A stretch of DNA of 64,000 nt, from the NCBI RefSeq assembly GCF_009741265.1, contig NZ_WOWL01000001.1, positions 186,001 to 250,000 of the forward strand, read 5' to 3'. How positions within the stretch are numbered: position 1 is the stretch's first letter; each line of letters starts with the position of its first letter. The position numbers and the translations under genes are program-made. This stretch comes from Pseudarthrobacter sp. GA104 (GTDB lineage Bacteria > Actinomycetota > Actinomycetes > Actinomycetales > Micrococcaceae). Positions 1-64,000 of this stretch are shown here, piece by piece. The notes below the pieces were generated by a model. That model made no database searches. It worked only from the letters and a program-made list of their open reading frames with translations, and was not told where the DNA came from.

Positions 1-1
1 C

Positions 2-274
2 TCTGTCCGCATTGCCCCCGCAGACGGTTCTGTCACCGCCGTACTGGGCCTGACGCAGCAGATCTTCAACGTGGGAAACTTCTTGGGCCCCATGCTGTTT
101 GCTCTGCTCGCCATCAGCACCGGCGGCTGGGGCACCACGTGGTGGCTGACCTGCGCTCTGAGCACTGCGGGAATGGCCTTGTTGGCGTTCATGGGAAAAG
201 GTGATGCCAACATTCACGGAGTCGCGCGGCGTTCCGGAAAGCCGCTTTCCACCCAACGGAAAGCTGAACTGTAA
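2..274 (+). CDS. MFS transporter, C-terminal fragment (cut by window edge)
   Basis: The frame is open from base 2 to a TAA at 272-274. It encodes the last ~90 residues of a hydrophobic protein. Two membrane segments are visible (around GPMLFALLAIS and WWLTCALSTAGMALLAFMG), then a short basic tail ending QRKAEL. The glycine-rich loop before them (LTQQIFNVGNFLGP) is typical of the last helices of major facilitator transporters. The start lies outside the window, so the subfamily cannot be set. A second MFS gene follows in the same direction. Confidence 0.7.
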   Translation, partial: SVRIAPADGSVTAVLGLTQQIFNVGNFLGPMLFALLAISTGGWGTTWWLTCALSTAGMALLAFMGKGDANIHGVARRSGKPLSTQRKAEL

Positions 275-350
275 GGCGGATCACACAAGCTTAGAGTCAA
301 GGAAATGCCGCTCCAACGGCAAGATCTCCCCTTCAACGATTGGGCATACC

Positions 351-1790
351 GTGTCTGAAACTCCCCACACCATAACGCCGGGCTCCGCAACGTCGCGCGA
401 TCCCCGCACCTGGTCCCGGGCCAAGCGCAACCGCTACGGCTGGTTCATGACCTTCAGCCTCCTCTTCCTCATGATGCTCAGCTGGGCTGACAAGGCGGTG
501 CTCGGCATTGCCGCCGTGCCGCTGATGAAAGAGCTGGGCATCACGCCCGAACAGTTCGGCCTGGTGGGCAGCGCCATGTTCCTGACCTTCGGCGTGGCCC
601 AGCTCGTGGCGGCTCCCATCGCCAACAGGGTCTCCAGCAAGTGGATCCTGCTGGTCCTGTGCCTGCTGTGGTCTGTGGCACAGGTCCCCATCCTTCTGTT
701 CGCGTCGCTGCCCGCGCTCTGGGCAAGTCGCCTGCTGCTTGGAGCCGGCGAGGGCCCGCTCGCACCGGTTCTGATGCATGGCATCTACAAGTGGTTCCCC
801 GAGAAGAAGGGTGCCACCCCGGCGGCCCTGGCATCATCCGGCGTGACCTTGGGCATTGTGGCATTTGCCCCCGTCCTGGCCTGGGTCATCGGGCAATTCG
901 GCTGGCAGACCGCGTTCGCGGTACTGGCAATCGTAGGGCTGATCTGGTCTGTTTTTTGGGTCATTGTCGGCAAGGAAGGCCCGTACACCAGCCGGAAGGC
1001 CGAGCAGGAGATCGACGGTATCGCTCCGAAGGAAGCTCCTGTCGTGGCAGAGGCCAAGGTCCGGTACTGGCGCACCATTCTTTCCCCCAGCTGGATCTTC
1101 GCGGTCCTTGCCTCGTTCTTTGGCTACTGGACGTTTACCCTGGCCATGTCCTGGGGACCGGCCTACTTCCAGAATGTCTTGGGCTTCAGCGGACAGCAGT
1201 CCGGCGCCATGATCGCCCTCCCCGCGGCCTGGGGAACCATTGCCACGGTAGGGTTGAGCGCGCTGACCCAGCGCCTGCACCTGAAGGGAATCCCTACCAG
1301 GAAGGCACGCGGCTGGGTACTCGGCGGCGCCGGAACCTTCGCCGGAGCCTGCCTGGTCGCAGCCACCATGACCGCCTCCCCCGTGCTGTCCATCGTCCTC
1401 ATGGTCTTCGGCTTCGGCACCGCCCCGGCACTCTTCGCCATCACCTACCTCGTGGTCGCAGAGCTAACGACCATCGGCCAACGCGGCGCCAACCTTTCAA
1501 TCGCCAATGCAGTCCTCACCACCGGCGGTGTGTTCGCACCGGCAGTGTCGGGTTTTCTGATCGGCGGCGCGGCCACCCCCGCTGAAGGCTACCGTGCAGC
1601 TTTCGCCCTGGCCGGGGGTCTCTTGCTGACATTCGGCGTCCTTGCCCTAATCTTCGTCAACCAACAGCGCGACCGCCGCCGGCTCGGCCTTGATACAACT
1701 GCCGTCCCCGCGGCCGCTTCACTGCCCACTGGTTCCGCCACCCCCGTCGGCGCGGAGCCTGGCTCCTTGGAAGCGGGCACCCGGGCATAA
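351..1790 (+). CDS. MFS transporter, anion:cation symporter-like
   Basis: Inner-membrane carrier of about 479 residues with 12 predicted membrane segments. After a polar N-terminus (…RDPRTWSRAKRNRYGW) the first helix carries SWADKAVLGIA, and the helix 2-3 loop has the RLLLGAGEGP stretch typical of the ACS family, which imports organic acids such as sugar acids. The frame is open from 201, but that would overlap the preceding gene and add a non-membrane peptide, so I prefer GTG 351. No clear Shine-Dalgarno sequence (SD) supports it. The C-terminus is a proline/alanine-rich tail. Substrate unknown. A strong hairpin follows the stop. Confidence 0.8.
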   Translation: MSETPHTITPGSATSRDPRTWSRAKRNRYGWFMTFSLLFLMMLSWADKAVLGIAAVPLMKELGITPEQFGLVGSAMFLTFGVAQLVAAPIANRVSSKWILLVLCLLWSVAQVPILLFASLPALWASRLLLGAGEGPLAPVLMHGIYKWFPEKKGATPAALASSGVTLGIVAFAPVLAWVIGQFGWQTAFAVLAIVGLIWSVFWVIVGKEGPYTSRKAEQEIDGIAPKEAPVVAEAKVRYWRTILSPSWIFAVLASFFGYWTFTLAMSWGPAYFQNVLGFSGQQSGAMIALPAAWGTIATVGLSALTQRLHLKGIPTRKARGWVLGGAGTFAGACLVAATMTASPVLSIVLMVFGFGTAPALFAITYLVVAELTTIGQRGANLSIANAVLTTGGVFAPAVSGFLIGGAATPAEGYRAAFALAGGLLLTFGVLALIFVNQQRDRRRLGLDTTAVPAAASLPTGSATPVGAEPGSLEAGTRA

Positions 1791-1797
1791 GTCCGAG

Positions 1798-1848
1798 GGC
1801 AGGTAAGCGGAAGAGAGGCCAACAGCCCCTCTTCCGCTTACCTGCCCT
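1798..1848 (+). terminator. Strong intrinsic hairpin after the MFS gene
   Basis: A perfect 19-bp stem (1798-1816 with 1830-1848) encloses a 13-nt loop, starting 8 nt after the MFS stop. There is no clear U-tract, which is common in high-GC actinobacteria. It separates the transporter from the DUF202 pair. Confidence 0.75.
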
Positions 1849-1977
1849 CCTGACGCCGGCATGGATTTGGAGACCGGGCGGTGACCGCACGCCTCGGAAA
1901 CATGAACCGGTCACCGGCACTGAGGCCTCCGCATCAACGCCCACTGAAGAACACACGATGGACCCGGAAGGACAATC

Positions 1978-2370
1978 ATGGAGGACCTAAAGGCCGGCGG
2001 CGGACGATCTGGCTTCTCGGAACGAGTCCTGCGCGGCGGCACCGAACCTGACCCCAGGTTCACGCTCGCAAATGAACGCACGTTTCTGGCCTGGATCCGA
2101 ACGTCGTTGGCATTGCTTGCCGGAGGTGTAGCTATCGAAGCCTTCACGGCCGACCTTTTCAACGACGGACTGCGTCAATCGGTCGCCGTTTTACTCCTCG
2201 TGCTCGCACTCCTGATTGGCGGCGGGTCGTTCTTCCGCTGGCTCAACGTTGAACGCTCCATGCGCCGACAGGATCCGCTCCCGCTGCCCTGGACCGCCCC
2301 GATCCTGGCGATCGGCGGTGCCCTAGTCGCCGCGACGATGATGGTCTTCGTCCTCGCGCGCCCCTTCTGA
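1978..2370 (+). CDS. DUF202 (YidH family) membrane protein
   Basis: A 130-residue protein. The conserved YidH/DUF202 signature (RFTLANERTFLAWIRTSLALL) lies near residues 27-47 and leads into the first membrane helix. Two more hydrophobic helices follow (VAVLLLVLALLIGG and ILAIGGALVAATMMV). GAAGGA precedes the ATG by 6 nt. The family is widespread in actinobacteria and its function is not established. The next gene starts 3 nt after the stop and encodes a related protein, so the two are probably co-translated and may pair in the membrane. Confidence 0.85.
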   Translation: MEDLKAGGGRSGFSERVLRGGTEPDPRFTLANERTFLAWIRTSLALLAGGVAIEAFTADLFNDGLRQSVAVLLLVLALLIGGGSFFRWLNVERSMRRQDPLPLPWTAPILAIGGALVAATMMVFVLARPF

Positions 2371-2373
2371 CCC

Positions 2374-2721
2374 GTGACCTCGATGCGTCAAACACCAACC
2401 CATGGTGACCCAGGGCTGCAGCCGGAACGCACGGACATGGCATGGGGGCGCACCACCCTGTCCATGGTGGTTGCGGCCGCCGTTTTCCTTCGCTGGATGC
2501 CGCACCACGGCTGGTTTGCCGGCACCCTTGTCGCGGCAACACTCATCACAGCACTCGCCATCCACAGCTCCCGCAAGCGACGCTTCCATCGCGCAATCAG
2601 CGGCATCAACCAGGAAGCCATTACTCCCGACCTGGTTTCAGCCGCCGCCGTCGCGGCCAACGTCGTCGTCCTTGCCGGACTGGGACTCTACACCGTCCTG
2701 CTCGTTCCATCGGAGCAGTGA
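2374..2721 (+). CDS. DUF202-type small membrane protein
   Basis: A 115-residue protein with the same plan as its upstream neighbour: a short polar N-terminus (GLQPERTDMAWGRTTLSM, a diverged form of the NERTFLAWIRTSLA signature) followed by three hydrophobic helices. The start is either GTG 2374 or ATG 2383. Both lie immediately downstream of the previous stop, which suggests translational coupling. Role unknown. Confidence 0.8.
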   Translation: MTSMRQTPTHGDPGLQPERTDMAWGRTTLSMVVAAAVFLRWMPHHGWFAGTLVAATLITALAIHSSRKRRFHRAISGINQEAITPDLVSAAAVAANVVVLAGLGLYTVLLVPSEQ

Positions 2722-3083
2722 CATCAGTGAAACTTGGCAACGCATGGCTTGGGCACGTGTCGAGCGGGCACCGTTGAGAATACGAGTCCAGCAGGGCTGG
2801 TGGAAAGCAGCCGCAGTAGCTTCAGAGAACCAGGGGCGGCCAAAACAGAACTGCTCCCCGCCAGCACCGGTCGCTTCGCCGCAAACTCCGGGGATCAGAA
2901 CAGCTCAGCACGGTTGTAGCTGTGCCTTGTTCCGGTTGTATATTCCCCTCATTTCAGAAACGCTCCGGACGTAGCCCTCCGCATCGTCCGCGTATGTTTC
3001 AACTGAATCATCCGATCGGAGGCCACCGGTCCTCGCAGGTATCCTTCCCAGGCAAGGCACCGGCGCTAATTGCTCATGTGCAG
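2722..3083. other. Intergenic, no gene seen
   Basis: About 360 bp between the plus-strand DUF202 pair and the convergent glycosidase gene. No coding frame with family resemblance, no clear hairpin and no repeat were seen. Confidence 0.5.
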
Positions 3084-5231
3084 TCACTTCATCCGGGTCA
3101 GGTTCAGGATTTCGCGAAGAGCAGGCCGGGCTTCAAGCCGCAGTTTTATGGAATCCGGAAGGCCATCGACCCTGATGGTGTCCTGGGTGATATCAATGGC
3201 CAGCCTGTGGCCTGCCAGCGGCACGTTATCAACCCTGAACTGGCCAAAGCCCTGTGGCAGTTCCGGTGCCAGCCACAGCTCATGCCATGGAAGGACCGGG
3301 TCGAACCGCATCAGCATACGAATCAGGTGGATCGGTGCCGCCGCGGCCCACGCCTGGGGTGAACAGGCTGCGGGATACGGTACCGGGCTTGGGAATCGCG
3401 TCCTGTCCAGTCCACAGAACAGTTCCGGAAGTCTGCCGCCAAAGTGTTCGGCTGCTTCGAAGAGTCCGTAGGCGATTCGCTGGGCCTCTTCGATAAAGCC
3501 GTATCGCATCAGCCCATGCGCTGCGAGAGTGCTGTCATGCGGCCAGACGGAGCCGTTGTGATAACTCAGCGGATTGTAGGCGCCCATGTTACTTGCCAGA
3601 GTGCGGATGCCCCAGCCGGAAAACATTTCCGGGGACATCAGCCGTTCGGCTACCTGTTTTGCCTTGTCTGTGTCAACGATTCCCATCCACAGGCAATGAC
3701 CCATGTTGGAGGCAAGTGCATCTACAGGTTCCTTGTCACCGTCCAAGGCGATGGCAAAGTATCCCCGGTCCGGCAGCCAGAACCGCTCATTGAACGCCTC
3801 CTTCAGGCGGACGGCCTTGGCGCTGCAGAGATCAGCGGTTTCAGTGTCGCCTTCGTCGAGTGCCATGAGGGCGCGCCCCACATAGGCGCCATAGGTGTAG
3901 GCCTGTACCTCGCACAGCGCAATGGGCCCTCGGGCGAGGGAACCATCAGCGAAATTGATGCCGTCCCACGAATCCTTCCAGCCCTGGTTTATCAGCCCGT
4001 GTTCAGTCTGACGCTGGTATTCGACAAAGCCATCTCCGTCACGGTCTCCGTAATTCTCAATCCAGGCCAGAGCACGGTCCGCGGCCGGCAGCAACGCGTG
4101 AACAGCTTCCGGTTCCAGACCCCACCGTCCCAGTTCGCTGAGGATCCCTACGAACAGCGGGGTTGCATCAGCGGTTCCGTAGTAGATACTGCTGCCACCG
4201 AGGACGGACTCTGTGGTGTTACCTAGACGCACCTCGTGGAGTATTCGGCCGGGCTCCTCTTCCGTGGCGGGGTTCACTTCCTTGCCTTGGTGGTCGGCCA
4301 GTGTCTGAAGGGTGCCAAGTGCCAGGGAGGGGTCGAGTAGGAGGGACATGAGGGATGAGAGCAGGCTGTCCCGTCCGAACAGGGCCATGAACCACGGAGC
4401 TCCGGCCGCGGCCACGATGCGGTCGGGATGGTTTGGGTCAAAGATCCGGAGTGAACCGAGATCTTCCTGGCTTCGAAGGATTGTAGTTTGGACGGACGCG
4501 TCGCCGAGATTGGGTATAGGCATTGACATCCGCCAGGAGGAGAGGCGTTTCCGGGCCATGGCGGAAACCTCAGTCGTGCCGTATGAGGCAGTCGAAATCA
4601 CTTCCTGCCCGTCAAGATAGGGCGTGGCTGTAAACCTTTGAGTCCATTTTCCGTGTGCAGGAATTGTTGGAGTGAAGACAAGCCGATGCGCCTCGACGGC
4701 CGCCCCTGGTGCACGGATGACCAGCCCATAGCGCCGACCGGCCCCGACACATTCGAGAATGAGGCTATCGCCCTCAATGAGAACCTGCTGCTTCCCCGGA
4801 CTGGCTGGCGTCCCATCCTTGACCTCGAAGAGATCGGCGAAGTCCGCTCTAACGGTCAGGGCAAGCTTGAACGTGTTCGGCACGGCCAGATGATTCTCAA
4901 TGGTGATGGTTTCGGTCAGGCCGGCCCCAATAACCCTTTCCCGTTCAATCAGCGACGGCACGTCAGCGCTGCCGGCGTGGCCGCCTACCCTGCCGATGAA
5001 CAGGGCCCGAAAGGGTTCCAATGCGGTCGCCGCGAGAGCTTCGACCGGAGCGTCATCAACGCTGACGTTCCATTCAGCTATGTACCGGGTATCGTGGAAA
5101 AACGCGCCGTGGGGACTGCCCGGGTGCATGTCACCATTGGACGATGTCAAACAAAACGAGGAGCCATCAAGGACTGTGACAGCTCCGGCGCCTGCCGGAC
5201 CTGCACCGTTGTCGGCGTTCCAACCCGACAT
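3084..5231 (-). CDS. Glycogen debranching-like amylo-alpha-1,6-glucosidase
   Basis: A protein of about 715 residues. The N-terminal beta-rich domain (VTVLDGSSFCLTSSNGDM…GAFFHDTRYIAEW) is the glycogen-debranching N-terminal domain. The C-terminal two-thirds is an (alpha/alpha)6 glycosidase barrel, with APWFMALFGRDSLLSSLM, the acidic WKDSWDGINFADG and YHNGSVWPHDS stretches lining the active site. The family cleaves alpha-1,6 branches or related alpha-glucosides in the cytoplasm. AGGAGG lies 3 nt before ATG 5234 and 6 nt before ATG 5231, so 5231 is preferred. It stands alone, and its gene partners in trehalose or glycogen turnover are absent. Confidence 0.85.
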   Translation of the reverse strand: MSGWNADNGAGPAGAGAVTVLDGSSFCLTSSNGDMHPGSPHGAFFHDTRYIAEWNVSVDDAPVEALAATALEPFRALFIGRVGGHAGSADVPSLIERERVIGAGLTETITIENHLAVPNTFKLALTVRADFADLFEVKDGTPASPGKQQVLIEGDSLILECVGAGRRYGLVIRAPGAAVEAHRLVFTPTIPAHGKWTQRFTATPYLDGQEVISTASYGTTEVSAMARKRLSSWRMSMPIPNLGDASVQTTILRSQEDLGSLRIFDPNHPDRIVAAAGAPWFMALFGRDSLLSSLMSLLLDPSLALGTLQTLADHQGKEVNPATEEEPGRILHEVRLGNTTESVLGGSSIYYGTADATPLFVGILSELGRWGLEPEAVHALLPAADRALAWIENYGDRDGDGFVEYQRQTEHGLINQGWKDSWDGINFADGSLARGPIALCEVQAYTYGAYVGRALMALDEGDTETADLCSAKAVRLKEAFNERFWLPDRGYFAIALDGDKEPVDALASNMGHCLWMGIVDTDKAKQVAERLMSPEMFSGWGIRTLASNMGAYNPLSYHNGSVWPHDSTLAAHGLMRYGFIEEAQRIAYGLFEAAEHFGGRLPELFCGLDRTRFPSPVPYPAACSPQAWAAAAPIHLIRMLMRFDPVLPWHELWLAPELPQGFGQFRVDNVPLAGHRLAIDITQDTIRVDGLPDSIKLRLEARPALREILNLTRMK

Positions 5232-5234
5232 CAT

Positions 5235-5830
5235 GCGCCTCCTAGAACATCCATCGAAAGCGCCCAAACATTTACTGTGGACGAGTTCAGTCGGACCCCG
5301 TAGTCAGCACTATGATCCCTTGTGTCGGGGGAATCAAGAGTCTGCGTTGACTCATGAAAGACGCCCGCGTAGAGGGTATCGAAGAATCATTTGAGAATGC
5401 CCGCTGGGCGGCATGTCCGCTTGGGTGGTATCTTCCGCTTCGGCTCTGTGAGCCATGGAGCTTTCAATGAGTGAACGCAGGGCTGTCACAAGGTCATCGC
5501 CTGAGCCACTCCCCTGCTTGCGCCGACATCATGCCATATCTCCACGTCGCCATAACTTGATGGAATCTTCATTATCGGCCTTCCAGGCGGAACGCTGTTC
5601 GCTGTCCCCAAAGGCGGCGTGAGTTCGTGCGACGACCCTGCGTTGCCGACCGTGTAGCTGGAGGTGACTAAATCGCCAGGACGTCCTTTCACCTAGCGTA
5701 CGCATCTTACGGACCTGGAAATAAGATTGTTCCTGCAGGGCTATGAAGCGGACCTGAATCGGGGCCACAAGCCACGTTGCCATCACGTAGAGTCGGGCTG
5801 CGTATACGCCTGAAACTGCCAATATGGCAA
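5235..5830. other. Intergenic, no gene seen
   Basis: About 600 bp between the glycosidase start and the first dispersed repeat. Several short overlapping frames exist, but none has a recognisable family or a good ribosome site. Some upstream sequence should serve as the glycosidase promoter, but I see no clear -35/-10 pair. Confidence 0.4.
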
Positions 5831-6013
5831 GTTTTGTACACGCTCAATAGGGTAAATAGCCTCTGACCTGCGAAAACACTGTGCCCGAGGTGGGACTCGA
5901 ACTACATTCCAGGCCTTGCAAACACGGGGAACCCGCGAGAACATGCGGAATTCGGAGCAGTCCGACCGACCTGCAACCCAGTCCGAAGCCCAAAGTGTGG
6001 ACAATGTCCATAC
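5831..6013 (-). repeat. Dispersed tRNA-tail/palindrome repeat, copy 1
   Basis: First of four ~182-bp units in the same orientation. On the minus strand it holds a leucine-tRNA-like 3' end (T-loop TTCGAGT, acceptor strand CTCGGGCAC ending at 5881). On the plus strand, 114 bp later at 5995, is the near-palindrome GTGTGGACAATGTCCATAC. The T-stem halves do not pair and the 5' half of a tRNA is missing, so it is not a working tRNA. The repeat also includes a shared left flank (CCTCTGACCTGCGAAAACAC). Confidence 0.75.
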
Positions 6014-6036
6014 CCCCTTTCGGGGGCGCTGGAGGA

Positions 6037-6405
6037 CTACCGGGGCACCAGATGCCTGGAAATCTCGGCGGCAGCATTCGGCAGGTCGATAGTGCCCGCG
6101 GCGACTCCGACGACGAGGTCGAAGCCTTCATCCGTGGTGAAGTCATGCCGGTAACCGTTGATCCACAGCAGCAGCACCATGAGCGTCCAAGCCGTCCGCT
6201 TGTTGCCGTCAATGAGTGGATGGAACCGGGCGACCGACTCCAACAAGGCTGCCGCCTTCACCGCGAGCTCCGGATAGGCTTCCGCGCCCAGGACAGTCGT
6301 AGCCGGCCTGACCAATGCTGAGGCCAACAACCCGACATCACGGATATGGAAGCCATACCGATCAACTACCTGAAGTGCATCCTCAATGTCCAGGTACGCT
6401 GTCAC
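6037..6405 (-). CDS. doc: Doc/Fic-type toxin
   Basis: A 122-residue protein of the death-on-curing family. The Fic motif HPLIDGNKR lies at residues 62-70. The catalytic His and the GNKR anion-binding loop are intact, and the usual Phe after HP is Leu. Doc toxins phosphorylate elongation factor Tu; other Fic proteins transfer AMP. The start ATG overlaps the stop of the upstream antitoxin gene by 4 bp, the usual toxin-antitoxin coupling. The stop lies 24 bp from the end of repeat copy 1. Whether the toxin is active cannot be told. Confidence 0.88.
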   Translation of the reverse strand: MTAYLDIEDALQVVDRYGFHIRDVGLLASALVRPATTVLGAEAYPELAVKAAALLESVARFHPLIDGNKRTAWTLMVLLLWINGYRHDFTTDEGFDLVVGVAAGTIDLPNAAAEISRHLVPR

Positions 6406-6608
6406 GCGTCTTCAAGGCGCTTTAGCAGATCAGCGTCATGACTCGTGACAAAATCAAGACCTGCGCTGATTTCACGTCGGCGCGCGTGGCGCTGCAGAAC
6501 CAACTCTGCCCCCTGCAACAGAAGCGCGGACTTGGACGTATGTTCCTCAGCAGCCAACTTCTCCAGCCGCCGATCGAGGTCTTCAGGGACACGGAGATTC
6601 ATAGCCAT
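6402..6608 (-). CDS. Antitoxin of the Doc module, ribbon-helix-helix-like
   Basis: A 68-residue protein. The N-terminal NLRVPEDLDRRLEKLAAEEHT stretch looks like a CopG/Arc-type ribbon-helix-helix DNA-binding domain. The C-terminal part (REISAGLDFVTSHDADLLKRLEDA) is charged and probably wraps the toxin. ATG 6608 was chosen because MAMNLRV begins the recognisable domain; the frame stays open to 6653. Antitoxins of this kind normally autorepress the operon. The ATGA overlap with doc supports the pairing. Confidence 0.8.
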   Translation of the reverse strand: MAMNLRVPEDLDRRLEKLAAEEHTSKSALLLQGAELVLQRHARRREISAGLDFVTSHDADLLKRLEDA

Positions 6609-6674
6609 GCCTTCATGGTACCAAACCGGTACCCGCCCTTCACTGGGCTGCACGCCTCGCTAATTGGACCAGAC

Positions 6675-6800
6675 TCACCCGAGCAGGATCGCGGTGTCTT
6701 GGAAAGCTCTGTTCTTTTCAAGCTGTCCGTCCAGCATCACACGCCCGCTGTCGAGGGTTTCAAGGCCGGCGACGGCCGTAAGGAATCTCAATAGGGATTG
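6675..6800 (-). pseudogene. ABC transporter ATPase remnant
   Basis: The minus strand encodes ~40 residues, FLTAVAGLETLDSGRVMLDG followed by about 20 more and a TGA at 6675-6677. The AGLETLDSGR…LDG stretch matches the segment just after the Walker A helix of ABC ATPases. No Walker A, signature or Walker B motif lies nearby, and an in-frame stop lies upstream. It is probably a scrap of a deleted transporter gene. Confidence 0.45.
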
Positions 6801-7219
6801 TCAAGGACAATCATCGTTTCCAGCAGTGCTGCGCGGCACCCAAGGTGCCCCTAAAGCTATCCGTGGCTGGGGTCAATTCGGATTATCCATGGCTGAGTCT
6901 TTTGGGAGCCGTTTGGAGAGCTCCCTCGGCAGCGGTAGCGGTGGATAACTCATGAGGATTTGTCCCCGGCTGTGAGTAGCGGAGGCATTCCGAAGAGCAT
7001 TGGCAATACAGGATGAATCCGGCAGCGCTAGGGGTGTAAGTCTGATCTCGATGGGGTGTTTCCATAGATCTCTTCGCCGGGTCGCTGCGGTTGAAAATGC
7101 GCTCGCTCTCATCGTTCAGAGCGCATGGTCGCGGTGCCTTCCGTGTTCTGTTGTAGTGGGCTTACCAGGGTGCCACGATATCTTCTATCAGCCGCCACAC
7201 GAGCAGAGGGTCTTCGGAG
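6801..7219. other. Intergenic, no gene seen
   Basis: About 420 bp upstream of the PLP enzyme. No supported coding frame. A GC-rich (TCGGCAGCGGTAGCGGTGG) stretch near 6925 has no clear role. The promoter of the following gene must lie here but is not recognisable. Confidence 0.35.
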
Positions 7220-8161
7220 ATGAACGATTCAATGGGTGCGTTCGCGGGAATTGGGAACACGCCCCTCGTGGAGCTGCGGAGGGTGGCGCCGGCCAACGGT
7301 GCCCGGATTTTCGTCAAGTTGGAGTGGGCCAACCCGACAGGGAGTATGAAAGACCGGATGGCACGCACGGCGGTCGAAGGCGCCGTGCGCGACGGTCGCC
7401 TTATCCCGGGAGGAACTGTCGTCGAATACACCGCTGGCACGACCGGCATTTCGCTTGCGTTTGCTTGCGCTGTGCTTGGTTTCGGCCTCCACGTCGTCTT
7501 CTCCGACGCGTTCAGTGACGAAAAACGCCGGACGATGCTTGCCTTTGGCGCCACCGTCGAGGATGTTCCAAGTGACAATGGCGCAATCACCGAAACGCTG
7601 ATCAAGCGGATGATCGCCCGGGCCGCTGAAGTATCGAAACAACCGGGCATGTGGTGGTGTGACCAGTTGAATAACCATGACGCGGTCACCGGGTATCTGC
7701 CCCTGGGGGAGGAAATCTGGACACAGACAAAAGGCCGGATCGACGCGTTCGTGCACACGGTCGGAACCGCTCACTCCATTCACGGGGTCACGCGCTCGCT
7801 CCGCGCGCACAATCCAGACATCAGCGTCTTTGCAGTCGAACCGGCCGAATCCGCTGTCCTGTCCGGTCAACCGACCGGCCCCAACCGGATCGAAGGCATC
7901 GGTATCGGTTTTGTTCCCCCGCTATGGGAACCGAATGCCGTCGACGGCATCCTCACCGTATCCGCCGACGAGGCAATGGATATGGCGCGGCGCCTGGCCC
8001 GGCAAGAGGGGCTCTTTGCCGGCACTTCCTCAGGGGCGAATGTTGTCGCCGCTCTTCGGACCGCGGAACGAATGGGCCCCGGATCAACAATCGTCACCAT
8101 CCTCTGCGACTCCGGACTCCGTTACCTCTCCACCGAGCTCTACCGATCTGGAACAATCTAG
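7220..8161 (+). CDS. Cysteine-synthase-family PLP enzyme
   Basis: A 313-residue fold-type II PLP protein related to O-acetylserine sulfhydrylase and cystathionine beta-synthase. The PLP lysine is K44 in NPTGSMKDR. The substrate loop reads YTAGTTGIS where CysK has TSGNTG, so the substrate may differ from O-acetylserine. GTSSGAN near the C-terminus is the phosphate-binding loop. GGAG directly abuts ATG 7220, so ATG 7232 (MGAFAGIGNTP) may be the real start. The gene stands alone. The methionine synthase genes 1.8 kb downstream suggest sulfur metabolism, but this link is only positional. Confidence 0.85.
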   Translation: MNDSMGAFAGIGNTPLVELRRVAPANGARIFVKLEWANPTGSMKDRMARTAVEGAVRDGRLIPGGTVVEYTAGTTGISLAFACAVLGFGLHVVFSDAFSDEKRRTMLAFGATVEDVPSDNGAITETLIKRMIARAAEVSKQPGMWWCDQLNNHDAVTGYLPLGEEIWTQTKGRIDAFVHTVGTAHSIHGVTRSLRAHNPDISVFAVEPAESAVLSGQPTGPNRIEGIGIGFVPPLWEPNAVDGILTVSADEAMDMARRLARQEGLFAGTSSGANVVAALRTAERMGPGSTIVTILCDSGLRYLSTELYRSGTI

Positions 8162-8307
8162 CCCCCAAACCAGCCGGGCGCCCGCAATTCCAACGGCCAG
8201 GAAGCTTGGCGGAGGGATCGTTGCCTGCTCGGCAGGCGCAGGCCTATACTCCGGTCAGGCCGGCAGCTTACCGGTTCGGACGATGACTAAGGAGATCACG
8301 GTGGCGC

Positions 8308-8460
8308 CTAGATTCGGAGTGCTTGCATGGGATCGAAGCCATAGAACGAACGGAACAACACCCACCGGTCGTTCTCCCAGCCCTGCCGGCCCTGCCCGAA
8401 CACCACGGCGGTGACCGCGCTGGTGAGATTGTCGTAGCGGATGTGTTTGGTACGTCCCAG
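8308..8460 (-). pseudogene. IS21-family istA transposase remnant
   Basis: The minus strand reads about 50 residues (HIRYDNLTSAVTAVVFG, then WENDRWVLFRSFYGFDPMQ) ending at a TAG at 8308-8310. The YDNL…AV…V and RF/W…RSHYGFD pattern is the well-known segment of the IstA catalytic core. The rest of istA, istB and the ends are missing, so this is a fossil of an earlier insertion. Confidence 0.65.
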
Positions 8461-8579
8461 TCAGTCTTTTAGTGTTTGCGCAGTTGAACAAACGCAGTCA
8501 TAACTCGGCCGATACATCTCATCAGAGCGTGATAACTGCCACCGTAGTTTTGTGAGGCCTGCGGGGGAAGGTTCAGCGA

Positions 8580-8637
8580 AGCCGCAAACTGATCAACTTT
8601 GGTGACCAGAGAATCGCGCCAACATCAGTTTGCGGCT
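8580..8637. repeat. 14-bp perfect inverted repeat (stem-loop)
   Basis: AGCCGCAAACTGAT at 8580-8593 is the exact reverse complement of 8624-8637, with a 30-nt spacer. It lies in a gene-free, remnant-rich stretch. It may be a terminator, or a leftover terminal repeat of a small mobile element. Confidence 0.6.
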
Positions 8638-8639
8638 CA

Positions 8640-8878
8640 ACGGCCTCCACAGGTGGCGGCCAGTACGGCACCGCGGCCTTACAAGCCCTGCGTGATGTCC
8701 CCGGGCTGGATCGTCACCACCTGGAACAGGCCGGTTTCCTAGCTGACGTCCGCCCCGGCCATGCCAACGACGGCGACGGCGACGGCGACGGCGACGGGCA
8801 TGTGCGATACCAGCAACCCGCCCGGCTGCAACAAACACGTCCAATCACCGAAGGGGTAGACCGCCCGCTCAACTGCAG
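8640..8878. repeat. Unassigned stretch with a GACGGC hexamer repeat
   Basis: From 8769 to about 8796 GACGGC is repeated four and a half times. In one plus-strand frame this reads as a run of alternating Asp-Gly within a start-less frame (ALQALRDVPGLDRHHLEQAG before the run). No family is recognised. It could be a gene remnant with a slippage-prone microsatellite. The frame runs into the 3' end of the LysR gene. Confidence 0.35.
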
Positions 8879-9820
8879 TCAGCCGAGTAGCGCTACGCCG
8901 AATTCAGCGACGACGGCCCGCAATTCACTGAGGTAGCGCTGCGCTTGGTCGGTGAGCGGAATCGCGGCGTGGCCGATCCAGCCGATTTCGATGCGTTCGT
9001 CAACGTCGAGCGGGATGGCGACGATCTCCGGGTCGAGCTGCCCACTGATGATTCCCGTCGAAATCGTGTAGCCGTGGAGCCCGATCATGAGGTTGAAGAT
9101 CGTCGCACGGTCAGAGACCCGGATCTCCTGCTTACTGGACAAGGTGGAGAGGATCTCCTCGGCGAAGTAAAAAGAGTTGTTCGCACCTTGATCGAAGGTC
9201 AGCCGCGGCAAGCCGGCAAGATCTTCTAGAGTCGCTCGCTCTTTTGAGGCGAGCGGGTTGTTCCGTGAAATGAAGATGTGCGGATCGGCGAGGAACAGCG
9301 GAGAGAACGCGAGCCCGGATTCGCGGAGCAGCTTGTCGATGATCTTCCGGTTGAAATCGTTCCGGTAGAGGATGCCTATCTCGCTGCGGAGCGTCTGGAC
9401 ATCCTCGATGATGTCCCAGGTGCGGGACTCACGCAGCGAGAACTCGTATTCGGCCACCTCAGTGGCCTTGACCATCCGGACGAAGGCGTCCACCGCGAAC
9501 GAGTAGTGCTGCGTTGACACCCCAAGCAGACGTCGCCGCGGTGGCCTACCAAGGTAACGCTGCTCGAGGAGAGCGAACTGCTCGACGACCTGCCTCGCAT
9601 AGCCGAGGAACTCTGCCCCGTCGGCTGTGAGGGTGACGCCGCGGGCGGAGCGAACCAGGAGCGCACGGCCCACCCGGGCCTCAAGGTCCTTCATCGCTGC
9701 GGACATTGTGGGCTGCGCTACGTAAAGAAGGTCGGCAGCCGCTGAGATTGACCCCTCAGCTGCAACTTCTATGAAGTAGCGCAGCTGCTGCAGGGTCAAT
9801 CCGCTGGAAAGCTGTGGCAT
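8879..9820 (-). CDS. LysR-family regulator, divergent from mesX
   Basis: A 313-residue protein with an N-terminal winged helix-turn-helix (LQQLRYFIEVAAEGSISAAA, residues ~10-30; QPTMSAAMKDLEARVG) and a LysR effector-binding domain. It is transcribed away from the methionine synthase genes, with 120 bp between the starts, the usual layout of a LysR activator and its target. By position it probably senses a sulfur or methionine-related metabolite, as MetR does with homocysteine, but the ligand is not visible in the sequence. Confidence 0.88.
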   Translation of the reverse strand: MPQLSSGLTLQQLRYFIEVAAEGSISAAADLLYVAQPTMSAAMKDLEARVGRALLVRSARGVTLTADGAEFLGYARQVVEQFALLEQRYLGRPPRRRLLGVSTQHYSFAVDAFVRMVKATEVAEYEFSLRESRTWDIIEDVQTLRSEIGILYRNDFNRKIIDKLLRESGLAFSPLFLADPHIFISRNNPLASKERATLEDLAGLPRLTFDQGANNSFYFAEEILSTLSSKQEIRVSDRATIFNLMIGLHGYTISTGIISGQLDPEIVAIPLDVDERIEIGWIGHAAIPLTDQAQRYLSELRAVVAEFGVALLG

Positions 9821-9832
9821 AGGAAAATTCTA

Positions 9833-9844
9833 TATGAATGCATA
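9833..9844. promoter_or_regulatory. Possible LysR operator
   Basis: The short dyad TATG-AATG-CATA lies 13 bp from the LysR start in the divergent intergenic region. It is small, and only its position supports it. Confidence 0.3.
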
Positions 9845-9940
9845 ATGACCACTAGTTACTTGATACCCCTCGGAAGGTTGCAGCATGGATACATCCCCTT
9901 CGGAAAGGCCGTCTCCGGCCCATCAACGGATTGGCAGCAC

Positions 9941-10933
9941 ATGGCAGACGACTTCACCTTCAGCATTACCATGACCCGCTTCGACGAGGACTACTCCCCG
10001 TCGGAAGGCTCCCGGATCACGACGAATTTCGCCAACCTGGCACGGGGCGAGCACCGCCAGGAGAACCTCCGCAACGCCTTGACCATGATACGGCGCCGTT
10101 TCAACGATCTCGCAGACTGGGACAACCCGGACCGGGACCGCTACGCGCTCGAGCTTGAGATCGTTTCCGTGCAGATACAGTTCACCGCGGACGGAACGGA
10201 TCAGCAGTTCCCGCTGTTCGAGGTTCTCGATATCCAGATCGTCGACCTGCTGAACGGGATCCGCCACCAAGGAATCGTCGGCAACAACTTCTCCTCCTAC
10301 GTCCGAGACTTCGACTTCAGCGTCGTACTGCCGGCGGCAGCCGGGTACTCAGGCAAGCCCACGGTGCCCGACGACTTCGGCGATCTTCACGGCAAGCTGT
10401 TCCAGCACTTCCTCGATTCCCCGGTAGGCCGGGAACGCTTCCCGCAGCCGCCAGTGGTCTGCATCAGCGTCTCCACAAGCAAGACGTACCGGCGAACCGG
10501 GAACCGTCACCCGGTCCTGGGCGTCGAGTACCAGCAGGACGAGTTCTCGCTGACGGACGCGTACTTCGCAAAGATGGGACTGCGGGTGCGCTACTTCATG
10601 CCACGCGGCAGCGTTGCGCCGCTCGCCTTCTATTTCCGGGGCGACCTGCTCAATGACTACTCCAACCTGCAGCTCATCGGCACCATCAGCACCATGGAGA
10701 CGTTCCAGAAGATCTACCGCCCGGAGATCTACAACGCGAACTCCGCCGCCGCCGCCGTCTACCAGCCGAGCCTGGGCGAGCAGGACTACTCGCGGACCCA
10801 GATCGCTTACGACCGCGTCGAGCGCGGTCAGCTCGCGATCACGCAGGCGAAGTACACGGAGGAGCACTTCATCACGCCCCACAAGGATCTGTTGGACCAG
10901 TGGACCGCCAACTACCCTGCCCTCGTCAACTGA
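9941..10933 (+). CDS. mesX: MesX, oxygenase-like partner of MesD (DUF1852)
   Basis: DUF1852 protein of about 330 residues. Its start (DDFTFSITMTRFDEDYSPSEG, then SRITTNFANLARGEHRQENL) matches the conserved beginning of the family. The frame is open from ATG 9845, but ATG 9941 fits the family start. In bacteria that have the MesD methionine synthase, MesX is required for its activity and is thought to be an oxygenase that helps supply the methyl group or cofactor (established for the family; mechanism unsettled). mesD follows 20 bp downstream and a flavin reductase after that, so the operon carries a full MesX/MesD unit. Confidence 0.85.
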   Translation: MADDFTFSITMTRFDEDYSPSEGSRITTNFANLARGEHRQENLRNALTMIRRRFNDLADWDNPDRDRYALELEIVSVQIQFTADGTDQQFPLFEVLDIQIVDLLNGIRHQGIVGNNFSSYVRDFDFSVVLPAAAGYSGKPTVPDDFGDLHGKLFQHFLDSPVGRERFPQPPVVCISVSTSKTYRRTGNRHPVLGVEYQQDEFSLTDAYFAKMGLRVRYFMPRGSVAPLAFYFRGDLLNDYSNLQLIGTISTMETFQKIYRPEIYNANSAAAAVYQPSLGEQDYSRTQIAYDRVERGQLAITQAKYTEEHFITPHKDLLDQWTANYPALVN

Positions 10934-10953
10934 CCCACGGAGAATCGTTAATC

Positions 10954-12000
10954 ATGAACACACTTTTGCCCACCACCGTTGTCGGTAGCCTGCCGAAACC
11001 ATCGTGGCTCGCACAGCCGGAGACTCTTTGGTCCCCGTGGAAGCTGGAGGGAGATGCGCTGCTCGAGGGCAAACAGGATGCGCTGCGCATCGCCATCCAC
11101 GAGCAGAGCCTGCGCGGCATCGACATCGTCAGCGACGGCGAGCAAACCCGCCAGCACTTCGTCACGACCTTCATCGAGAATCTCAGCGGGGTCGACTTTG
11201 AACAACGCAAGACCGTGCGCATCCGCGACCGCTACGACGCGAGCGTACCGACCGTCGTCGGACCAGTGAGCCGTGAGCGGCCGGTATTCATCGACGACGC
11301 AAAATTCCTTCGCGCAACCACTGACCGGCCGATCAAATGGACTCTTCCCGGTCCAATGACGATGGTGGACACGCTCTACGATGACCACTACAAGAGCCGC
11401 GAGAAGCTGGCCTGGGAGTTCGCCACGATCCTGAACCAGGAGGCGAAAGAACTCGAGGCGGCCGGCGTTGACATCATCCAGTTCGACGAGCCCGCGTTCA
11501 ATGTCTTCCTCGATGAGGTCAAGGATTGGGGAGTGGCTGCGCTTGAGAGAGCCGCAGAAGGACTGCGCGCTGAGACCGCCGTGCATATCTGCTACGGCTA
11601 TGGGATCAAGGCGAACAATGACTGGAAGGCGACGCTCGGCTCACAGTGGCGGCAGTACGAGGAAACGTTCCCGCTGCTGCAAAGCTCCAGCATCGACATC
11701 ATCTCGCTGGAATCCCAGAACTCCCAAGTGCCCATGGACCTCATCGAGCTCCTCCGCGGCAAGAAAGTCATGCTCGGGGCAATCGACGTCGCAAGCGAGA
11801 CCATCGAGACCCCGGAGGAGGTCGCCAACACCCTCCGCATGGCCCTCCAGTTCGTCGATGCGGACAAGCTCATCCCCAGCTCCAACTGTGGCATGGCACC
11901 GTTCCCCCGGGACGTCGCACTGGCCAAGCTGAGTGCTCTCAGCGCAGGGACGAACATCATTCGCGAGGAACTCGCCCGCTCCGCCCCCAGCGTGTCCTAG
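10954..12000 (+). CDS. mesD: MesD, folate-independent methionine synthase
   Basis: A 348-residue single-domain MetE-like enzyme (core-MetE family). It makes methionine from homocysteine without methyl-tetrahydrofolate. The zinc ligands are present: H211 and C213 in AVHICYGYG and C312 in SSNCGMAPFPRD. The phosphate-binding start TTVVGSLPKPSW is typical. ATG 10954 has GGAG upstream. The N-terminal half of canonical MetE, which holds folate, is absent. Together with MesX and the flavin reductase it forms the operon controlled by the divergent LysR gene. An ordinary MetE or MetH is not in the window. Confidence 0.88.
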   Translation: MNTLLPTTVVGSLPKPSWLAQPETLWSPWKLEGDALLEGKQDALRIAIHEQSLRGIDIVSDGEQTRQHFVTTFIENLSGVDFEQRKTVRIRDRYDASVPTVVGPVSRERPVFIDDAKFLRATTDRPIKWTLPGPMTMVDTLYDDHYKSREKLAWEFATILNQEAKELEAAGVDIIQFDEPAFNVFLDEVKDWGVAALERAAEGLRAETAVHICYGYGIKANNDWKATLGSQWRQYEETFPLLQSSSIDIISLESQNSQVPMDLIELLRGKKVMLGAIDVASETIETPEEVANTLRMALQFVDADKLIPSSNCGMAPFPRDVALAKLSALSAGTNIIREELARSAPSVS

Positions 12001-12002
12001 CG

Positions 12003-12575
12003 ATGTTTCACGCCTACCCCGCAGAGACTTGGCTCGACGCTCCCGAGCAAAGCTTCCCGTCCTCCCTCTCGGCTGACGAATTCAAGGCACTGTTCCGTGG
12101 GCACCCGGGAGGTGTCGCCGTCATCACGGCCGATGCCGGCGAAGGACCGGTGGCACTGACGGTATCGTCGGTCGTGTCAGTGAGTGCGGAACCTCCATTG
12201 CTGATTTTCTCGGTCTCGGCACTGTCCTCTGCGTCCGAAGTGCTTTCGCGCGCCGATACCGTCGTCGTGCACCTGCTGGACGCGCACGACGTCGACTTGG
12301 CGAAGTTTGGAGCGACCCCCGGCGCCGACCGGTTTGACCAGACGCACCGCTGGTCGCCCCTTGCAACCGGCGAAGCGGTGTATGAGGATGTCCGCGCCTG
12401 GGTGCGCTGCGCCGTCATCAATCGCATGGAGGTGGGGACCTCCACAATCATCGCCGTTCACGCCCTGGAGTCCCGCGTGATGCGTGACGTCCAAGCGGGC
12501 GAACCCGGCGACGCTCTGGTCTACCACAACCGCTCATGGCACCGTCTGGGCGAGCATTCCAAGCTTGAAGGCTGA
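12003..12575 (+). CDS. Flavin reductase of the mes operon
   Basis: A 190-residue protein. From residue ~25 it carries the flavin reductase-like fold (EFKALFRGHPGGVAVITADA, then PPLLIFSVS and DRF…THRW). Such enzymes reduce FMN or FAD with NAD(P)H for a partner oxygenase. The ATG is 2 nt after the mesD stop, so translation is probably coupled. Its place after mesX/mesD suggests that it feeds reduced flavin to MesX (inference). Confidence 0.85.
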   Translation: MFHAYPAETWLDAPEQSFPSSLSADEFKALFRGHPGGVAVITADAGEGPVALTVSSVVSVSAEPPLLIFSVSALSSASEVLSRADTVVVHLLDAHDVDLAKFGATPGADRFDQTHRWSPLATGEAVYEDVRAWVRCAVINRMEVGTSTIIAVHALESRVMRDVQAGEPGDALVYHNRSWHRLGEHSKLEG

Positions 12576-12709
12576 GCGCCCTAGCCGCCGGCGCAGATCC
12601 CCGGAGCGACGGCATCGCCGTAGTTGCCAGCCGGTCCGCCTAAAACCACCCATAAGCATGTCGGGGGGGTCATAGAGACCATCCCTCACGATGAAAGATC
12701 CCTTAAACC

Positions 12710-13423
12710 ATGACATCAGCCGTAGCCAGCCCAGGTACCAAAACCGCCTCTACCCTGCAAGAAAATGCGTCTCCGGAAAAGTTCCGACTGATGCTCATGA
12801 TGGCCCTCACGCTCGTTACAGGTGTCGTTGACGCGGTCGGCTACCTTGCCCTTGACCGCGTCTTCACCGGAAACATGACCGGCAACGTGGTGATTCTTGC
12901 GATGGCGTTGGCCGGGGCGGCGTACCTGCCAGCTTTGGGCCCACTGGTAGCACTTGGTGCCTTTCTCCTTGGCTCGGCGGTTGCCGGATTTACGCTCCAG
13001 TCAAGCCCGAAAGGCTGGAACCGCCGGGTGACGCTCCTTCTCACAGCGGGTTGTATCGCGTTGACGGGAACCGCCGCCGTCTCCCTCATCGTGGAAGACG
13101 TCGGCCGGCAGTCCATTGGTGTCATTGTTGCCGCCGTTATCGCCATGCACATGGGCTCCCAGGCCCTGATTGCGCGGCATTTGGGCGTACGAGACATGAC
13201 CACCGTGGTCATTACTTCCACCATGACTTCCCTCGCCGGGGAGTCACTTGTGGGCAAGCAACGGCCCCGGTTATTCAACCGACGGCTGGGCGCTGTCCTC
13301 GCTATGTTCGCCGGGGCCGCCATCGGAGCGATCCTGCTCCAGACACATTTCAGCGTCCCGATCGGCCTCGGCATCGCCATCACCGCCGCGGTGACCGTCC
13401 TGGGAAGTCGCCGCTGGCATTGA
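12710..13423 (+). CDS. DUF1275 (YoaK-family) membrane protein
   Basis: A 237-residue protein with a ~25-residue polar start and then six hydrophobic segments. The family hallmark VVDAVGYLALDRVFTGNMTGN is at about residues 42-62. DUF1275 proteins are inner-membrane proteins of unknown function, and a transport role has been suggested. No partner gene is evident. The 134-bp upstream region holds no clear hairpin. Confidence 0.85.
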   Translation: MTSAVASPGTKTASTLQENASPEKFRLMLMMALTLVTGVVDAVGYLALDRVFTGNMTGNVVILAMALAGAAYLPALGPLVALGAFLLGSAVAGFTLQSSPKGWNRRVTLLLTAGCIALTGTAAVSLIVEDVGRQSIGVIVAAVIAMHMGSQALIARHLGVRDMTTVVITSTMTSLAGESLVGKQRPRLFNRRLGAVLAMFAGAAIGAILLQTHFSVPIGLGIAITAAVTVLGSRRWH

Positions 13424-14183
13424 TGCGGTACATCCCGCCAGCTACACCGCACCAGATCGCGGACGATCGGGGAATCGATCACAGCTTCCCCGACATGTAT
13501 CCAGGCGGCCTGGCGCCGAACGCTCGTTGTCAAAAGCGCTGTTCCTCGGTCAGGTCCCCTTCTGATACGACGCATCCAAAGCGGCCTCGTGGACCGGAGC
13601 AAAACCGGACTCAACACCGAAGCCGGGCGGTCTTGGGTGCTGGCGAATCTACATCAATTCCGGTGAACTCATGCCTTAGTCCCTGCTGCCGCCGGAACGT
13701 GAGCTGTGCCTGGAATTCGGCATTGGCCGCTAACACCGGGGAACCGAAAAATGGGCTGCTGCGCTTTGAATTCGTTCGACTCTCTCAAGCTACCCACGTC
13801 ACCAGTAGCACGATTACGGGCTACCTCGCCGTCGATGAATTGACAGGGGAAACCTCGCTTCTTCAACAGGCCGTCGACCGCTTTCCAGTGGTGAACCTGC
13901 TGGACCTTGGCATGGCGACAGCCATGGCCTGCTGGATCATTGAAAGCCTCCGAGAGGAACCTAACCGTCTCTTCGAGGTTCAACGTATCGCAGACGAGGC
14001 CAATATCCCCTCGACACTTGCCGAGGACTATGAGACTGCCAGGAAAACGAAGCCTAAACCAAAACCATAACTGCCGAATGGTGTTGGCACTTTGCCTTGG
14101 GGCGAGGACGGCACGGCAGAACTGTCATGCAAAACGCGACCGGTTGGACACCCGCTTATACGACTCATGCAGAGTCACGTCAA
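13424..14183. other. Gene-poor stretch; possible gene remnant 13667-14070
   Basis: A plus-strand frame is open to a TAA at 14068-14070. Its last ~100 residues look protein-like (LAVDELTGETSLLQQAVDRF, later LFEVQRIADEANIPSTLAED, basic KPKPKP tail) and recall the C-terminus of a bacterial helix-turn-helix protein. No credible start codon or ribosome site precedes it, and the upstream part shadows the DUF1275 gene. It is probably a truncated gene. The remainder holds nothing recognisable. Confidence 0.35.
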
Positions 14184-14365
14184 GGTTTGTCAACACTCGA
14201 AAGCTAAAAAGCCACTGACCTGCGGAAACACCGTGCCCGAGGTGGGACTCGAACCGGACTCCAGCCCTTGCAAACACTGGGAACCCGCGAAAACATACGA
14301 AATCCCGCCCAATCCGACGTCCTTAAGTCCCGATCCGAAGCGCAATGTGTGGACGCTGTCCACAC
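14184..14365 (-). repeat. Dispersed tRNA-tail/palindrome repeat, copy 2
   Basis: Second unit. The tRNA-like acceptor end is at 14233 on the minus strand, and a perfect-armed palindrome GTGTGGAC-GCT-GTCCACAC is at 14347-14365, again 114 bp apart. It differs from the other copies around the T-stem (ACTCGAACCGGACT). The order of conserved blocks is the same as in copies 1, 3 and 4. Confidence 0.75.
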
Positions 14366-14454
14366 TCGTTTTTTGGGGGTGCCAGGCCCGCTTGGTCATT
14401 CGTCAGCCCAGCAATCGGAAGTCAAAGGCCATTTGGCACCGGCCCCTGAGGTTG

Positions 14455-14697
14455 CTAATGCGGCAAAGGGATAACCTTGCGGCCGAAGGCCGGGCCATAC
14501 ATGGCTCGCTGCTTGATACCGGAAGCTTCCAGCCAGACGACCTCCCCGGAAGGGGTCGCTGATTCCACGTAGCCGACCCGCAGCACTTTGCCTCGATGCT
14601 GGATTTCGACCTTTTTGCCGAGGAGCGAAGAACCTCCGGAAAAGTGCTCATTGGCGTGCTGGCTTGGACGAGTCGCATTTCTTTTTCCTTGGTAGTC
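14455..14697 (-). pseudogene. Small protein gene without a start, related to the gene at 46440
   Basis: The minus-strand frame ending in a TAG at 14455-14457 reads LLGKKVEIQHRGKVLRVGYV, then SGEVVWLEASG and FGRKVIPLPH. Its layout resembles the 82-residue protein at 46440 (LTGASIEIRQQGSPICSGHV…GTILWL). No ATG, GTG or TTG precedes it in frame before a stop near 14730. An ATG with a good site (14678) opens a different frame, which suggests a frameshift near the 5' end. Confidence 0.4.
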
Positions 14698-14955
14698 GCC
14701 TTGGAGGTAACGAAGTGAACCCGGGTCTCACCCCGGCTAACGCTTATAAAGTGCGCCTGCTTTTACGGCAATGAAACCCAGCCGCAGAGGGCCTACCGCA
14801 CACGGGCGCATTTCGGTCTAACGAATTCGAAAGTGCTCAATCTGTTTCGGGGCCTTCACAGTAGTGGCATGCGTCTTCACAGTCCGTGGTTGCAATGAGT
14901 GCTGCGGTGGCACTGCTGTTTCCTGCGTCTAGGTGTTCCATTGACATTCTTTCCG

Positions 14956-15120
14956 TCAGGTTCGGACCGAGGCTGGGGCCGGCAACCAGCCGCCCACTTC
15001 CGCCTGGGCAGAGTGTTCTTCTTCCCCGCGGTACATCAGCCAGGGATCCGCCACGAATGCTTCGGAGCTTCCCGGCCCTTTGGACGATGCCAGCAGAGCG
15101 GGCGCGTTGTCGGTTAGCAT
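14956..15120 (-). CDS. Small hypothetical protein
   Basis: A possible 54-residue protein starting MLTDNAPALLASSKG and ending LPAPASVRT. Its ATG overlaps the last 7 nt of the upstream small gene, which suggests translational coupling. No domain is recognised. The region upstream of 14956 to about 14700 has no other supported gene. Confidence 0.4.
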   Translation of the reverse strand: MLTDNAPALLASSKGPGSSEAFVADPWLMYRGEEEHSAQAEVGGWLPAPASVRT

Positions 15121-15344
15121 GTGACGCGCCACGCCTGCCGCCTGACCAGGTGTCCAGCCGGAACGTCCGGAGACACGGAAACAGTGAAAGACCAGTAGTC
15201 GTGCTGGGTTACAAGCACGCCGCCTCTGCGGCTGCGGCATGCGGACGAAGCAAGTGCAACCGCTGCATCGAGCTCTGCCTGGATCACGAGGGCATCGTCG
15301 CCGTCGACTTCAAGCGTGGTTTCGGACCGCTGAAACATGGCCAT
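15114..15344 (-). CDS. Small hypothetical protein, family shared with the gene at 50959
   Basis: A 76-residue protein starting MAMFQRSETTLEV. AGAGGTGA lies 5 nt before ATG 15344 and decides the start over GTG 15353. The C-terminal half (VLVTQHDYWSFTVSVSPDVP AGH) matches the layout of the 70-residue protein at 50959 (MLVTRSSPETFTVSLSEKVPYG), so the two are paralogues of an unnamed small family. A GntR-type operator lies 82 bp upstream. Function unknown. Confidence 0.6.
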   Translation of the reverse strand: MAMFQRSETTLEVDGDDALVIQAELDAAVALASSACRSRRGGVLVTQHDYWSFTVSVSPDVPAGHLVRRQAWRVTC

Positions 15345-15425
15345 GAAAATCACCTCTATGTGAATTACTGGGGCTGCGTCTTAGGCACTTTTGCGGTGCT
15401 CGAAGTCACACCCTAATTGTAGGCA

Positions 15426-15442
15426 ACTTGTATACGACTTGT
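15426..15442. promoter_or_regulatory. GntR-type operator, site 1
   Basis: ACTTGTATACGACTTGT contains TTGTATACGA, which fits the TnGTnnACnA half-sites of FadR/VanR-type GntR regulators. The same 10-mer occurs at 19438, and a variant lies at 26418. The site is upstream of the small gene at 15344 and near the 3' end of the amidohydrolase gene. Confidence 0.55.
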
Positions 15443-15539
15443 CTATATGGCGCAGGCCTGAGTTGCCCTATTTGTGTTGGCCGGCTTGTTTCGCGGATCG
15501 ACTCCTCAGCCAGCCTGACGTTGAAGGCAAGGCCCGGGG

Positions 15540-17189
15540 TTAGGTCAGCGTTGGGGCGTCTATTCGTGCCGTTTTGTCTGCAACCACGTCGCCGTCGACC
15601 ATCGTGAGGATGACCGGGGCCGCTGCAAATTCATCAGGAGTGGCATTTAGTGGATTCTGGGCGAAAACCGTCAGGTCAGCCCTGCCTCCCGGGCGCAGGA
15701 TGCCGCCTTCTTCTCCCACGGATTGCCAGTACTGGCTGGTGTACCCTTCCAGTGCGGCGCGGGCGGACAACGCCTGTTGGGGCTGTACCGGAGTGATGTC
15801 GGGCCTGCCTGCCGGTCTGCGGGTTTGTGCTGCAGCGATGACGCCGCGCGGGTCGAAGGGGGCAATAGGCCAGTCGGACCCGAGAGCGACGACGGCTCCG
15901 GCCTCGCGCAGATCACGTGTGCGCCAGGCGTGGTTGGCGCGTTCGGTCCCCAGGCGGCGTGACCAGTTGTCGGTGTGGTCGGCGCGGCTGTACAAGGTGC
16001 AGTGTGTCGGCTGCAGACTTGTTGTGGCGCCGGACTCGACGACCTGGTTCAGCACCTCGTCGGGAATGGATTCGATGTGTTCAATCCGGTGGATTGTCCC
16101 GTTCGGGGGAAGTGAGGCGACGGTCCGGGCGACGTGGGAGACGGCCCTGTCTCCGATGGCGTGGGTGGCGGTTGGAACGCTGTTGTCGTGAAAGAATCTC
16201 ATGGCAGCCGAGAGCCCTTCAGGCTCGGGCCACAGCGGGTCCACTGATTCGCCGTGCGTATCAGGGGCCAAAAGCCATGCGGTTCCGTTGTCGATGGTGC
16301 CGTCCATCATGAGTTTTATTCCGCGGACGTGCCAGCGGCGCCCATGGCGGCCCTGCATGGCCAGGAGTCTGTCCAGATCCTCCTGCGATACGCCGGGCAT
16401 GACCCACGGGGAAATGCGTAGACGAATGGACAGGTCGCCCCGTTCCTCGAGAGCTTCCAAGACCTCCAGGGAGTCGGCCTGGCCGAAGTCAAGCATCTGG
16501 CCGCCCACCAGCCCGGCTTCGGCCATCGAGCGCAGCAGCCGGTCGAGTTCGTTTACTCTTTCGTCGAATGACAGTGGCGGGAGCTTGGGTTGCACCAGTT
16601 CCATGGCGGCCATCTCGTACAGCATACCGTTGGGTTTACCGTCGGCGGTCGTGCCAACGAATCCTGAGCTGTCCAGCTTTTCCCGGCCTGTTACCCCTGC
16701 GAGGCTGAGGCCGGCGTCGGAGACCAGGGCGGCGTGGCCGTCAAAAAGGGTGATGTAGACGAGTTCTCCATCCAGGATGCCTTCGAAGATGTCGTTGCTG
16801 AACTCCGCTTCGCCGAAGATCACCGGGTCAAGGCCCCAGGCGAAGAGCCAGTCCCTGCCGATCCGGTGGGGTGTTTGGGCGGCATATTCGGCAAGTGCCA
16901 GCCGTACCTCGCTGAACTCTGTTATGCCGTTCAGGTCCAGGCCGCGGGCGATGCTGATTCCAAGTATCGGGTGGATGTGCGCGTCAATCAGCCCGGGGGT
17001 CACCGTGGCGTCCCCAACGTCAATGACGCGGGCAGCGCCTGGGGTCCATTGTTCTGCTTCCTCCGTTGGGCCTATGGCGACGATGTGGCCGTCGTTGATG
17101 GCGATGAAGCCGGCAGTTTCTTCAAGGTGTTCACCGTGAAGGATGCTGGAGGAAAGGATGAGGATGTCGGTGGTTGCGGGCGTGCTCAA
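15540..17189 (-). CDS. YtcJ-like metal-dependent amidohydrolase
   Basis: A 549-residue protein of the amidohydrolase superfamily. The N-terminal beta-sandwich leads to VTPGLIDAHIHP with metal ligands H71 and H73. Later ligands are seen in THAIGDRA, HRIEHIE and LGSDWPIAPFDP. YtcJ-type enzymes hydrolyse amide or N-formyl bonds in the cytoplasm. TTG 17189 with ACAGGAG 8 nt upstream is the likely start. It is the last gene of a permease-TetR-amidohydrolase operon, so the imported compound probably carries an amide bond (inference). Confidence 0.85.
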   Translation of the reverse strand: MSTPATTDILILSSSILHGEHLEETAGFIAINDGHIVAIGPTEEAEQWTPGAARVIDVGDATVTPGLIDAHIHPILGISIARGLDLNGITEFSEVRLALAEYAAQTPHRIGRDWLFAWGLDPVIFGEAEFSNDIFEGILDGELVYITLFDGHAALVSDAGLSLAGVTGREKLDSSGFVGTTADGKPNGMLYEMAAMELVQPKLPPLSFDERVNELDRLLRSMAEAGLVGGQMLDFGQADSLEVLEALEERGDLSIRLRISPWVMPGVSQEDLDRLLAMQGRHGRRWHVRGIKLMMDGTIDNGTAWLLAPDTHGESVDPLWPEPEGLSAAMRFFHDNSVPTATHAIGDRAVSHVARTVASLPPNGTIHRIEHIESIPDEVLNQVVESGATTSLQPTHCTLYSRADHTDNWSRRLGTERANHAWRTRDLREAGAVVALGSDWPIAPFDPRGVIAAAQTRRPAGRPDITPVQPQQALSARAALEGYTSQYWQSVGEEGGILRPGGRADLTVFAQNPLNATPDEFAAAPVILTMVDGDVVADKTARIDAPTLT

Positions 17190-17238
17190 GCTGTACTCCT
17201 GTAATGTTGCGGAACCACGGCCGGCACCCGGGACTATG

Positions 17239-17880
17239 TCAGGTGCCGCCGCTGATGGCTGCCTTAAGACCTACCGACAACACGTCGGCCAAGAAGGCGA
17301 AGCGGTCCATGTGGCTGGTTGTCACAGCCTGCTGGGCCGCGGAGAGGTGGGGGAAGTCCGCCCGGTGGGGCTCGGGAATATCCCAGGCGGATTCCATTGT
17401 GATGGCGTCGAGGCTGGCGCCAATGGCGGCGCTGTCGAGGGTTTCCAGGGTCGGAATGATGAGATGATCCGGTACTCCGACGCGCAGGAAGGCTTCTGCG
17501 AACTTGTCGTATAGGGCCAACGCTGCCGGATGCGAGACCGGTTGGGCGAGCAGCAGCGGCAGGAGGGCCGGCGCGAGGCTGTAGGCGGTTCGGAGCGCAT
17601 GGAAGATCTGGCGAATAAGGACTTCGAGGTTTGCAGCAGTCAGGTCGGGAACATGGACCCGATCGGCCAGGGACCCGCGGGCGAGTTCGATGATGTCGTC
17701 CCGGCCTGTGACGTGCTTGTAGAAGGACGACTGTCGTACGCCGAGGCGCTCGGCGAGGCGTGGAATCGACAGTCCTGATTCCTCCTCGAACATCGCCAGC
17801 GCTTCCCGGCCGATTTGTTTGCGGGAGAGCCGCGGGGTTCGCGGCCGGCCAATCCGGCTGGTCTTTTCGGGCGTCTGCAT
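17239..17880 (-). CDS. TetR/AcrR-family regulator
   Basis: A 213-residue protein with a TetR helix-turn-helix in the first 60 residues (SRKQIGREALAMFEEESG, then RLAERLGVRQSSFYKHVTGR) and an all-helical ligand-binding C-terminal domain. It lies between permease and amidohydrolase genes in one operon, with gaps of 23 and 49 bp, and is probably a local repressor that responds to the imported substrate. No matching palindrome was found with confidence. Confidence 0.85.
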   Translation of the reverse strand: MQTPEKTSRIGRPRTPRLSRKQIGREALAMFEEESGLSIPRLAERLGVRQSSFYKHVTGRDDIIELARGSLADRVHVPDLTAANLEVLIRQIFHALRTAYSLAPALLPLLLAQPVSHPAALALYDKFAEAFLRVGVPDHLIIPTLETLDSAAIGASLDAITMESAWDIPEPHRADFPHLSAAQQAVTTSHMDRFAFLADVLSVGLKAAISGGT

Positions 17881-17903
17881 CTTCCAAGGCTAATCTCAAA
17901 GTG

Positions 17904-19376
17904 TTAGACCGCATGGCCGATGCGTTGGTACGCAGCGGGGTTCACCCGTCGCAGGATCACGGCAAGGAGGGCGCCCGCGCCGAAGACCACCGGTGCGATG
18001 AGCAAGAGGGCGGTGTTGACGGGGTCATTGTCGGGCAGTCCAGTGAGCAGCCCGACGTTGTCCACCATCAGGTACGTCACAACGCACATAATCAAGGTCG
18101 AGGCGACAGCCGAGGGTATTACATACCACTTGAGCCGGTGCTCCCTGTGCCGGACGAAAAAGACCACGACGCCGACTCCCGTGAAGGCCTGCAGCAGCAG
18201 AATGCCGATCACGCCCGGACTGTTTGCCCAGATAAGGAACTGCGTGAAGGGGTCCAGTTGCAGCAAGGCGGCGCCAACGACCAAGGCCACGGAAAGCAGG
18301 GTTTGTTCTATGCCCGCCACTGACGGCGTGCCGTGCCGGGGGCTGATCCGGCCGGAATGCTTCGGAAAGATGCCTTCGCGGCTCAGCGAGAGCGTGTAGC
18401 GGTTGATGGTGTTGTGGAAGGCGAGCTGGGAGGCAAAGATGCTGGTAACGATGAGCACGCTCATCAGGTTCACGCACCAATCCCCGGCGAAGGTTCCGGC
18501 CATGATGTATGCGGTATCTCCCGTGTCCAGGTGTCCGGCAGCGAATGCCTGCACCACTACGGGGCCGAAGGCCTGAACAATAACCCAGACTGCAAAGGCG
18601 TAGAAGGCGCCAATGAAGGCGATGGAGATGTAGGTCGCCCGGGGAACGCTCTTGTCCGGGTCCCGTGCTTCCTCACGGTAAAGTGCTCCGGATTCAAATC
18701 CCATGAATGCCGAGAAGCCCAGGGCGATCACAGCAGCAAACTGCGGGGTGAAGATCGCGTCAGGGCTAAAGGAATCAAATCCGATCCCCTCGGCACCGCC
18801 CTGGAGGAGCACTGCTGCTGCCACGACGGCGACGATTGCCGTTTCCAAGGTGAGAAGGACGGCCAACACCTTGGCGCCGACGTCGATCCCCCGCCAGCCC
18901 AGGTACCAAACTGCACCGATCGCCACCAGTGCGTAAAGCCACCAGGGCAGTTCCACCTCTGTCAACGACCTGACAGCGAGGTCGGCCTGGATGCCAAGGA
19001 GGCCGTACAGACCTATCTGAATGCCGTTGTAGCTCATCCATGCGGTAAGCCCGGAACCGAGCCCAACAACCCGGCCAAGAGACTTGGCGACGTAGCCGTA
19101 AAAGCCGCTGTAGGACTGGATGTGGCGGGTAAGGGCCATGAAACCGACGGCGAAAAGAGCAAGACCCAGGGCGCCGGCAATGTAAATGACCGGGGCACCA
19201 ACGCCGCCCACGGCCAGGGCCAGCGGCGCGATCCCGACAACGATGGTCAACGGGGCGGCGGCTGAGACCAGCATAAAGACGATGTCCCGGGTGCCGATGG
19301 CATCCTTTTTCAGCTCGGTCCTAGGATCGGCCCCTGCGGGCGGCACCATCGCCGCCGCTTCATTAGTGAAAGTCAT
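17904..19376 (-). CDS. APC-family amino acid/amine permease
   Basis: A 490-residue inner-membrane protein with about 12-14 membrane helices. RDIVFMLVSAAAPLTIVVG opens the first helix, and GFMALTRHIQSYSGFYGYVAKSLGR matches the conserved helix 2-3 region of APC transporters. ATG 19376 (MTFTNEAAAM) was chosen; upstream codons in frame are not hydrophobic and cross the operator at 19438. The substrate is probably an amine or amino-acid-like compound. It heads the permease-TetR-amidohydrolase operon and faces the MHS transporter operon. Confidence 0.85.
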   Translation of the reverse strand: MTFTNEAAAMVPPAGADPRTELKKDAIGTRDIVFMLVSAAAPLTIVVGIAPLALAVGGVGAPVIYIAGALGLALFAVGFMALTRHIQSYSGFYGYVAKSLGRVVGLGSGLTAWMSYNGIQIGLYGLLGIQADLAVRSLTEVELPWWLYALVAIGAVWYLGWRGIDVGAKVLAVLLTLETAIVAVVAAAVLLQGGAEGIGFDSFSPDAIFTPQFAAVIALGFSAFMGFESGALYREEARDPDKSVPRATYISIAFIGAFYAFAVWVIVQAFGPVVVQAFAAGHLDTGDTAYIMAGTFAGDWCVNLMSVLIVTSIFASQLAFHNTINRYTLSLSREGIFPKHSGRISPRHGTPSVAGIEQTLLSVALVVGAALLQLDPFTQFLIWANSPGVIGILLLQAFTGVGVVVFFVRHREHRLKWYVIPSAVASTLIMCVVTYLMVDNVGLLTGLPDNDPVNTALLLIAPVVFGAGALLAVILRRVNPAAYQRIGHAV

Positions 19377-19430
19377 TCGCTTATTATTGACGTGGATCGC
19401 AGGTTGCGTCAAGGGTCGTATTTTTTTAGT

Positions 19431-19452
19431 GGACAAGTTGTATACGAGTGAT
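19431..19452. promoter_or_regulatory. GntR-type operator, site 2, between divergent operons
   Basis: The exact 10-mer TTGTATACGA at 19438-19447 is identical to site 1. It lies between the APC permease start (19376, minus) and the MHS transporter start (19572, plus), so one bound regulator could control both operons. The two GntR genes at 21015 and 25751 are the obvious candidates. Confidence 0.6.
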
Positions 19453-19571
19453 CTACAGTCGAGGCAGGGCATCGACGTGAATTAGATCACCGAGCCGGCG
19501 CCATCCCGGCGCCTTCCTTCTTCGCAACGGTGCGCAGAAGGCACCGTCCCTAAACCCCAACAAGGATTTTC

Positions 19572-20936
19572 ATGAGCAATGTGTCCCACAAGGAGCGGGG
19601 CGTGCGTAAGCACACCTCCCTTCCCGCAGTTGCTGCATCCAGCCTCGCCGGCACCGCCGTCGAATGGTATGACTTCTTCCTGTACGGCACGGCAGCAGCC
19701 CTCGTCTTCAACAAACTGTTCTTCCCCAGTGCAGACCCCATGGTCGGCACCATGCTGGCCCTGGGAACCTTCGCCGCGGGATTCGTCGCCCGTCCGCTGG
19801 GCGCGATTGTTCTTGGCCATCTCGGCGACAAACACGGCCGTAAGTCAACGCTTGTGGCTAGCCTGCTCCTGATGGGCGTGGCTACCGCCCTCATCGCTTT
19901 GATCCCCCCTTACGCGTCAATCGGAATCATCGCCCCGCTGATCCTGTTGTTCCTACGGCTGGTCCAGGGCTTTGCCCTCGGCGGCGAATGGGGTGGGGCC
20001 GTCCTGCTGGTCTCCGAATACAGCGACAACAGCACCAAGCGGGCATTCTGGGCCTCGTGGCCGAACGTTGGTCCGCCCCTGGGCAACCTCATGGCCGCCG
20101 GTGTCCTTGCCGTGCTGTCCGCTGTGATGCCCCAGGACCAATTCCTTGCCTGGGGTTGGCGGATCGCCTTCGGCCTTTCCGCGTTGCTGGTCATTATCGG
20201 TTTGGTCCTGCGTCTCTACGTGCAGGAAACACCGCTGTTCCTGGCCTCACAGGCCAAGGCCGATGCCGAGCATGCCAAGCAGGCAAAGCTGCCCCTGGCC
20301 GAACTGTTCCGAGGCAACTGGAAAGAAATCCTGATCGCAGCAGGCAGCCGGATGGGCGAGAACGCCGGCTTCTACATCTACTCCCTGTTCCTCATCACCT
20401 ACGTCACCGAGATCCTGAAGATGGATCGCCAGACTGGCCTGAACGCCGTCATGGTCGGCCAGGGCGTAGCTGTCGTTGCCATCCCCGTACTGGCGATCTT
20501 TGCCGACCGGATTGGCCGCAAACCGATGATGATCGGAGCCTCCGTCGCCACGGTGGTGTGGGGGTTTGCCTTCTTCGCCCTCCTGGACACCCGGCAACCG
20601 GGCATGATCATCCTCGCCGCTGTTGGCGGCCTGCTGATTTTCGCCGCCTACAGCTCCGTGATCGGCGCGTTCTTCTCCGAACTGTTTCCCACCAAGGTGC
20701 GCTACAGCGGAACATCGGTGGCCTACAACGTCGCGTCCCTGATCGCCGGCTCACTTTCCCCCATCATCGCCCTGGCCCTGTACCAGGCTTTCGGTTCGGG
20801 CCAGGCCATTGCCCTCTACCTCGTCCTCATGGGCGTCATCTCCATCGTCGCCGTGTCCTTCGCAAAGGAAACAAAGGACATGAAGCTCAGCGACCTCGAC
20901 GAGAAGCCCACGCCCGTAGCGGCGCAGCAGCTCTGA
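19572..20936 (+). CDS. MHS-family metabolite:H+ symporter
   Basis: A 454-residue MFS protein of the metabolite:H+ symporter family. It has SLAGTAVEWYDFFLYGTAAALVF in helix 1, GHLGDKHGRKST in the helix 2-3 loop and LRLVQGFALGGEWGGA in helix 4, all hallmarks of the family that imports aromatic and dicarboxylic acids. CAAGGA precedes ATG 19572. It is the first gene of the operon that contains a flavin monooxygenase, so it likely imports the substrate of that pathway. Confidence 0.88.
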   Translation: MSNVSHKERGVRKHTSLPAVAASSLAGTAVEWYDFFLYGTAAALVFNKLFFPSADPMVGTMLALGTFAAGFVARPLGAIVLGHLGDKHGRKSTLVASLLLMGVATALIALIPPYASIGIIAPLILLFLRLVQGFALGGEWGGAVLLVSEYSDNSTKRAFWASWPNVGPPLGNLMAAGVLAVLSAVMPQDQFLAWGWRIAFGLSALLVIIGLVLRLYVQETPLFLASQAKADAEHAKQAKLPLAELFRGNWKEILIAAGSRMGENAGFYIYSLFLITYVTEILKMDRQTGLNAVMVGQGVAVVAIPVLAIFADRIGRKPMMIGASVATVVWGFAFFALLDTRQPGMIILAAVGGLLIFAAYSSVIGAFFSELFPTKVRYSGTSVAYNVASLIAGSLSPIIALALYQAFGSGQAIALYLVLMGVISIVAVSFAKETKDMKLSDLDEKPTPVAAQQL

Positions 20937-20943
20937 CGTGACC

Positions 20944-20982
20944 GCTGTCCGTGGCAGCGGGAACACGGCCGCCACGGACAGC
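20944..20982 (+). terminator. Hairpin between transporter and gntR
   Basis: A perfect 12-bp stem (GCTGTCCGTGGC at 20944 with 20971-20982) with a 15-nt loop starts 8 nt after the transporter stop. It has no U-tract, so it may act as a partial terminator or mRNA stabiliser inside the operon. Confidence 0.6.
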
Positions 20983-21014
20983 GCACACCTCACCCGGAAG
21001 GACAGAACGGACCC

Positions 21015-21674
21015 ATGACTATTTTCGAGAACCCCGCGCCGACGGCACCGGAAACGGCCTATCTGTGGCTGCGCCGGGAGATCTCACTGCTGCCATGGGA
21101 CCAAGAAGCCTTCCTCACCGAAAACGCGATTGCCGAGGCCGCCGGAGTGTCCCGCACCCCTGTCCGGGACGCGCTCCTCCGTCTTGAGACCGCAGGTCTG
21201 GTCCGGCGGGTCCCACACAAGGGCGCCTACGTGCCCGCGCTGACGGCACAGGACATCGAGAACATGATGGAAGTCCGGCGGGTCATCGAAGAGTGGGCCG
21301 TTAGGAAAGTCAGCTCTACCGGCCGCCTGGGGAGCGAACTTGACCGGCTCCTCCAGGACCAACAGGACAGCCTCACCGACCCGGTCGCGTTCATCGACTT
21401 CGACATCAGCTTCCACAAGCACATCGTGCATGCCGCAGCCAACCGGGCATTGGAAGAGGTCTACGACTCCCAGCGCATCAAACAGCAACGCATGGGCGTC
21501 AAGGCCGTCCAGGACAGCCAATTTCGCGGTGACCACGTCGTGGACGAACACCGGGCAATCGTCGAAGCAATCCGGCAAAGGGATGCACCAACGGCGGCCG
21601 CTGCCGTCCTGAACCATCTCGAATCAACACTCACCGTCCTCAAAGCCATCCCTGCCCACTCAAACCGCGGCTAA
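21015..21674 (+). CDS. GntR-family (FCD) regulator
   Basis: A 219-residue protein. The winged helix reads TAPETAYLWLRREISLL…FLTENAIAEAAGVSRTPVRDALLRLETAGLV and is followed by the all-helical FCD ligand domain (metal-binding His in FHKHIVHAAANRAL). It is highly similar in layout to the frameshifted gene at 25751. FCD regulators usually respond to organic acids. It probably binds the TTGTATACGA sites around this cluster. Confidence 0.88.
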   Translation: MTIFENPAPTAPETAYLWLRREISLLPWDQEAFLTENAIAEAAGVSRTPVRDALLRLETAGLVRRVPHKGAYVPALTAQDIENMMEVRRVIEEWAVRKVSSTGRLGSELDRLLQDQQDSLTDPVAFIDFDISFHKHIVHAAANRALEEVYDSQRIKQQRMGVKAVQDSQFRGDHVVDEHRAIVEAIRQRDAPTAAAAVLNHLESTLTVLKAIPAHSNRG

Positions 21675-21714
21675 GACCGACGGGGTTGCCGCCCCCACTT
21701 ATGAAGGAGCACCA

Positions 21715-22509
21715 ATGGACATCGCCCTCGTCCAGTTGTCCAGCCCGGACGATGAGAGCCAGACCCAACGCATCGAACGCACCGAGAAGCTTTTGCGGGA
21801 GCAGGAGGGCGCAGACCTCATCGTCCTGCCCGAACTGTGGAGCGCAGGCTACTTCCATTTCGGCCAGTACCCCGAACTGTCCGAAACGCTGAACGGACCA
21901 ACGGTTCGCATGTGCGCGTCCGTGGCGAAGAACCTCGGAACCTATGTACATGTCGGCAGCATCGTCGAACGCGTCGCCGGAGGGGCCCTGCGCAACACTT
22001 CTGTCCTGGTGGACCCCCGGGGAAATATCGCCCACCAATACTCGAAGCTGCACGTCTTTGGGTACAAATCCCTTGAAGCCGACCTGCTTACCCGGGGTGA
22101 CTCCCTTCAGGTGGCAGACACCCCTTACGGGAAAATGGCAGGCACCACCTGCTATGACCTCCGCTTCCCCGGCCTGTGGTCCGAACTCAGCGTGCGTGGA
22201 GCGGAAATCGTCGTGGTTCCCGCTGCCTGGCCCGCCGCCCGCCGGGAGCATTGGCGGCTGCTCACCTCCGCACGCGCGGTCGAGCACCAGGTCTACGTCC
22301 TCGCCTGCAACGCCGCCGGTAGGCAGGAAGGCGTCGAACTCGGCGGCACCAGCCGCATCGTCGACCCGGGTGGCCGCCTCCTCGCCGAAGCAGGAGACGG
22401 TGAGGAAGTCCTCCGCACCACCATCGACCCGGACCTGGTGCACACTACACGCCGCGAATTCCCGGTGATCGCTGACCGACTCACCGACTACTCAGCCCTG
22501 ACCCGATGA
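21715..22509 (+). CDS. Nitrilase-superfamily C-N hydrolase
   Basis: A 264-residue carbon-nitrogen hydrolase. The Glu-Lys-Cys triad is E40 (IVLPELW), K111 (YSKLHVF) and C146 (GTTCYDLRFP). The short length fits omega-amidases and N-carbamoyl or formamide hydrolases more than true nitrilases. GAAGGAG lies 6-8 nt before the ATG. Its position between a regulator and a ring monooxygenase suggests that it hydrolyses an amide intermediate of an N-containing substrate (inference). Confidence 0.85.
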   Translation: MDIALVQLSSPDDESQTQRIERTEKLLREQEGADLIVLPELWSAGYFHFGQYPELSETLNGPTVRMCASVAKNLGTYVHVGSIVERVAGGALRNTSVLVDPRGNIAHQYSKLHVFGYKSLEADLLTRGDSLQVADTPYGKMAGTTCYDLRFPGLWSELSVRGAEIVVVPAAWPAARREHWRLLTSARAVEHQVYVLACNAAGRQEGVELGGTSRIVDPGGRLLAEAGDGEEVLRTTIDPDLVHTTRREFPVIADRLTDYSALTR

Positions 22510-23210
22510 CCACGAAAGCAGACCCTATGAAAACCAGTACCGAAACGCTTACCTTTGCCGTTGCCGGCACAGATACAACGATCGAACTCACCGATTATTA
22601 TGCTGTTGTGGCCGGATACACAGGCCGCGACGCCGCCGCAGTCCAGCACCACATCGATGAACTCGCCGCCATCGGTGTCGCACCGCCGCCATCCGTGCCG
22701 ATGTTCTACCGGGTGGACAGCGAATCCGTCACCTCGTCCCCCGAACTCGGCGTCACCGGAGAACAGACCTCCGGTGAAATCGAACCTCTCTACATCAGGC
22801 ACGATGGCCGCTACTACTTCGGCATCGCTTCAGACCACACCGACCGCCACTTGGAAACAGTGGACATCGGCGATTCAAAACGGGCCTGCCCCAAACCGGT
22901 AGCCGGCACCGTCATTCCTGTCCCCGACCTGCATGCCCTGTCACTGGACGACTGCCGGGCACGCAGCTGGGTTGACGGCCGGCTCTACCAGGACGGAACC
23001 CTCGACGGCTTGCGGACACCGGGCAACGTCGTCGAACTGCTCCTTGAGCGCAACCCCATCGGGGACCGCGACTTCGTCTGCCTCGGCGGGACCCTGCCCG
23101 TCATCGGCGGCGACTTCATCTACGGCCGCGAGTGGAAGATCGAACTCACCTTCCCGGACGGCACCACCATCGACCACACCTACATCATCACGAAAGGACA
23201 CCAGTCATGA
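22506..23210 (+). CDS. DUF2848 protein
   Basis: A protein of about 234 residues from ATG 22506, which overlaps the previous stop by 4 bp; a second ATG at 22527 is possible. The sequence has the DUF2848 pattern: YYAVVAGYTGRDAAAVQHHI near the start and VELLLERNPIGDRDFVCLGGTLPVIGGDF toward the end. The family resembles fumarylacetoacetate hydrolases in placement and length, but its reaction is not established. The 4-bp overlaps on both sides show tight coupling with the hydrolase and the monooxygenase. Confidence 0.75.
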   Translation: MTTKADPMKTSTETLTFAVAGTDTTIELTDYYAVVAGYTGRDAAAVQHHIDELAAIGVAPPPSVPMFYRVDSESVTSSPELGVTGEQTSGEIEPLYIRHDGRYYFGIASDHTDRHLETVDIGDSKRACPKPVAGTVIPVPDLHALSLDDCRARSWVDGRLYQDGTLDGLRTPGNVVELLLERNPIGDRDFVCLGGTLPVIGGDFIYGREWKIELTFPDGTTIDHTYIITKGHQS

Positions 23211-24673
23211 GGACCGGAGACGAATACATTAAGACGCTCAACGACGGACGCACCGTCCTGATCGACGGGGAAGCCGTTGAGAACGTCGCCGAACACCCTG
23301 CCTTCCGCAACGTCATTGGCACCATCGCCGAACTCTTCGACATCGCCGCGGAGCCGGCGAACGGGATGCAGTACCACAGCGAAGAAATCGACGGCCCCGC
23401 GAACCGCGTCTTCAGCATTCCCCGCACCCCGGAGGAGCTGAAGCTGCGCCGCCAGGCGGTCGAACGCTGGGCCAAGCACACCCACGGATGGGTCGGACGC
23501 AGCCCCGACCACGTCGGCACCTTCTTCGCCGCCTTCGGCGCCCACCCTGAAGTCTTTGAAGACACCGAACACGACTACGCAGGAAACATCACCCGCTACT
23601 ACAAGCGCATTCTCGCCGAGAACCTGTACGTTTCCTACGCCATCATCCCCCCGCAGGTCTCCCGCGCCACAACAGCATCCGGATGGGAAGGCGACTTCCT
23701 ACAGGTCGGCGTCGTCAAGGAAACCGACGAGGGCCTGATCGTCCGCGGCTCACAAATGCTCGCCACCGGCGGCGCCATCGCTGACGAAGTTTTCGTCACC
23801 TGCATCAAACCCCTCGGCCCGGACGACGTTGACTTCGCCATCAGCTTCGCGCTGCCCGCGGCCACCGAGGGCCTCAAGTTCCTCTGCCGCCGTCCCTTCG
23901 CACCGGCCGCGACCAGCGAATTCGACTACCCGCTGACCAGCCACTACGACGAGCCGGACGCCCTCGTGGTCTTCGAAGACGTCCTCGTCCCCTGGGACCG
24001 GGTCTTCATCAACCGCAACATCGACACCCTGCGCCGGCAGTTCTTCGAAACCGGCGCACACGCCCTAGGCAACTGGCAGGCACAGACCCGCTTCACCACA
24101 AAACTGCAGTTCATCGCCGCCGTCGCACGCAAGGTCACCCAGGTGAACGGCACCGACAAGATTCCCGGCGTTCAGGAAAAGCTCGGCGAACTCGCAGCCG
24201 TCGTCTCATCCGTGGAGTCCGCACTGATCGCTGCCGAATACACCGCCGAAGCAGACTCTTCCGGCATGCTGGTACCCGGCAAACGCTCTCTCTACGGCGC
24301 CATGGGCCTTCAGTCAGAGACCTACCCCCGCGTCATCGCGATCCTGCGGGACCTCGTGGGCGGCGGCGTCCTGCAGCTGCCCTCAGGCGTCGTGGACATG
24401 AAGAGCCCAGTCACCGCACCGGACATCGAACGCTACATCGCCTCCCCTGGCGTGCCCAGCGAAGAGCGTATCAAACTCTTCCGCCTCGCCTGGGACATCA
24501 TCGGCTCGGAATTCGCCGGCCGACACCAGCAGTACGAGCTCTTCTACGCCGGCGCACCGTTCGTCGTCAAGGGCGTCTACACCTACCGCAACTATGGCTA
24601 CGAAGCGCAGGTCGCCGAACTCAACGAGTTCCTGGCAGGCTACGGCGTTGACGGCCGCAAGGAGGAAAACTAG
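23207..24673 (+). CDS. HpaB-type flavin-dependent monooxygenase, large component
   Basis: A 488-residue oxygenase of the 4-hydroxyphenylacetate 3-hydroxylase (HpaB/PvcC) family. RTGDEYIKTLNDGRTVLIDG is the standard start, then the acyl-CoA-dehydrogenase-like FADH2-binding core (VVKETDEGLIVRGSQMLATGGAIADEV) and the C-terminal helical bundle. These enzymes hydroxylate or cleave an aromatic or heteroaromatic ring with O2 and FADH2 from a partner reductase. AAAGGA precedes ATG 23207, which overlaps the DUF2848 stop by 4 bp. The partner reductase is at 25031. Confidence 0.88.
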   Translation: MRTGDEYIKTLNDGRTVLIDGEAVENVAEHPAFRNVIGTIAELFDIAAEPANGMQYHSEEIDGPANRVFSIPRTPEELKLRRQAVERWAKHTHGWVGRSPDHVGTFFAAFGAHPEVFEDTEHDYAGNITRYYKRILAENLYVSYAIIPPQVSRATTASGWEGDFLQVGVVKETDEGLIVRGSQMLATGGAIADEVFVTCIKPLGPDDVDFAISFALPAATEGLKFLCRRPFAPAATSEFDYPLTSHYDEPDALVVFEDVLVPWDRVFINRNIDTLRRQFFETGAHALGNWQAQTRFTTKLQFIAAVARKVTQVNGTDKIPGVQEKLGELAAVVSSVESALIAAEYTAEADSSGMLVPGKRSLYGAMGLQSETYPRVIAILRDLVGGGVLQLPSGVVDMKSPVTAPDIERYIASPGVPSEERIKLFRLAWDIIGSEFAGRHQQYELFYAGAPFVVKGVYTYRNYGYEAQVAELNEFLAGYGVDGRKEEN

Positions 24674-24675
24674 CC

Positions 24676-25031
24676 ATGCCAAAACCTGAAGTTGAATTCA
24701 CGCCCACCTCGTCCGTCGAATTCACCCCCTGCAACCCACCCATTGAAGGGCTCTCCGAAGCCATCCTGGCCAGGAACACCGAAAACGACAGTGTTACCCG
24801 GATCCTCAAATTCGAGCCCGGAACAGACACCTCCCCCAACGGTGTGCTGACCCACGACTTCTGGGAAGAGGTCTTCATCTTCGAGGGCTCCTTTGTTGAC
24901 CAGCGCCTTGGGAAAACCTTCAAGGCAGGTGACTGGGCAACCCGTCCCCGGGAATGGAACACGGTCCCTGGATCTCGGAGAACGGCGCGAAAATGTTTGA
25001 GGTGCGCTACTACCAGAACGGAAACAACTGA
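24676..25031 (+). pseudogene. Cupin protein, broken by a one-base deletion
   Basis: A ~117-residue single-domain cupin (THDFWEEVFIFEGSFVDQRL, then GKTFKAGDWATRP). At about 24949 the run CCCC is one base short of what the reading needs. With one more C the frame continues GMEHGPWISENGAKMFEVRY to a TGA at 25029-25031. Without it the frame reads on for ~35 unrelated residues into the next gene. The corrected stop overlaps the next ATG as TGATG, as expected for an operon. It is either a real mutation or a homopolymer sequencing error. The intact protein would be a metal-binding cupin of ChrR-like type. Confidence 0.75.
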
Positions 25032-25555
25032 TGGGCGCTCCAACAGCCTTCGCAGTCCCCGACGGGCTGGCAATGCGCCGCACCATGGGCAGGTTCCTCA
25101 CAGGTGTCGCCGTGGTCATCACGGAGAACGCCGGTGAACAGTACGGCATGACCATCAACTCGTTGACGTCCATCAGCCTGGACCCACCCATCCTGATGAT
25201 CTCCCTGAACTTCAACACCCGCACCGGAGACGCCCTCCTCGCAAGCGGAAAGTTCGCGATCTCCATCCTCGGAGCCAAACAGGAAGCCGTGGCCCGGCAA
25301 TTCGCCCAACGCGGCGGAGCCCGCTTCGACGCCGGCGACTTCGACACCACCGGAGGCGGCCTGTCCGTAGTCAGAGGCGCCCTGTCCCAAGCAGAGTGCA
25401 CCGTGGTCCACCAGTACGACATAGGCGACCATCAGGTGTTCTTCGGACAGGTCACATCATGCCGTGATCGGGATGGCGACGGCCTGGCCTTCAACGCAGG
25501 AAAATTCGGCTCCTTCCACGACTTCAACCACGACGCCATGCCCTGGACGTTCTAA
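25031..25555 (+). CDS. Flavin reductase, partner of the HpaB-type oxygenase
   Basis: A 174-residue HpaC-like reductase: MRRTMGRFLTGVAVVITENA, then YGMTINSLTSISLDPPILMISLN and the NAD(P)H/flavin pocket FNTRTGDALLASGKFAISILG. It supplies reduced FAD or FMN to the oxygenase at 23207. It is the last gene of the operon; a strong terminator follows. Confidence 0.87.
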   Translation: MGAPTAFAVPDGLAMRRTMGRFLTGVAVVITENAGEQYGMTINSLTSISLDPPILMISLNFNTRTGDALLASGKFAISILGAKQEAVARQFAQRGGARFDAGDFDTTGGGLSVVRGALSQAECTVVHQYDIGDHQVFFGQVTSCRDRDGDGLAFNAGKFGSFHDFNHDAMPWTF

Positions 25556-25575
25556 CCTGGCATCCCTCGCAACCC

Positions 25576-25616
25576 AAAAGCCTCCCCTGACCCACCAAGG
25601 GCAGGGGAGGCCTTTT
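25576..25616. terminator. Bidirectional intrinsic terminator
   Basis: AAAAGCCTCCCCTG (25576-25589) pairs with CAGGGGAGGCCTTTT (25602-25616) with one bulged base and a 12-nt loop. It has T-runs on both strands and lies between the convergent reductase and gntR genes. Confidence 0.85.
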
Positions 25617-25750
25617 GCACCTAACCTCTGGGCGAACTTGGCACCAGCCGGGAACGCGCCGGACCAAACGTGACGCGTACTCCGGGCACGATGATCGCCG
25701 ATTGTGATCGCCATTTAGCCGTGCAGCCCGATCCGCTCCCCTATGAAGAG

Positions 25751-26391
25751 TTAGTAGCCAACAATGGCTGCTCGAGTCGACTTCAAATGGGAATCAATCG
25801 CCTGATGCGTCGACTCAATGTTGCGTGCCCGAAGGGCATCAACGATCGACTGATGTTCGCCCAGCACCTGATCTGCCCGGCCGCGTCCCTTTGTGACGGC
25901 CAGTACCCCTATCCGAAGCTGGCGTTGCCGAAGGGAAGAATAGAAATCTGCGAGGATCGGATTACCTGCTGCCCTCACCATTAGGGTGTGGAACTCTGTA
26001 TCAAGCTCAATGAAACGGGCAGGATCACCCTGAGCCTCCCGTTGCTGATCAATCAGGCCCTGCAACGCATCGATCTGACCTTCGACCATGTCGTCCAAGC
26101 CCGACACGGCCCACTTCTCCACGACCGAACGTGCCTGCAGGATCGCTCGGACGTCTGCGTCAGATATCGGGGGACGTAGGCTCCCTTATGAGGCACCCTC
26201 TTGATAAATCCCTCTGCCTCAAGCCGAAGGAGCGCTTCACGGACTGGAGTGCGCGATGTTCCCGTTTCTTTAGTTAAGACAGCTTCATTGAGGAACGTCT
26301 CCGCATCCCGCGGCAGCGATGCTATGTAGCTTCTTAACCAGTTATAGGCAGTCTCTGGCGCCGACTGGCTGGAGGGAGTCAACTGGGACAC
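25751..26391 (-). pseudogene. Second GntR (FCD) regulator, frameshifted
   Basis: From GTG 26391 (GGAAAGG upstream) the frame gives APETAYNWLRSYIASLPRDA, SRTPVREALLRLEAEGFIKR and VPHKGAYVP. It then leaves frame at a C-run near 26174. The other frame continues DADVRAILQARSVVEKWAVS and the FCD domain to a stop at 25751. The gene at 21015 shows the same path unbroken (VPHKGAYVPALTAQDIENMM). A one-base loss explains it. An operator variant lies 27 bp upstream, suggesting that the gene was autoregulated. Confidence 0.75.
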
Positions 26392-26411
26392 ATCACGCCT
26401 TTCCTTGCAGA

Positions 26412-26430
26412 TAGCCAGTATACGAGTTGT
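26412..26430. promoter_or_regulatory. GntR-type operator, site 3 (variant)
   Basis: AGTATACGAGTTGT at 26417-26430 shares the GTATACGA core with sites 1 and 2, with AG replacing TT at the start. It lies just upstream of the frameshifted gntR gene (minus strand). Confidence 0.5.
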
Positions 26431-26841
26431 CTTCGACCTACAGCTTCTCACCCGTCCGTGGCGTTCTTTGCGCCTAGCTTCGACAGCTTCCGGCGCTAGG
26501 TACGTCAGGCTGAGATGCCGGGCCCTGGAGCAAACCTTGCTCAAGTACGCCCGATGACTTTGAAGTACAACTCAGCCTGAGTCGATCCCTTTGCTGGGAA
26601 CGTGTTGCACCTATGAACTTCCAGGACCGGCCAGTGGCCTCAGCCAACTGCTGCGTGCAACCCTTTGCCTTCCGCCGCTCTCCAAACGGAGGGCCGAGCG
26701 ATCCAGCTGGCATGTCCATGTACAGCTTTACGACACTGTACGGTTACATCTGCTCCTCGACTCAGCTCAGCGCGGAGGACCGCAAAATCTGGGAGCAGCT
26801 GCTCGAACACGGTTCCGGCAATTGCAGAAAAGCAAATATAG
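26431..26841. other. Intergenic, no gene seen
   Basis: About 410 bp upstream of the 2-kb repeat. No supported frame. A weakly similar stretch precedes the second 2-kb copy (before 47337), so the repeat may once have begun further left. Confidence 0.35.
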
Positions 26842-27158
26842 GTATGGACACTGTCCACACCCACTTTGGCAGGACAAACACCGGCGCCGGGCTCTCGCAA
26901 GGCGTCCCAATACAGCTTTTATATCTCGCGGGCAGCAATCCCGCAGTCATGTAGTCACCGCTCCCCCGGCACATGAATAGGTGTAGGCCACCCCGGGCCC
27001 ACCGAACAGTACCGGAACGAGGAAGCACGCAACCCCACGACAGCAGGCGGAAGGCCCACCAGCCATGGACTTGAGCCCGCCACCCCACACACCTGAATAG
27101 GCTCCGCGGCAGCCAGGCCACAGCCCGCGCATCTAGCGTCAGAGGGACGCCACCACAA

Positions 27159-27339
27159 GCCATGTCAACACGTTAAAGCAAAAACCCCTCTGACGAGGGG
27201 TAATGCGTGCCCGAGGTGGGACTCGAACTACATTCCCGCCCTTGAAAACACTGGGAACCCGCGAGAACATGCGGAATCCGAAGCAGTACGAGGACAGTAT
27301 TACCCGATCCGAGACCAAAAGTGTGGACAATGTACACAC
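27159..27339 (-). repeat. Dispersed tRNA-tail/palindrome repeat, copy 3
   Basis: Third unit. The tRNA-like acceptor end is at 27207 on the minus strand, and the palindrome GTGTGGACAATGTACACAC (one mismatch) is at 27321, 114 bp away. It lies inside the left 2-kb repeat, upstream of the DUF4192 gene. Confidence 0.75.
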
Positions 27340-27850
27340 CCCGATTTCGCCCCCAGCGAAGCGTTCAACCTACGACCGCATCCCCCAACGAAGGGATGCG
27401 GTTCTTCTTTGTCCTGACAGATTTAGCTCCGCCGTTCAACAGACTTTTACGATCCCAAATGCTGCACCATCTCAACCTTTGTGGCCGTCCGCATTCCGGG
27501 CCACAATCGCTGCGAGTGTTCTGAACGGCCCTATGTTCGGAGGTCATGCCGCTCAATGCCTGAGCGTCGATGGACAGGCAGAAGTGTTAAAGCTGCTTGT
27601 CATTCTGATATGTCCCATGATCGCTGGGCGGGTCCTCCGCGCAACCAGGGCGCTACCGCGCCGACCCCGGAACCGAAAACTTCCCAAAGTGGACTGGATG
27701 GCTCCGGGACGAAGTTTTCGTCCCCGGCGCCGGTCCCCCAAGTTGCACTCCGGCCCCTCAACCCAGCGGATGGTCCCCTACCAGAACGACCCCCACCACC
27801 AACAACCGCAGAAAACGCAGCAACACAAGCGTGAAGGGAAAACCGGGATC
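27340..27850 (+). other. Long conserved leader of the DUF4192 gene
   Basis: About 500 bp without a clear gene. From ~27590 the sequence (GCTGCTTGTCATTCTGATAT…) is almost identical to the leader at ~48110. A hairpin follows: CGAAAACTTC (27674-27683) with GAAGTTTTCG (27711-27720). The same arms occur in the right copy, but the loops differ. It could be a structured 5' UTR, an operator or a small peptide gene. A start-like ATG (MSHDRWAGPPRNQGATAPTP) opens in the near-identical block in both copies. Confidence 0.4.
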
Positions 27851-28879
27851 ATGGAAAAGCTCACGATCACAACACCATCAGATGTCCTCAGCTTCATCGG
27901 GCACACCCTGGGCTTCTGGCCCCAGGAAAGCCTGGTCTGCATCACGTTGAATGAGAACAGCATCGGCGCGACCCTGCGCATCGACTTGCCCCGACAGACT
28001 GGTCAGGAACTCCCCTACGCCCGCACCGTCGCCCACTACCTCACCAGCGACACCACCGCCACAGCCATCCTCTTCGCCGTCTACACCAGCGAAACCGCTC
28101 ACCCCGGAGATGCCAGGCCGCATGCCGGCACCATCGCGGCTCTGACCGGTGTGCTCGCGGAACAGGGCATCACCATCCGGGACGGACTGTTCGTCGGAGA
28201 CGAGACCTTCTCCCCCTACGACGGCGAACCCGGCACCAGCCTTGCCCTGCCCGTCAGCTCCACCCTGACCAGCGCCATCAACGCTGAATTCATTTACCGC
28301 GGCAGCTTTGTTGAACCCAGCGACCGCATCACCCTCCCAACCACCGGTCAGGAAGCCGCCAAAGCGACCGCCGTCGAACACCATATGGAAACCATCAGAA
28401 CCCAACCGACAGACACTGCACTAGAGCAAGGCCGGGAACTCTGGTCAAACATGCTCGACTCCAAGACCTTTCCCAGTGACGATGACTGCCACGCCCTCGT
28501 CGCGAACCTGCAGTTCCCAACCATCCGCGACCGGCTCATCGCAGACATCCCCGGCATGGACGAACCGATGCAGCAGATCCTCTTCGCCCAAACCGACGAG
28601 GCGCCGAAATGGTCACGCATCGAGTGGGCCCAACAACTCCTCCTGCACGCCTACACCTGCACCAGTCCCGAACATGCAGCACCGGTCCTCACGGCCATCG
28701 GCTATATCAACTGGTGGGAAGGCAGAGGCAGCAAAGCACACCAATTCCTCCAACTCGCCCTCGATACCGACCCCGCCTACCGCCTCGCCCGACTCAGCGA
28801 CCAAATGATCGGCGCAGGCGTCGTCGCCGGCAGGAACATGAACAAAAACACCGCCTACAAAGCCATGCCCTTCGACTAG
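27851..28879 (+). CDS. DUF4192 protein, left copy
   Basis: A 342-residue DUF4192 protein: ITTPSDVLSFIGHTLGFWPQ, then SLVCITLNENSIGATLRIDLP, typical of this actinobacterial family of unknown function. It is predicted cytoplasmic, with no signal or membrane segment. The C-terminal third (YINWWEGRGSKAHQFLQLAL, then DTDPAYRLARLSDQM) is helical and repeat-like. ATG 27851 starts the conserved domain; GAAGGGA lies ~13 nt upstream. The frame is open far upstream, but that part is not conserved with the right copy. Paralogue of the gene at 48372. Confidence 0.85.
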   Translation: MEKLTITTPSDVLSFIGHTLGFWPQESLVCITLNENSIGATLRIDLPRQTGQELPYARTVAHYLTSDTTATAILFAVYTSETAHPGDARPHAGTIAALTGVLAEQGITIRDGLFVGDETFSPYDGEPGTSLALPVSSTLTSAINAEFIYRGSFVEPSDRITLPTTGQEAAKATAVEHHMETIRTQPTDTALEQGRELWSNMLDSKTFPSDDDCHALVANLQFPTIRDRLIADIPGMDEPMQQILFAQTDEAPKWSRIEWAQQLLLHAYTCTSPEHAAPVLTAIGYINWWEGRGSKAHQFLQLALDTDPAYRLARLSDQMIGAGVVAGRNMNKNTAYKAMPFD

Positions 28880-28978
28880 CCACGGAACATTAGAGACTCA
28901 ATAGCTCTGACCGCGGGTGCCTTGGACTAGGTTCCGCGAGAGGTTTGCCGCGACGCGTCAACTCGAAAGGACCACCCG

Positions 28979-29003
28979 ATTGTCCAACAGGCTGTTGGAC
29001 AAT
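28979..29003. promoter_or_regulatory. Perfect 25-bp palindrome between convergent genes
   Basis: ATTGTCCAACAG at 28979-28990 is mirrored exactly by 28992-29003 around one central G. A one-base spacer is operator-like more than hairpin-like. TTGTCCAACA resembles GntR-family operators. No gene start is close, since DUF4192 ends at 28879 and mmsA ends at 29300. The rest of 28880-29228 holds no supported gene. Confidence 0.55.
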
Positions 29004-29228
29004 TGCGGTTGAGGAGCACCGGCTTCGTGTGGTGAGACTGCAGGACGATACGCCTTCGCTGTCGCCGCTCGGTCACGCTACCTGGGCCCTCCTGGTGTCG
29101 CCAGCAACTCCACCTGCTGAGCACAGCTTGACGGAAGGCCGGTTATCGGCGTCCGAAGACCCAGGACGGCCGTGCGCCAAGCTGCAGCTACGAAACTGCC
29201 AATAAGGTGGGTCTTAGCGGTCAAACAG

Positions 29229-29262
29229 GACCGGCTGCGCGAATCTCTCCGCGCAGCCGGTC
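29229..29262 (-). terminator. Terminator hairpin of the cyclitol operon
   Basis: GACCGGCTGCGCG (29229-29241) pairs perfectly with 29250-29262 across an 8-nt loop, 38 bp beyond the stop of the last operon gene. On the minus strand CTGTTT follows. Confidence 0.75.
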
Positions 29263-29299
29263 TTGGGACGTGTCCCGGTGACGGATTACCGGAACATGT

Positions 29300-30793
29300 T
29301 CAGTTGGACGGGAAGTTGTACGACGCGCCGGAGGCGTGGCTTGCTTCGGGCCAGCGCGAGGTTACGACCTTGCCCCGGGTGTAGAAGGAGACGCCTTCGG
29401 GACCGTAGATATGCTTGTCGCCGAAGAGCGAGGCCTTCCAGCCGCCGAAGGAGTAGTAGGCAACTGGTACCGGCAGCGGCACGTTGATGCCGATCATGCC
29501 GACATCAACGGAACGCTGGAACTTCCGGGCCGCCGCGCCGGAGGAGGTGAAGATCGCGGTGCCGTTGCCGTAGGGGTTGGAGTTGATGAGCCTGATGCCC
29601 TCCTCCAGGTCCTGCACACGGACGATGACAAGGACCGGTCCGAAGATTTCCTCGGTGTAGGCGCTCATCTCGGTCTTCACGTGGTCGATGACGGTGGGAC
29701 CAACCCAGAAGCCTTCCTCATGGCCGGGGACCACCAGGTCGCGGCCGTCCACCACCATCGCCGCTCCGGCCGCTTCCGCTTCGTTGATGGTCTTCACAAT
29801 GAACTTCTTGGAGTCGGCGCTGATGACCGGGCCCATATCGGCATCCGGCTCCGTTCCGTTCTTGACCCGAACGGCCACGGCGCGCTCCTCGACCTTCTTC
29901 ACCAGCAGGTCGGCGGCGTCACCGACGGCGACCGCGACCGAGATGGCCATGCAACGCTGGCCCGCGGAGCCAAAGGCGGCGGCGGCCAGGTGGTCAGCAG
30001 CGTTTTCGAGGTCGGCGTCGGGCAGAACGATCGCGTGGTTCTTGGCCCCGCCCAAGGCCTGGACGCGCTTGCCGTGCGCGGTTGCAACTTCATTGATGTG
30101 CTTGGCCACGGGGGTTGAGCCCACGAAGGAGATGCCGTCCACGTCCGGGTGGGTGAGGAGGCCGGAGACCACTTCGCGGTCGCCGTGCAGGACCTGGAAT
30201 ACGCCGTCGGGCAGTCCGGCCTGCTTGAAGAGGTCCGCCAGCAACATGGCTGCGGACGGGACCCGGTGGGAAGGCTTGAGGATGAAGGCGTTGCCGGTGG
30301 CGATAGCCATCGGGGCCATCCACAGCGGCACCATCACGGGGAAGTTGAACGGGGTGATGCCGGCGACGACGCCGATCGGCTCGCGGAAGGAGAACACGTC
30401 AATGCCGGTGGAGACCTGGTCTGAGTACTCGCCCTTGAGCAGTTGCGGGATGCCGCACGCAAACTCAATGACTTCCAGGCCGCGGCCGATCTCGCCCTTT
30501 GCGTCCGACAGGACCTTGCCGTGCTCGGCGGTGATAAGCGCCGCGAGCTCGTCCACGTGGGACGCCACGAGTTCACGGAACTTGAAGAGGACGGCGGTGC
30601 GCTTGGCCAGGGAGATGTCGCCCCAGGTGACGGCGGCGGCTTTGGCTGCGGCGACGGTCGCGTCGAGGTCCGCCCTGGTGGCCAGCCGCAGCTCTGCGGT
30701 GACGGCGCCGGTGGCCGGGTTGTAGACGGGCTTGGTATCGGTTCCGGATCCTGCAGCCTCGGAGCCGCTGATGAAGTGGTTGATAACGGTCAT
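29300..30793 (-). CDS. mmsA: CoA-acylating methylmalonate/malonate-semialdehyde dehydrogenase
   Basis: A 497-residue aldehyde dehydrogenase fold that turns malonate semialdehyde to acetyl-CoA and CO2 (IolA, last step of inositol breakdown), or methylmalonate semialdehyde to propionyl-CoA. The catalytic cysteine is C281 in GSAGQRCM. The usual base Glu is missing: LGGAKNHAIVLPDAD replaces ELGG, the mark of the CoA-dependent subgroup. It is the last gene of the operon, 2 nt from its upstream neighbour. Confidence 0.9.
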   Translation of the reverse strand: MTVINHFISGSEAAGSGTDTKPVYNPATGAVTAELRLATRADLDATVAAAKAAAVTWGDISLAKRTAVLFKFRELVASHVDELAALITAEHGKVLSDAKGEIGRGLEVIEFACGIPQLLKGEYSDQVSTGIDVFSFREPIGVVAGITPFNFPVMVPLWMAPMAIATGNAFILKPSHRVPSAAMLLADLFKQAGLPDGVFQVLHGDREVVSGLLTHPDVDGISFVGSTPVAKHINEVATAHGKRVQALGGAKNHAIVLPDADLENAADHLAAAAFGSAGQRCMAISVAVAVGDAADLLVKKVEERAVAVRVKNGTEPDADMGPVISADSKKFIVKTINEAEAAGAAMVVDGRDLVVPGHEEGFWVGPTVIDHVKTEMSAYTEEIFGPVLVIVRVQDLEEGIRLINSNPYGNGTAIFTSSGAAARKFQRSVDVGMIGINVPLPVPVAYYSFGGWKASLFGDKHIYGPEGVSFYTRGKVVTSRWPEASHASGASYNFPSN

Positions 30794-30795
30794 TG

Positions 30796-31821
30796 TTATT
30801 GCTCCTGTAGTAAGTGGTGTTCCACGGCGTGCACCGGTTCGACGGTGCGTGGGAGTCCTGCCGCGAGGGATTCATGAAGGGCGAGGCGGACGGCCAGGTT
30901 TTGCTCAGTCAGTTCCCGGTGGACAACCTCTTGCCCGGCGCTGCGGGCCCAGACGCTGAACCGTTCAATTTCGAGCCTGAACGGGTCCTCGATGACATCG
31001 AAGACCTCGGTGCTGCCGTCCCTAAGCGAAACGGTCACGCGTGCTGCCTCCCCTGGAAGGGGGTCAAAGGCATTGTCGAGCGTGATCTGTCCCTTGCTGC
31101 CGATGATCTGGAACGTGTTCACGCGGGGTCCTTCGAAGCCGCAGTCCAGGGTTCCCAAGACGCCGTCGTAATCCAGGATCGCGGCGACAGTGGTCTCAAC
31201 GGGGTCCGCCGGGCTGGTCCCTTTGGCGTATACGCTGACAGGCGCCCGTCCCATCACCATGTTCATGATGTCGACCGCGTAGCATCCCACATCATTAACG
31301 GCACCTCCCTCAAGGCCTGTCTGCAGACGGACCTCGCCCGGCCTGCGGTCCATCACAAAGTGGAAGCGCGCGTGCATCGAGACAATCTGGCCGATGCGGC
31401 CGGCGTCGATGAACTCACGGACTTTCTGGTGCTGAGGATGGAAACGGTACATAAACGCTTCCATCAGGCTTACCCCGTTGCGCTGGCAGGCCTCGACGAC
31501 GCGTGCATAGTCCTCAAGGCTTCCCACCAATGGCTTTTCGCACAGGATGTCCTTGCCGGCCTCGGCCGCGGCGATGATCCATTCAGCGTGCAGGCCGTTG
31601 GGAAACGGAAGGTAGACGGCCTCGATGGCCGGATCGGCCAGCAGTTCTTCATGTGAGGAATAGGCGGCCGGGATGGCGAAGCGGGCGGCGACTTCGGCGG
31701 CGCGCCCGTTGGGGCTGCTGATCGCCGAGGCGGTCGCGTTGCGGGCTTTGTTCATGGCCGGCAGGAACCTGTCCTGGGCGATGCGGGCGGTAGTGAGAAC
31801 GCCCCAGCGCACCGCGCTCAC
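30796..31821 (-). CDS. Gfo/Idh/MocA-family oxidoreductase (first of three)
   Basis: A 341-residue NAD(P)-dependent dehydrogenase. Rossmann start VSAVRWGVLTTARIAQDRFL, sugar-oxidoreductase motif CEKPLVGS, and the C-terminal alpha/beta domain with GGAVNDVGCYAVDIM. GTG 31821 overlaps the upstream stop by 4 bp, which decides the start. The family oxidises or reduces sugars and inositols. The exact substrate cannot be told, but the operon points to a cyclitol or derived sugar. Confidence 0.86.
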   Translation of the reverse strand: MSAVRWGVLTTARIAQDRFLPAMNKARNATASAISSPNGRAAEVAARFAIPAAYSSHEELLADPAIEAVYLPFPNGLHAEWIIAAAEAGKDILCEKPLVGSLEDYARVVEACQRNGVSLMEAFMYRFHPQHQKVREFIDAGRIGQIVSMHARFHFVMDRRPGEVRLQTGLEGGAVNDVGCYAVDIMNMVMGRAPVSVYAKGTSPADPVETTVAAILDYDGVLGTLDCGFEGPRVNTFQIIGSKGQITLDNAFDPLPGEAARVTVSLRDGSTEVFDVIEDPFRLEIERFSVWARSAGQEVVHRELTEQNLAVRLALHESLAAGLPRTVEPVHAVEHHLLQEQ

Positions 31822-32705
31822 TTGGCTAGCCCGGCTTCCAGGTCGCGGAGGAAGGCCACTGACTGCCGGACATCCCGTACCGGTCCGTCGCCTGCCGGTG
31901 CGGACTCCAGGATGGTGTCCTGTTCCATGGTGAACCATCCGCCGTAACCTGCCTCGAGCAGGTGCAGGACGATGCCGGCAATTCCGGCGTCGCCCTGGCC
32001 CAGCGGTACGTACATTCCCGCTTTGACGCCGTCGGTGTAGGAGATTTCACCGTTCTGGACCCGTTCGGCGACGGCCTTGCGTACGTCTTTCAGGTGGGTG
32101 TGGCCGATGCGGGAGGCGTAGTCGCGGGCGAGCTGCCCTGGGTCGGTGCCGCCGATGAGGAGGTGGCCGGTGTCCAGGCAAAGGTTCGCGCCGGTGTCGT
32201 TCAGCACGCGGTTGACGTCCGACGTCGTCTCGATCATGGTGCCCACGTGCGGGTGCACCACTGCCTGGATGCCCTGGTCGGCGGCGGCCTTGACGATGGT
32301 ATCCAGGTTCCGGCCGAACAGGTGCCAGCCCTCGGCGTCGAGCTCGTGGCGCTGGTCATATCCGGCGACGCCGGTTTCGGCGGCCAGCACCATGACGCTG
32401 GCCCCTGCCGCCTGGTAGGCGTCCAGCTCCGCAGAGACCGCCTCGAGCGGGTCCTTGGCGGGATCATGCAGGATGACCGGAAAGAATCCGCCGATGGCCT
32501 GGAGGTTGTGCCGCTGCAGAACCTCGGCGCGCGCCGCGGCTTCCTCAGGCAGGAAGCCTGCCGGTCCGAATTCGGTTGCGGTGATGCCCAGCGCGGTCAT
32601 CTCGGACAGGACGCGGTCTGCCTCCATTTGGTGCCCCCATCCGGGGACTTCGCACACGCCCCAGGAGATGGGGGCGGCGGCGAGGCGGCTGGTGATGGTG
32701 TTCAA
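31818..32705 (-). CDS. iolE: IolE-like inosose dehydratase (TIM barrel)
   Basis: A 295-residue TIM-barrel protein. The N-terminal APISWGVCEVPGWGHQ closely matches IolE, which dehydrates scyllo-inosose to the trihydroxycyclohexane-dione (next used by IolD). Likely metal ligands lie in AVVHPHVGTMIE, CLDTGHLLIGG and IGHTHLKDV. It overlaps both neighbours by 4 bp in the operon. The symbol is by resemblance. Confidence 0.82.
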   Translation of the reverse strand: MNTITSRLAAAPISWGVCEVPGWGHQMEADRVLSEMTALGITATEFGPAGFLPEEAAARAEVLQRHNLQAIGGFFPVILHDPAKDPLEAVSAELDAYQAAGASVMVLAAETGVAGYDQRHELDAEGWHLFGRNLDTIVKAAADQGIQAVVHPHVGTMIETTSDVNRVLNDTGANLCLDTGHLLIGGTDPGQLARDYASRIGHTHLKDVRKAVAERVQNGEISYTDGVKAGMYVPLGQGDAGIAGIVLHLLEAGYGGWFTMEQDTILESAPAGDGPVRDVRQSVAFLRDLEAGLAK

Positions 32706-33487
32706 TCTGATCCTCCAAGTACGTTCTGGTCCCAGTCAATGACCGAGCCGGTGACCACTCCGCTCCTGTTGGAGAGGAGAAAGACTACAAATTCGGCAAT
32801 CTCGTCCACTTGACCGAGCTTGCCCATCGGCACAGAGGCATTGGCCTTTTCCAGCCAGTCATCCCCTGCGCCGTGAAATTTCCGCTGGGTCTCGGCTTCG
32901 CCTTCCGTGGCCGTCCAGCCGATGTCCAGGCCGTTGATCCTGATCTTGTCCCAGCGGTGTGCGTGTGCAGCGTTCCGGGTAACACCGGCAAGCCCGGCCT
33001 TTGCCGCGACATAAGGGGCCAGGTAGGGCTGGCCGCCGAGCTCGGCGATGGAGATGACGTTCACGATGCTGCCGGGGGCTCCCCGTTCACGGAGGTGCTT
33101 GATCGTTTCGGCCATGATGAAGAACGGCGACTTCAGGTTCACCGCGATATGCGCATCGAACAGTTCAGGTGTTGTATCCAGCATGGTTCCGCGGGTTGTC
33201 AGGCCGGCAGCGTTGACAGCGCAGTCCAGCCGCCCGAACTCGGAGATGGTTTCCAGGACCGAGTTCCGGGCCTGGTCCACATCTGCGAGGTCGGTTTTGA
33301 TGAAGCGTGCCTTGACGCCGGACTCCTCCAGTTCGGCCGCGAGCCTTTCGCCCGAGCCGGCGTTGCGGCCGGTGACCGCCACTCCGGCGGCGCCTTCGGC
33401 TGCTGCCCGGCGGGCAATGCCGGCGCCCAGGCCCTGGGTGCCGCCGCTGACGAGGACCACCTTGCCTGCGAGAAGCGGGCTGTTCAT
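32702..33487 (-). CDS. Short-chain dehydrogenase (SDR)
   Basis: A 261-residue classical SDR: cofactor loop VSGGTQGLGAGIA, NNAG-like CAVNAAG, catalytic Ser in VISIAELGGQ and Tyr/Lys in YVAAKAG. These oxidise or reduce an alcohol/ketone with NAD(P). In the operon it may act on a cyclitol or keto intermediate. It overlaps iolE by 4 bp and lies 3 nt after iolG. Confidence 0.86.
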   Translation of the reverse strand: MNSPLLAGKVVLVSGGTQGLGAGIARRAAAEGAAGVAVTGRNAGSGERLAAELEESGVKARFIKTDLADVDQARNSVLETISEFGRLDCAVNAAGLTTRGTMLDTTPELFDAHIAVNLKSPFFIMAETIKHLRERGAPGSIVNVISIAELGGQPYLAPYVAAKAGLAGVTRNAAHAHRWDKIRINGLDIGWTATEGEAETQRKFHGAGDDWLEKANASVPMGKLGQVDEIAEFVVFLLSNRSGVVTGSVIDWDQNVLGGSD

Positions 33488-33490
33488 TTC

Positions 33491-34504
33491 TTACTCCTTT
33501 CCGATGGTGACAACGCGGCCGGACCGGGCGGATTCATCGGCGGCGTTGGCAAGGACGAGGGCCATCACGCCGTCGTCGAAACCGGGACTGCAACTCGTTC
33601 CGCCGCGGATGGCCTTGACGAAACTGTCCAGCTCATTGCGGTAGGCCTGGCCGTAGCGTTCCAGGAAGAACGGCAGGTAGGGGTCGGACTCTTCGGTCCC
33701 CGCGGCGCTGTACTTGCGTACGGTGGTGGGGGCCAAGTTTCCGGCGGTCAGCAGGCCCTCGCTGCCGAAAGCTTCCAGCCGCTGGTCGTGGCCGTAGGCA
33801 CTGTGGCGGGAATTGATGATGGTGATGAGCTCGCCGCCGCGGCCGCGCAGGTTGATGACCACCGAGTCGAAGTCGCCGGCCTCTTCGATGTAGTCGCAGA
33901 ACAGGTTGGATCCGGTGGCAGAGACCTCAACGATGTCCGGGACGAAGAACCGTGCCATGTCCAGGTCGTGGATGCTCTGGTCCCGGAAGATTCCGCCGGA
34001 GGTCTCGATGTACGCCTTGGGGGCGGGGGCGGGGTCGCGGCTGATGATTGTCAGCTGCTCGAGGCGGCCGATCTCCCCGGCCTCCACTCGGGAGCGGAGG
34101 GAGGCGAAGTTGGGGTCGAAGCGGCGGTTGAACCCAAGCATCAGTGGGCTGCTGGTGCCGCGGATTTGGTCCCGGCACACGCGGACCCGGTCAATGTCGA
34201 GGTCAATGGGCTTTTCGCAGAGGGCGGCGATGCCGGCGGCTGCTGCCCGGGAGATCAGGTCCACGTGGGTGGGCGTCGGCGAACCGATGATGATGGCGTC
34301 CAGGTCAGCGTTTGCGAAAACCTCATCAGCGGTTTCGACGGCGAGGGCCCCGGTGGCGGCGGCGAGGTCCTGCGCACCCTTGATAAACGGGTCAGCGATC
34401 CAGGCCAGTTCCAGGTCCGGGTGGTCGGCGATGTTCCGGGCGTGGACCTGGCCGATGCGGCCGGATCCGAAGAGTGCAACCTTGAGTGGTCGGTCACTGG
34501 ACAT
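33491..34504 (-). CDS. iolG: Inositol 2-dehydrogenase-like Gfo/Idh protein
   Basis: A 337-residue dehydrogenase of the inositol dehydrogenase group: GSGRIGQVHARNIADHPDLE for NAD binding, GSPTPTHVDLI, CEKPIDLD with the catalytic Lys, and GGIFRDQSIHDLDMARF with the active-site Asp/His. It probably oxidises myo-inositol (or a similar cyclitol) to the 2-keto form. AAAGGA precedes the ATG. Of the three Gfo/Idh proteins here this one looks most like IolG. Confidence 0.85.
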   Translation of the reverse strand: MSSDRPLKVALFGSGRIGQVHARNIADHPDLELAWIADPFIKGAQDLAAATGALAVETADEVFANADLDAIIIGSPTPTHVDLISRAAAAGIAALCEKPIDLDIDRVRVCRDQIRGTSSPLMLGFNRRFDPNFASLRSRVEAGEIGRLEQLTIISRDPAPAPKAYIETSGGIFRDQSIHDLDMARFFVPDIVEVSATGSNLFCDYIEEAGDFDSVVINLRGRGGELITIINSRHSAYGHDQRLEAFGSEGLLTAGNLAPTTVRKYSAAGTEESDPYLPFFLERYGQAYRNELDSFVKAIRGGTSCSPGFDDGVMALVLANAADESARSGRVVTIGKE

Positions 34505-34588
34505 GGGTGGGGGTCCTTTCCTGATTCCCGCTGGCGGATGGTTCGCCTGCGGTTGATGGAGCTTGGTTGAGTTTGGTGAGGCTGTTGG

Positions 34589-35521
34589 TCACGGGGTTGT
34601 CACGGCAGCCGGGGAGCGTCCGGCCAGGACGTCGACGGCACCCTTGGCGGCGTCCCGGACTGTGTGGGCCATTCCCTGGCGGGTGAATCCCATGAGGTGG
34701 GGCGTCAGGACGACGTTCGCGTGGTCAAAGACGGCGTGGTGGGCCGGCGGTTCGGGGTCAAAGACGTCCAGTCCGAGGCCGCCCAGCTGCCCTGAGAGAA
34801 GAGCCTCGTGGGCGGCTTCCAGGTCCACGAGGCCGCCCCTGCTGCAATTGACGAGGATGGCCCCGGCCGGCAGCAGTGCGAGGCGTTCGGCATTGATGAG
34901 GTTGTGGTTTTCCGGGGTCAAGGGCACGTGCAGGGTGACGAAATCGCTGCGACGCAGCAGTTCCTCGACAGTTGCACAGCGGATGCCGGCGGGGACGTCT
35001 GCGAACGGATCAAAGGCCAGGACCTTGAGGTCAAAGGCCTCGGCGATCCGGGCCACGCGGCGCCCGATGCGCCCGTAGCCGATGATGCCCAGGGTGAAGC
35101 CCTCCAGGTCCCCGACGGCCACCTTGGACCGTTCCTCCCAACGGCCGTCCCGCACCAGGGACGACAGTGTCGACAGCTTCTTGACCAAGGCCAGCAAGTG
35201 TGAGAACACGCCTTCGGCGACGGAGGCGGTGTTGCTCCCGGGCGTGATGACCACGGGGATACCACGGCGGTTCGCCTCCGCGACATCCACGAGGTCAGTG
35301 CCGACGCCGGTCCTGGCGATGACCTTCAGGGCCGGCATGCGGTCCAGGAGTTCGCGGTCCACACGGTAGGCGGCTCGGACAATGGCGGCATCGGCCCGGG
35401 CGAGGTCTGCCTCGGTGGGGTTGTGGATGAGTCGCTGGTGCGGAGCCAGCTCCGGTTCCACCAGGCCAGCCTCGACGCTGCCAAGGGCTACGAGTATTTG
35501 GGGTGTGCTGAATGTTGCCAT
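34589..35521 (-). CDS. D-isomer-specific 2-hydroxyacid dehydrogenase
   Basis: A 310-residue NAD-dependent protein of the phosphoglycerate dehydrogenase group. LGIIGYGRIGRRVARI is the NAD loop. Arg/Glu/His catalytic residues appear in LVNCSRGGLVDLEA, DVFDPEPPAHHAVF and LTPHLMGFT. ATG 35521 fits AAGGA ~6 nt upstream better than ATG 35527. It is not a usual gene of inositol operons, so it may handle a side product or mark a different cyclitol pathway. No ACT or regulatory domain is seen. Confidence 0.85.
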   Translation of the reverse strand: MATFSTPQILVALGSVEAGLVEPELAPHQRLIHNPTEADLARADAAIVRAAYRVDRELLDRMPALKVIARTGVGTDLVDVAEANRRGIPVVITPGSNTASVAEGVFSHLLALVKKLSTLSSLVRDGRWEERSKVAVGDLEGFTLGIIGYGRIGRRVARIAEAFDLKVLAFDPFADVPAGIRCATVEELLRRSDFVTLHVPLTPENHNLINAERLALLPAGAILVNCSRGGLVDLEAAHEALLSGQLGGLGLDVFDPEPPAHHAVFDHANVVLTPHLMGFTRQGMAHTVRDAAKGAVDVLAGRSPAAVTTP

Positions 35522-35597
35522 CGTCATCCTTGAAGATGTGGGGGTGCACTCCCGGGAGGGCCTGGAAAGCCCGCGGGGTGACAGGTTGGGTGGAAGG

Positions 35598-36623
35598 TTA
35601 GAGGCCGAGCAGGCTGGACTTGCGTATGACCAGCTGAGGGACGATCGGCTGGTGGACGAAGCCGCCATGGAAGTCACGGTCCTGGATGCGTTGCAGGAGC
35701 GTTTTGGCTCCTGCAACGCCGATGCCGGAACTGTCCGGGTCGACGGTGGTCAGTCCCAGGCGGGGCATGGCACCCAGCGCGATGTTGTCGTAGCCGGTGA
35801 TGGCCACTTCGACGCCGCGTTCATCGGCAGCAGTCATGGCGCCAAAGGCGGCGAGGTCGTTGATGCACGCCAGCGCTGTGGGGCGCTGGTGCCTGGACCG
35901 CGAGGAGCCCAGGGCCCGCTGGGCGGCGACGTAGCCGGATTCCTGGAAGAAGTCGGCGTCGACGACGTGGATGTGGCGGGCCAGGCCGTGCTCTTCCATG
36001 GCGGCGGAATATCCATCCACGCGTGCCCTGCCTACCGAGCCGCCCAGGCCGCCGAGGTGCGCGATGTTCTCGTGTCCCTGGGCGATCAGGTGTTCAACGA
36101 CCATGCTCATGCCGAGGGTGTCGTCGCTGCGGACCACATCGGCGGTGTCGATGTAGTCCGGTCCGCCGCCGGCAAAGACCACAGCCCCTCCGGAAACTGC
36201 CCGGTTGAACGGTGCCTTGTCGGGCACCGTCCCGACCACCAGCAGGCCCGCCACGCGCAAATCCCTGAAGGCCTGGAGGATGGACTGGTCCACTCCCCTG
36301 CCGCTGGCCGTCACCGCGCTGAAGAGGACGGTGTGTCCGGCTTCTTCGAGCACCGTACGGGCGGCGTCGGCCACGTCGAACGCCCACGGATTGTGCATGT
36401 CACTGACCAGGACGCCGATGGTTCCGTTGTCCCGGGTAGCCAGGGAGCGGGCTGCGAGGTTCAGCTCATAGCCCATCTCCTCGACAACTTCGAGCACCCG
36501 CTTGCGGCGTTCATCGCTGACGCGCGGTGAGTCGCGCAGGACGAGCGAAACCAAGGACTTGGAAACGCCGGCGCGTTCAGCGACGTCCTTGATCGTTGGC
36601 CGACGGGCGGATGCAGTGCTCAT
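35598..36623 (-). CDS. LacI-family regulator of the cyclitol operon
   Basis: A 341-residue protein: helix-turn-helix TIKDVAERAGVSKSLVSLVL at residues ~9-28 followed by a periplasmic-binding-like effector domain. It lies inside the operon it likely controls; ATG 36623 is 2 nt after the upstream stop. LacI repressors bind palindromes with a central CG, and two such sites (TGGAACGGTCCA and a variant) lie upstream of the first operon gene. Confidence 0.87.
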   Translation of the reverse strand: MSTASARRPTIKDVAERAGVSKSLVSLVLRDSPRVSDERRKRVLEVVEEMGYELNLAARSLATRDNGTIGVLVSDMHNPWAFDVADAARTVLEEAGHTVLFSAVTASGRGVDQSILQAFRDLRVAGLLVVGTVPDKAPFNRAVSGGAVVFAGGGPDYIDTADVVRSDDTLGMSMVVEHLIAQGHENIAHLGGLGGSVGRARVDGYSAAMEEHGLARHIHVVDADFFQESGYVAAQRALGSSRSRHQRPTALACINDLAAFGAMTAADERGVEVAITGYDNIALGAMPRLGLTTVDPDSSGIGVAGAKTLLQRIQDRDFHGGFVHQPIVPQLVIRKSSLLGL

Positions 36624-36625
36624 CG

Positions 36626-37837
36626 CTACACCCGTGCTGCCGTGGTGCCGTGGATTTCCTCGATCTTCTGCCACTGGCCGGACTGCGAAGATGCTTCCGC
36701 GGCACTGACGATCGCGGCGGCGGAGGCGGCATCGTGGATGTTGGAGTTTTCCTGCGCTCCACCGGCGACGGCGACGAGGAACTTCTTCGCCTCGATCACC
36801 TTGAGGTCGTCAAAGCCCATGCTGTTCCCGGGGCCGGGCTGGAAGTGGGCGTAGTCGCCGTGCCGCGGGCTGGCATTGACGGTGGTGTAGCCCTGCTCCT
36901 CGTTGTTCCGTCCCAAGCAGACCTTCAGTTCGTTCATGCGCTCAAAGTCCCACTTGAAGGAGCCCTCAGTGCCGTAGACCTCAATCTGGTAACCGCACTC
37001 GGGGCCCACGGCAACGCGGGACGACTCGATGGTGCCAACCGCTCCGGCGCCGACAGCGGACGGGCCGAAGCGGACCAGCGCTGCAGCGTAGTCCTCATTC
37101 TCGACCTCCCCCATTTCACCGTTCTCGATCACTGCGAAGTGCGTGCCGGATCCCATGGCCAGTTTCGGCCGCTGGGTGTACACCGTGCTGGTCAGCGCGG
37201 TTACCTCGGCGATGGGTCCGACTACATACTGGCACAGGTCCGTTGCATGGCTGAAGAGGTCCGCCAGGACACCGGTGCCTGCGAGCTTCCGGTCAAAGCG
37301 CCAGGAAAGGGCACCGTTGGGCTCGGACGCGTAGCCGGAGAAGAAGACGGCGCGGACGTTGGTGATCCTGCCAAGGCGGCCATCGGCAATCAGCTTCCGC
37401 GCGTGCTCCACCGCCGGAGCATGGCGGTAGTTATAGCCGATGGACGTGACGACGCCGGCCTCCACTGCGGCTTCCTGCACAGCGGCGGTTTCCTGGTAGC
37501 CGCGCCCGACAGGCTTTTCGATCCAGAAGTGCTTGCCGGCCTTGGCGGCGGCGATGCCGATCTCGGCGTGGAGAAAGTTCGGCGCACAGATGGAGACGAC
37601 GTCCACGTCAGGGTGGTTCAGGACATCGTGGTAGTCGGTGGTGCCTTCAGCGAAGCCCAGGACATTGCGGGCATACTCGACGCGGCCGAGTGCCGTGTCG
37701 GCGGCAATGACGAGCTTTGTCCTCAGGCCAAGGTCCGGGTACGCGTAGGGGACGGTCTGGTAGGCCCTGGAGTGGAGCTTTCCCATCCATCCGACGCTGA
37801 TGAGACCGACACCGATAGTGCGAGATTCTGCGTTCAC
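36626..37837 (-). CDS. Gfo/Idh/MocA-family oxidoreductase (second)
   Basis: A protein of about 403 residues, longer than usual. Rossmann start TIGVGLISVGWMGKLHSRAY, then IEKPVGRGYQ and the C-terminal domain with DLFSHATDLCQYVVG. GTG 37837 is preferred to TTG 37867, which overlaps the upstream stop as TTGA; either is possible. Proteins of this type oxidise inositols or ring-modified sugars. Substrate not visible. Confidence 0.83.
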   Translation of the reverse strand: MNAESRTIGVGLISVGWMGKLHSRAYQTVPYAYPDLGLRTKLVIAADTALGRVEYARNVLGFAEGTTDYHDVLNHPDVDVVSICAPNFLHAEIGIAAAKAGKHFWIEKPVGRGYQETAAVQEAAVEAGVVTSIGYNYRHAPAVEHARKLIADGRLGRITNVRAVFFSGYASEPNGALSWRFDRKLAGTGVLADLFSHATDLCQYVVGPIAEVTALTSTVYTQRPKLAMGSGTHFAVIENGEMGEVENEDYAAALVRFGPSAVGAGAVGTIESSRVAVGPECGYQIEVYGTEGSFKWDFERMNELKVCLGRNNEEQGYTTVNASPRHGDYAHFQPGPGNSMGFDDLKVIEAKKFLVAVAGGAQENSNIHDAASAAAIVSAAEASSQSGQWQKIEEIHGTTAARV

Positions 37838-37863
37838 GTTCTTGTCTTTTCCTTGTTTTCTGG

Positions 37864-38652
37864 TCAATTACGGGCGGTATCGAAGGCATCGCGGAAGGCC
37901 GCGGCCATGATGGTGGAGTCTGAACCGATGGCTACGAACCGGAAGCCCTGGCGGACGTACTTGGCAGCTCCCGTGCCGTCCACGGCGAGTATCCCGGCTG
38001 CCTTGTTGTGAAGCTGCGCCGCGGCCACAACGCGCTGCAGCGCTTCCTGAAAGACATTGCTGTCAAGCTGGAGCGGAACCCCGAGTGCATAAGAAAGGTC
38101 CAGGGGTCCGACGAAGACGACGTCGACGCCGTCCTGCGCAGCGATGTCCTCCACAGACTCCAACGCCTCAAGGGTTTCGATCTGGATGACTCCCAGGGTT
38201 TCCTGGCCCGGTTCGATGAGCGTCCGGCGGTCCATGCCCCAGCGGCAGGAGCGGTTATAGGTGGCCACGCCGCGGTCCCCGCGCGGCGGATACAGCATGT
38301 GCTTCACCGATTCCGCGGCCTGGTCGACGGTGTTCAACCGCGGAACCATGATCCCGGCAGCTCCCTGGTCCAGGACCCGGCCGATGCGGATACGGTCGCC
38401 TGATTCGACCCGGACGACGGTCGGGACGCCGTAACTGCCGGCGGCAACAACGCCGTCCCGGACCGCGTCCTCGCCTCCGGAGCCGTGTTCGAGGTCGATC
38501 AGGATCCAGTCGGCTCCGGCAGCCGCGCAGACTTCGGCCGCCGTCGCAGATGACAATCCGACGAAGGTACCGATCGTGACTTCGCCCCCGGCAAGCCGCC
38601 GGCGCAGCTGTCCTGCGTTCAGTGGTCCTGAGGCCATTGGTTCGTGGCTCAT
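37864..38652 (-). CDS. HpcH/HpaI-type aldolase
   Basis: A 262-residue metal-dependent class II aldolase: TFVGLSSATAAEVCAAAGAD, the IDLEHG motif, MVPRLNT and GVIQIETLEAL with the metal-binding Glu. The family cleaves or forms 2-oxo acids by retro-aldol reactions on pyruvate-type substrates. ATG 38652 overlaps the iolD stop by 4 bp. Its place after iolD suggests that it splits an intermediate without the usual phosphorylated-sugar aldolase (IolJ), which is missing (inference). Confidence 0.85.
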   Translation of the reverse strand: MSHEPMASGPLNAGQLRRRLAGGEVTIGTFVGLSSATAAEVCAAAGADWILIDLEHGSGGEDAVRDGVVAAGSYGVPTVVRVESGDRIRIGRVLDQGAAGIMVPRLNTVDQAAESVKHMLYPPRGDRGVATYNRSCRWGMDRRTLIEPGQETLGVIQIETLEALESVEDIAAQDGVDVVFVGPLDLSYALGVPLQLDSNVFQEALQRVVAAAQLHNKAAGILAVDGTGAAKYVRQGFRFVAIGSDSTIMAAAFRDAFDTARN

Positions 38653-40598
38653 CCAAACCACCGCTGCTTGCCGCGTGCCTTCTCGTAATCGGTGCGGAGG
38701 GTGCGGACCCATTCCTGCTCGGAGACTTCCGCCGGGGCAACGTCCCACCAGACGTCGCCGCCGGGCAGGTCCACGTGCGGCACCGTGGGGACCACAATGA
38801 CTACAGGGCCTTGGGTGTCCCGGGTTGAGGACAGGGCCTCCCGGACCTCGGCCGCCGAGGTGGCGCGGATGGCACGGGCGCCGAGGCCTTCAGCGATCTG
38901 CCGCAGGTCGACCTTGAGATAATCCCCGTCGAGCCTGGCCTTGGGGGCGTCGGCGGCTGCGACGCTGCCTCCGGTGGTGCGGTAGCGGAACTCGTTGCCG
39001 AATTCCTTGCCGGTCCGGTTCATCTGCAGGCGGTGGATGACCTGGTAGCCGTGGTTCTCGGAGACGATGATGGTGACGTTGAGCCCTTCCTGTGCGGCGG
39101 TGAGGATCTCGGTGGGTGCCATCAGGAACGTGCCGTCACCGATGAAGGTGACCACGCGGTTGTCGTTGTTGCCTTGGGCCAGGCGGACACCCATGCCCGC
39201 GGCGATCTCGTAGCCCATGCAGGAAAACCCGAACTCCAGGTGGCAGTGCCGGTTGCCGGTGGCGTCCCAGACTTTCTGCAGGTCCCCGGGGGCCCCGCCG
39301 GCGGCGGCAATAACCGTGTCGCCGGAACGGGCATGCTCCTGCATGATTCCAATCAGCTGCGGCTGGGTGAGGACGGCTTCGGTGACGGGCGCGTCGGGGT
39401 GGTCTTCAGGGTTGTAGGCGGTGTCGGCGTCGAGCCACGTGGTCCGGATGGGGGCCCAGCCGGCCTTCTCTGCCTGGACCGTGTCCTGCCAGGCTTCGCT
39501 GGTGCTGTGGCCCTCCAGTGCCTGGGCGAGGGCTTCGAGTCCGAGCCGGGCGTCGGCGAGGATCCCGGTGGCGCCCTGCTTGCGGGTGTCGGCGTCCACA
39601 ATGTTCAAGGAGGCGAAGCGGACGTCCGGGTTTTCGAAGATGGACTGTGAACCGGTGGCGAAGTCAGTGAGTCGGGTGCCGACGTTCAGGACCAGGTCAG
39701 CCTGCTTGACGAGTGTGTTGGAGGCGAAGTTGCCTTCCAGGCCCACGCCCCCCACCTGCCACCATTCATCCTTGGTCACGGCACCCTTGCCGCCGAAGGT
39801 TTCCACCACGGGAATTCCGACCTGGCCTGCCAGCGCTTCAAGTGCGGCGTGGGCATCCGAGTAGTGGATGCCGCCGCCGGCGATGATCACCGGACGCCTA
39901 GCCGAGCGGATGAGCCGGGCGACGTCGTTGATCTCTTCCGGGTCCGGCAGGGGCCGGCGGATCTTCCAGTCGCGTGGTTCGAAGAATTCGGCCGGGAAGT
40001 CGTATGCGTGGGACTGCACGTCCTGGGGCAGCGAAATGACCACGGCGCCGGTATCGGTGGGGCTGGTCAGCACGCGCATGGCCTGCGGCAGGGCGGTCAG
40101 GAGCTGCTCCGGGCGGGTGATCCGGTCGAAGAAGCGCGAGACAGGCCGGAACGCGTCGTTGACCGTTGCATCAGCCTCGATCGGGTGCTCAAGCTGCTGC
40201 AGGACCGGGCCCTGATGCCGCGTTGCATACGTATCGCCGGGAAGGAGGAGCAGCGGAAGCCTGTTCACCGTCGCCAGTCCGGCGGCGGTGACGAGGTTGA
40301 GGGCACCCGGGCCAATGGATGCGGTCACCGCGAGGACGGCCTGGCGCCGGCTCGCCTTGGCAAACGCCGTCGAAATGTGGGCCATGTACTGCTCGTGGCG
40401 GCCCTGGATGAACGGCATGTCATCAGCGAGTTCGTCGAAGGCCTGGCCGAGGCCGGCGACGTTGCCGTGCCCGAAGATCCCCAGGGCGGCCGGAACCAGG
40501 CGGCGCCTGACGCCGTCCGCAACGGAGTGCTGGACCGACAGGTATTTGATGACGGCCTGGGCTGTGGTGAGCCTGATGGTCTGTGTGTTAGTGGTCAT
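38649..40598 (-). CDS. iolD: IolD, trihydroxycyclohexane-dione hydrolase (TPP enzyme)
   Basis: A 649-residue ThDP-dependent enzyme. It opens the ring of 3D-trihydroxycyclohexane-1,2-dione to 5-deoxy-glucuronate. RLTTAQAVIKYLSVQHSV is the typical IolD start. The pyrimidine-domain region is around DELADDMPFIQGRHEQYMAH, and the TPP/Mg motif is GDGTFLMAPTEILTAAQEG…SENHGYQVI. Length and pattern fit IolD well. It is the best marker that the operon handles inositol or a close cyclitol. Confidence 0.9.
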   Translation of the reverse strand: MTTNTQTIRLTTAQAVIKYLSVQHSVADGVRRRLVPAALGIFGHGNVAGLGQAFDELADDMPFIQGRHEQYMAHISTAFAKASRRQAVLAVTASIGPGALNLVTAAGLATVNRLPLLLLPGDTYATRHQGPVLQQLEHPIEADATVNDAFRPVSRFFDRITRPEQLLTALPQAMRVLTSPTDTGAVVISLPQDVQSHAYDFPAEFFEPRDWKIRRPLPDPEEINDVARLIRSARRPVIIAGGGIHYSDAHAALEALAGQVGIPVVETFGGKGAVTKDEWWQVGGVGLEGNFASNTLVKQADLVLNVGTRLTDFATGSQSIFENPDVRFASLNIVDADTRKQGATGILADARLGLEALAQALEGHSTSEAWQDTVQAEKAGWAPIRTTWLDADTAYNPEDHPDAPVTEAVLTQPQLIGIMQEHARSGDTVIAAAGGAPGDLQKVWDATGNRHCHLEFGFSCMGYEIAAGMGVRLAQGNNDNRVVTFIGDGTFLMAPTEILTAAQEGLNVTIIVSENHGYQVIHRLQMNRTGKEFGNEFRYRTTGGSVAAADAPKARLDGDYLKVDLRQIAEGLGARAIRATSAAEVREALSSTRDTQGPVVIVVPTVPHVDLPGGDVWWDVAPAEVSEQEWVRTLRTDYEKARGKQRWFG

Positions 40599-40622
40599 TG
40601 CCTTATTCCAGTCGGTGGTGGG

Positions 40623-42053
40623 TTACCAGGGGCGTCCGTGCAGGACGACCGTTTTTTCTTCGGTCATCTCATTCACTGCGGAGCGGACGCCTTCCTTGCC
40701 GATGCCGCTGCCCTTGAGTCCGCCGTAGGGCATGAGGTCGGCCCGCCACAGGGGCGTCCAGTTGATGTGGATATTTCCTGCGTCGATCTGCCGCATGGCC
40801 CGGATGCTGCCGGCGACATCGCTGGTGAAGATCCCGGCGCCGAGCCCGTAGTCGTTGTCATTGGCCATTGCTATTGCCGTTTCGATATCCGGTGCGGAGG
40901 AAACGGCGACGGCGGGCCCGAAAAGTTCGTTGCGGCTCAGCGGGGAGCGAGGGTCGACGCCGGAAACAACGGCCGGGGTGACCACGGCGCCGTCACGGTC
41001 CCCGCCGGTAAGCACTGTGGCGCCGGAGTTCCGGGCGTCTCCGATCGAGGTGTGGACGCGGATTGCTTCCTCTTCGGAGATCAGTGACCCGAGCCGGGTG
41101 TCGGCTTCCTTCGGGTTGCCAACAGCGATGGCCTCGACCTTGGGCACGAGTGCATCGAGGAAGTCGGCTTCGACACGGCGGTCCACAATGACCCGCTGCA
41201 CCGAGATGCAAACCTGGCCGGCGTTGATGAAACCGCCCGCGGCCACGGCGCTGGATGCAAGTTCAAGGTCGGCGTCCGGAAGGATGATCACAGGACAGGA
41301 GGCGCCGAGCTCCAGGGACAATTTCTTGACCCCGGCGATGGAGCTGATCCGGGTGCCTGTGGCGGTGGATCCGGTGAAGGAGACTTTCCGCACCCGCGGG
41401 TCGGTGACCAGCACATCACCCAGCGTGCTGCCTGGCCCGGTCAGCACGGACAGCGCCTCCGGTGGCAGGCCGGCGTCGACGAAGCACTCGGCCAGCTTCA
41501 GCGCCGTCAGCGGCGTGGCCCGGGCGGGTTTGAGGACAACGGCGTTGCCTGCTGCCAGCGCGGGGGCGATCTTATGCAGGACCAGCAGGGCGGGGTAGTT
41601 GAACGGTGTGATGGCAACAACGATGCCCACGGGCTGCCGCAGGGTAAACCCGACCTTATCCAGCCCGGTGCCTGCGTTGGCATCCAGCGGAAGAGTGGAA
41701 CCGTACAGCTGGCTGCCCTCATAGGCAGCAAGCCGGATTATGTTTCCCGACCTGCCGGCCTCCCCCCGTGCTTCCGTGATCGGCTTCCCGGTTTCCGCAC
41801 TGATCGCCTGTGCAATGTCCTCCGCACGCTCATCCGCCAGGGCAGCAGCCCGCAGGAGGATGTCCACCCGCACGTGTGCCGGCGTGGACCGCTGCAAGCT
41901 GGCACCGATCTCAGCCCGGTCGAGGGCGGCCTGCGCGTCTTTGACCGTGGCGACGGGGACTGTGTCAATGATCCGGCCGTCGAAAGGCGACCGCACGTCC
42001 TCGGTCCTGCCGTCGGCGGCACCGCGCCAGGTTCCGGCGATTAGCATCTGCAT
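40623..42053 (-). CDS. Aldehyde dehydrogenase family protein
   Basis: A 476-residue NAD(P)-dependent aldehyde dehydrogenase: TPFNYPALLVLHKIAPALAA, base Glu in SLELGASCP, nucleophile Cys in NAGQVCISVQR. It resembles lactaldehyde/phosphonoacetaldehyde-type enzymes rather than MmsA, since the base Glu is kept. It probably oxidises an aldehyde made in the pathway. It is the first enzyme gene after the transporter genes. Confidence 0.85.
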   Translation of the reverse strand: MQMLIAGTWRGAADGRTEDVRSPFDGRIIDTVPVATVKDAQAALDRAEIGASLQRSTPAHVRVDILLRAAALADERAEDIAQAISAETGKPITEARGEAGRSGNIIRLAAYEGSQLYGSTLPLDANAGTGLDKVGFTLRQPVGIVVAITPFNYPALLVLHKIAPALAAGNAVVLKPARATPLTALKLAECFVDAGLPPEALSVLTGPGSTLGDVLVTDPRVRKVSFTGSTATGTRISSIAGVKKLSLELGASCPVIILPDADLELASSAVAAGGFINAGQVCISVQRVIVDRRVEADFLDALVPKVEAIAVGNPKEADTRLGSLISEEEAIRVHTSIGDARNSGATVLTGGDRDGAVVTPAVVSGVDPRSPLSRNELFGPAVAVSSAPDIETAIAMANDNDYGLGAGIFTSDVAGSIRAMRQIDAGNIHINWTPLWRADLMPYGGLKGSGIGKEGVRSAVNEMTEEKTVVLHGRPW

Positions 42054-42084
42054 GATTGCTCCATCTGATTGAAAACGGTGGCGC

Positions 42085-43011
42085 TCAGTGGCGCCGGGTG
42101 GTGCCTTCGTGGGCTGCGTCAGTGACGTCGGCGACTTCGGCCTGGACTTCCTTGACGATGTCGCCGTGGCCGCCGAGCTGCTCGAGCTCGTGCGCGAGTT
42201 CAGCGAGTTCGGCGCCGCCGGCCATTTGGGCGGTGAGCTCGTCCAGGGTGATGTCCTTTTTGTCGTAGTAGCCGATGGATTTGCCCCGCTTGAGCAGGAG
42301 GAACCGGTCCCCGACAGGGAAGGCGTGGTGCGGGTTGTGGGTGATGAAGATGACCCCGAGGCCCCGGTCCCTCGCCTGGAGGATGTAGCGCAAAACTACG
42401 CCCGACTGCTTGACGCCCAGGGCCGCCGTCGGCTCGTCCAGGATCAGGACCTTGGCTCCGAAGTACACTGCCCGGGCAATGGCCACACACTGGCGCTCGC
42501 CGCCCGAAAGCTGGCCGATGGGCTGCTCCACATCGCGCAGGTCGATGCCCATGTCGGCGAGCTCTTTCTTGGTGATGTCCTTCATCTTCTGGACGTCGAG
42601 GCTCTTGAACGGGCCGAACCCGGTGGTGAGCTCCGAGCCGAGGAAGAAGTTCCGCCAGATGGGCATCAGGGAAACCACCGCGAGGTCCTGGTAGACCGTC
42701 GCGATGCCGACATCGAGGGCGTCGCGGGGGGAAGTGAACTTCCGCTCCTCCCCCATGATGTTCAGTGTCCCGGCGTCATGCTGGTGCAGGCCCGCGATGA
42801 TCTTGATCAGCGTGGACTTACCGGCGCCGTTGTCTCCCAAAACGCACGTAACGCGGCCGTTGTCCACGGCCATAGTGACGTCCTTGAGCGCCACGATGTT
42901 GCCGTAGTGCTTACCGACATTGTCAAGGGAGAGCAGGTGAACCGGGGTGTGCGTCAGCGGATCCTTTTCGTTCTTGAGCAGGGTCTGCTGGTCAATTTGC
43001 TTGGCGTTCAT
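42085..43011 (-). CDS. Sugar ABC importer, ATP-binding protein
   Basis: A 308-residue ABC ATPase: Walker [11 protein letters not shown], signature LSGGERQ, Walker [13 protein letters not shown] and the switch His in THN. Only one nucleotide-binding domain is present, not the fused pair typical of RbsA-type importers, so it likely works as a dimer. GGAGA precedes ATG 43011. The C-terminal tail ([18 protein letters not shown]) is acidic. It lies 14 bp from the permease gene. Confidence 0.88.
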
Positions 43012-43025
43012 TTTTCTCCGCCCCT

Positions 43026-44075
43026 TTACTTGAGCTCGGCGCGGCGTTTGACGATGAGGTTGACGATGGTGGCCAGCAGAAGCATCAGGCCCAGGAAGAA
43101 CTTGAACCAGTCCGGGTTCCACTGCGCGTAGACAATGCCTTTGTTGGCCATGCCAAAGATGAAGGCACCGATCGCACCTCCCACCGCCGAACCATAGCCG
43201 CCGGTCAACAGGCAGCCGCCGATGACAGCGGCGATGATGTAGAGGAACTCGTTGCCCACACCCTCGCCCGACTGCACGGCGTCGAAGGCGAACAGGTTGT
43301 GCATGCCCAGGATCCAACCGCAGAAGCCAACGCCCATAAACAGGCCGATCTTTGTGGCTTTGACAGGAACACCCACAGCACGTGCCGCGTTCTCCTCCCC
43401 GCCGACGGCGAAGATCCAGTTGCCCACTTTGGTGCGCAGCAATACCCAGGATGCGACAGCCACCAGGGCGATCCAGATAAAGACGGTGTTCTTCACGTCC
43501 ACACCACCGATGTTCACGGAGGAGGAGAAGACGGCCCGCGCGGACTTGTAACCGTCCATGGCGGAGATGGAAGGGGATGAGACCCCGCCGCCGATCAGAC
43601 GGGTCAGGCCCAGGTTCAGGCCTGTGAGCATCAGGAAGGTCGCCAGCGTGACGATAAAGCTGGGCAGCTTGGTCTTCATCAGGATCCAGCCGTTGATAAA
43701 ACCAATGGCAAGTGACATGACCAATGCCAGCGCTACGCCCACCCAGACGTTCACGCTAAAGAACCAGCTGAACATCGACGCGGTCAGCGCCGAGCTGATC
43801 ACGGCCACGCCGGTGGAAAGGTCAAACTCGCCGCCGATCATCAGCAGCGACACCCCCACAGCCATGATCCCGATCGTGGAACTGCCATACAGCACGGTGG
43901 CAAAAGCGTTCGGCTGGGTAAAAGTAGTAGATACGAGTGAGAAGAAGACGAACAGGACAACGGCACCCACCAGGGCGCCAACTTCCGGCCGTCCCAGCAG
44001 GTTTTGCAGAGGACTCCGGCGCCCTATCCGCTCATCCGTGGCCAGCGGTGCCGGCTTTGCTAACGTCTGTGTCAT
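43026..44075 (-). CDS. Sugar ABC importer, permease
   Basis: A 349-residue membrane protein with about ten hydrophobic helices of the RbsC/BPD-type-2 group ([19 protein letters not shown] motif; [19 protein letters not shown] cytoplasmic loop that contacts the ATPase). AAGGAG lies 6 nt before ATG 44075. The substrate is taken to be the cyclitol broken down by this operon. Confidence 0.88.
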
Positions 44076-44093
44076 ACAAAACTCCTTGTTGTT

Positions 44094-44133
44094 CTGGCTG
44101 CGGGAGAACCAGGACCGGTCTTCCCGCAGCCAG
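44094..44133 (-). terminator. Attenuator hairpin between binding protein and permease
   Basis: CTGGCTGCGGGA (44094-44105) pairs perfectly with 44122-44133 across a 16-nt loop, just after the binding-protein stop. Such hairpins often make the binding protein more abundant than the permease. Confidence 0.65.
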
Positions 44134-44148
44134 GTATTCCTGTGGGGC

Positions 44149-45138
44149 CTAGCGGATGCCGGCCTGCGCGAATTTCGAGACGTCCGCGGCGTTGGTCTTG
44201 TCCACAATGGCGGGACCGGTGTAGACCTGCTGCCCTCCGCCGACCGTGAAACCGCCGACCTTTTGCGCCCAGATGGCGTCGACAGTGCCGTAGCCCTGAA
44301 GGTAGGGCTGCTGGTCCACTGTGAAGTCCACGCTTCCATCCACGACCGCCGCGGCCAGATCGGCGTTCAGGTCAAAGGATGCAACCTTGACCTTGCTCCC
44401 CGTCTCCTTGACGGATTTCACAATGGTCAAAGTGAAAGGCGCACCGAGGCCGATAATGGCGTCGGCATCCGGAGTCGACTGCAGCTTGGCCGTGACCGTC
44501 GAGGACACGGACGTCATGTCCGCACCGTTGACGTATACGATTTCCGACCCGGGGACGTTCTCCTTGACTCCGGCGCAACGGTTCTCCAACCCCACGTGGC
44601 CTTGCTCCTGAATCACACAGATTGGGTGCTTGATGCCCTCGGAGGCCAGGCGTTTGCCCACCGTAACGCCGGCAAGTTTGTCGCTCTGCCCGAAGTGGGC
44701 CATGACTCCCAGTGCTTTGTACTGGTCCTCGCCTGCGTTGAAACTCACTACAGGAATCCCGGCAGCCAGAGCCTTCTGAACGACATCCTTCAATGCATCC
44801 GGCTTCGCCAGCGTCACCGCAATGCCGTCCACCTTCTGGTCGATCGCCTGCTGCACAAGCTGCGCCTGGCGGCCGGCATCGCCATCACCGCTGTAAAGCA
44901 GCTCGACGTTGTCTTTCTTCGCGGCGGTTTCGGCGCCCTTGCGCACGATGTCCCAGAACGTGTCCCCGGCTGCGGCATGAGTGATCATCGCGATCTTGAT
45001 TCGGGCCGTGTCAGCAACCTGCCCGGCTTCTCCGGATGTTCCTGTCTCGGTCTTGCCGCCGCTTGAGCATGCCGACAGCGCCAGAAGCGGAACGACAGCC
45101 AGAGCCATAACGCCCCGGTGCCAAGTGAGTTTTGCCAC
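44149..45138 (-). CDS. Sugar ABC importer, lipoprotein binding protein
   Basis: A 329-residue solute-binding protein of the periplasmic-binding type (RbsB-like). GTG 45138 with AAAGGAG upstream decides the start. Signal peptide WHRGVMALAVVPLLALSAC ends in the lipobox LSAC; the Cys is lipid-anchored. The mature domain begins IKIAMITHAAAGDTFWDIV. It is the first gene of the 14-gene operon. Confidence 0.88.
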   Translation of the reverse strand: MAKLTWHRGVMALAVVPLLALSACSSGGKTETGTSGEAGQVADTARIKIAMITHAAAGDTFWDIVRKGAETAAKKDNVELLYSGDGDAGRQAQLVQQAIDQKVDGIAVTLAKPDALKDVVQKALAAGIPVVSFNAGEDQYKALGVMAHFGQSDKLAGVTVGKRLASEGIKHPICVIQEQGHVGLENRCAGVKENVPGSEIVYVNGADMTSVSSTVTAKLQSTPDADAIIGLGAPFTLTIVKSVKETGSKVKVASFDLNADLAAAVVDGSVDFTVDQQPYLQGYGTVDAIWAQKVGGFTVGGGQQVYTGPAIVDKTNAADVSKFAQAGIR

Positions 45139-45257
45139 GTGAAATCTCCTTTGATTCGCGCCATTTGTCGCCCCTCGTAAATGCTCCTGGCCCACAATGG
45201 CGTGGGCCGAAGTGTCGAGGTCGGCGTTGTTGATCGTTTGTGATCCACATCGCTTTG

Positions 45258-45311
45258 TGGAACGGTCCAACACTAGATCGCGGGGATCACAGAAGTCAAT
45301 AGACCGTTCCA
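45258..45311. promoter_or_regulatory. Two LacI-type operators in the divergent promoter region
   Basis: TGGAACGGTCCA at 45258-45269 and TAGACCGTTCCA at 45300-45311 (reverse complement TGGAACGGTCTA) are near-palindromes with a central CG, the LacI-family form. They are 42 bp apart (start to start) between the binding-protein gene (minus) and the TIM-barrel gene (plus). The LacI protein at 35598 probably binds both and represses both directions. Confidence 0.65.
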
Positions 45312-45396
45312 ATGATCTGTGGTTTGATACTTTCACGCGCTTCATTGCATCCCTTATGGCACCCGGCGCGGCACTCATCTGCTTCGAAGGAGAACA

Positions 45397-46260
45397 ATGA
45401 CAACGACCACCTCCCCGGAACTCGTCGCATCGTGTTGGACCAGCGCCGGCAATGTGGCGCCGCTGGCACAACCCGAAACCAGCCCCGTGCCACTTGCGGA
45501 CCGCGTCGAAGCCATCGCTGCCACCGGATGGTCAGGCTTTGGGCTCGCACATGATGATCTCGCCGCCGCACGCGCCACCATTGGCTTTCCGGCCTTGCGG
45601 GGGCTTATCGACGACGCCGGCCTGCGCTACATCGAAGTTGAACTCCTCACCGACTGGTGGGACGAGAGTCTCGCAACGGACTGGCGGCCCAAATTCGAGC
45701 TCCTCCTTGAAGCTGCCGAAACGCTCGGTGCACGGTTCATCAAAGTAGGAACTTCCCTGGGCCAGCCCCTTGAGGACCTCGACTTCCTGATTGAACCCCT
45801 CCGGCAGCTAACCACCGAGGCCACACTGCGGGGTACGCGGATTGCCCTTGAACCGATGCCGTTTTCGATGGTCGGAAGCGTCCCCGCCGCCGCCGACCTC
45901 ATGCGCAAGGTGGACATGCCCGATTGTGGGCTGGTGGTTGACTACTGGCACGTCTTCCGAGCAGGAACAACGCTGGAAGAACTGTCTGCGCGCCTTACCG
46001 CAGACCAGATTTTCGGCGTCGAACTCAACGACGCGGCGAGGGAGATCCGGGGCACTCTCTTCGAGGACACCCGGGACAACCGCCGCCTGTGCGGGCACGG
46101 TGACCAGGATGTCACCGGGTTCATCCGCTCCTTGAAGAACCTCGGCTTCAATGGTCCCTGGGGCGTCGAAATCCTGTCCAGCGAACACCGCGCACTTCCC
46201 GTCAAGGAAGCTCTGCAGATGGCCCATGCCACAGCATCGGCCTGCTTTCCAACGGACTAG
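45397..46260 (+). CDS. TIM-barrel sugar isomerase/epimerase-like protein
   Basis: A 287-residue protein of the xylose-isomerase-like TIM-barrel family: ASCWTSAGNVAPLAQP, then LEPMPFSMV, LVVDYWHVFRAG and GVELNDAAREI carrying likely metal ligands. It may be an isomerase or a dehydratase of a cyclitol or keto sugar. GAAGGAG precedes the ATG. It is divergent from the operon and shares the LacI sites. Confidence 0.83.
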   Translation: MTTTTSPELVASCWTSAGNVAPLAQPETSPVPLADRVEAIAATGWSGFGLAHDDLAAARATIGFPALRGLIDDAGLRYIEVELLTDWWDESLATDWRPKFELLLEAAETLGARFIKVGTSLGQPLEDLDFLIEPLRQLTTEATLRGTRIALEPMPFSMVGSVPAAADLMRKVDMPDCGLVVDYWHVFRAGTTLEELSARLTADQIFGVELNDAAREIRGTLFEDTRDNRRLCGHGDQDVTGFIRSLKNLGFNGPWGVEILSSEHRALPVKEALQMAHATASACFPTD

Positions 46261-46439
46261 TCACTTCCAAAAATCCCGGCTGAAAGGCTGAAAGGATGGC
46301 TGGTACAAGGAAAACTTATGCCTGCCACGGGGTCGGTCGACCGCTTAGGTCTAGCAAATGCCCCTCCCCCGCGCACGAAGCCGGCATGCGCCGGAACGGC
46401 ACGGCGTCAACCCTCCACTTCGAAAGGACGAAGGAAACT

Positions 46440-46688
46440 GTGGATCTGAGACGCATCACAGATTGGACGCAACTCACCGGGGCCAGTATCGAGATTCGCC
46501 AGCAAGGCAGTCCTATCTGTAGCGGACACGTTGATGCTGTCACTGACGACGGAACCATTCTCTGGCTGCGACCGATAGCGCAGAACCGGAGGCTGTTTGA
46601 GAAAGCCGAGTCTTATGAGGCATGGGCAGCAGAGGACCGCGCGGGCTTCCACTACGAAGTCACGAAGCGCCTCAGCCACGGCAGCTAG
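46440..46688 (+). CDS. Small hypothetical protein
   Basis: An 82-residue protein starting VDLRRITDWTQLTGASIEIR and ending FHYEVTKRLSHGS. GAAGGAAAC places the start at GTG 46440. It has no signal or membrane segment. A related broken copy seems to lie at 14455. Function unknown. Confidence 0.6.
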   Translation: MDLRRITDWTQLTGASIEIRQQGSPICSGHVDAVTDDGTILWLRPIAQNRRLFEKAESYEAWAAEDRAGFHYEVTKRLSHGS

Positions 46689-47336
46689 CTGATCCTGGCG
46701 CGATCTCCCCCGCTGCTGCGAATCGGAAAAAGCGTTCAAAGGCCATCTCGACAGCCAGCGCAGCGACGCACTGGATGCGAACAAACCCTGAACGGAAGCA
46801 CCAGCAGTGATAACTCACGCAACTTGCTCCGCTCAGCTATCTACGGGCGAGTATCGGTCGGCAGCAGAAATGGCCAGCCGAGGCTGCATCATGCCCGATT
46901 GAAATACACCCCAACCTGACGTCAGGAAGGTGCTGAATAAGAGCTTCTAACACCTCTGAGATCGAAACCTGACACTCCTTACTCGGCTCAATGTGCAGCG
47001 ACACATGACTTTCGTTGGCCCGGTCACTCCACGATACATACCGCCCCTTGACGTATCCGAGTCGACCAGATTGGCCAAACTGCAGGGCAAATTATCCCAG
47101 GCGACTGGCGCGCCCACGCCCCAGCCACTGCCGTCGGCCCAAGCACTCAGGTGCGTCAACGGTCGGTCCGCTCCCTACGCTTTTGAACAACCAGATCCAG
47201 CTTCGCGGTTTGTCATTCTGAACTCCACAGACGCCGGGCAACTCCTCTGTGCTATCAGGCCGTGCGCTCCGTCGGCAATCCGAATTTGGCGCAGCGCTCT
47301 TCAGCCGCCTTGAACAACCTTAAAAAGCAGACATAA
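46689..47336. other. Intergenic, no gene seen
   Basis: About 650 bp with no supported gene or hairpin. It ends at the palindrome that opens the right 2-kb repeat. Confidence 0.4.
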
Positions 47337-47660
47337 GTGTGGACACTGTCCACACCCCCTTTGACAGGACAAAGCGAGCACCCCGAAGCTTCCGTGCCGC
47401 AAAAGAAGGTGCTTTCCAAGGAGCTTTCGCACCAACAACAGCGAAGTCATGTTGTGACCGCGGCCCCGGCCCATGAACAGGTGTTGGCCACCCCCGACCA
47501 ACCCGACAGAATCGGAACGAGGAACCGCACAAACCAAGCCCACAGCAGGCGGAAGGCCCACCAGCCAGGGCCTTGAACCCGCCACCCCACACACCTGAAT
47601 AGGCTCCGCGGCAGCCAGGCCAAAGACCGCGAACCATCCGTCAGAGCGACGCGACCACAA

Positions 47661-47842
47661 GCTTTGTACACACGTCAAAGCAAAATCGCCTCTGACGAGG
47701 GAAAACGTCGTGCCCGAGGTGGGACTCGAACTACCTTCCAGCCCTTGCAAACACTGGGAGCCCGCGAAAACATGCGGAATTCGAAGCAGTCCGAGGACAG
47801 TATCACCCGATCCGAGGCCAAGACTGTGGACAATGTCCACAC
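47661..47842 (-). repeat. Dispersed tRNA-tail/palindrome repeat, copy 4
   Basis: Fourth unit. The acceptor-like end is at 47710 on the minus strand, and CTGTGGACAATGTCCACAC starts at 47824, again 114 bp away. It is closest in sequence to copy 3. Confidence 0.75.
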
Positions 47843-48371
47843 CCCATTTCGCGCCCGCCGAAGCGTTCAGCCGAAGACCGCAGCCCGCAACCCTCAACCC
47901 GCAACGACGGGATGCGGTTCTTCTTTGTCATGAGAGATTCGCCTCGCACCTCAACAGACCTCAGCGCTACAAGAATCCGATAACGACCCACCTTTGTGGA
48001 GGCTCCGCATGCCCAGCCACAGTCACGGCGAGGGTTCTGAACCGTCCATATCTTGGTAGGTCATGCCGCTTGGTTACTCGGCATCGATAGACAGGCAGAA
48101 GTTCAATCGCTGCTTGTCATTCTGATATGTCCAATGATCGCTGGGCGGGTCCTCCGCGCAACCAGGGCGCTACCGCGCCGACCCCGAACCGAAAACTTCG
48201 TCATCGAACCGGTGGAGCGTTGGCTCCAGCTGAAGTTTTCGGCCCCGGCGCCGGTCCCCCAAGTTGCACTTCGGCCCCTCAGCCCAGCGGGTGGTCCCCT
48301 ACCAGAACGACGCCCACAACCAACAACCGCAAAAGCACAGCAACACAAGGGTGAAGGGAAACAAAGGGATC
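47843..48371 (+). other. Conserved leader of the right DUF4192 gene
   Basis: Like the left leader, it has a nearly identical block around 48110-48186, followed by the hairpin CCGAAAACTTC (48189-48199) with GAAGTTTTCGG (48232-48242). The loop differs from the left copy. No accepted gene. Confidence 0.4.
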
Positions 48372-49406
48372 ATGGAAAAGCTAACGATCACAACACCATC
48401 AGATGTGCTCAGTTTCATCGGGCACACCTTGGGCTTCTGGCCACAGGAAAGCTTGGTCTGCATCACCTTGAACGAGAACAGCATCGGTGCGACACTGCGC
48501 ATCGACCTCCCCCGAGAGACTGGTCAGGAAATCCCTTACGCACGCACCGTCGCTCATTACCTGACCAGCGACACCACCGCCACGTCCATCCTCTTTGCCG
48601 TCTACACCAGCGAAACCGCCCAGCACGGACAGGCCAAACCCCACGCCGGCACCATCGCCGCTCTCACCGGGGTCCTCGCCGAACAGGGCATCACCATCCG
48701 GGACGGACTCTTCGTCGGCGACGAAACCTTTTCCCCCTACGACGGCGAACCCGGCACCAGCCTCGCCCTGCCCGTCAACTCCACCCAGACCAGCGCGATC
48801 AACGCCGAATTCATCTATCGCGGCAGCTTCGTCGAACCTACCGACCGCGTCACCCTGCCAACCACCAGCCAGGCAGCAGCCAAAGCGATCGCCGTCGAAC
48901 ACCACATGGACACTATCGCATCCCAACCCACCGACACCGCGCTCCAACAGGGCCGGCAACTCTGGGCAGACATGCTCGACTCCAAGACCTTCCCGAGCGA
49001 CGACGACTGCCACGCCCTGGTCGCGAACCTGCAGTTCCCGGCGATCCGCGACCGGCTAATCGCAGACATTCCAGGAGTGGACGAGCCAATGCAGCGGATC
49101 TTGTTCGCCCAAACCGACCAGGCCCCGAAGTGGTCACGCATCGAATGGGCACAACAACTGCTCTTGCACGCCTACACCCGAACCAGTGCAGAACACGCAG
49201 CCCCGGTCCTCACGACCATTGGCTACATCAACTGGTGGGAAGGCAGAGGCAGCAAAGCCCACCAATTCCTCCAACTCGCACTCGACACCGACCCCGCCTA
49301 CCGCCTCGCCCGCCTCAGCGACCAAATGATCGGCTCCGGCATCGTCGCCGGCTGGAACATGAACAAAGACACCGCCTACAAAACACTGCCCTTCGAACTG
49401 CCATAA
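48372..49406 (+). CDS. DUF4192 protein, right copy
   Basis: A 344-residue paralogue of the 27851 protein with nearly the same sequence (IGHTLGFWPQESLVCITLNE in both). Differences are spread along the length and are mostly conservative (QHGQAKPHAG against HPGDARPHAG), suggesting an old duplication kept under selection. AAAGGGATC precedes ATG 48372. Function unknown. Confidence 0.85.
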   Translation: MEKLTITTPSDVLSFIGHTLGFWPQESLVCITLNENSIGATLRIDLPRETGQEIPYARTVAHYLTSDTTATSILFAVYTSETAQHGQAKPHAGTIAALTGVLAEQGITIRDGLFVGDETFSPYDGEPGTSLALPVNSTQTSAINAEFIYRGSFVEPTDRVTLPTTSQAAAKAIAVEHHMDTIASQPTDTALQQGRQLWADMLDSKTFPSDDDCHALVANLQFPAIRDRLIADIPGVDEPMQRILFAQTDQAPKWSRIEWAQQLLLHAYTRTSAEHAAPVLTTIGYINWWEGRGSKAHQFLQLALDTDPAYRLARLSDQMIGSGIVAGWNMNKDTAYKTLPFELP

Positions 49407-49495
49407 CGCAGGATTGTTGTAGGAGTTGAGTAGAAGGCCGGAACATCGGCGGCGGTCCAATTCGGCAAGTTCACAGATCTATAGCGCCAAGGATT

Positions 49496-50959
49496 CTAAC
49501 CATGTGCGGAGGCCGCACCGGCCTCGGTAGGTGCCTCGAGGCCGGTGCTCTTGGTGCCGCCGACCGCGGGCATAGCGATAACGGCGACAACGGTGAGTAT
49601 GGCACTGACCAGCACGGCCACGAAGACTGCAGTAGTCGCAGACACAATTGTCTGGGGGTCAGAATCACCGCCGGGGACGCCGGCATATATCGAGTTAGCT
49701 ACTGCCCCGAAAACGGCGACGCCGATGGAGCTTCCAATCGAACGGGAGAAGAGATTAGTACCCGTGACTACGCCGCGCTCATTCCATTCGACACTTGACT
49801 GGGCGGCAATGAGGATCGGGGTGGCTACCAGCCCCAGTCCCAGTCCGACGACGAAACAACACGCCGCCACAACCGGAACGTTGGGGGAAGTGGCCGTGAG
49901 TGTTAGGACCGATGTACCGATGACAGCGACCATGACACCGATCAGTGCCGTCTTCCGGTATCCGATGCGAAAATAGAACCGGCCAGCCTGTGAAGCACTG
50001 ATCGGCCAGCCGATAGTCAGTGCTGCCAGGGCGAGCCCGGCCAGAACCGGGGAGGTCGAGAGGGATCCTAAGAGGAACGTGGGCACGTAGGCAGTAAGGC
50101 CGAACATGATTGCACCAATACCGAAAGAGATCATCGACGTCGTGGCCAGCAGACGCCTGGACACTACCCACGGCGGTAGCACCGGCTCGGCTGCCCTCCT
50201 CTCGACGAGAACGAACACCGCGAACAGGAGCGCCCCGACTCCAAACACGGAGATGCTGGTGACGGAGTTCCACGCCCATGCCAGGCCGCCCTCGAGAGCC
50301 CCGAGGATCAGCAGGCTAAGGGAAAGAGTTAGCAGTATTGCCCCCAAATAGTCCACATGGTGTTTGCCGCGCTCGATGCGTTCGTGGAACGCTCGGATCA
50401 GCATCCACCCAGCCAGGAGGCAGAGTGGGATGTTCAGCAGGAAGATCCCGCGCCAGATGCCTAGCGACGCGAACAAGCCGCCTAAGGTTGGGCCCGCGAC
50501 TGACGAAAGTGCCCAAACGCTGGCAAGGTAGCCTTGCACCTTAGCCCGTTCAGTCGGCGTGTAGATATCGCCGACGATGGTCATTGCCATCGGCAGGACT
50601 GCTCCCGCGCCCAGGCCCTGCAACACGCGGAACGCAATGAGGGCGGGCATGCTCCACGCAACTCCGCAGAGGATCGAACCGAGCAGGAAAAGACCGATAC
50701 CGCAGAGGATGATCGGCTTGCGGCCGACAACGTCAGACAGCTTGGCGTAGACGGGCACGCAGACAGCCTGTGCCAACAAATAGGCCGAGAAAAGCCAGGG
50801 AAAGGAAGTGAAGCCGCCCACGTCATGCACGATTGAAGGTATGGCCGTCGCAACAATCGTCGAATCAATCGCCACCAAGCCAGACGCAACCATCAGGGCA
50901 ATAAGGACGGGGCCCCGCCGGGACCGAAACCCGACTCCGTCGGCAGTCGCTGTCGTCAC
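49496..50959 (-). CDS. EmrB/QacA-type MFS exporter (DHA2)
   Basis: A 487-residue membrane protein with 14 predicted helices. The first has VAIDSTIVATAIPSI (motif D1), then YAKLSDVVGRKPI (motif A) and RVLQGLGAGAVLPMA (motif B/C region). DHA2 proteins export drugs or toxic metabolites by proton antiport. GTG 50959 shares one base with the stop of the upstream small gene, so they are co-translated. Confidence 0.87.
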   Translation of the reverse strand: MTTATADGVGFRSRRGPVLIALMVASGLVAIDSTIVATAIPSIVHDVGGFTSFPWLFSAYLLAQAVCVPVYAKLSDVVGRKPIILCGIGLFLLGSILCGVAWSMPALIAFRVLQGLGAGAVLPMAMTIVGDIYTPTERAKVQGYLASVWALSSVAGPTLGGLFASLGIWRGIFLLNIPLCLLAGWMLIRAFHERIERGKHHVDYLGAILLTLSLSLLILGALEGGLAWAWNSVTSISVFGVGALLFAVFVLVERRAAEPVLPPWVVSRRLLATTSMISFGIGAIMFGLTAYVPTFLLGSLSTSPVLAGLALAALTIGWPISASQAGRFYFRIGYRKTALIGVMVAVIGTSVLTLTATSPNVPVVAACCFVVGLGLGLVATPILIAAQSSVEWNERGVVTGTNLFSRSIGSSIGVAVFGAVANSIYAGVPGGDSDPQTIVSATTAVFVAVLVSAILTVVAVIAMPAVGGTKSTGLEAPTEAGAASAHG

Positions 50960-51171
50960 TACCAGCTCATTTTCTCCATGGTTGTGCCGTACGGTACTTT
51001 TTCACTCAGGCTGACGGTAAAGGTCTCAGGGCTGCTACGCGTCACCAGCATGCCCTGCTTCCGCAGTTTCGCATTCTTAAGCAGTTTGCCCACCGCAGTA
51101 TCGAGGCGGTGCTCCAATTCTGCGCGTCGCTGGATCGTGAAAGTGATGGAATTATCCGAACTGTAATTCAT
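50959..51171 (-). CDS. Small hypothetical protein upstream of the exporter
   Basis: A 70-residue protein with a basic helical start (RRAELEHRLDTAVGKLLKNAKLR) and a beta-rich end (MLVTRSSPETFTVSLSEKVP YG). The end matches the small protein at 15114. Its stop overlaps the exporter start (TAGTG). It may be a small regulator or partner of the neighbouring gene, but this is only from position. Confidence 0.6.
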   Translation of the reverse strand: MNYSSDNSITFTIQRRAELEHRLDTAVGKLLKNAKLRKQGMLVTRSSPETFTVSLSEKVPYGTTMEKMSW

Positions 51172-51432
51172 TGCCGTCGAAAGACCTTCCGAAAGTGATG
51201 TTGCTCTTCAAACCGAGCATGGCGGGTTATGGCAGAGCGGACGAAAGTGGAGCACTGGATCATGGTCAATCCCACAACAAAGCCCGGCTTTAGTGGCAGT
51301 GCGATGGTTGTCCCGCTTAAGCCTCATTCTCATATAAGGCTAAAAGCGACCCGCACGGGCCGCTCATAGCCATCCACGCCAACAACGCCCGAATATGCGC
51401 CATTTTGTGGCCACCGATCCGCTCCTGGTCCA
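51172..51432. other. Intergenic, no gene seen
   Basis: About 260 bp between the small gene's start and the terminator of the MHS gene. No supported feature, though the promoter of the small gene/exporter operon must be here. Confidence 0.35.
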
Positions 51433-51467
51433 GGCTCTGCCCGCTCCCAGCGGGAGAGGGCAGAGCC
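51433..51467 (-). terminator. Terminator hairpin of the MHS transporter gene
   Basis: GGCTCTGCCC (51433-51442) pairs with 51458-51467; the inner part (GCTCCC/GGGAG) extends the stem. It lies 19 bp past the transporter stop. Confidence 0.65.
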
Positions 51468-51486
51468 GGTGACAGTTGACTGACGG

Positions 51487-52857
51487 TTATTGTGTGAGGT
51501 CTCGTCCCTTGGTTTCCGTTAGGAAGAACACACAGGCGGCGGTGATGAGCCCGGCAATCACGAGATAGAGCGCGACCGAAAAGGAAGTCCGTGTTGCTGC
51601 GTAGAGGGCCGTTGCGATCAGGGGCGAGAATCCACCGCCCAGGGTCTGGCCGAGCTGGTAGCCCATCGATGCGCCGCTGTAACGAAATTTGGTGGCAAAG
51701 AGCTCACTGATCAGCGAGGCAAGCGGGCCGTAAATCATTCCGCATAGGATAAGTGCAACTGCCATCGCCAGCGTGATGAGTATGGAGTTCCTTGTGTCGA
51801 TCAGCGAGAACATCGGAAATGACCAGACGGCAAAAGCAATTCCACCTGTGAGTATGACCGGCCGTCGACCTACCCGGTCAGAGATAGCTGAGCTCACCCA
51901 GTCGCTGAGGCCGTAGAAGACGAAAGCGATGGTTAGCGCAATGAGACCCACACCCGCGTCAAGCTTGAGGTTGTTGGTGATGTAGCTCAATAACCAGGTC
52001 ACTACGCCATAGGTGAGCGTGCCGAATCCGAAACTGATTCCCGCCGCGAGGAGAAGCTCCTTTGGGTTGGCCTTTATCACTTCGAGGATGGGCTTACGGG
52101 TGATCTTTCCCTGCGTCTCGGCGTTCTTGTATACCGGGGTCTCTTTGAGCCGAAGCCGAATGATGAGGCCAGTCACGACGAGGATGATCGACGCAAGGAA
52201 AGGGACGCGCCAGCCCCACGCTTCGAACGTCTCCGCTGGCATGAAACTCAGAGCGAAGAGCACCCCTGTTGAAAGCAGCCCGCCTACCGCTGACGATGCC
52301 GGGATGAATCCGGTATAAAAGCCCCGCTTTTCCCGGGGAGCCGTCTCGCTGACCATCAGAATGGCGCCACCGTATTCTCCGCCAAACGAGAAGCCCTGCA
52401 CGAACCGCAGGGTGACGAGAAATAACGGTGCCCAGATCCCAACAACAGCATAGGTCGGAAGAAGTCCCATGGCGGTCGTTGAAATCCCGGCGATGAGCAG
52501 CATGGCAACCAGGACGCCCTTACGACCGCGGAGGTCACCGACATGCCCCGCCACCAGGCTACCGAGCGGGCGGGCAATGAAACCGACGGAATAGGTCCCG
52601 AACGCGGCAAGCAGGGCGACAGTCGGATCGAAGGTCGGAAAAAACAGCTTGCCGAAGACCAGGGCGGCAACCGATCCGTAAAGCACAAAGTCGTATTGCT
52701 CGATGATGTTGCCGACGACGCTGCCGGCGACAGTGCGGTGCAGCAGCTTCTTCTGGTCTGGCCCGAACTCCTTGGATTCTGCGGGTTGGACGATGGGCAC
52801 GTCCTGTTCCGCCTTTAATCCAGTAGTCAGCAGGGCCTGCGACTTCGTTGTCCGCAT
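51487..52857 (-). CDS. MHS-family metabolite:H+ symporter
   Basis: A 456-residue MFS carrier: RTVAGSVVGNIIEQYDFVLYGSVAALVF in helix 1, GHVGDLRGRKG in the loop and LRFVQGFSFGGEYGGA in helix 4. CAGGAGA precedes ATG 52857. Its position next to the catabolic genes suggests that it imports an organic acid used by them. Two AACTTTCNTA repeats 20 bp apart lie ~130 bp upstream. Confidence 0.87.
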   Translation of the reverse strand: MRTTKSQALLTTGLKAEQDVPIVQPAESKEFGPDQKKLLHRTVAGSVVGNIIEQYDFVLYGSVAALVFGKLFFPTFDPTVALLAAFGTYSVGFIARPLGSLVAGHVGDLRGRKGVLVAMLLIAGISTTAMGLLPTYAVVGIWAPLFLVTLRFVQGFSFGGEYGGAILMVSETAPREKRGFYTGFIPASSAVGGLLSTGVLFALSFMPAETFEAWGWRVPFLASIILVVTGLIIRLRLKETPVYKNAETQGKITRKPILEVIKANPKELLLAAGISFGFGTLTYGVVTWLLSYITNNLKLDAGVGLIALTIAFVFYGLSDWVSSAISDRVGRRPVILTGGIAFAVWSFPMFSLIDTRNSILITLAMAVALILCGMIYGPLASLISELFATKFRYSGASMGYQLGQTLGGGFSPLIATALYAATRTSFSVALYLVIAGLITAACVFFLTETKGRDLTQ

Positions 52858-52987
52858 GTGTTCTCCTGGGTGTTTTCCGCCGGCACCAAAGGCGACCGGG
52901 TTACAGGTGGATCCCGCCAGACGCTCTTCTTCGTGCGGCCGGGTCGGTACGTCGAAGCTAGTTCGATTCAGACCGTGCGTCAAGAGA

Positions 52988-53017
52988 AACTTTCGTATAT
53001 CCTATCTAACTTTCATA
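52988..53017. promoter_or_regulatory. Direct repeat AACTTTC(G/A)TA upstream of the MHS gene
   Basis: AACTTTCGTA at 52988 and AACTTTCATA at 53008 are spaced 20 bp start to start, two helical turns. This is a possible operator of an unknown regulator. Confidence 0.4.
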
Positions 53018-53095
53018 ATGCGATACTTCTGACCTTGTGGCCCTTTAAGCAATGCCACTAGTGATAGTGCCGGCGCAGTTCCCCAGCGAAGGAAT

Positions 53096-53302
53096 GCCAG
53101 GCGTATCGGAGGACTGGCAAAGCGGTCAGGTGTTCCGGCACGCACGCTGCTGTACTACGAAGAGCAGGGCTTGGTGGCTGCATGAGCGCGCGCGGATGTC
53201 CCAGAAATCGATCTTCTGATCCACAACCGCGATGCGCTCACTCGCTACATTGAAGCCCTCGACACCGCAGCTGGCCGCTCGCAGAAACTCTGCGCGGGTT
53301 AG
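53096..53302 (+). pseudogene. MerR-family regulator remnant
   Basis: From 53096 the plus strand reads ARRIGGLAKRSGVPARTLLYYEEQGLV and stops at 53183-53185. This is a clear MerR helix-turn-helix. A second frame from ~53194 to a TAG at 53300-53302 reads EIDLLIHNRDALTRYIEALD, perhaps a further part of it. The rest of the gene is missing. Confidence 0.55.
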
Positions 53303-53358
53303 GACCAGCTGATCTGCGGCACGGGCTCAGCCCGGGATTGCAGTAGCGCCAGGTCTCC

Positions 53359-53913
53359 CTAGGGCATCCAGAGCCGCAGTGGGGATTGTGATTCGTACGC
53401 TTTTCCCTGCGGAAAGGACACGAGTTCGAATTGCATTCCCCACGGCGCCAGGAAGTAGACCCAACGCTGGCCCTTGCTGGCTCCTGAACTTGAAGTCGGT
53501 TCCCCGAGCACCTGGATCCCCTGGTTTCTGAGATAGTCGACAGCCACGTCGAGGTCCTCGACATAGAAGGCGAGGTGATGACCGCCAATGTCACTGTTGC
53601 GGGGCTGTTCCCGCCGTTGATCCGGGGTGGAGTAGTTGAAGACCTCAAAATTTGCCCCGTTGAAGCAGCGGTAGAAGCGTATCTCCGCCAGTGTCGCCTC
53701 CGGGTGGACGTTGAGCTTTGTCCGCATCAACTCGGGGTCTTGCGGGTACGGCCCCAGCGAGTAGACATGCTGGCACCCTATGACGTTGACGAAGAATTCG
53801 TGAGCTTGCTCCATGTCGGGCACTGTAAACCCGATGTGGTCCGTTCCACGGATACCCGGCAGTCCGCGCCGTTCCTTGAGGGCAATGTCTTGCTGTTCGG
53901 CGTCCTGGTTCAT
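53359..53913 (-). CDS. VOC-family protein (glyoxalase/dioxygenase fold)
   Basis: A 184-residue protein with two VOC halves: RGTDHIGFTVPDMEQAHEFF and IGGHHLAFYVEDLDVAVDYL. The first likely metal ligand is the His in TDHIGF, with Glu residues near VFELVSF-type ends (MQFELVSFP). VOC proteins include glyoxalases, epimerases and extradiol dioxygenases. GGAG precedes ATG 53913. It is next to the GntR gene and probably part of that operon. Confidence 0.82.
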   Translation of the reverse strand: MNQDAEQQDIALKERRGLPGIRGTDHIGFTVPDMEQAHEFFVNVIGCQHVYSLGPYPQDPELMRTKLNVHPEATLAEIRFYRCFNGANFEVFNYSTPDQRREQPRNSDIGGHHLAFYVEDLDVAVDYLRNQGIQVLGEPTSSSGASKGQRWVYFLAPWGMQFELVSFPQGKAYESQSPLRLWMP

Positions 53914-53934
53914 GTGGTTCTCCAACAACTATTT

Positions 53935-54606
53935 CTAGCGATCGAATATTTCAGGGTGATCAAGCAGGGCCATGCGGGTTTTGCGGACATGCATGGCCAG
54001 CAATTCCTCCGCAGAGCGGGAGTCACGACGGCGGATGGCCGCCACAAGGAGCCTGTGCTCCAAATGCGTGTCGTCCAGTCCCTCGGGACCGATCAGCTGC
54101 ACGTACGCGCGCCGGTAATGCTGGGTGGTGTTCCAGAGCCGCTCGACCATCTCCAGCAAGGTCGGCATGCCCGCATCCTGAAAGCTCAACAGGTGGAATT
54201 CACGGTCCAGTTCGACGAAGTCCTCCACCACCTGGCAGTTCTCCATCTCGCTGGCCAACTGGGTGAGCCGATCCAAGGTTTCAATGCTGACGCTGTCGAT
54301 GGCCTGGCCCAGCGCGAGCGGTTCAAGCCGTTCTCTGATCAGATACGTCTCCTGGCACTCAGCGAGGTTCATGGAACTGACCCAGGCTCCAGATGAGGCG
54401 ACCAGTGTTACGAGTCCGTGCGATTCAAGAATTCGCAAGGCTTCACGGATCGGCAGCCTGCTGACGCCGAACTCTTCTGCGATCTGCTCCTGCCGGATCC
54501 TCGTGCCAGGCGCGAGGTCCCCGTCGAGGATCCTCTGACTTAGTTCGTCTGCGATGCGCTGGCTTGCAGCACCCGACTTCTTCAACAGAACAGCTTGGGT
54601 GGACAT
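53935..54606 (-). CDS. GntR-family (FCD) regulator of the 2-oxoacid dehydrogenase cluster
   Basis: A 223-residue protein: winged helix ASQRIADELSQRILDGDLAP, then IAEEFGVSRLPIREALRILE, and an FCD domain (LDREFHLLSFQDAGMPTLLE). ATG 54606 fits the family start. Two GGATCC-centred palindromes at 54631 and 54684 lie between it and the E1 gene and are the likely operators. Confidence 0.87.
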   Translation of the reverse strand: MSTQAVLLKKSGAASQRIADELSQRILDGDLAPGTRIRQEQIAEEFGVSRLPIREALRILESHGLVTLVASSGAWVSSMNLAECQETYLIRERLEPLALGQAIDSVSIETLDRLTQLASEMENCQVVEDFVELDREFHLLSFQDAGMPTLLEMVERLWNTTQHYRRAYVQLIGPEGLDDTHLEHRLLVAAIRRRDSRSAEELLAMHVRKTRMALLDHPEIFDR

Positions 54607-54630
54607 ACCTACAGCATACGGGCTGAGGCT

Positions 54631-54696
54631 GAATGGATCCATTCATGGATGTCTGGCGCACAAATAGTAGCTTTGCTCCTTGCATTGGATCCATTC
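54631..54696. promoter_or_regulatory. Two ATGGATCCAT-type operators
   Basis: GAATGGATCCATTC at 54631-54644 is a perfect 14-bp palindrome. ATTGGATCCATTC at 54684-54696 is a near copy. They lie in the divergent region between gntR (minus) and the E1 gene (plus), the normal place for a GntR operator. Confidence 0.6.
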
Positions 54697-54755
54697 GCCC
54701 ACCTATGGTTGGACGAACGCGAAAACGATGCACGTACGCCCCATGGGAGCCAAAG

Positions 54756-56966
54756 ATGTCAACCACTACGCCCTTGACTTACTCGACAGAGTGCACAGAG
54801 TTACGCACCACCCGCGATGACTGGGACGCAGCAGCTCCCGAGTTGCTCGAATCCATGCTGGTTCAGATGCACACCATCCGCATTTTTGAGGAAGTTGTCC
54901 TGCAGCTGGCGGCAGAGGGCTTGGTGCACGGCCCCGCCCACTCCAGCATCGGCCAGGAGGGCGCAGCGGTGGGATCCATTCTGGCGCTGCGGGGAGCCGA
55001 CGGCGTGAACGGCACCCACCGCGGCCATCACCAGTTCCTGGCAAAGGGTCTTGCCTATCTGTCCCCGAACGGTATGTCGATCATCGACGGGATAAAGAAC
55101 GACCAGGTCACGGAGTTCATCCGACGGACGATGTCCGAGATTTTGGGTCTCAAGGCTGGCTTCAGCGGTGGGCGGGGCGGGTCGATGCACCTGCAGTGGC
55201 TTGAGGCCGGAGCGCTGGGCACCAACGCTATCGTGGGTGGCGGAGTGCCGCTTGCCGCTGGCAATGCTTGGGCACAGCGCCATGACACAGAAATCCAGGA
55301 CGACGGCGGGCAGGCAGATGGGATGGGGGTCACCGTAACCTATTTCGGTGACGGCGCCTCGAACATCGGGTCAACGCTTGAGACCATGAACCTGGCCGCT
55401 GCCTGGCGCCTGCCGCTGTGCTTCTACATCGAAAACAATCTCTACGCTGTCTCGACCCACGTTTCCGACGTAACAGGGGAACCTCGGCTGGCAGCTCGTG
55501 GCCCCGGCTTCGGAATCAGGTCCTGGCGCGTAGACGGCATGGATCCCCTCGCGGTCTACCTTGCCCAGAAGGCAGCCGTGGATTACATGCGCGCCGGTAA
55601 GGGAGCAACTCTTATAGAGGCGGAAACCTACCGCTATTTCCACCAGAACGGCCCCTTCCCCGGCAGCGCCTTCGGCTACCGGACCAAGGAGGAGGAGAAG
55701 CAGTGGCGTGACCGCGACCCCTTGGCCAAACTGGCCGCAGAGATGACCCGTCGCGGACTCCTCACGGACGAACAATTGAGTGACCTCACCTCGCACATCA
55801 CCGAGCAAATCACCCGGATTGTGGACGACATCACGGAGAAGGACCCGGAAAGCACGAAAGGCGCCCGCCGGATCCGCCCCACTCTTTGGCCGGATCCGGC
55901 AGGGGTGGATACCGACATCAGGAGCGATCCGGCCCTGACAACCATCGAAGAGCAGACAGAAGCCGGCACGGTGGAGCGCCGCTTCGTGGACGCCATTGCA
56001 GATGTCCTCGGCCGCCGGATGGACGTGGACCCGGGGGTGCTGGTCCTCGGTGAGGACGTGCACCGGCTCAAAGGCGGCACCAACGGGGCTACCCGCGGCC
56101 TGAAAGATGCTTATCCCGATCGGGTCCTGGGCACACCAATCAGCGAGAACGCGTTCGCCGGCCTGGCAGGCGGCCTGTCCATGACCGGGCGCTATAAGCC
56201 GATCGTGGAGTTCATGTATTCGGACTTCCTATGGGTAGCCGCTGACCAGATTTTCAACCAGATTGGCAAGGCCCGGCACATGTTCGGCGGCCAGTCCTCC
56301 ATGCCTGTGGTGCTTCGCTCCAAGGTGGCAATGGGAGCCGGCTATGGCTCCCAGCATTCCATGGACCCGGCAGGCATCTTTGCCAACAACCCGGGCTGGC
56401 GCATCGTAGCGCCGTCAACACCGCACGACTATATCGGGCTGATGAATACAGCTTTGGAACTCCAGGACCCGGTGCTCGTTCTTGAACACGTCGACCTCTA
56501 CGGGACCAAGGGAAGCATTCCCGAAGGGAATCTTGATTACGAGTTGCCTGTCGGCAAAGCTGCCATGCGGCGGGCAGGCGAAGGCGTCACCGTACTGAGT
56601 TACCTGAACATGGTGGACGTTTCCCTGCAGGCGGCTGAGCAACGCCCGGATCTGGACCCGGAAGTTATCGATCTGCGCTGGCTTGACCGGGCGTCCCTGG
56701 ACTGGGACACCATCGGCGCCTCAATCCAGAAAACCAACAACGTGCTGATCGTCGAACAGGGTGCCCGCGGCACCTCATATGGCGGCTGGCTCTCGGACGA
56801 GATCCAGCGCAGATTCTTCGACTACCTCGACCAGCCCATCCAACGGGTTACGGGGAAGGAAGCCGCGCCGAGCATCTCGAAGGTCCTTGAGGCTGCCGCC
56901 AACGCCGATCTCGACGACGTCCTTGCCGGCTTCGACGAAGTAGCCCGCAACCTCGGCCGTTCCTGA
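54756..56966 (+). CDS. 2-oxoacid dehydrogenase E1, fused alpha and beta subunits
   Basis: A 736-residue TPP enzyme. The N-terminal half is an E1-alpha: PAHSSIGQEGAAVGS, GGRGGSMHL, and the TPP/Mg motif GDGASNIGSTLETMN…IENN. The C-terminal half is an E1-beta: VLVLGEDVHRLKGG, PISENAFAGLAGGL and the transketolase C-terminal domain. ATG 54756 has GGGAGC upstream. It decarboxylates a 2-oxo acid and passes the acyl group to the E2 at 56993. Acetoin dehydrogenases and pyruvate dehydrogenases use separate subunits, so the fusion is of interest. Substrate unknown. Confidence 0.87.
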   Translation: MSTTTPLTYSTECTELRTTRDDWDAAAPELLESMLVQMHTIRIFEEVVLQLAAEGLVHGPAHSSIGQEGAAVGSILALRGADGVNGTHRGHHQFLAKGLAYLSPNGMSIIDGIKNDQVTEFIRRTMSEILGLKAGFSGGRGGSMHLQWLEAGALGTNAIVGGGVPLAAGNAWAQRHDTEIQDDGGQADGMGVTVTYFGDGASNIGSTLETMNLAAAWRLPLCFYIENNLYAVSTHVSDVTGEPRLAARGPGFGIRSWRVDGMDPLAVYLAQKAAVDYMRAGKGATLIEAETYRYFHQNGPFPGSAFGYRTKEEEKQWRDRDPLAKLAAEMTRRGLLTDEQLSDLTSHITEQITRIVDDITEKDPESTKGARRIRPTLWPDPAGVDTDIRSDPALTTIEEQTEAGTVERRFVDAIADVLGRRMDVDPGVLVLGEDVHRLKGGTNGATRGLKDAYPDRVLGTPISENAFAGLAGGLSMTGRYKPIVEFMYSDFLWVAADQIFNQIGKARHMFGGQSSMPVVLRSKVAMGAGYGSQHSMDPAGIFANNPGWRIVAPSTPHDYIGLMNTALELQDPVLVLEHVDLYGTKGSIPEGNLDYELPVGKAAMRRAGEGVTVLSYLNMVDVSLQAAEQRPDLDPEVIDLRWLDRASLDWDTIGASIQKTNNVLIVEQGARGTSYGGWLSDEIQRRFFDYLDQPIQRVTGKEAAPSISKVLEAAANADLDDVLAGFDEVARNLGRS

Positions 56967-56992
56967 ACCCGATCCATCGAAGGACATTCATC

Positions 56993-58306
56993 ATGGCAAC
57001 CATCATCACCATGCCGGCCGTCGTCGCAGACGCCACCGAGGCAGCACTCCAGGACTGGCTCGTGACAATAGGCGATACCATTACCGCCGGACAGCCCATC
57101 GCCGAAATTGAGACTGAAAAAGCCACTGTTGAACTACAGGCTGAATTTCCGGGCACCATCGGAAGGCTGTTGATACAGCCGGGAACTTCCGTGGGCGTCG
57201 GTGAGCCCATTGCGGTGCTCGTGGAAGCGGGGGAAGACGAAGCGTCCATAGACAAGCAGATCGCCTCGGCCGGCGGCGCCTCACATAGCCTTGCCGAGCA
57301 TCCCGTGCCCGAGGACACTGAAGCACCAACAACCCGGCGGGATACGCGGCCTGCGGCTCCGGACGCGAGCCAGGAACCGTCCCGCAATGCTCAAGGAGGG
57401 GACACGCGCATCTTCGGGTCACCCCTGGCCCGAAAGCGCGCAAAAGAAATGGGCGTCGACCTTTCAGCCTTGGCGGGCTCCGGACCCAACGGCAGGATCC
57501 TGCGCGGCGATGTTGAAGCTGCCGGAAGGCAGCAGGCAGCCACCCCCGAGTCAACTCCAAAGCCGGAAGAAACTGTCGTGCTGTCCTCAGCGGAAGCGCA
57601 GCAGGCGCCGGGGGTGCAAAACTTCCAGGACGAACCCCTCTCGGGCATGCGCAAAGCCATCGCACGGCGGCTGACCGAGTCGAAGACTACCGTTCCCCAT
57701 TTCTACGTCTCCATCGACGTCGAAATGGACGCACTCCTGGCTCTACGCAAGCAAATTAACCAGGACACGTCCGCTCAGGGACAGAAAACAACCGTCAACG
57801 ATCTTGTCCTGAAAGCCCTGGGAGGTGCCCTTGTGGACGTGCCAGCTGCGAACGCGTCATGGCAAGGAGACGCCATCCGTCGCTATTCCACAGTGGATGT
57901 CTCCGTAGCCATCGCAACCGCAGACGGACTGCTGACACCGGTGGTCCGCGGCTTGGAAAGCCTTTCCCTCAGCTCTATAGGCAGAACCATGGGCGACTAC
58001 AAAGAACGCGCGGGCGCCGGCCGGATCCGGCAACAGGAACTCGAGGGCGGATCCTTCAGCCTGACCAACCTGGGGATGTACGGGACGCGGGAGTTCTCCG
58101 CAATTCTCAACCCGCCCCAAGCCGGAATCCTGGCCGTGGGGGCGGCCGAGCAACGCCCGGTGGTGCGCGACGGCCAGCTGGCAGTTGCCACAGTTATGAG
58201 TTGCACCCTCTCCGCGGACCACCGGGTTATCGACGGTGCGGTGGCAGCCCAATTACTGTCCGCCTTCAAGACGCGCATTGAGAGCCCGCTCAGCATCCTC
58301 CTGTAA
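56993..58306 (+). CDS. 2-oxoacid dehydrogenase E2 (dihydrolipoamide acyltransferase)
   Basis: A 437-residue protein. Lipoyl domain at residues 1-80 with lipoylated K43 (ETEKATVEL), an E3/E1-binding domain at ~140-175 (SPLARKRAKEMGVDLSALAG SGPNGRI) and a catalytic domain with H410 and D414 (SADHRVIDGA). It transfers the acyl group to CoA. It lies 26 bp after E1. No E3 gene is in the window, so a genome-wide lipoamide dehydrogenase must serve it. Confidence 0.9.
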   Translation: MATIITMPAVVADATEAALQDWLVTIGDTITAGQPIAEIETEKATVELQAEFPGTIGRLLIQPGTSVGVGEPIAVLVEAGEDEASIDKQIASAGGASHSLAEHPVPEDTEAPTTRRDTRPAAPDASQEPSRNAQGGDTRIFGSPLARKRAKEMGVDLSALAGSGPNGRILRGDVEAAGRQQAATPESTPKPEETVVLSSAEAQQAPGVQNFQDEPLSGMRKAIARRLTESKTTVPHFYVSIDVEMDALLALRKQINQDTSAQGQKTTVNDLVLKALGGALVDVPAANASWQGDAIRRYSTVDVSVAIATADGLLTPVVRGLESLSLSSIGRTMGDYKERAGAGRIRQQELEGGSFSLTNLGMYGTREFSAILNPPQAGILAVGAAEQRPVVRDGQLAVATVMSCTLSADHRVIDGAVAAQLLSAFKTRIESPLSILL

Positions 58307-58367
58307 TCGCATCCCCCACTGAATCCTGTTGCGCAAAGACGCGGCATCCAGCGAAAAGGTTTTATCC

Positions 58368-60053
58368 ATGACTCAATTAACTGCCCAGCAAGGCGAGTTG
58401 CCAGGGGACCTGCTGCAGGCATCCCGTAAGTCCGCCGGGCACGTTATTGTTGATACGCTCGCCTCCCACGGCATCAAACGGGCCCATGTGGTGCCAGGTG
58501 AGAGCTTCCTGGACGTTCTTGACGGACTCCACGACTCGTCCATTGAAACCATCGTGTGCCGTCATGAAGGTGGCGCCACCTACATGGCCGAGGCTGACGG
58601 CAAGATGAACCAGCTGCCGGGAATCGCGATGGTTACCCGTGGTCCCGGCGCCGCCAATGCCCATGTTGGCCTGCACACCGCGTGGCAGGACTCCACCCCC
58701 ATGGTGCTGTTTGTGGGTCTGATCCCCTTCGCCCACCGGGATCGTGAGGCCTTCCAGGAGTTCGACATCAAAGCCTGGTTCGATACCGGCGCCAAGCGCG
58801 TGATGGTCCTCGACCATGCCGAACGCGCTTCGGAAATCGTCGCCGAAGCCCTCTTCGCAGCCATAAGCGGACGGCCAGGCCCCGTCGTCGTTGGCCTGCC
58901 CGAAGACGTTATCCGCCAGCAGATCCCCGCCGAACTCCATCCACCCATCCCGGTCGCCACCGGTGGAATGACCACTGTGGACGCGGCCGCGCTGGCCGAT
59001 GCCCTGGCCGCATCGAGCAAGCCATTGTTCGTCACCGGGGGAAATGACTGGACCCAGGAAGGCGCCGACCAGCTCACGCACTGGCTGGAAAGGCACCACA
59101 TCCCGGCCGCCGCCGAATGGCGCACCGAAGGCACCATCCCCTTTGATTCGCCCTCCTACGTCGGCCCAATCGGCTACGGCCGGCCCCGCCCTACCTATGA
59201 CCTGTTGGAAGAAACCGACCTGCTGATCTTTGTGGGCACCGTGCCGGGGGATGTTATTACCGACGGATTCCTCTGCCGCCAGGACTGGACCAAAAAGAAC
59301 TTCCTCGTCACCATCGACCCCTCCCTCCGCGGCCGCTCCGGGCCCGTCTCCTACCAGATCCTGGCCAAACCGGACGTCTTTATCCGCGATTTGGCCAAAA
59401 TCGAACTTCCAGTCAAAGACGAATGGGTGAACTGGACATCGAAAATGCGCGCCGAACAGGAAGCCTTCGCCGCTCTCCCCCCGGCGACGCCGTCGGCCGG
59501 TGCGGCACGGATGGACACCCTGATGGCCAACCTCGTCCCAACCCTCCCGCATGACGCCATGGTCACCCTCGGCGCCGGCGAACACACCAACTGGGCGCAC
59601 CGCTACTTCCCCACCCAGCGCTACGCTTCCATGATCAGCGCCCGCAACGGGTCCATGGGCTACTCCATACCGTCCGCTATCGCCGCATCACTGGAATACC
59701 CCGGCAGGCGCGTAGTGACGATCGCCGGAGACGGCGAATTCCTCATGAATGGGCAGGAGCTGGCCACCGCGGCCCAGTATGGCGCCACTCCTCTGGTCAT
59801 CGTGATGGACAACCAGGAGTACGGGACCATCCGCACGCATCAAGAGCGGCATTACCCCGAACGTGTTTCGGGCACCCAATTGAAAAACCCGGAGTTCGCG
59901 CTCATGGCACAGGCCTTTGGGGGTTTCGGGATCAAGGTGGAACGCGACGCCGATATTCCTGCCGCCATCGCAGCAGCGCTCCACGCGATCGATGAAGACC
60001 AAACGTTTGCACTCATCCACCTGGTGGTTGAGCAGAGGGTCAAAGCCTACTAA
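58368..60053 (+). CDS. TPP-dependent decarboxylase/lyase, acetolactate synthase-like
   Basis: A 561-residue ThDP enzyme: N-terminal pyrimidine domain with active-site Glu in VCRHEGGATYMAEADG, a central domain, and a C-terminal domain with GDGEFLMNGQELATAAQYGA…MDNQEYGTI. It resembles acetolactate synthase, benzoylformate decarboxylase and related enzymes. No FAD/regulatory subunit gene follows, so it is probably a decarboxylase giving an aldehyde. The aldehyde dehydrogenase that follows fits this. ATG 58368 has AAAAGG upstream. Confidence 0.85.
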   Translation: MTQLTAQQGELPGDLLQASRKSAGHVIVDTLASHGIKRAHVVPGESFLDVLDGLHDSSIETIVCRHEGGATYMAEADGKMNQLPGIAMVTRGPGAANAHVGLHTAWQDSTPMVLFVGLIPFAHRDREAFQEFDIKAWFDTGAKRVMVLDHAERASEIVAEALFAAISGRPGPVVVGLPEDVIRQQIPAELHPPIPVATGGMTTVDAAALADALAASSKPLFVTGGNDWTQEGADQLTHWLERHHIPAAAEWRTEGTIPFDSPSYVGPIGYGRPRPTYDLLEETDLLIFVGTVPGDVITDGFLCRQDWTKKNFLVTIDPSLRGRSGPVSYQILAKPDVFIRDLAKIELPVKDEWVNWTSKMRAEQEAFAALPPATPSAGAARMDTLMANLVPTLPHDAMVTLGAGEHTNWAHRYFPTQRYASMISARNGSMGYSIPSAIAASLEYPGRRVVTIAGDGEFLMNGQELATAAQYGATPLVIVMDNQEYGTIRTHQERHYPERVSGTQLKNPEFALMAQAFGGFGIKVERDADIPAAIAAALHAIDEDQTFALIHLVVEQRVKAY

Positions 60054-60138
60054 CCCTCCCCACCAGTCTCGGCCCTGTCGAAACCGGCCAACGGCGGTTG
60101 AGCCTGCCGAAACCTACAACTGTTAAGGACTTCCCTTT

Positions 60139-61641
60139 ATGACTGTTTCCACAATGTTCCCTGCCATTTCTCCCGAGCGGGAGGCTAGCCTGCTCGCTTC
60201 CGTTCCGACCGGCCTGCTGATCAACGGCGAGTGGCGGGACGCGTCCGACGGCGGCACGTTTGACGTGCACGACCCCGCCACCGGTGAGGTACTCGCCATC
60301 CTCGCTTCCGCCACAAGCGATGACGCGATTGCAGCGTTGGATGCCGCGGATGCCGTCCAGGCTTCGTGGGCGCGGACCGCACCCCGGGTGCGGTCGGAGA
60401 TCCTGCGCCGGGCTTTTGACCTGGTTACCGAACGGGCCGAGGACTTTGCCCTGCTGATGACCCTGGAAATGGGCAAGCCCCTGGCCGAAGCCCGCGGCGA
60501 AGTCACCTACGGGGCAGAGTTCCTGCGCTGGTTCTCCGAGGAAACCGTCCGCGACTACGGCCGCTACCTCACCACCCCCGAGGGCAAAAACAAGATCCTG
60601 GTCCAGCACAAACCGGTGGGTCCATGCCTGCTCATCACCCCCTGGAATTTCCCGCTCGCGATGGCCACCCGCAAAGTCGCTCCCGCCGTCGCGGCGGGCT
60701 GCACCATGGTCCTCAAACCCGCCAAACTCACCCCGCTGACGGCGCAGTACTTCGCGCAGACCATGCTCGACGCCGGCCTGCCCGCCGGCGTCCTCAACGT
60801 CGTCGCCTCCTCCTCCGCGTCGGGAATTTCCGGGCCGCTGCTGAAGGACTCCCGCCTCCGGAAGGTGAGCTTCACCGGCTCCACCCCGGTCGGCAAGCGG
60901 CTGATGGCCGACGCCGCCCAGAACGTGCTCCGCACCTCGATGGAACTCGGCGGGAACGCCCCCTTCATCGTCTTCGAGGACGCGGACCTCGACAAAGCCG
61001 TCGAAGGGGCGATGGCGGCGAAGATGCGGAACATGGGTGAAGCCTGCACCGCCGCCAACCGTTTCCTAGTCCACGAATCCGTCGCAACCGAATTCACGGC
61101 CAAGTTCGCCGCGGCGATGGGCGCGCTGGCCACCGGCCGCGGCACCGACCCCGCCACCCAGGTGGGCCCGCTGATCGACGCCGGCGCCAGGGACGACGTG
61201 CACGCACTGGTGAGTGCCGCCGTCGACGCCGGAGCAACAGCCGTCACCGGCGGCGCACCCGTGGATGGTCCCGGCTACTTCTACCAGCCCACTGTCCTCG
61301 GAGGCGTGCCCAACGATGCTGCGATCCTGGGCCAGGAAATCTTCGGACCCGTCGCCCCCGTCACCACCTTCACAACGGAAGAGGACGCCGTCCGGCTGGC
61401 CAACGCCAGCGAATACGGCCTCGCCTCCTACCTGTACAGCCGCGACTTCAACCGTCTCCTGCGTGTGGCAGAACAGATTGAATTCGGCATGGTTGGGTTT
61501 AACGCCGGCGTCATCTCCAACGCCGCGGCACCCTTCGGCGGCGTCAAGCAATCCGGCCTCGGCCGCGAAGGCGGATCAGAGGGCATCGCCGAATACACCA
61601 CCACCCAATACATCGGCATCGCCGACCCCTACGCCAACTAA
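60139..61641 (+). CDS. gabD: Succinate-semialdehyde-type dehydrogenase
   Basis: A 500-residue NAD(P) aldehyde dehydrogenase with base E269 (SMELGGNAP) and nucleophile C303 (MGEACTAAN). The pattern TPWNFPLAMATRKVAPAVAAGCTMVLKP is typical of GabD. It probably oxidises the aldehyde from the TPP enzyme. It is the last gene of the operon, and a strong terminator follows. The symbol is by family resemblance. Confidence 0.85.
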   Translation: MTVSTMFPAISPEREASLLASVPTGLLINGEWRDASDGGTFDVHDPATGEVLAILASATSDDAIAALDAADAVQASWARTAPRVRSEILRRAFDLVTERAEDFALLMTLEMGKPLAEARGEVTYGAEFLRWFSEETVRDYGRYLTTPEGKNKILVQHKPVGPCLLITPWNFPLAMATRKVAPAVAAGCTMVLKPAKLTPLTAQYFAQTMLDAGLPAGVLNVVASSSASGISGPLLKDSRLRKVSFTGSTPVGKRLMADAAQNVLRTSMELGGNAPFIVFEDADLDKAVEGAMAAKMRNMGEACTAANRFLVHESVATEFTAKFAAAMGALATGRGTDPATQVGPLIDAGARDDVHALVSAAVDAGATAVTGGAPVDGPGYFYQPTVLGGVPNDAAILGQEIFGPVAPVTTFTTEEDAVRLANASEYGLASYLYSRDFNRLLRVAEQIEFGMVGFNAGVISNAAAPFGGVKQSGLGREGGSEGIAEYTTTQYIGIADPYAN

Positions 61642-61654
61642 AACCGCAAACGCC

Positions 61655-61695
61655 AAAGCGCCTGCCGGCCCAGTAGAGGACCGGCAGGCGCTTTT
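61655..61695 (+). terminator. Terminator after gabD
   Basis: AAAGCGCCTGCCGG (61655-61668) pairs with 61681-61694 with a 12-nt loop and a T-run (CTTTT) at the end. Confidence 0.85.
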
Positions 61696-61727
61696 AGGTG
61701 GTTCATGGAAAGCCAGCTGAGCAGGTG

Positions 61728-63127
61728 GGGACTATCTCATTTACGGTGTATCCGGCGGTTTGTTTTAGAAGTTTTCAGCGGCGGGGAATCGGTCGCTGAA
61801 AGTGATAGCGAAGGCGTTCAAAGCGGGCTTCCAGCGCATTGTCCATCGGGTCCTGCCGGCACCGGTCGGATCGAGGGATCTGGTGACCAGATACAGGCAT
61901 TTTAGCGCAGCCTGCTCGGTCGGGAAATGACCGCGGGCCTTGACGGCGCGCCGGTACCTGGCGTTCAGTGATTCGATCGCGTTGGTCGAGCAGATCACGC
62001 GCCGGATTTCCACGTCGTAGTCCAGGAATGGGATGAACTCCTCCCAGGCGTTTTCCCACAGGCGCACGATCGCCCCGTATTTCTTGCCCCAGCGCTCCGT
62101 GAGTTCCTCGAACGCCGCCCGGGCGGCTGCGGCGTTGACGGCCGTGTAGATCGTCTTCACGTCGCGTTTGAGTGCGTCCCAGTCCTGCCTTGAGGCCAGA
62201 CGGAAGGTGTTCCGGATCAGGTGGATAATGCACGTCTGCACCGTCGTCAGCGGCCAGACGTTGGTGACGACCTCCGGCAGGCCTTTGAGCCCGTCGCAGA
62301 CGAGGAAGAAGGTGTCCTTCACACCGCGGTTCTTGATGTCGGTGAGCACGCTCATCCAGAACTTGGCGCCTTCCCCGCCGGTCCCGGCCCAGAGCCCCAG
62401 GATGTCCTTCTCACCCGCGAGCGTGACCCCGATGGCTGCGTAGACGGGCCGGTTGGCGACCTGCCCGTCCCTGGCCTTGACGACAATAGCGTCGATGAAG
62501 ATCGCGGCGTAGACCTCGTCCAGCGGCCGGTTCTGCCACGCTGCCATCTCCTCAAGCACCCGGTCGGTAATCCGCGAGACCGTCTCCTTGGACACCGAAG
62601 CGCCGTAGATCTCGGCGAAATGAGCGCTGATCTCCCCGGTCGTCAGGCCCTTGGCATAGAGCGAGAGAACCATCTCATCGACCCCGGACAAACGCCGCTG
62701 GCGCTTGGCGACAATCTTCGGTTCGAAAGTCCCGTCCCGGTCCCGCGGAACGTCGATCTGCACCGGGCCTGTCGTCTCCGTCAGCACCGTCTTGGGGCGC
62801 GTCCCGTTACGCGAGTTGGCAGTCTCCTTGGCCGCCGTGTCATGCCTTTCATAGCCCAGATGCTCGGTCAGTTCCTCGTCCAGCGCGGTCTCGATGACTG
62901 TCTTGGTCAGCTGCTTGAGCAGACCGTCCGGTCCGGTCAGGGACAGGCCCTGTTCCTTGGCCATCCTCACTAACTCGCGTGCGGCCTCAGCCTCGGACTT
63001 CTCTGTCAGATTTTCAACGGTTTTCGTACTCGGCACAGCCTCAAGTGTTGCGGCCATATCGGGCTCCTCCCCGCCAGGCTTACCGCCCGGCGTGTCGAGC
63101 CAGATACACCGTTATTTCCACAGTCCC
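61728..63127 (-). mobile_element. IS256-family insertion sequence, complete
   Basis: A 1400-bp element with 29-bp imperfect inverted repeats: the ends begin GGGACT and share ACGGTGTATC (61728-61756 and, reversed, 63099-63127). The 8-bp target duplication AGCAGGTG flanks it exactly at 61720-61727 and 63128-63135. Intact ends and duplication point to a recent insertion. The site lies between the gabD terminator and the NTF2-like gene's 3' end, so no gene is broken. Confidence 0.92.
61765..63057 (-). CDS. IS256-family transposase
   Basis: A 430-residue DDE transposase. The three acidic residues lie in AAIFIDAIVVKARDG (D), FFLVCDGLKGLPEVV (D) and VICSTNAIESLNARYRRAVK (E). The N-terminal region carries LLKQLTKTVIETALDEELTEHLGYERHD. 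It is full length with no internal stop. GGAGG upstream precedes the ATG. Confidence 0.93.
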   Translation of the reverse strand: MAATLEAVPSTKTVENLTEKSEAEAARELVRMAKEQGLSLTGPDGLLKQLTKTVIETALDEELTEHLGYERHDTAAKETANSRNGTRPKTVLTETTGPVQIDVPRDRDGTFEPKIVAKRQRRLSGVDEMVLSLYAKGLTTGEISAHFAEIYGASVSKETVSRITDRVLEEMAAWQNRPLDEVYAAIFIDAIVVKARDGQVANRPVYAAIGVTLAGEKDILGLWAGTGGEGAKFWMSVLTDIKNRGVKDTFFLVCDGLKGLPEVVTNVWPLTTVQTCIIHLIRNTFRLASRQDWDALKRDVKTIYTAVNAAAARAAFEELTERWGKKYGAIVRLWENAWEEFIPFLDYDVEIRRVICSTNAIESLNARYRRAVKARGHFPTEQAALKCLYLVTRSLDPTGAGRTRWTMRWKPALNAFAITFSDRFPAAENF

Positions 63128-63140
63128 AGCAGGTGCAGGG

Positions 63141-63680
63141 CTACCGCGAGAATTCGGTCGGCGGGCTGTCGACCCAGTCCTTGTAGATCGGGTCCTCGGG
63201 ATGCCAGGCTCCCCAGTGCGAGACGCGGGGGACGCCCACGATGTCCCAGTCCGAGTTGACGGGCCGGACGTCGATCCAGTCCCAGATGCAGGTGCGGTGA
63301 AGGATTTTCCACACGCCGTCGCGCTTTTCGCACAAGTCGCGGTAGCGGCCGGCCTGGAACATTGTCACCTCGGGGTCCTTGAACGGGACCACGCAGATGA
63401 ACGTGCTTTCGCGCTTGGCCCGGTTGCCGTCGATCTCGGACAGGACGTTGGAGATGTGGTGGCTGCAGCTGTGGATCTTGTCGTGCCAGGTCATGGCTGC
63501 ATCAGCCCACTCCTGGCCGTTTCCGACATAGCCGCCGTGATTATCGAATGAATCAGGCCAATATGTGGATTTCATCAGCTCGCGGTCGTGCCGGTCGGCG
63601 CCCCTCGCATACAACATGAGGTTGTCATGGAGGGCTTGTTTGTCATACAACTCAGTCAGTTGAGCATCTGTGAGGGACAT
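63141..63680 (-). CDS. NTF2/SnoaL-like protein
   Basis: A 179-residue protein of the nuclear-transport-factor-2-like fold (MSLTDAQLTELYDKQALHDN, later RGADRHDRELMKSTYW and YRDLCEKRDGVWKILHRTCI). Members include isomerases, dehydratases and small subunits of ring-hydroxylating dioxygenases. It is the next gene past the IS; its stop lies 5 bp from the target duplication. An accompanying oxygenase may lie beyond the window edge. Confidence 0.8.
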   Translation of the reverse strand: MSLTDAQLTELYDKQALHDNLMLYARGADRHDRELMKSTYWPDSFDNHGGYVGNGQEWADAAMTWHDKIHSCSHHISNVLSEIDGNRAKRESTFICVVPFKDPEVTMFQAGRYRDLCEKRDGVWKILHRTCIWDWIDVRPVNSDWDIVGVPRVSHWGAWHPEDPIYKDWVDSPPTEFSR

Positions 63681-63922
63681 GTATCCAGACTTTCTATTCC
63701 AAACGCCAGGCAGCTTCTTTGCGGCCCTCGTGAGAAACTACGCTAAAAGCAGGCGTTGCTGGACGGATAGCATCTTGGGCGCCATGCAGTTGGGAAACTG
63801 CGTCAGGCGCGCCCGCTACCGGGACGGCCTCCGTCGGCACCGTGTAAGAACCCGCATGCGCCGCTGACCTTAGTGCCGCCGTCAAAGGCGTGCCACTCAG
63901 GCCAGCAGGCGTGGAATGGTTC
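63681..63922. other. Intergenic, no gene seen
   Basis: About 240 bp between the NTF2-like gene start and the partial gene at the right edge. No supported gene or hairpin was seen. Confidence 0.35.
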
Positions 63923-64000
63923 CTAGAAGGTGCGCGCGGCAACCCGAACCGGTTCGGCGCGCTTCAGTGCGTCACGCAGCCGTTCAGCGGGCACCGGCGC
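63923..64000 (-). CDS. Partial C-terminal CDS at window edge
   Basis: The minus-strand frame is open from the window end to a TAG at 63923-63925 and gives 25 residues (PVPAERLRDALKRAEPVRVA ARTF). It is probably the C-terminus of a gene that starts outside the window, transcribed in the same direction as the NTF2-like gene. The family cannot be told. Confidence 0.45.
   Translation of the reverse strand, partial: APVPAERLRDALKRAEPVRVAARTF

Follow-up and report, generated by a model that had tools for sequence, protein, structure and literature searches.

The window analysed here is a stretch of 64,000 nucleotides, and a preliminary description had read positions 15540-26391 of it as one divergent cluster for the breakdown of an N-containing aromatic or heteroaromatic compound. 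The genes it named are all present at the positions it gave, with the corrections that the cupin and third regulator genes are frameshifted and that the HpaB-type oxygenase starts at 23207. The features are as follows.

15540-17189, minus strand: Amidohydro_3 hydrolase, left arm
17239-17880, minus strand: TetR-like regulator, left arm (weak NCBIfam TetR match)
17904-19472, minus strand: APC-family permease, left arm, a separable unit
19572-20936, plus strand: MFS transporter of the metabolite:H+ symporter type (scores below family cut-offs)
21015-21674, plus strand: GntR/FCD regulator within the operon (domain match)
21715-22509, plus strand: nitrilase-superfamily amidase (CN_hydrolase; NIT), omega-amidase-like (domain match, catalytic E40, K111, C146)
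22506-23210, plus strand: DUF2848 protein, predicted FAH-superfamily fold (domain match, model, motifs)
23207-24673, plus strand: HpaB-type group D flavin monooxygenase, oxygenase component (Pfam domains)
24676 to about 25031, plus strand: small Cupin_7-like protein, frameshifted in the assembly (Pfam on the L048 copy)
25031-25555, plus strand: flavin reductase, oxygenase partner (domain match)
25575-25617, plus strand: terminator-like hairpin at the end of the operon (-31.1 kcal/mol, stem followed by a T-run)
25751-26391, minus strand: second GntR regulator, frameshifted (third regulator of the whole cluster)

The right-arm operon spans 19572-25555, from the MFS gene through the flavin reductase gene. 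The HpaB open reading frame was listed from 23132, but translation probably begins at the ATG at 23207. With that start there are exactly two four-base overlaps, nitrilase/DUF2848 and DUF2848/HpaB, which agrees with the overlaps described earlier from the nitrilase-like gene through the oxygenase, and the gap from HpaB to the cupin gene is 2 bases. The cupin and second GntR genes carry one frameshift each in the assembly, read as homopolymer-sited, and both frames are open in locus L048, whose DNA matches over 11 kb at 92% identity. Of 92 loci, one has an exact copy of the 21-base stretch of the cupin gene, namely L001, which is the same genome; a plain substitution elsewhere would mask a match too, so this observation carries little weight. 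The hairpin at 25575-25617 was absent from the list of a consensus scan. Five promoter-like sites were found against 2.1 expected; these were given no weight in the analysis.

Conservation was assessed at 61 named genome loci that were selected by HpaB alone, with neighbours scored as matches within 8 kb. The amidase was found near HpaB at 55/61 loci (52 at at least 38% identity), the flavin reductase and DUF2848 at 55/61 each and the cupin at 56/61, while the figures for the MFS transporter and the GntR regulator were 41/61 and 46/61 (34 at at least 38% identity). A homologue of the second GntR (68-79% identical) sits divergently upstream of the MFS gene in Paenarthrobacter-type loci. DUF2848 and HpaB_N have a single match each in the 4.78 Mb genome and these adjoin at the locus, which, together with their proximity at most of the HpaB loci, argues that the grouping is not due to chance. 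At six of the 61 loci (L032, L037, L055, L056, L058, L061) HpaB was matched with neither NIT nor DUF2848 nearby; five of these genomes, two of them metagenome assemblies, show no DUF2848, and in the sixth it lies elsewhere beside an MFS gene. The neighbour gene caller was crude and over-extended ORF starts, and the catalogue of further recurring neighbours is incomplete; a Pfam scan at E <= 1e-10 gave no match for 4/10 neighbour ORFs, some of which are probably spurious.

Taxa with the conserved operon among the HpaB-chosen loci were Actinobacteria and Bacilli. Four proteobacterial HpaB-type plasmid stretches were also inspected. The three that are annotated carry FlvRed-HpaB-cupin with DUF2848 and an amidase-signature enzyme that replaces the nitrilase type, and the fourth carries no annotation. 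At four loci (L022, L024, L057, L023) the best NIT match was only 28-33% identical and differently placed in the operon; the weak match in L024 is a CN_hydrolase, and L023 additionally has an amidase-signature gene. This suggests that the hydrolase slot has been refilled. Transporter types swap at the locus as well (MFS, branched-chain-type ABC, TRAP, BenE), and all of these suit a carboxylate substrate. The right arm is a conserved operon of oxygenase, putative ring-opening and amidase parts, found in Actinobacteria and Bacilli and, in modified form, in Proteobacteria. Additionally, 9/17 DUF2848 stretches from the bacterial family have DUF2848, MFS, GntR and a CN hydrolase but no match to the oxygenase, the cupin or the reductase, which means that DUF2848 may act on other substrates too.

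The HpaB protein (488 aa) has HpaB_N and HpaB domains above Pfam cut-offs, its predicted model has the HpaB fold (Foldseek TM about 0.90-0.93 against 4-hydroxyphenylacetate 3-monooxygenase structures), and a flavin reductase (174 aa) is encoded nearby, as in group D two-component flavin monooxygenases. The fold and the reductase partner are shared with the 4-hydroxyphenylacetate (4-HPA) system HpaB/HpaC, but 4-HPA ring-cleavage genes are absent among the operon genes. No close homologue with a proven 4-HPA role, which the preliminary description had named as evidence against its proposal, was found. Identity to the nearest solved 4-HPA enzymes is about 31-35%, and the NCBIfam equivalog cut-offs were missed (361 against 480 bits for TIGR02309, HpaB-1; 293 against 885 bits for TIGR02310). 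According to the available sections of PMC6506529, Arg100, Tyr104 and His142 of the 4-HPA enzyme anchor the phenol and Ser197 and Thr198 the carboxylate. In an alignment of 64 rows and the window's own, after a length-window filter, H102 (64/65 rows) and Y144 (65/65) stand opposite Tyr104 and His142 of TtHpaB, a change of Tyr/His to His/Tyr; the Ser197/Thr198 positions are Ile and Lys, and Arg alone is kept among the anchoring residues. Judged from this alignment, in which 2/3 phenol-holding residues are swapped across the family, the protein is not a typical 4-HPA hydroxylase.

The nitrilase-type amidase has a Glu-Lys-Cys triad in its CN_hydrolase domain, and E40, K111, E121 and C146 are conserved in 57/57 aligned rows (56 rows and the window's own, after a length filter). 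Its best PDB matches are YLR351C and mouse Nit2. It is 32% identical to E. coli YafV, annotated as a 2-oxoglutaramate amidase, and falls below the NCBIfam cut-offs (99 against 249 for the YafV model and 120 against 500 for deaminated glutathione amidase). By sequence it resembles omega-amidases (2-oxoglutaramate amidase), and 2-oxoglutaramate would be its substrate. The L048 copy of the cupin matches Pfam Cupin_7 at 36.7 bits (cut-off 27), and H60, E64 and H96 are conserved in 62/62 rows. A Priestia plasmid (L069) encodes a CN_hydrolase-cupin fusion, and the 12.7 kb stretch that holds it contains no match to the oxygenase. By this fusion protein the cupin goes with the amidase, and we propose for it an isomerase or hydrolase step. 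No description of a cupin/amidase/HpaB cluster was found in the literature searched.

The predicted model of DUF2848 (pLDDT 93) gave a top Z of 20.3 over 190 residues in a structural search. Its best matches are fumarylpyruvate hydrolases, and 49 of the 50 VIA matches listed were recognised as FAH/MhpD-type, some under general titles. The motifs H49xxE52, E91xE93, D110xxxR114 and K125 show no variation across 38 rows chosen out of 62, matches covering <60% of the query (the L060 copy) having been dropped. Compared by eye, these HxxE, ExE, DxxxR and Lys motifs parallel His30-Glu33, E71, D102, R106 and K123 of FAHD1, in which E71 and E73 are metal ligands, and those of E. coli YcgM. However, Gln109 of FAHD1 is Glu117 here and the segment between the acidic motifs is shorter. 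Pfam at E up to 10 gave only DUF2848 and a weak DUF1233 match, with no FAA_hydrolase match, and a single-sequence search against the PDB gave no match. A weak PDB profile match to 1nkq (E 0.029) was obtained. Since aligning its profile to that of YcgM gave a weak result (hhalign probability 2.4, E 0.019), membership of the FAH superfamily rests on the predicted fold and the motifs. DUF2848 is thus predicted to be an FAH-type fold that keeps the superfamily's catalytic motifs, and we propose that it is a ring hydratase/tautomerase. An open-access literature search found no mention of DUF2848.

The operon probably opens a small N-containing ring acid, yielding a nutrient and ammonia. Our main reading, to which we give a probability of about 0.42, is that the genes at 19572-25555 encode the catabolism of a small N-heteroaromatic carboxylate, with pyrrole-2-carboxylate as the likeliest candidate. 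The general scheme, from N-heteroaromatic acid to omega-amide to acid and NH3, is reasonably likely, whereas the choice of pyrrole-2-carboxylate in particular is tentative and falls short of an even chance. In this route the MFS transporter would import the acid, and HpaB with its flavin reductase would hydroxylate the ring with one O2, at C5 in the case of pyrrole-2-carboxylate. The cupin and DUF2848 would then isomerise and hydrate the lactam tautomer and open it to 2-oxoglutaramate; DUF2848, as a predicted FAH-fold metalloenzyme, would bind the 2-imino/2-oxo carboxylate on Mg2+. The omega-amidase would free ammonia to give 2-oxoglutarate, and GntR would control the operon. The balance from pyrrole-2-carboxylate to 2-oxoglutarate is exact (C5H5NO2 + O, + H2O = C5H7NO4; + H2O = C5H6O5 + NH3). 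A domain scan of the operon proteins found no dehydrogenase or deformylase, and one oxygenation and two hydrations reach 2-oxoglutarate and ammonia; pyrrole-2-carboxylate therefore fits better than pyridine. The pyr genes for pyridine degradation in Arthrobacter sp. 68b, a member of the same genus, include a two-component flavin oxygenase and hydrolases, but pyridine breakdown there proceeds through deformylase and dehydrogenase reactions.

Two-component pyrrole-2-carboxylate monooxygenase (EC 1.14.13.130), known from Arthrobacter Py1, of the same genus, and also from Rhodococcus, has components of about 54 and 19 kDa, sizes that fit the oxygenase and reductase here. That the genes here encode this enzyme is a proposal. 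This monooxygenase is listed among group D two-component flavin enzymes in a table in the accessible part of PMC6165268. The accessible part of PMC12899673 calls the pyrrole-2-carboxylate pathway known but poorly understood, and a reference title in it reports that degradation in Py1 begins with a flavin oxygenase. No gene cluster for pyrrole-2-carboxylate breakdown was found in the portions of the literature searched, and the available sections of papers on the prFMN pyrrole-2-carboxylate decarboxylase (PMC7976604) and the Rue61a genome (PMC3534580) held nothing bearing on the operon. A fuller version is possible but doubtful: the locus would serve aerobic pyrrole-2-carboxylate catabolism, DUF2848, as a new member of the FAH superfamily, would hydrate the 5-oxopyrroline/2-hydroxy-5-oxoproline ring and open it to 2-oxoglutaramate, the cupin would be a possible isomerase, and the DUF2848-amidase pair alone (Pantoea, Priestia, other Micrococcaceae) would use the lactam of 2-oxoglutaramate. 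If the main reading is true, genes would be assigned to a poorly understood pathway, an uncharacterised Pfam family would gain both a place in the FAH superfamily and a reaction that can be tested, and the modular operon would span all three bacterial groups.

HpaB could also be the genome's 4-HPA 3-hydroxylase, feeding a distant homoprotocatechuate pathway, with its neighbours unrelated. It is the sole HpaB_N protein of the genome, and a 4-HPA meta-cleavage set (HpaD, HpaE and HpaH above cut-offs, HpaI/HpaG-like genes below theirs) lies at a distance of 2.3 Mb, where a scan of ten ORFs revealed no HpaB. However, among 37 same-genus genomes, its own included, HpaD is found at E <= 1e-60 in 37/37 (36 above cut-off) and any HpaB_N protein in 18/37, comprising this oxygenase (E <= 1e-100) in 4/37 and a different one in 14/37, so that HpaD occurs without any HpaB_N protein in 19/37. 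Because the binding residues are altered and the conserved linkage runs to DUF2848, the amidase and the cupin, this was rejected as the main reading and is very improbable. A gentisate-like route is unlikely, though less so; in it HpaB would form a dihydroxy (hetero)aromatic, the cupin would be a ring-cleaving dioxygenase, DUF2848 would hydrolyse an acylpyruvate and the amidase would remove amide N. The structural matches of DUF2848 to fumarylpyruvate hydrolases agree with this, and the conserved cupin residues are possible metal ligands. However, the amidase-cupin fusion of L069 and the nine DUF2848 stretches with a CN hydrolase and no cupin match indicate that the cupin and DUF2848 do not track the oxygenase step.

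About as unlikely is a hydroxypyridine route, in which HpaB would hydroxylate 2,6-dihydroxypyridine or a relative, DUF2848 would open the trihydroxypyridine and NIT would finish from 2-oxoglutaramate. The mass balance is identical for 2,6-dihydroxypyridine, and the available sections of PMC6214936 describe lower pathways of nicotine (pAO1, Paenarthrobacter) and 2-hydroxypyridine (Hpo, Rhodococcus) that likewise pass from a ring intermediate to 2-oxoglutaramate and, by a nitrilase-type amidase, to 2-oxoglutarate. However, the opener proposed in those sections is a PF04199 cyclase, which a scan of the ten proteins of the operon and left arm did not detect; here FAH-fold DUF2848 and the cupin would replace it, the oxygenase is HpaB-type, and the transporters suit carboxylates. 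An imidazole- or other azole-acid route, with the amidase acting on a formamide or ureido product, has a slightly smaller chance. Carbamoyl and formamide hydrolases are among the nitrilase-superfamily relatives, and the left-arm amidohydrolase weakly matches deaminase, imidazolonepropionase and hydantoin-hydrolase models, all below cut-off. However, the best solved relatives of NIT are YLR351C and mouse Nit2, its identity to YafV is 32%, and none of the operon proteins was identified as a separate deformylase or deiminase. Auxin iad clusters, whose oxygenase is not known to be HpaB-type, were considered and dropped.

The proposed route to 2-oxoglutarate via 2-oxoglutaramate concerns the right arm. 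Few loci have the left-arm genes (amidohydrolase, TetR, APC permease) near the right arm, and in one related genome the left arm occurs by itself; a single system over 15540-26391 was rejected because the arms are separable. From the earlier proposal of a catabolic operon for an N-ring compound, the tight coupling and the logic of a flavin monooxygenase with a C-N hydrolase are retained, but the union of both arms is not, and the specific parallel with pyridine breakdown is likewise unsupported. The left arm would be a separate, optional unit, possibly freeing the substrate from a conjugate. Its TetR-like protein has no Pfam match and one weak NCBIfam TetR match at 23.5 bits.

The genes around the HpaB oxygenase make up a genuine catabolic operon, which is conserved and belongs to a general kind already known. 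Its combination of proposed ring-opening enzymes is new, and the operon was not found described in the literature searched. Every gene that the preliminary description had named in the cluster was found in the window, and the four-base overlaps it had reported from the nitrilase-like gene to the oxygenase are two, NIT/DUF2848 and DUF2848/HpaB. The layout is as follows:

15540-19472, minus strand: left arm, with an Amidohydro_3 protein (AmidoH3), a TetR-like gene and an APC permease
19572-25555, plus strand: operon, in the order MFS, GntR, CN_hydrolase (NIT), DUF2848, HpaB, cupin, flavin reductase
21715-22509, plus strand: NIT, the nitrilase-type amidase of the operon
25751-26391, minus strand: second GntR

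Spacings across the six genes from MFS to cupin are 78 b, 40 b, the two 4-base overlaps and 2 b, and position 23207 is the best placement of the HpaB start. The nearest HpaB among named loci (98% identity) belongs to Pseudarthrobacter sp. NamE5 (L048), whose DNA is 92% identical to the window over 11 kb. The cupin and second GntR genes are both frameshifted in the window assembly and both open in NamE5; the frameshifts are either assembly errors or recent decay. They lie at 24948-24955 (cupin) and about 26165 (second GntR), in what we read as homopolymers.

The cluster at 15540-26391 had been described as one unit. Its operon is conserved around HpaB, but the left arm is separate. With HpaB as the sole query, 61 loci were retrieved from named genomes, some of which are metagenome assemblies. 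Within 8 kb of HpaB, NIT was matched at 55 of the 61 loci (52 with at least 38% identity), DUF2848 at 55, the cupin at 56, the flavin reductase at 55, GntR at 46 and MFS at 41, so the linkage of the operon genes is conserved; AmidoH3 was matched at 7 (4 with at least 38% identity), TetR at 6 (4) and APC at 6 (6). NIT and DUF2848 were both absent near HpaB at 6 of the 61 loci (L032, L037, L055, L056, L058 and L061). DUF2848 was not found in five of these six genomes, an absence that is weak for L056 and L058 because both are metagenome assemblies, and the sixth genome has DUF2848 at another site, adjoining an MFS gene. Additionally, the left arm stands by itself in the same-genus genome G206 (74, 72 and 80% identity), with no operon genes in the surrounding 14 kb stretch; the window-type oxygenase was not found in G206 at E <= 1e-100, and the genome has another HpaB_N protein. 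The left arm is therefore separable from the operon. The operon is patchily distributed among 59 genomes: the window-type oxygenase was found in 4 (own genome included) at E <= 1e-100, and the left-arm amidohydrolase in 12 at E <= 1e-60.

The oxygenase is an HpaB protein by family and by predicted fold. In TtHpaB, a solved 4-hydroxyphenylacetate (4-HPA) hydroxylase, Arg100, Tyr104 and His142 bind the phenol OH, and Ser197 and Thr198 bind the carboxylate (PMC6506529). The window counterparts in the printed alignments are R98, H102, Y144, I200 and K201, and among 65 length-filtered aligned HpaB rows R98 occurred in 65, H102 in 64 and Y144 in 65. The phenol-binding Tyr/His pair is altered in the window protein; it is kept in TtHpaB, E. 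coli HpaB and SgcC in the alignments inspected. The protein could nevertheless be the genome's 4-HPA hydroxylase, feeding a distant homoprotocatechuate pathway, as the 4.78 Mb genome has such a meta-cleavage set 2.3 Mb from the operon (L095, G000:C1:2543000-2560000), including an MFS gene, with HpaD, HpaE and HpaH above their cut-offs, and HpaI-like and HpaG-like genes below theirs. HpaB was not found in the ten ORFs scanned there. However, HpaD was matched in 37 of 37 same-genus genomes (own included, 36 above cut-off), but only 4 of the 37 have the window-type oxygenase and 18 have any HpaB_N protein, which counts against this role. On the whole it is highly improbable. HpaD without an HpaB_N protein was the state of 19 of the 37.

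We infer the substrate and products of the operon, as well as the cupin/DUF2848 order and the regulation. One oxygenation would convert pyrrole-2-carboxylic acid (C5H5NO2) to C5H5NO3, which with water would give 2-oxoglutaramate (C5H7NO4) and, with water again, 2-oxoglutaric acid and NH3; one oxygenation and two water additions balance the whole conversion. The HpaB/flavin reductase pair would carry out the oxygenase step, the two small enzymes, the cupin and DUF2848 with its predicted FAH fold, would in principle be capable of isomerisation or hydration, and the omega-amidase-like NIT would serve the amide end. The scan of the operon proteins revealed no dehydrogenase, deformylase or CoA enzyme, and the transporters swapped at the locus suit carboxylates. 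Breakdown of pyrrole-2-carboxylate in Arthrobacter Py1 begins with a flavin-dependent oxygenase, going by the title of Hormann and Andreesen (1991), a reference cited in PMC12899673, and a table in PMC6165268 places pyrrole-2-carboxylate monooxygenase in group D. As a working analogue, the lower part of the nicotine and 2-hydroxypyridine routes comes closest: it proceeds by way of 2-oxoglutaramate and uses a nitrilase-type amidase (PMC6214936), but a PF04199 cyclase has been proposed to open the ring there. A hydroxypyridine route starting from 2,6-dihydroxypyridine has the same mass balance as one from pyrrole-2-carboxylate, and we regard it as unlikely.

The link between DUF2848 and the fumarylacetoacetate hydrolase (FAH) superfamily is weak by sequence alone. 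The DUF2848 model (mean pLDDT 93) was placed in that superfamily by Foldseek and VIA, with 4maq, a putative fumarylpyruvate hydrolase, as top structural match (Z 20.3); the 50 rows listed by VIA comprised 49 recognised as FAH or MhpD-type, some with general titles, and one unrelated protein. Invariant residues include H49xxE52, E91xE93, D110xxxR114, E117 and K125 (38 rows picked from 62 sequences). The predicted structure thus has the FAH fold and motifs, and by eye the motif order is the same in E. coli YcgM, annotated as oxaloacetate tautomerase. Some of the residues E71, D102, R106, Q109 and K123 of FAHD1 bind metal. PMC8398924 names these residues along with a His30-Glu33 dyad and bound Mg. 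DUF2848 was above cut-off in 24 of 197 sampled genomes. Among 17 DUF2848 stretches from the same bacterial family, 8 carry NIT, DUF2848, HpaB, cupin and reductase as a set. The other 9 are limited to DUF2848, MFS, GntR and a CN hydrolase that matches NIT at 27-33%, a second locus type seen in L073-L081. In Roseateles sp. XES5 (L066:14424-15110), DUF2848 lies on the opposite strand, adjoining a GntR gene; the module has therefore been rearranged between lineages.

NIT resembles omega-amidases. All 57 aligned rows retain its catalytic Glu-Lys-Cys, the best matches among solved structures are YLR351C and mouse Nit2, and E. coli YafV, which carries the annotation 2-oxoglutaramate amidase, shares 32% identity with it. 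NIT reaches no equivalog cut-off, and the window genome has four more distant paralogues. The amidase slot holds a different CN hydrolase (Pfam) in L024, one matching NIT at 28-33% in L022 and L057, and an amidase-signature enzyme at some other loci. The Priestia megaterium plasmid pMLY91_1 (L069:6882-8042, WP_098804044.1) has an amidase-cupin fusion annotated as one chain, with CN_hydrolase at 15-245 and a Cupin_7-like part at 295-380; the latter scores 21.3 bits in Pfam, under the cut-off of 27, and is 51% identical to the NamE5 cupin over 112 residues (E 2e-40). The fusion neighbours DUF2848, MFS and GntR, and no oxygenase match was found in the 12.7 kb stretch. This arrangement connects the cupin with the later, downstream steps of the route. 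A Peribacillus cluster (L049:13641-15380) includes an FAD-synthetase gene, which probably supplies flavin, and an isochorismatase-family gene. Elsewhere in the window, positions 8879-12575, with Pfam support for MesX (PF08908) alone, look like a Mes-type methionine synthesis cluster, with LysR-like, MesX and MetE-like genes plus a flavin-reductase-like ORF.
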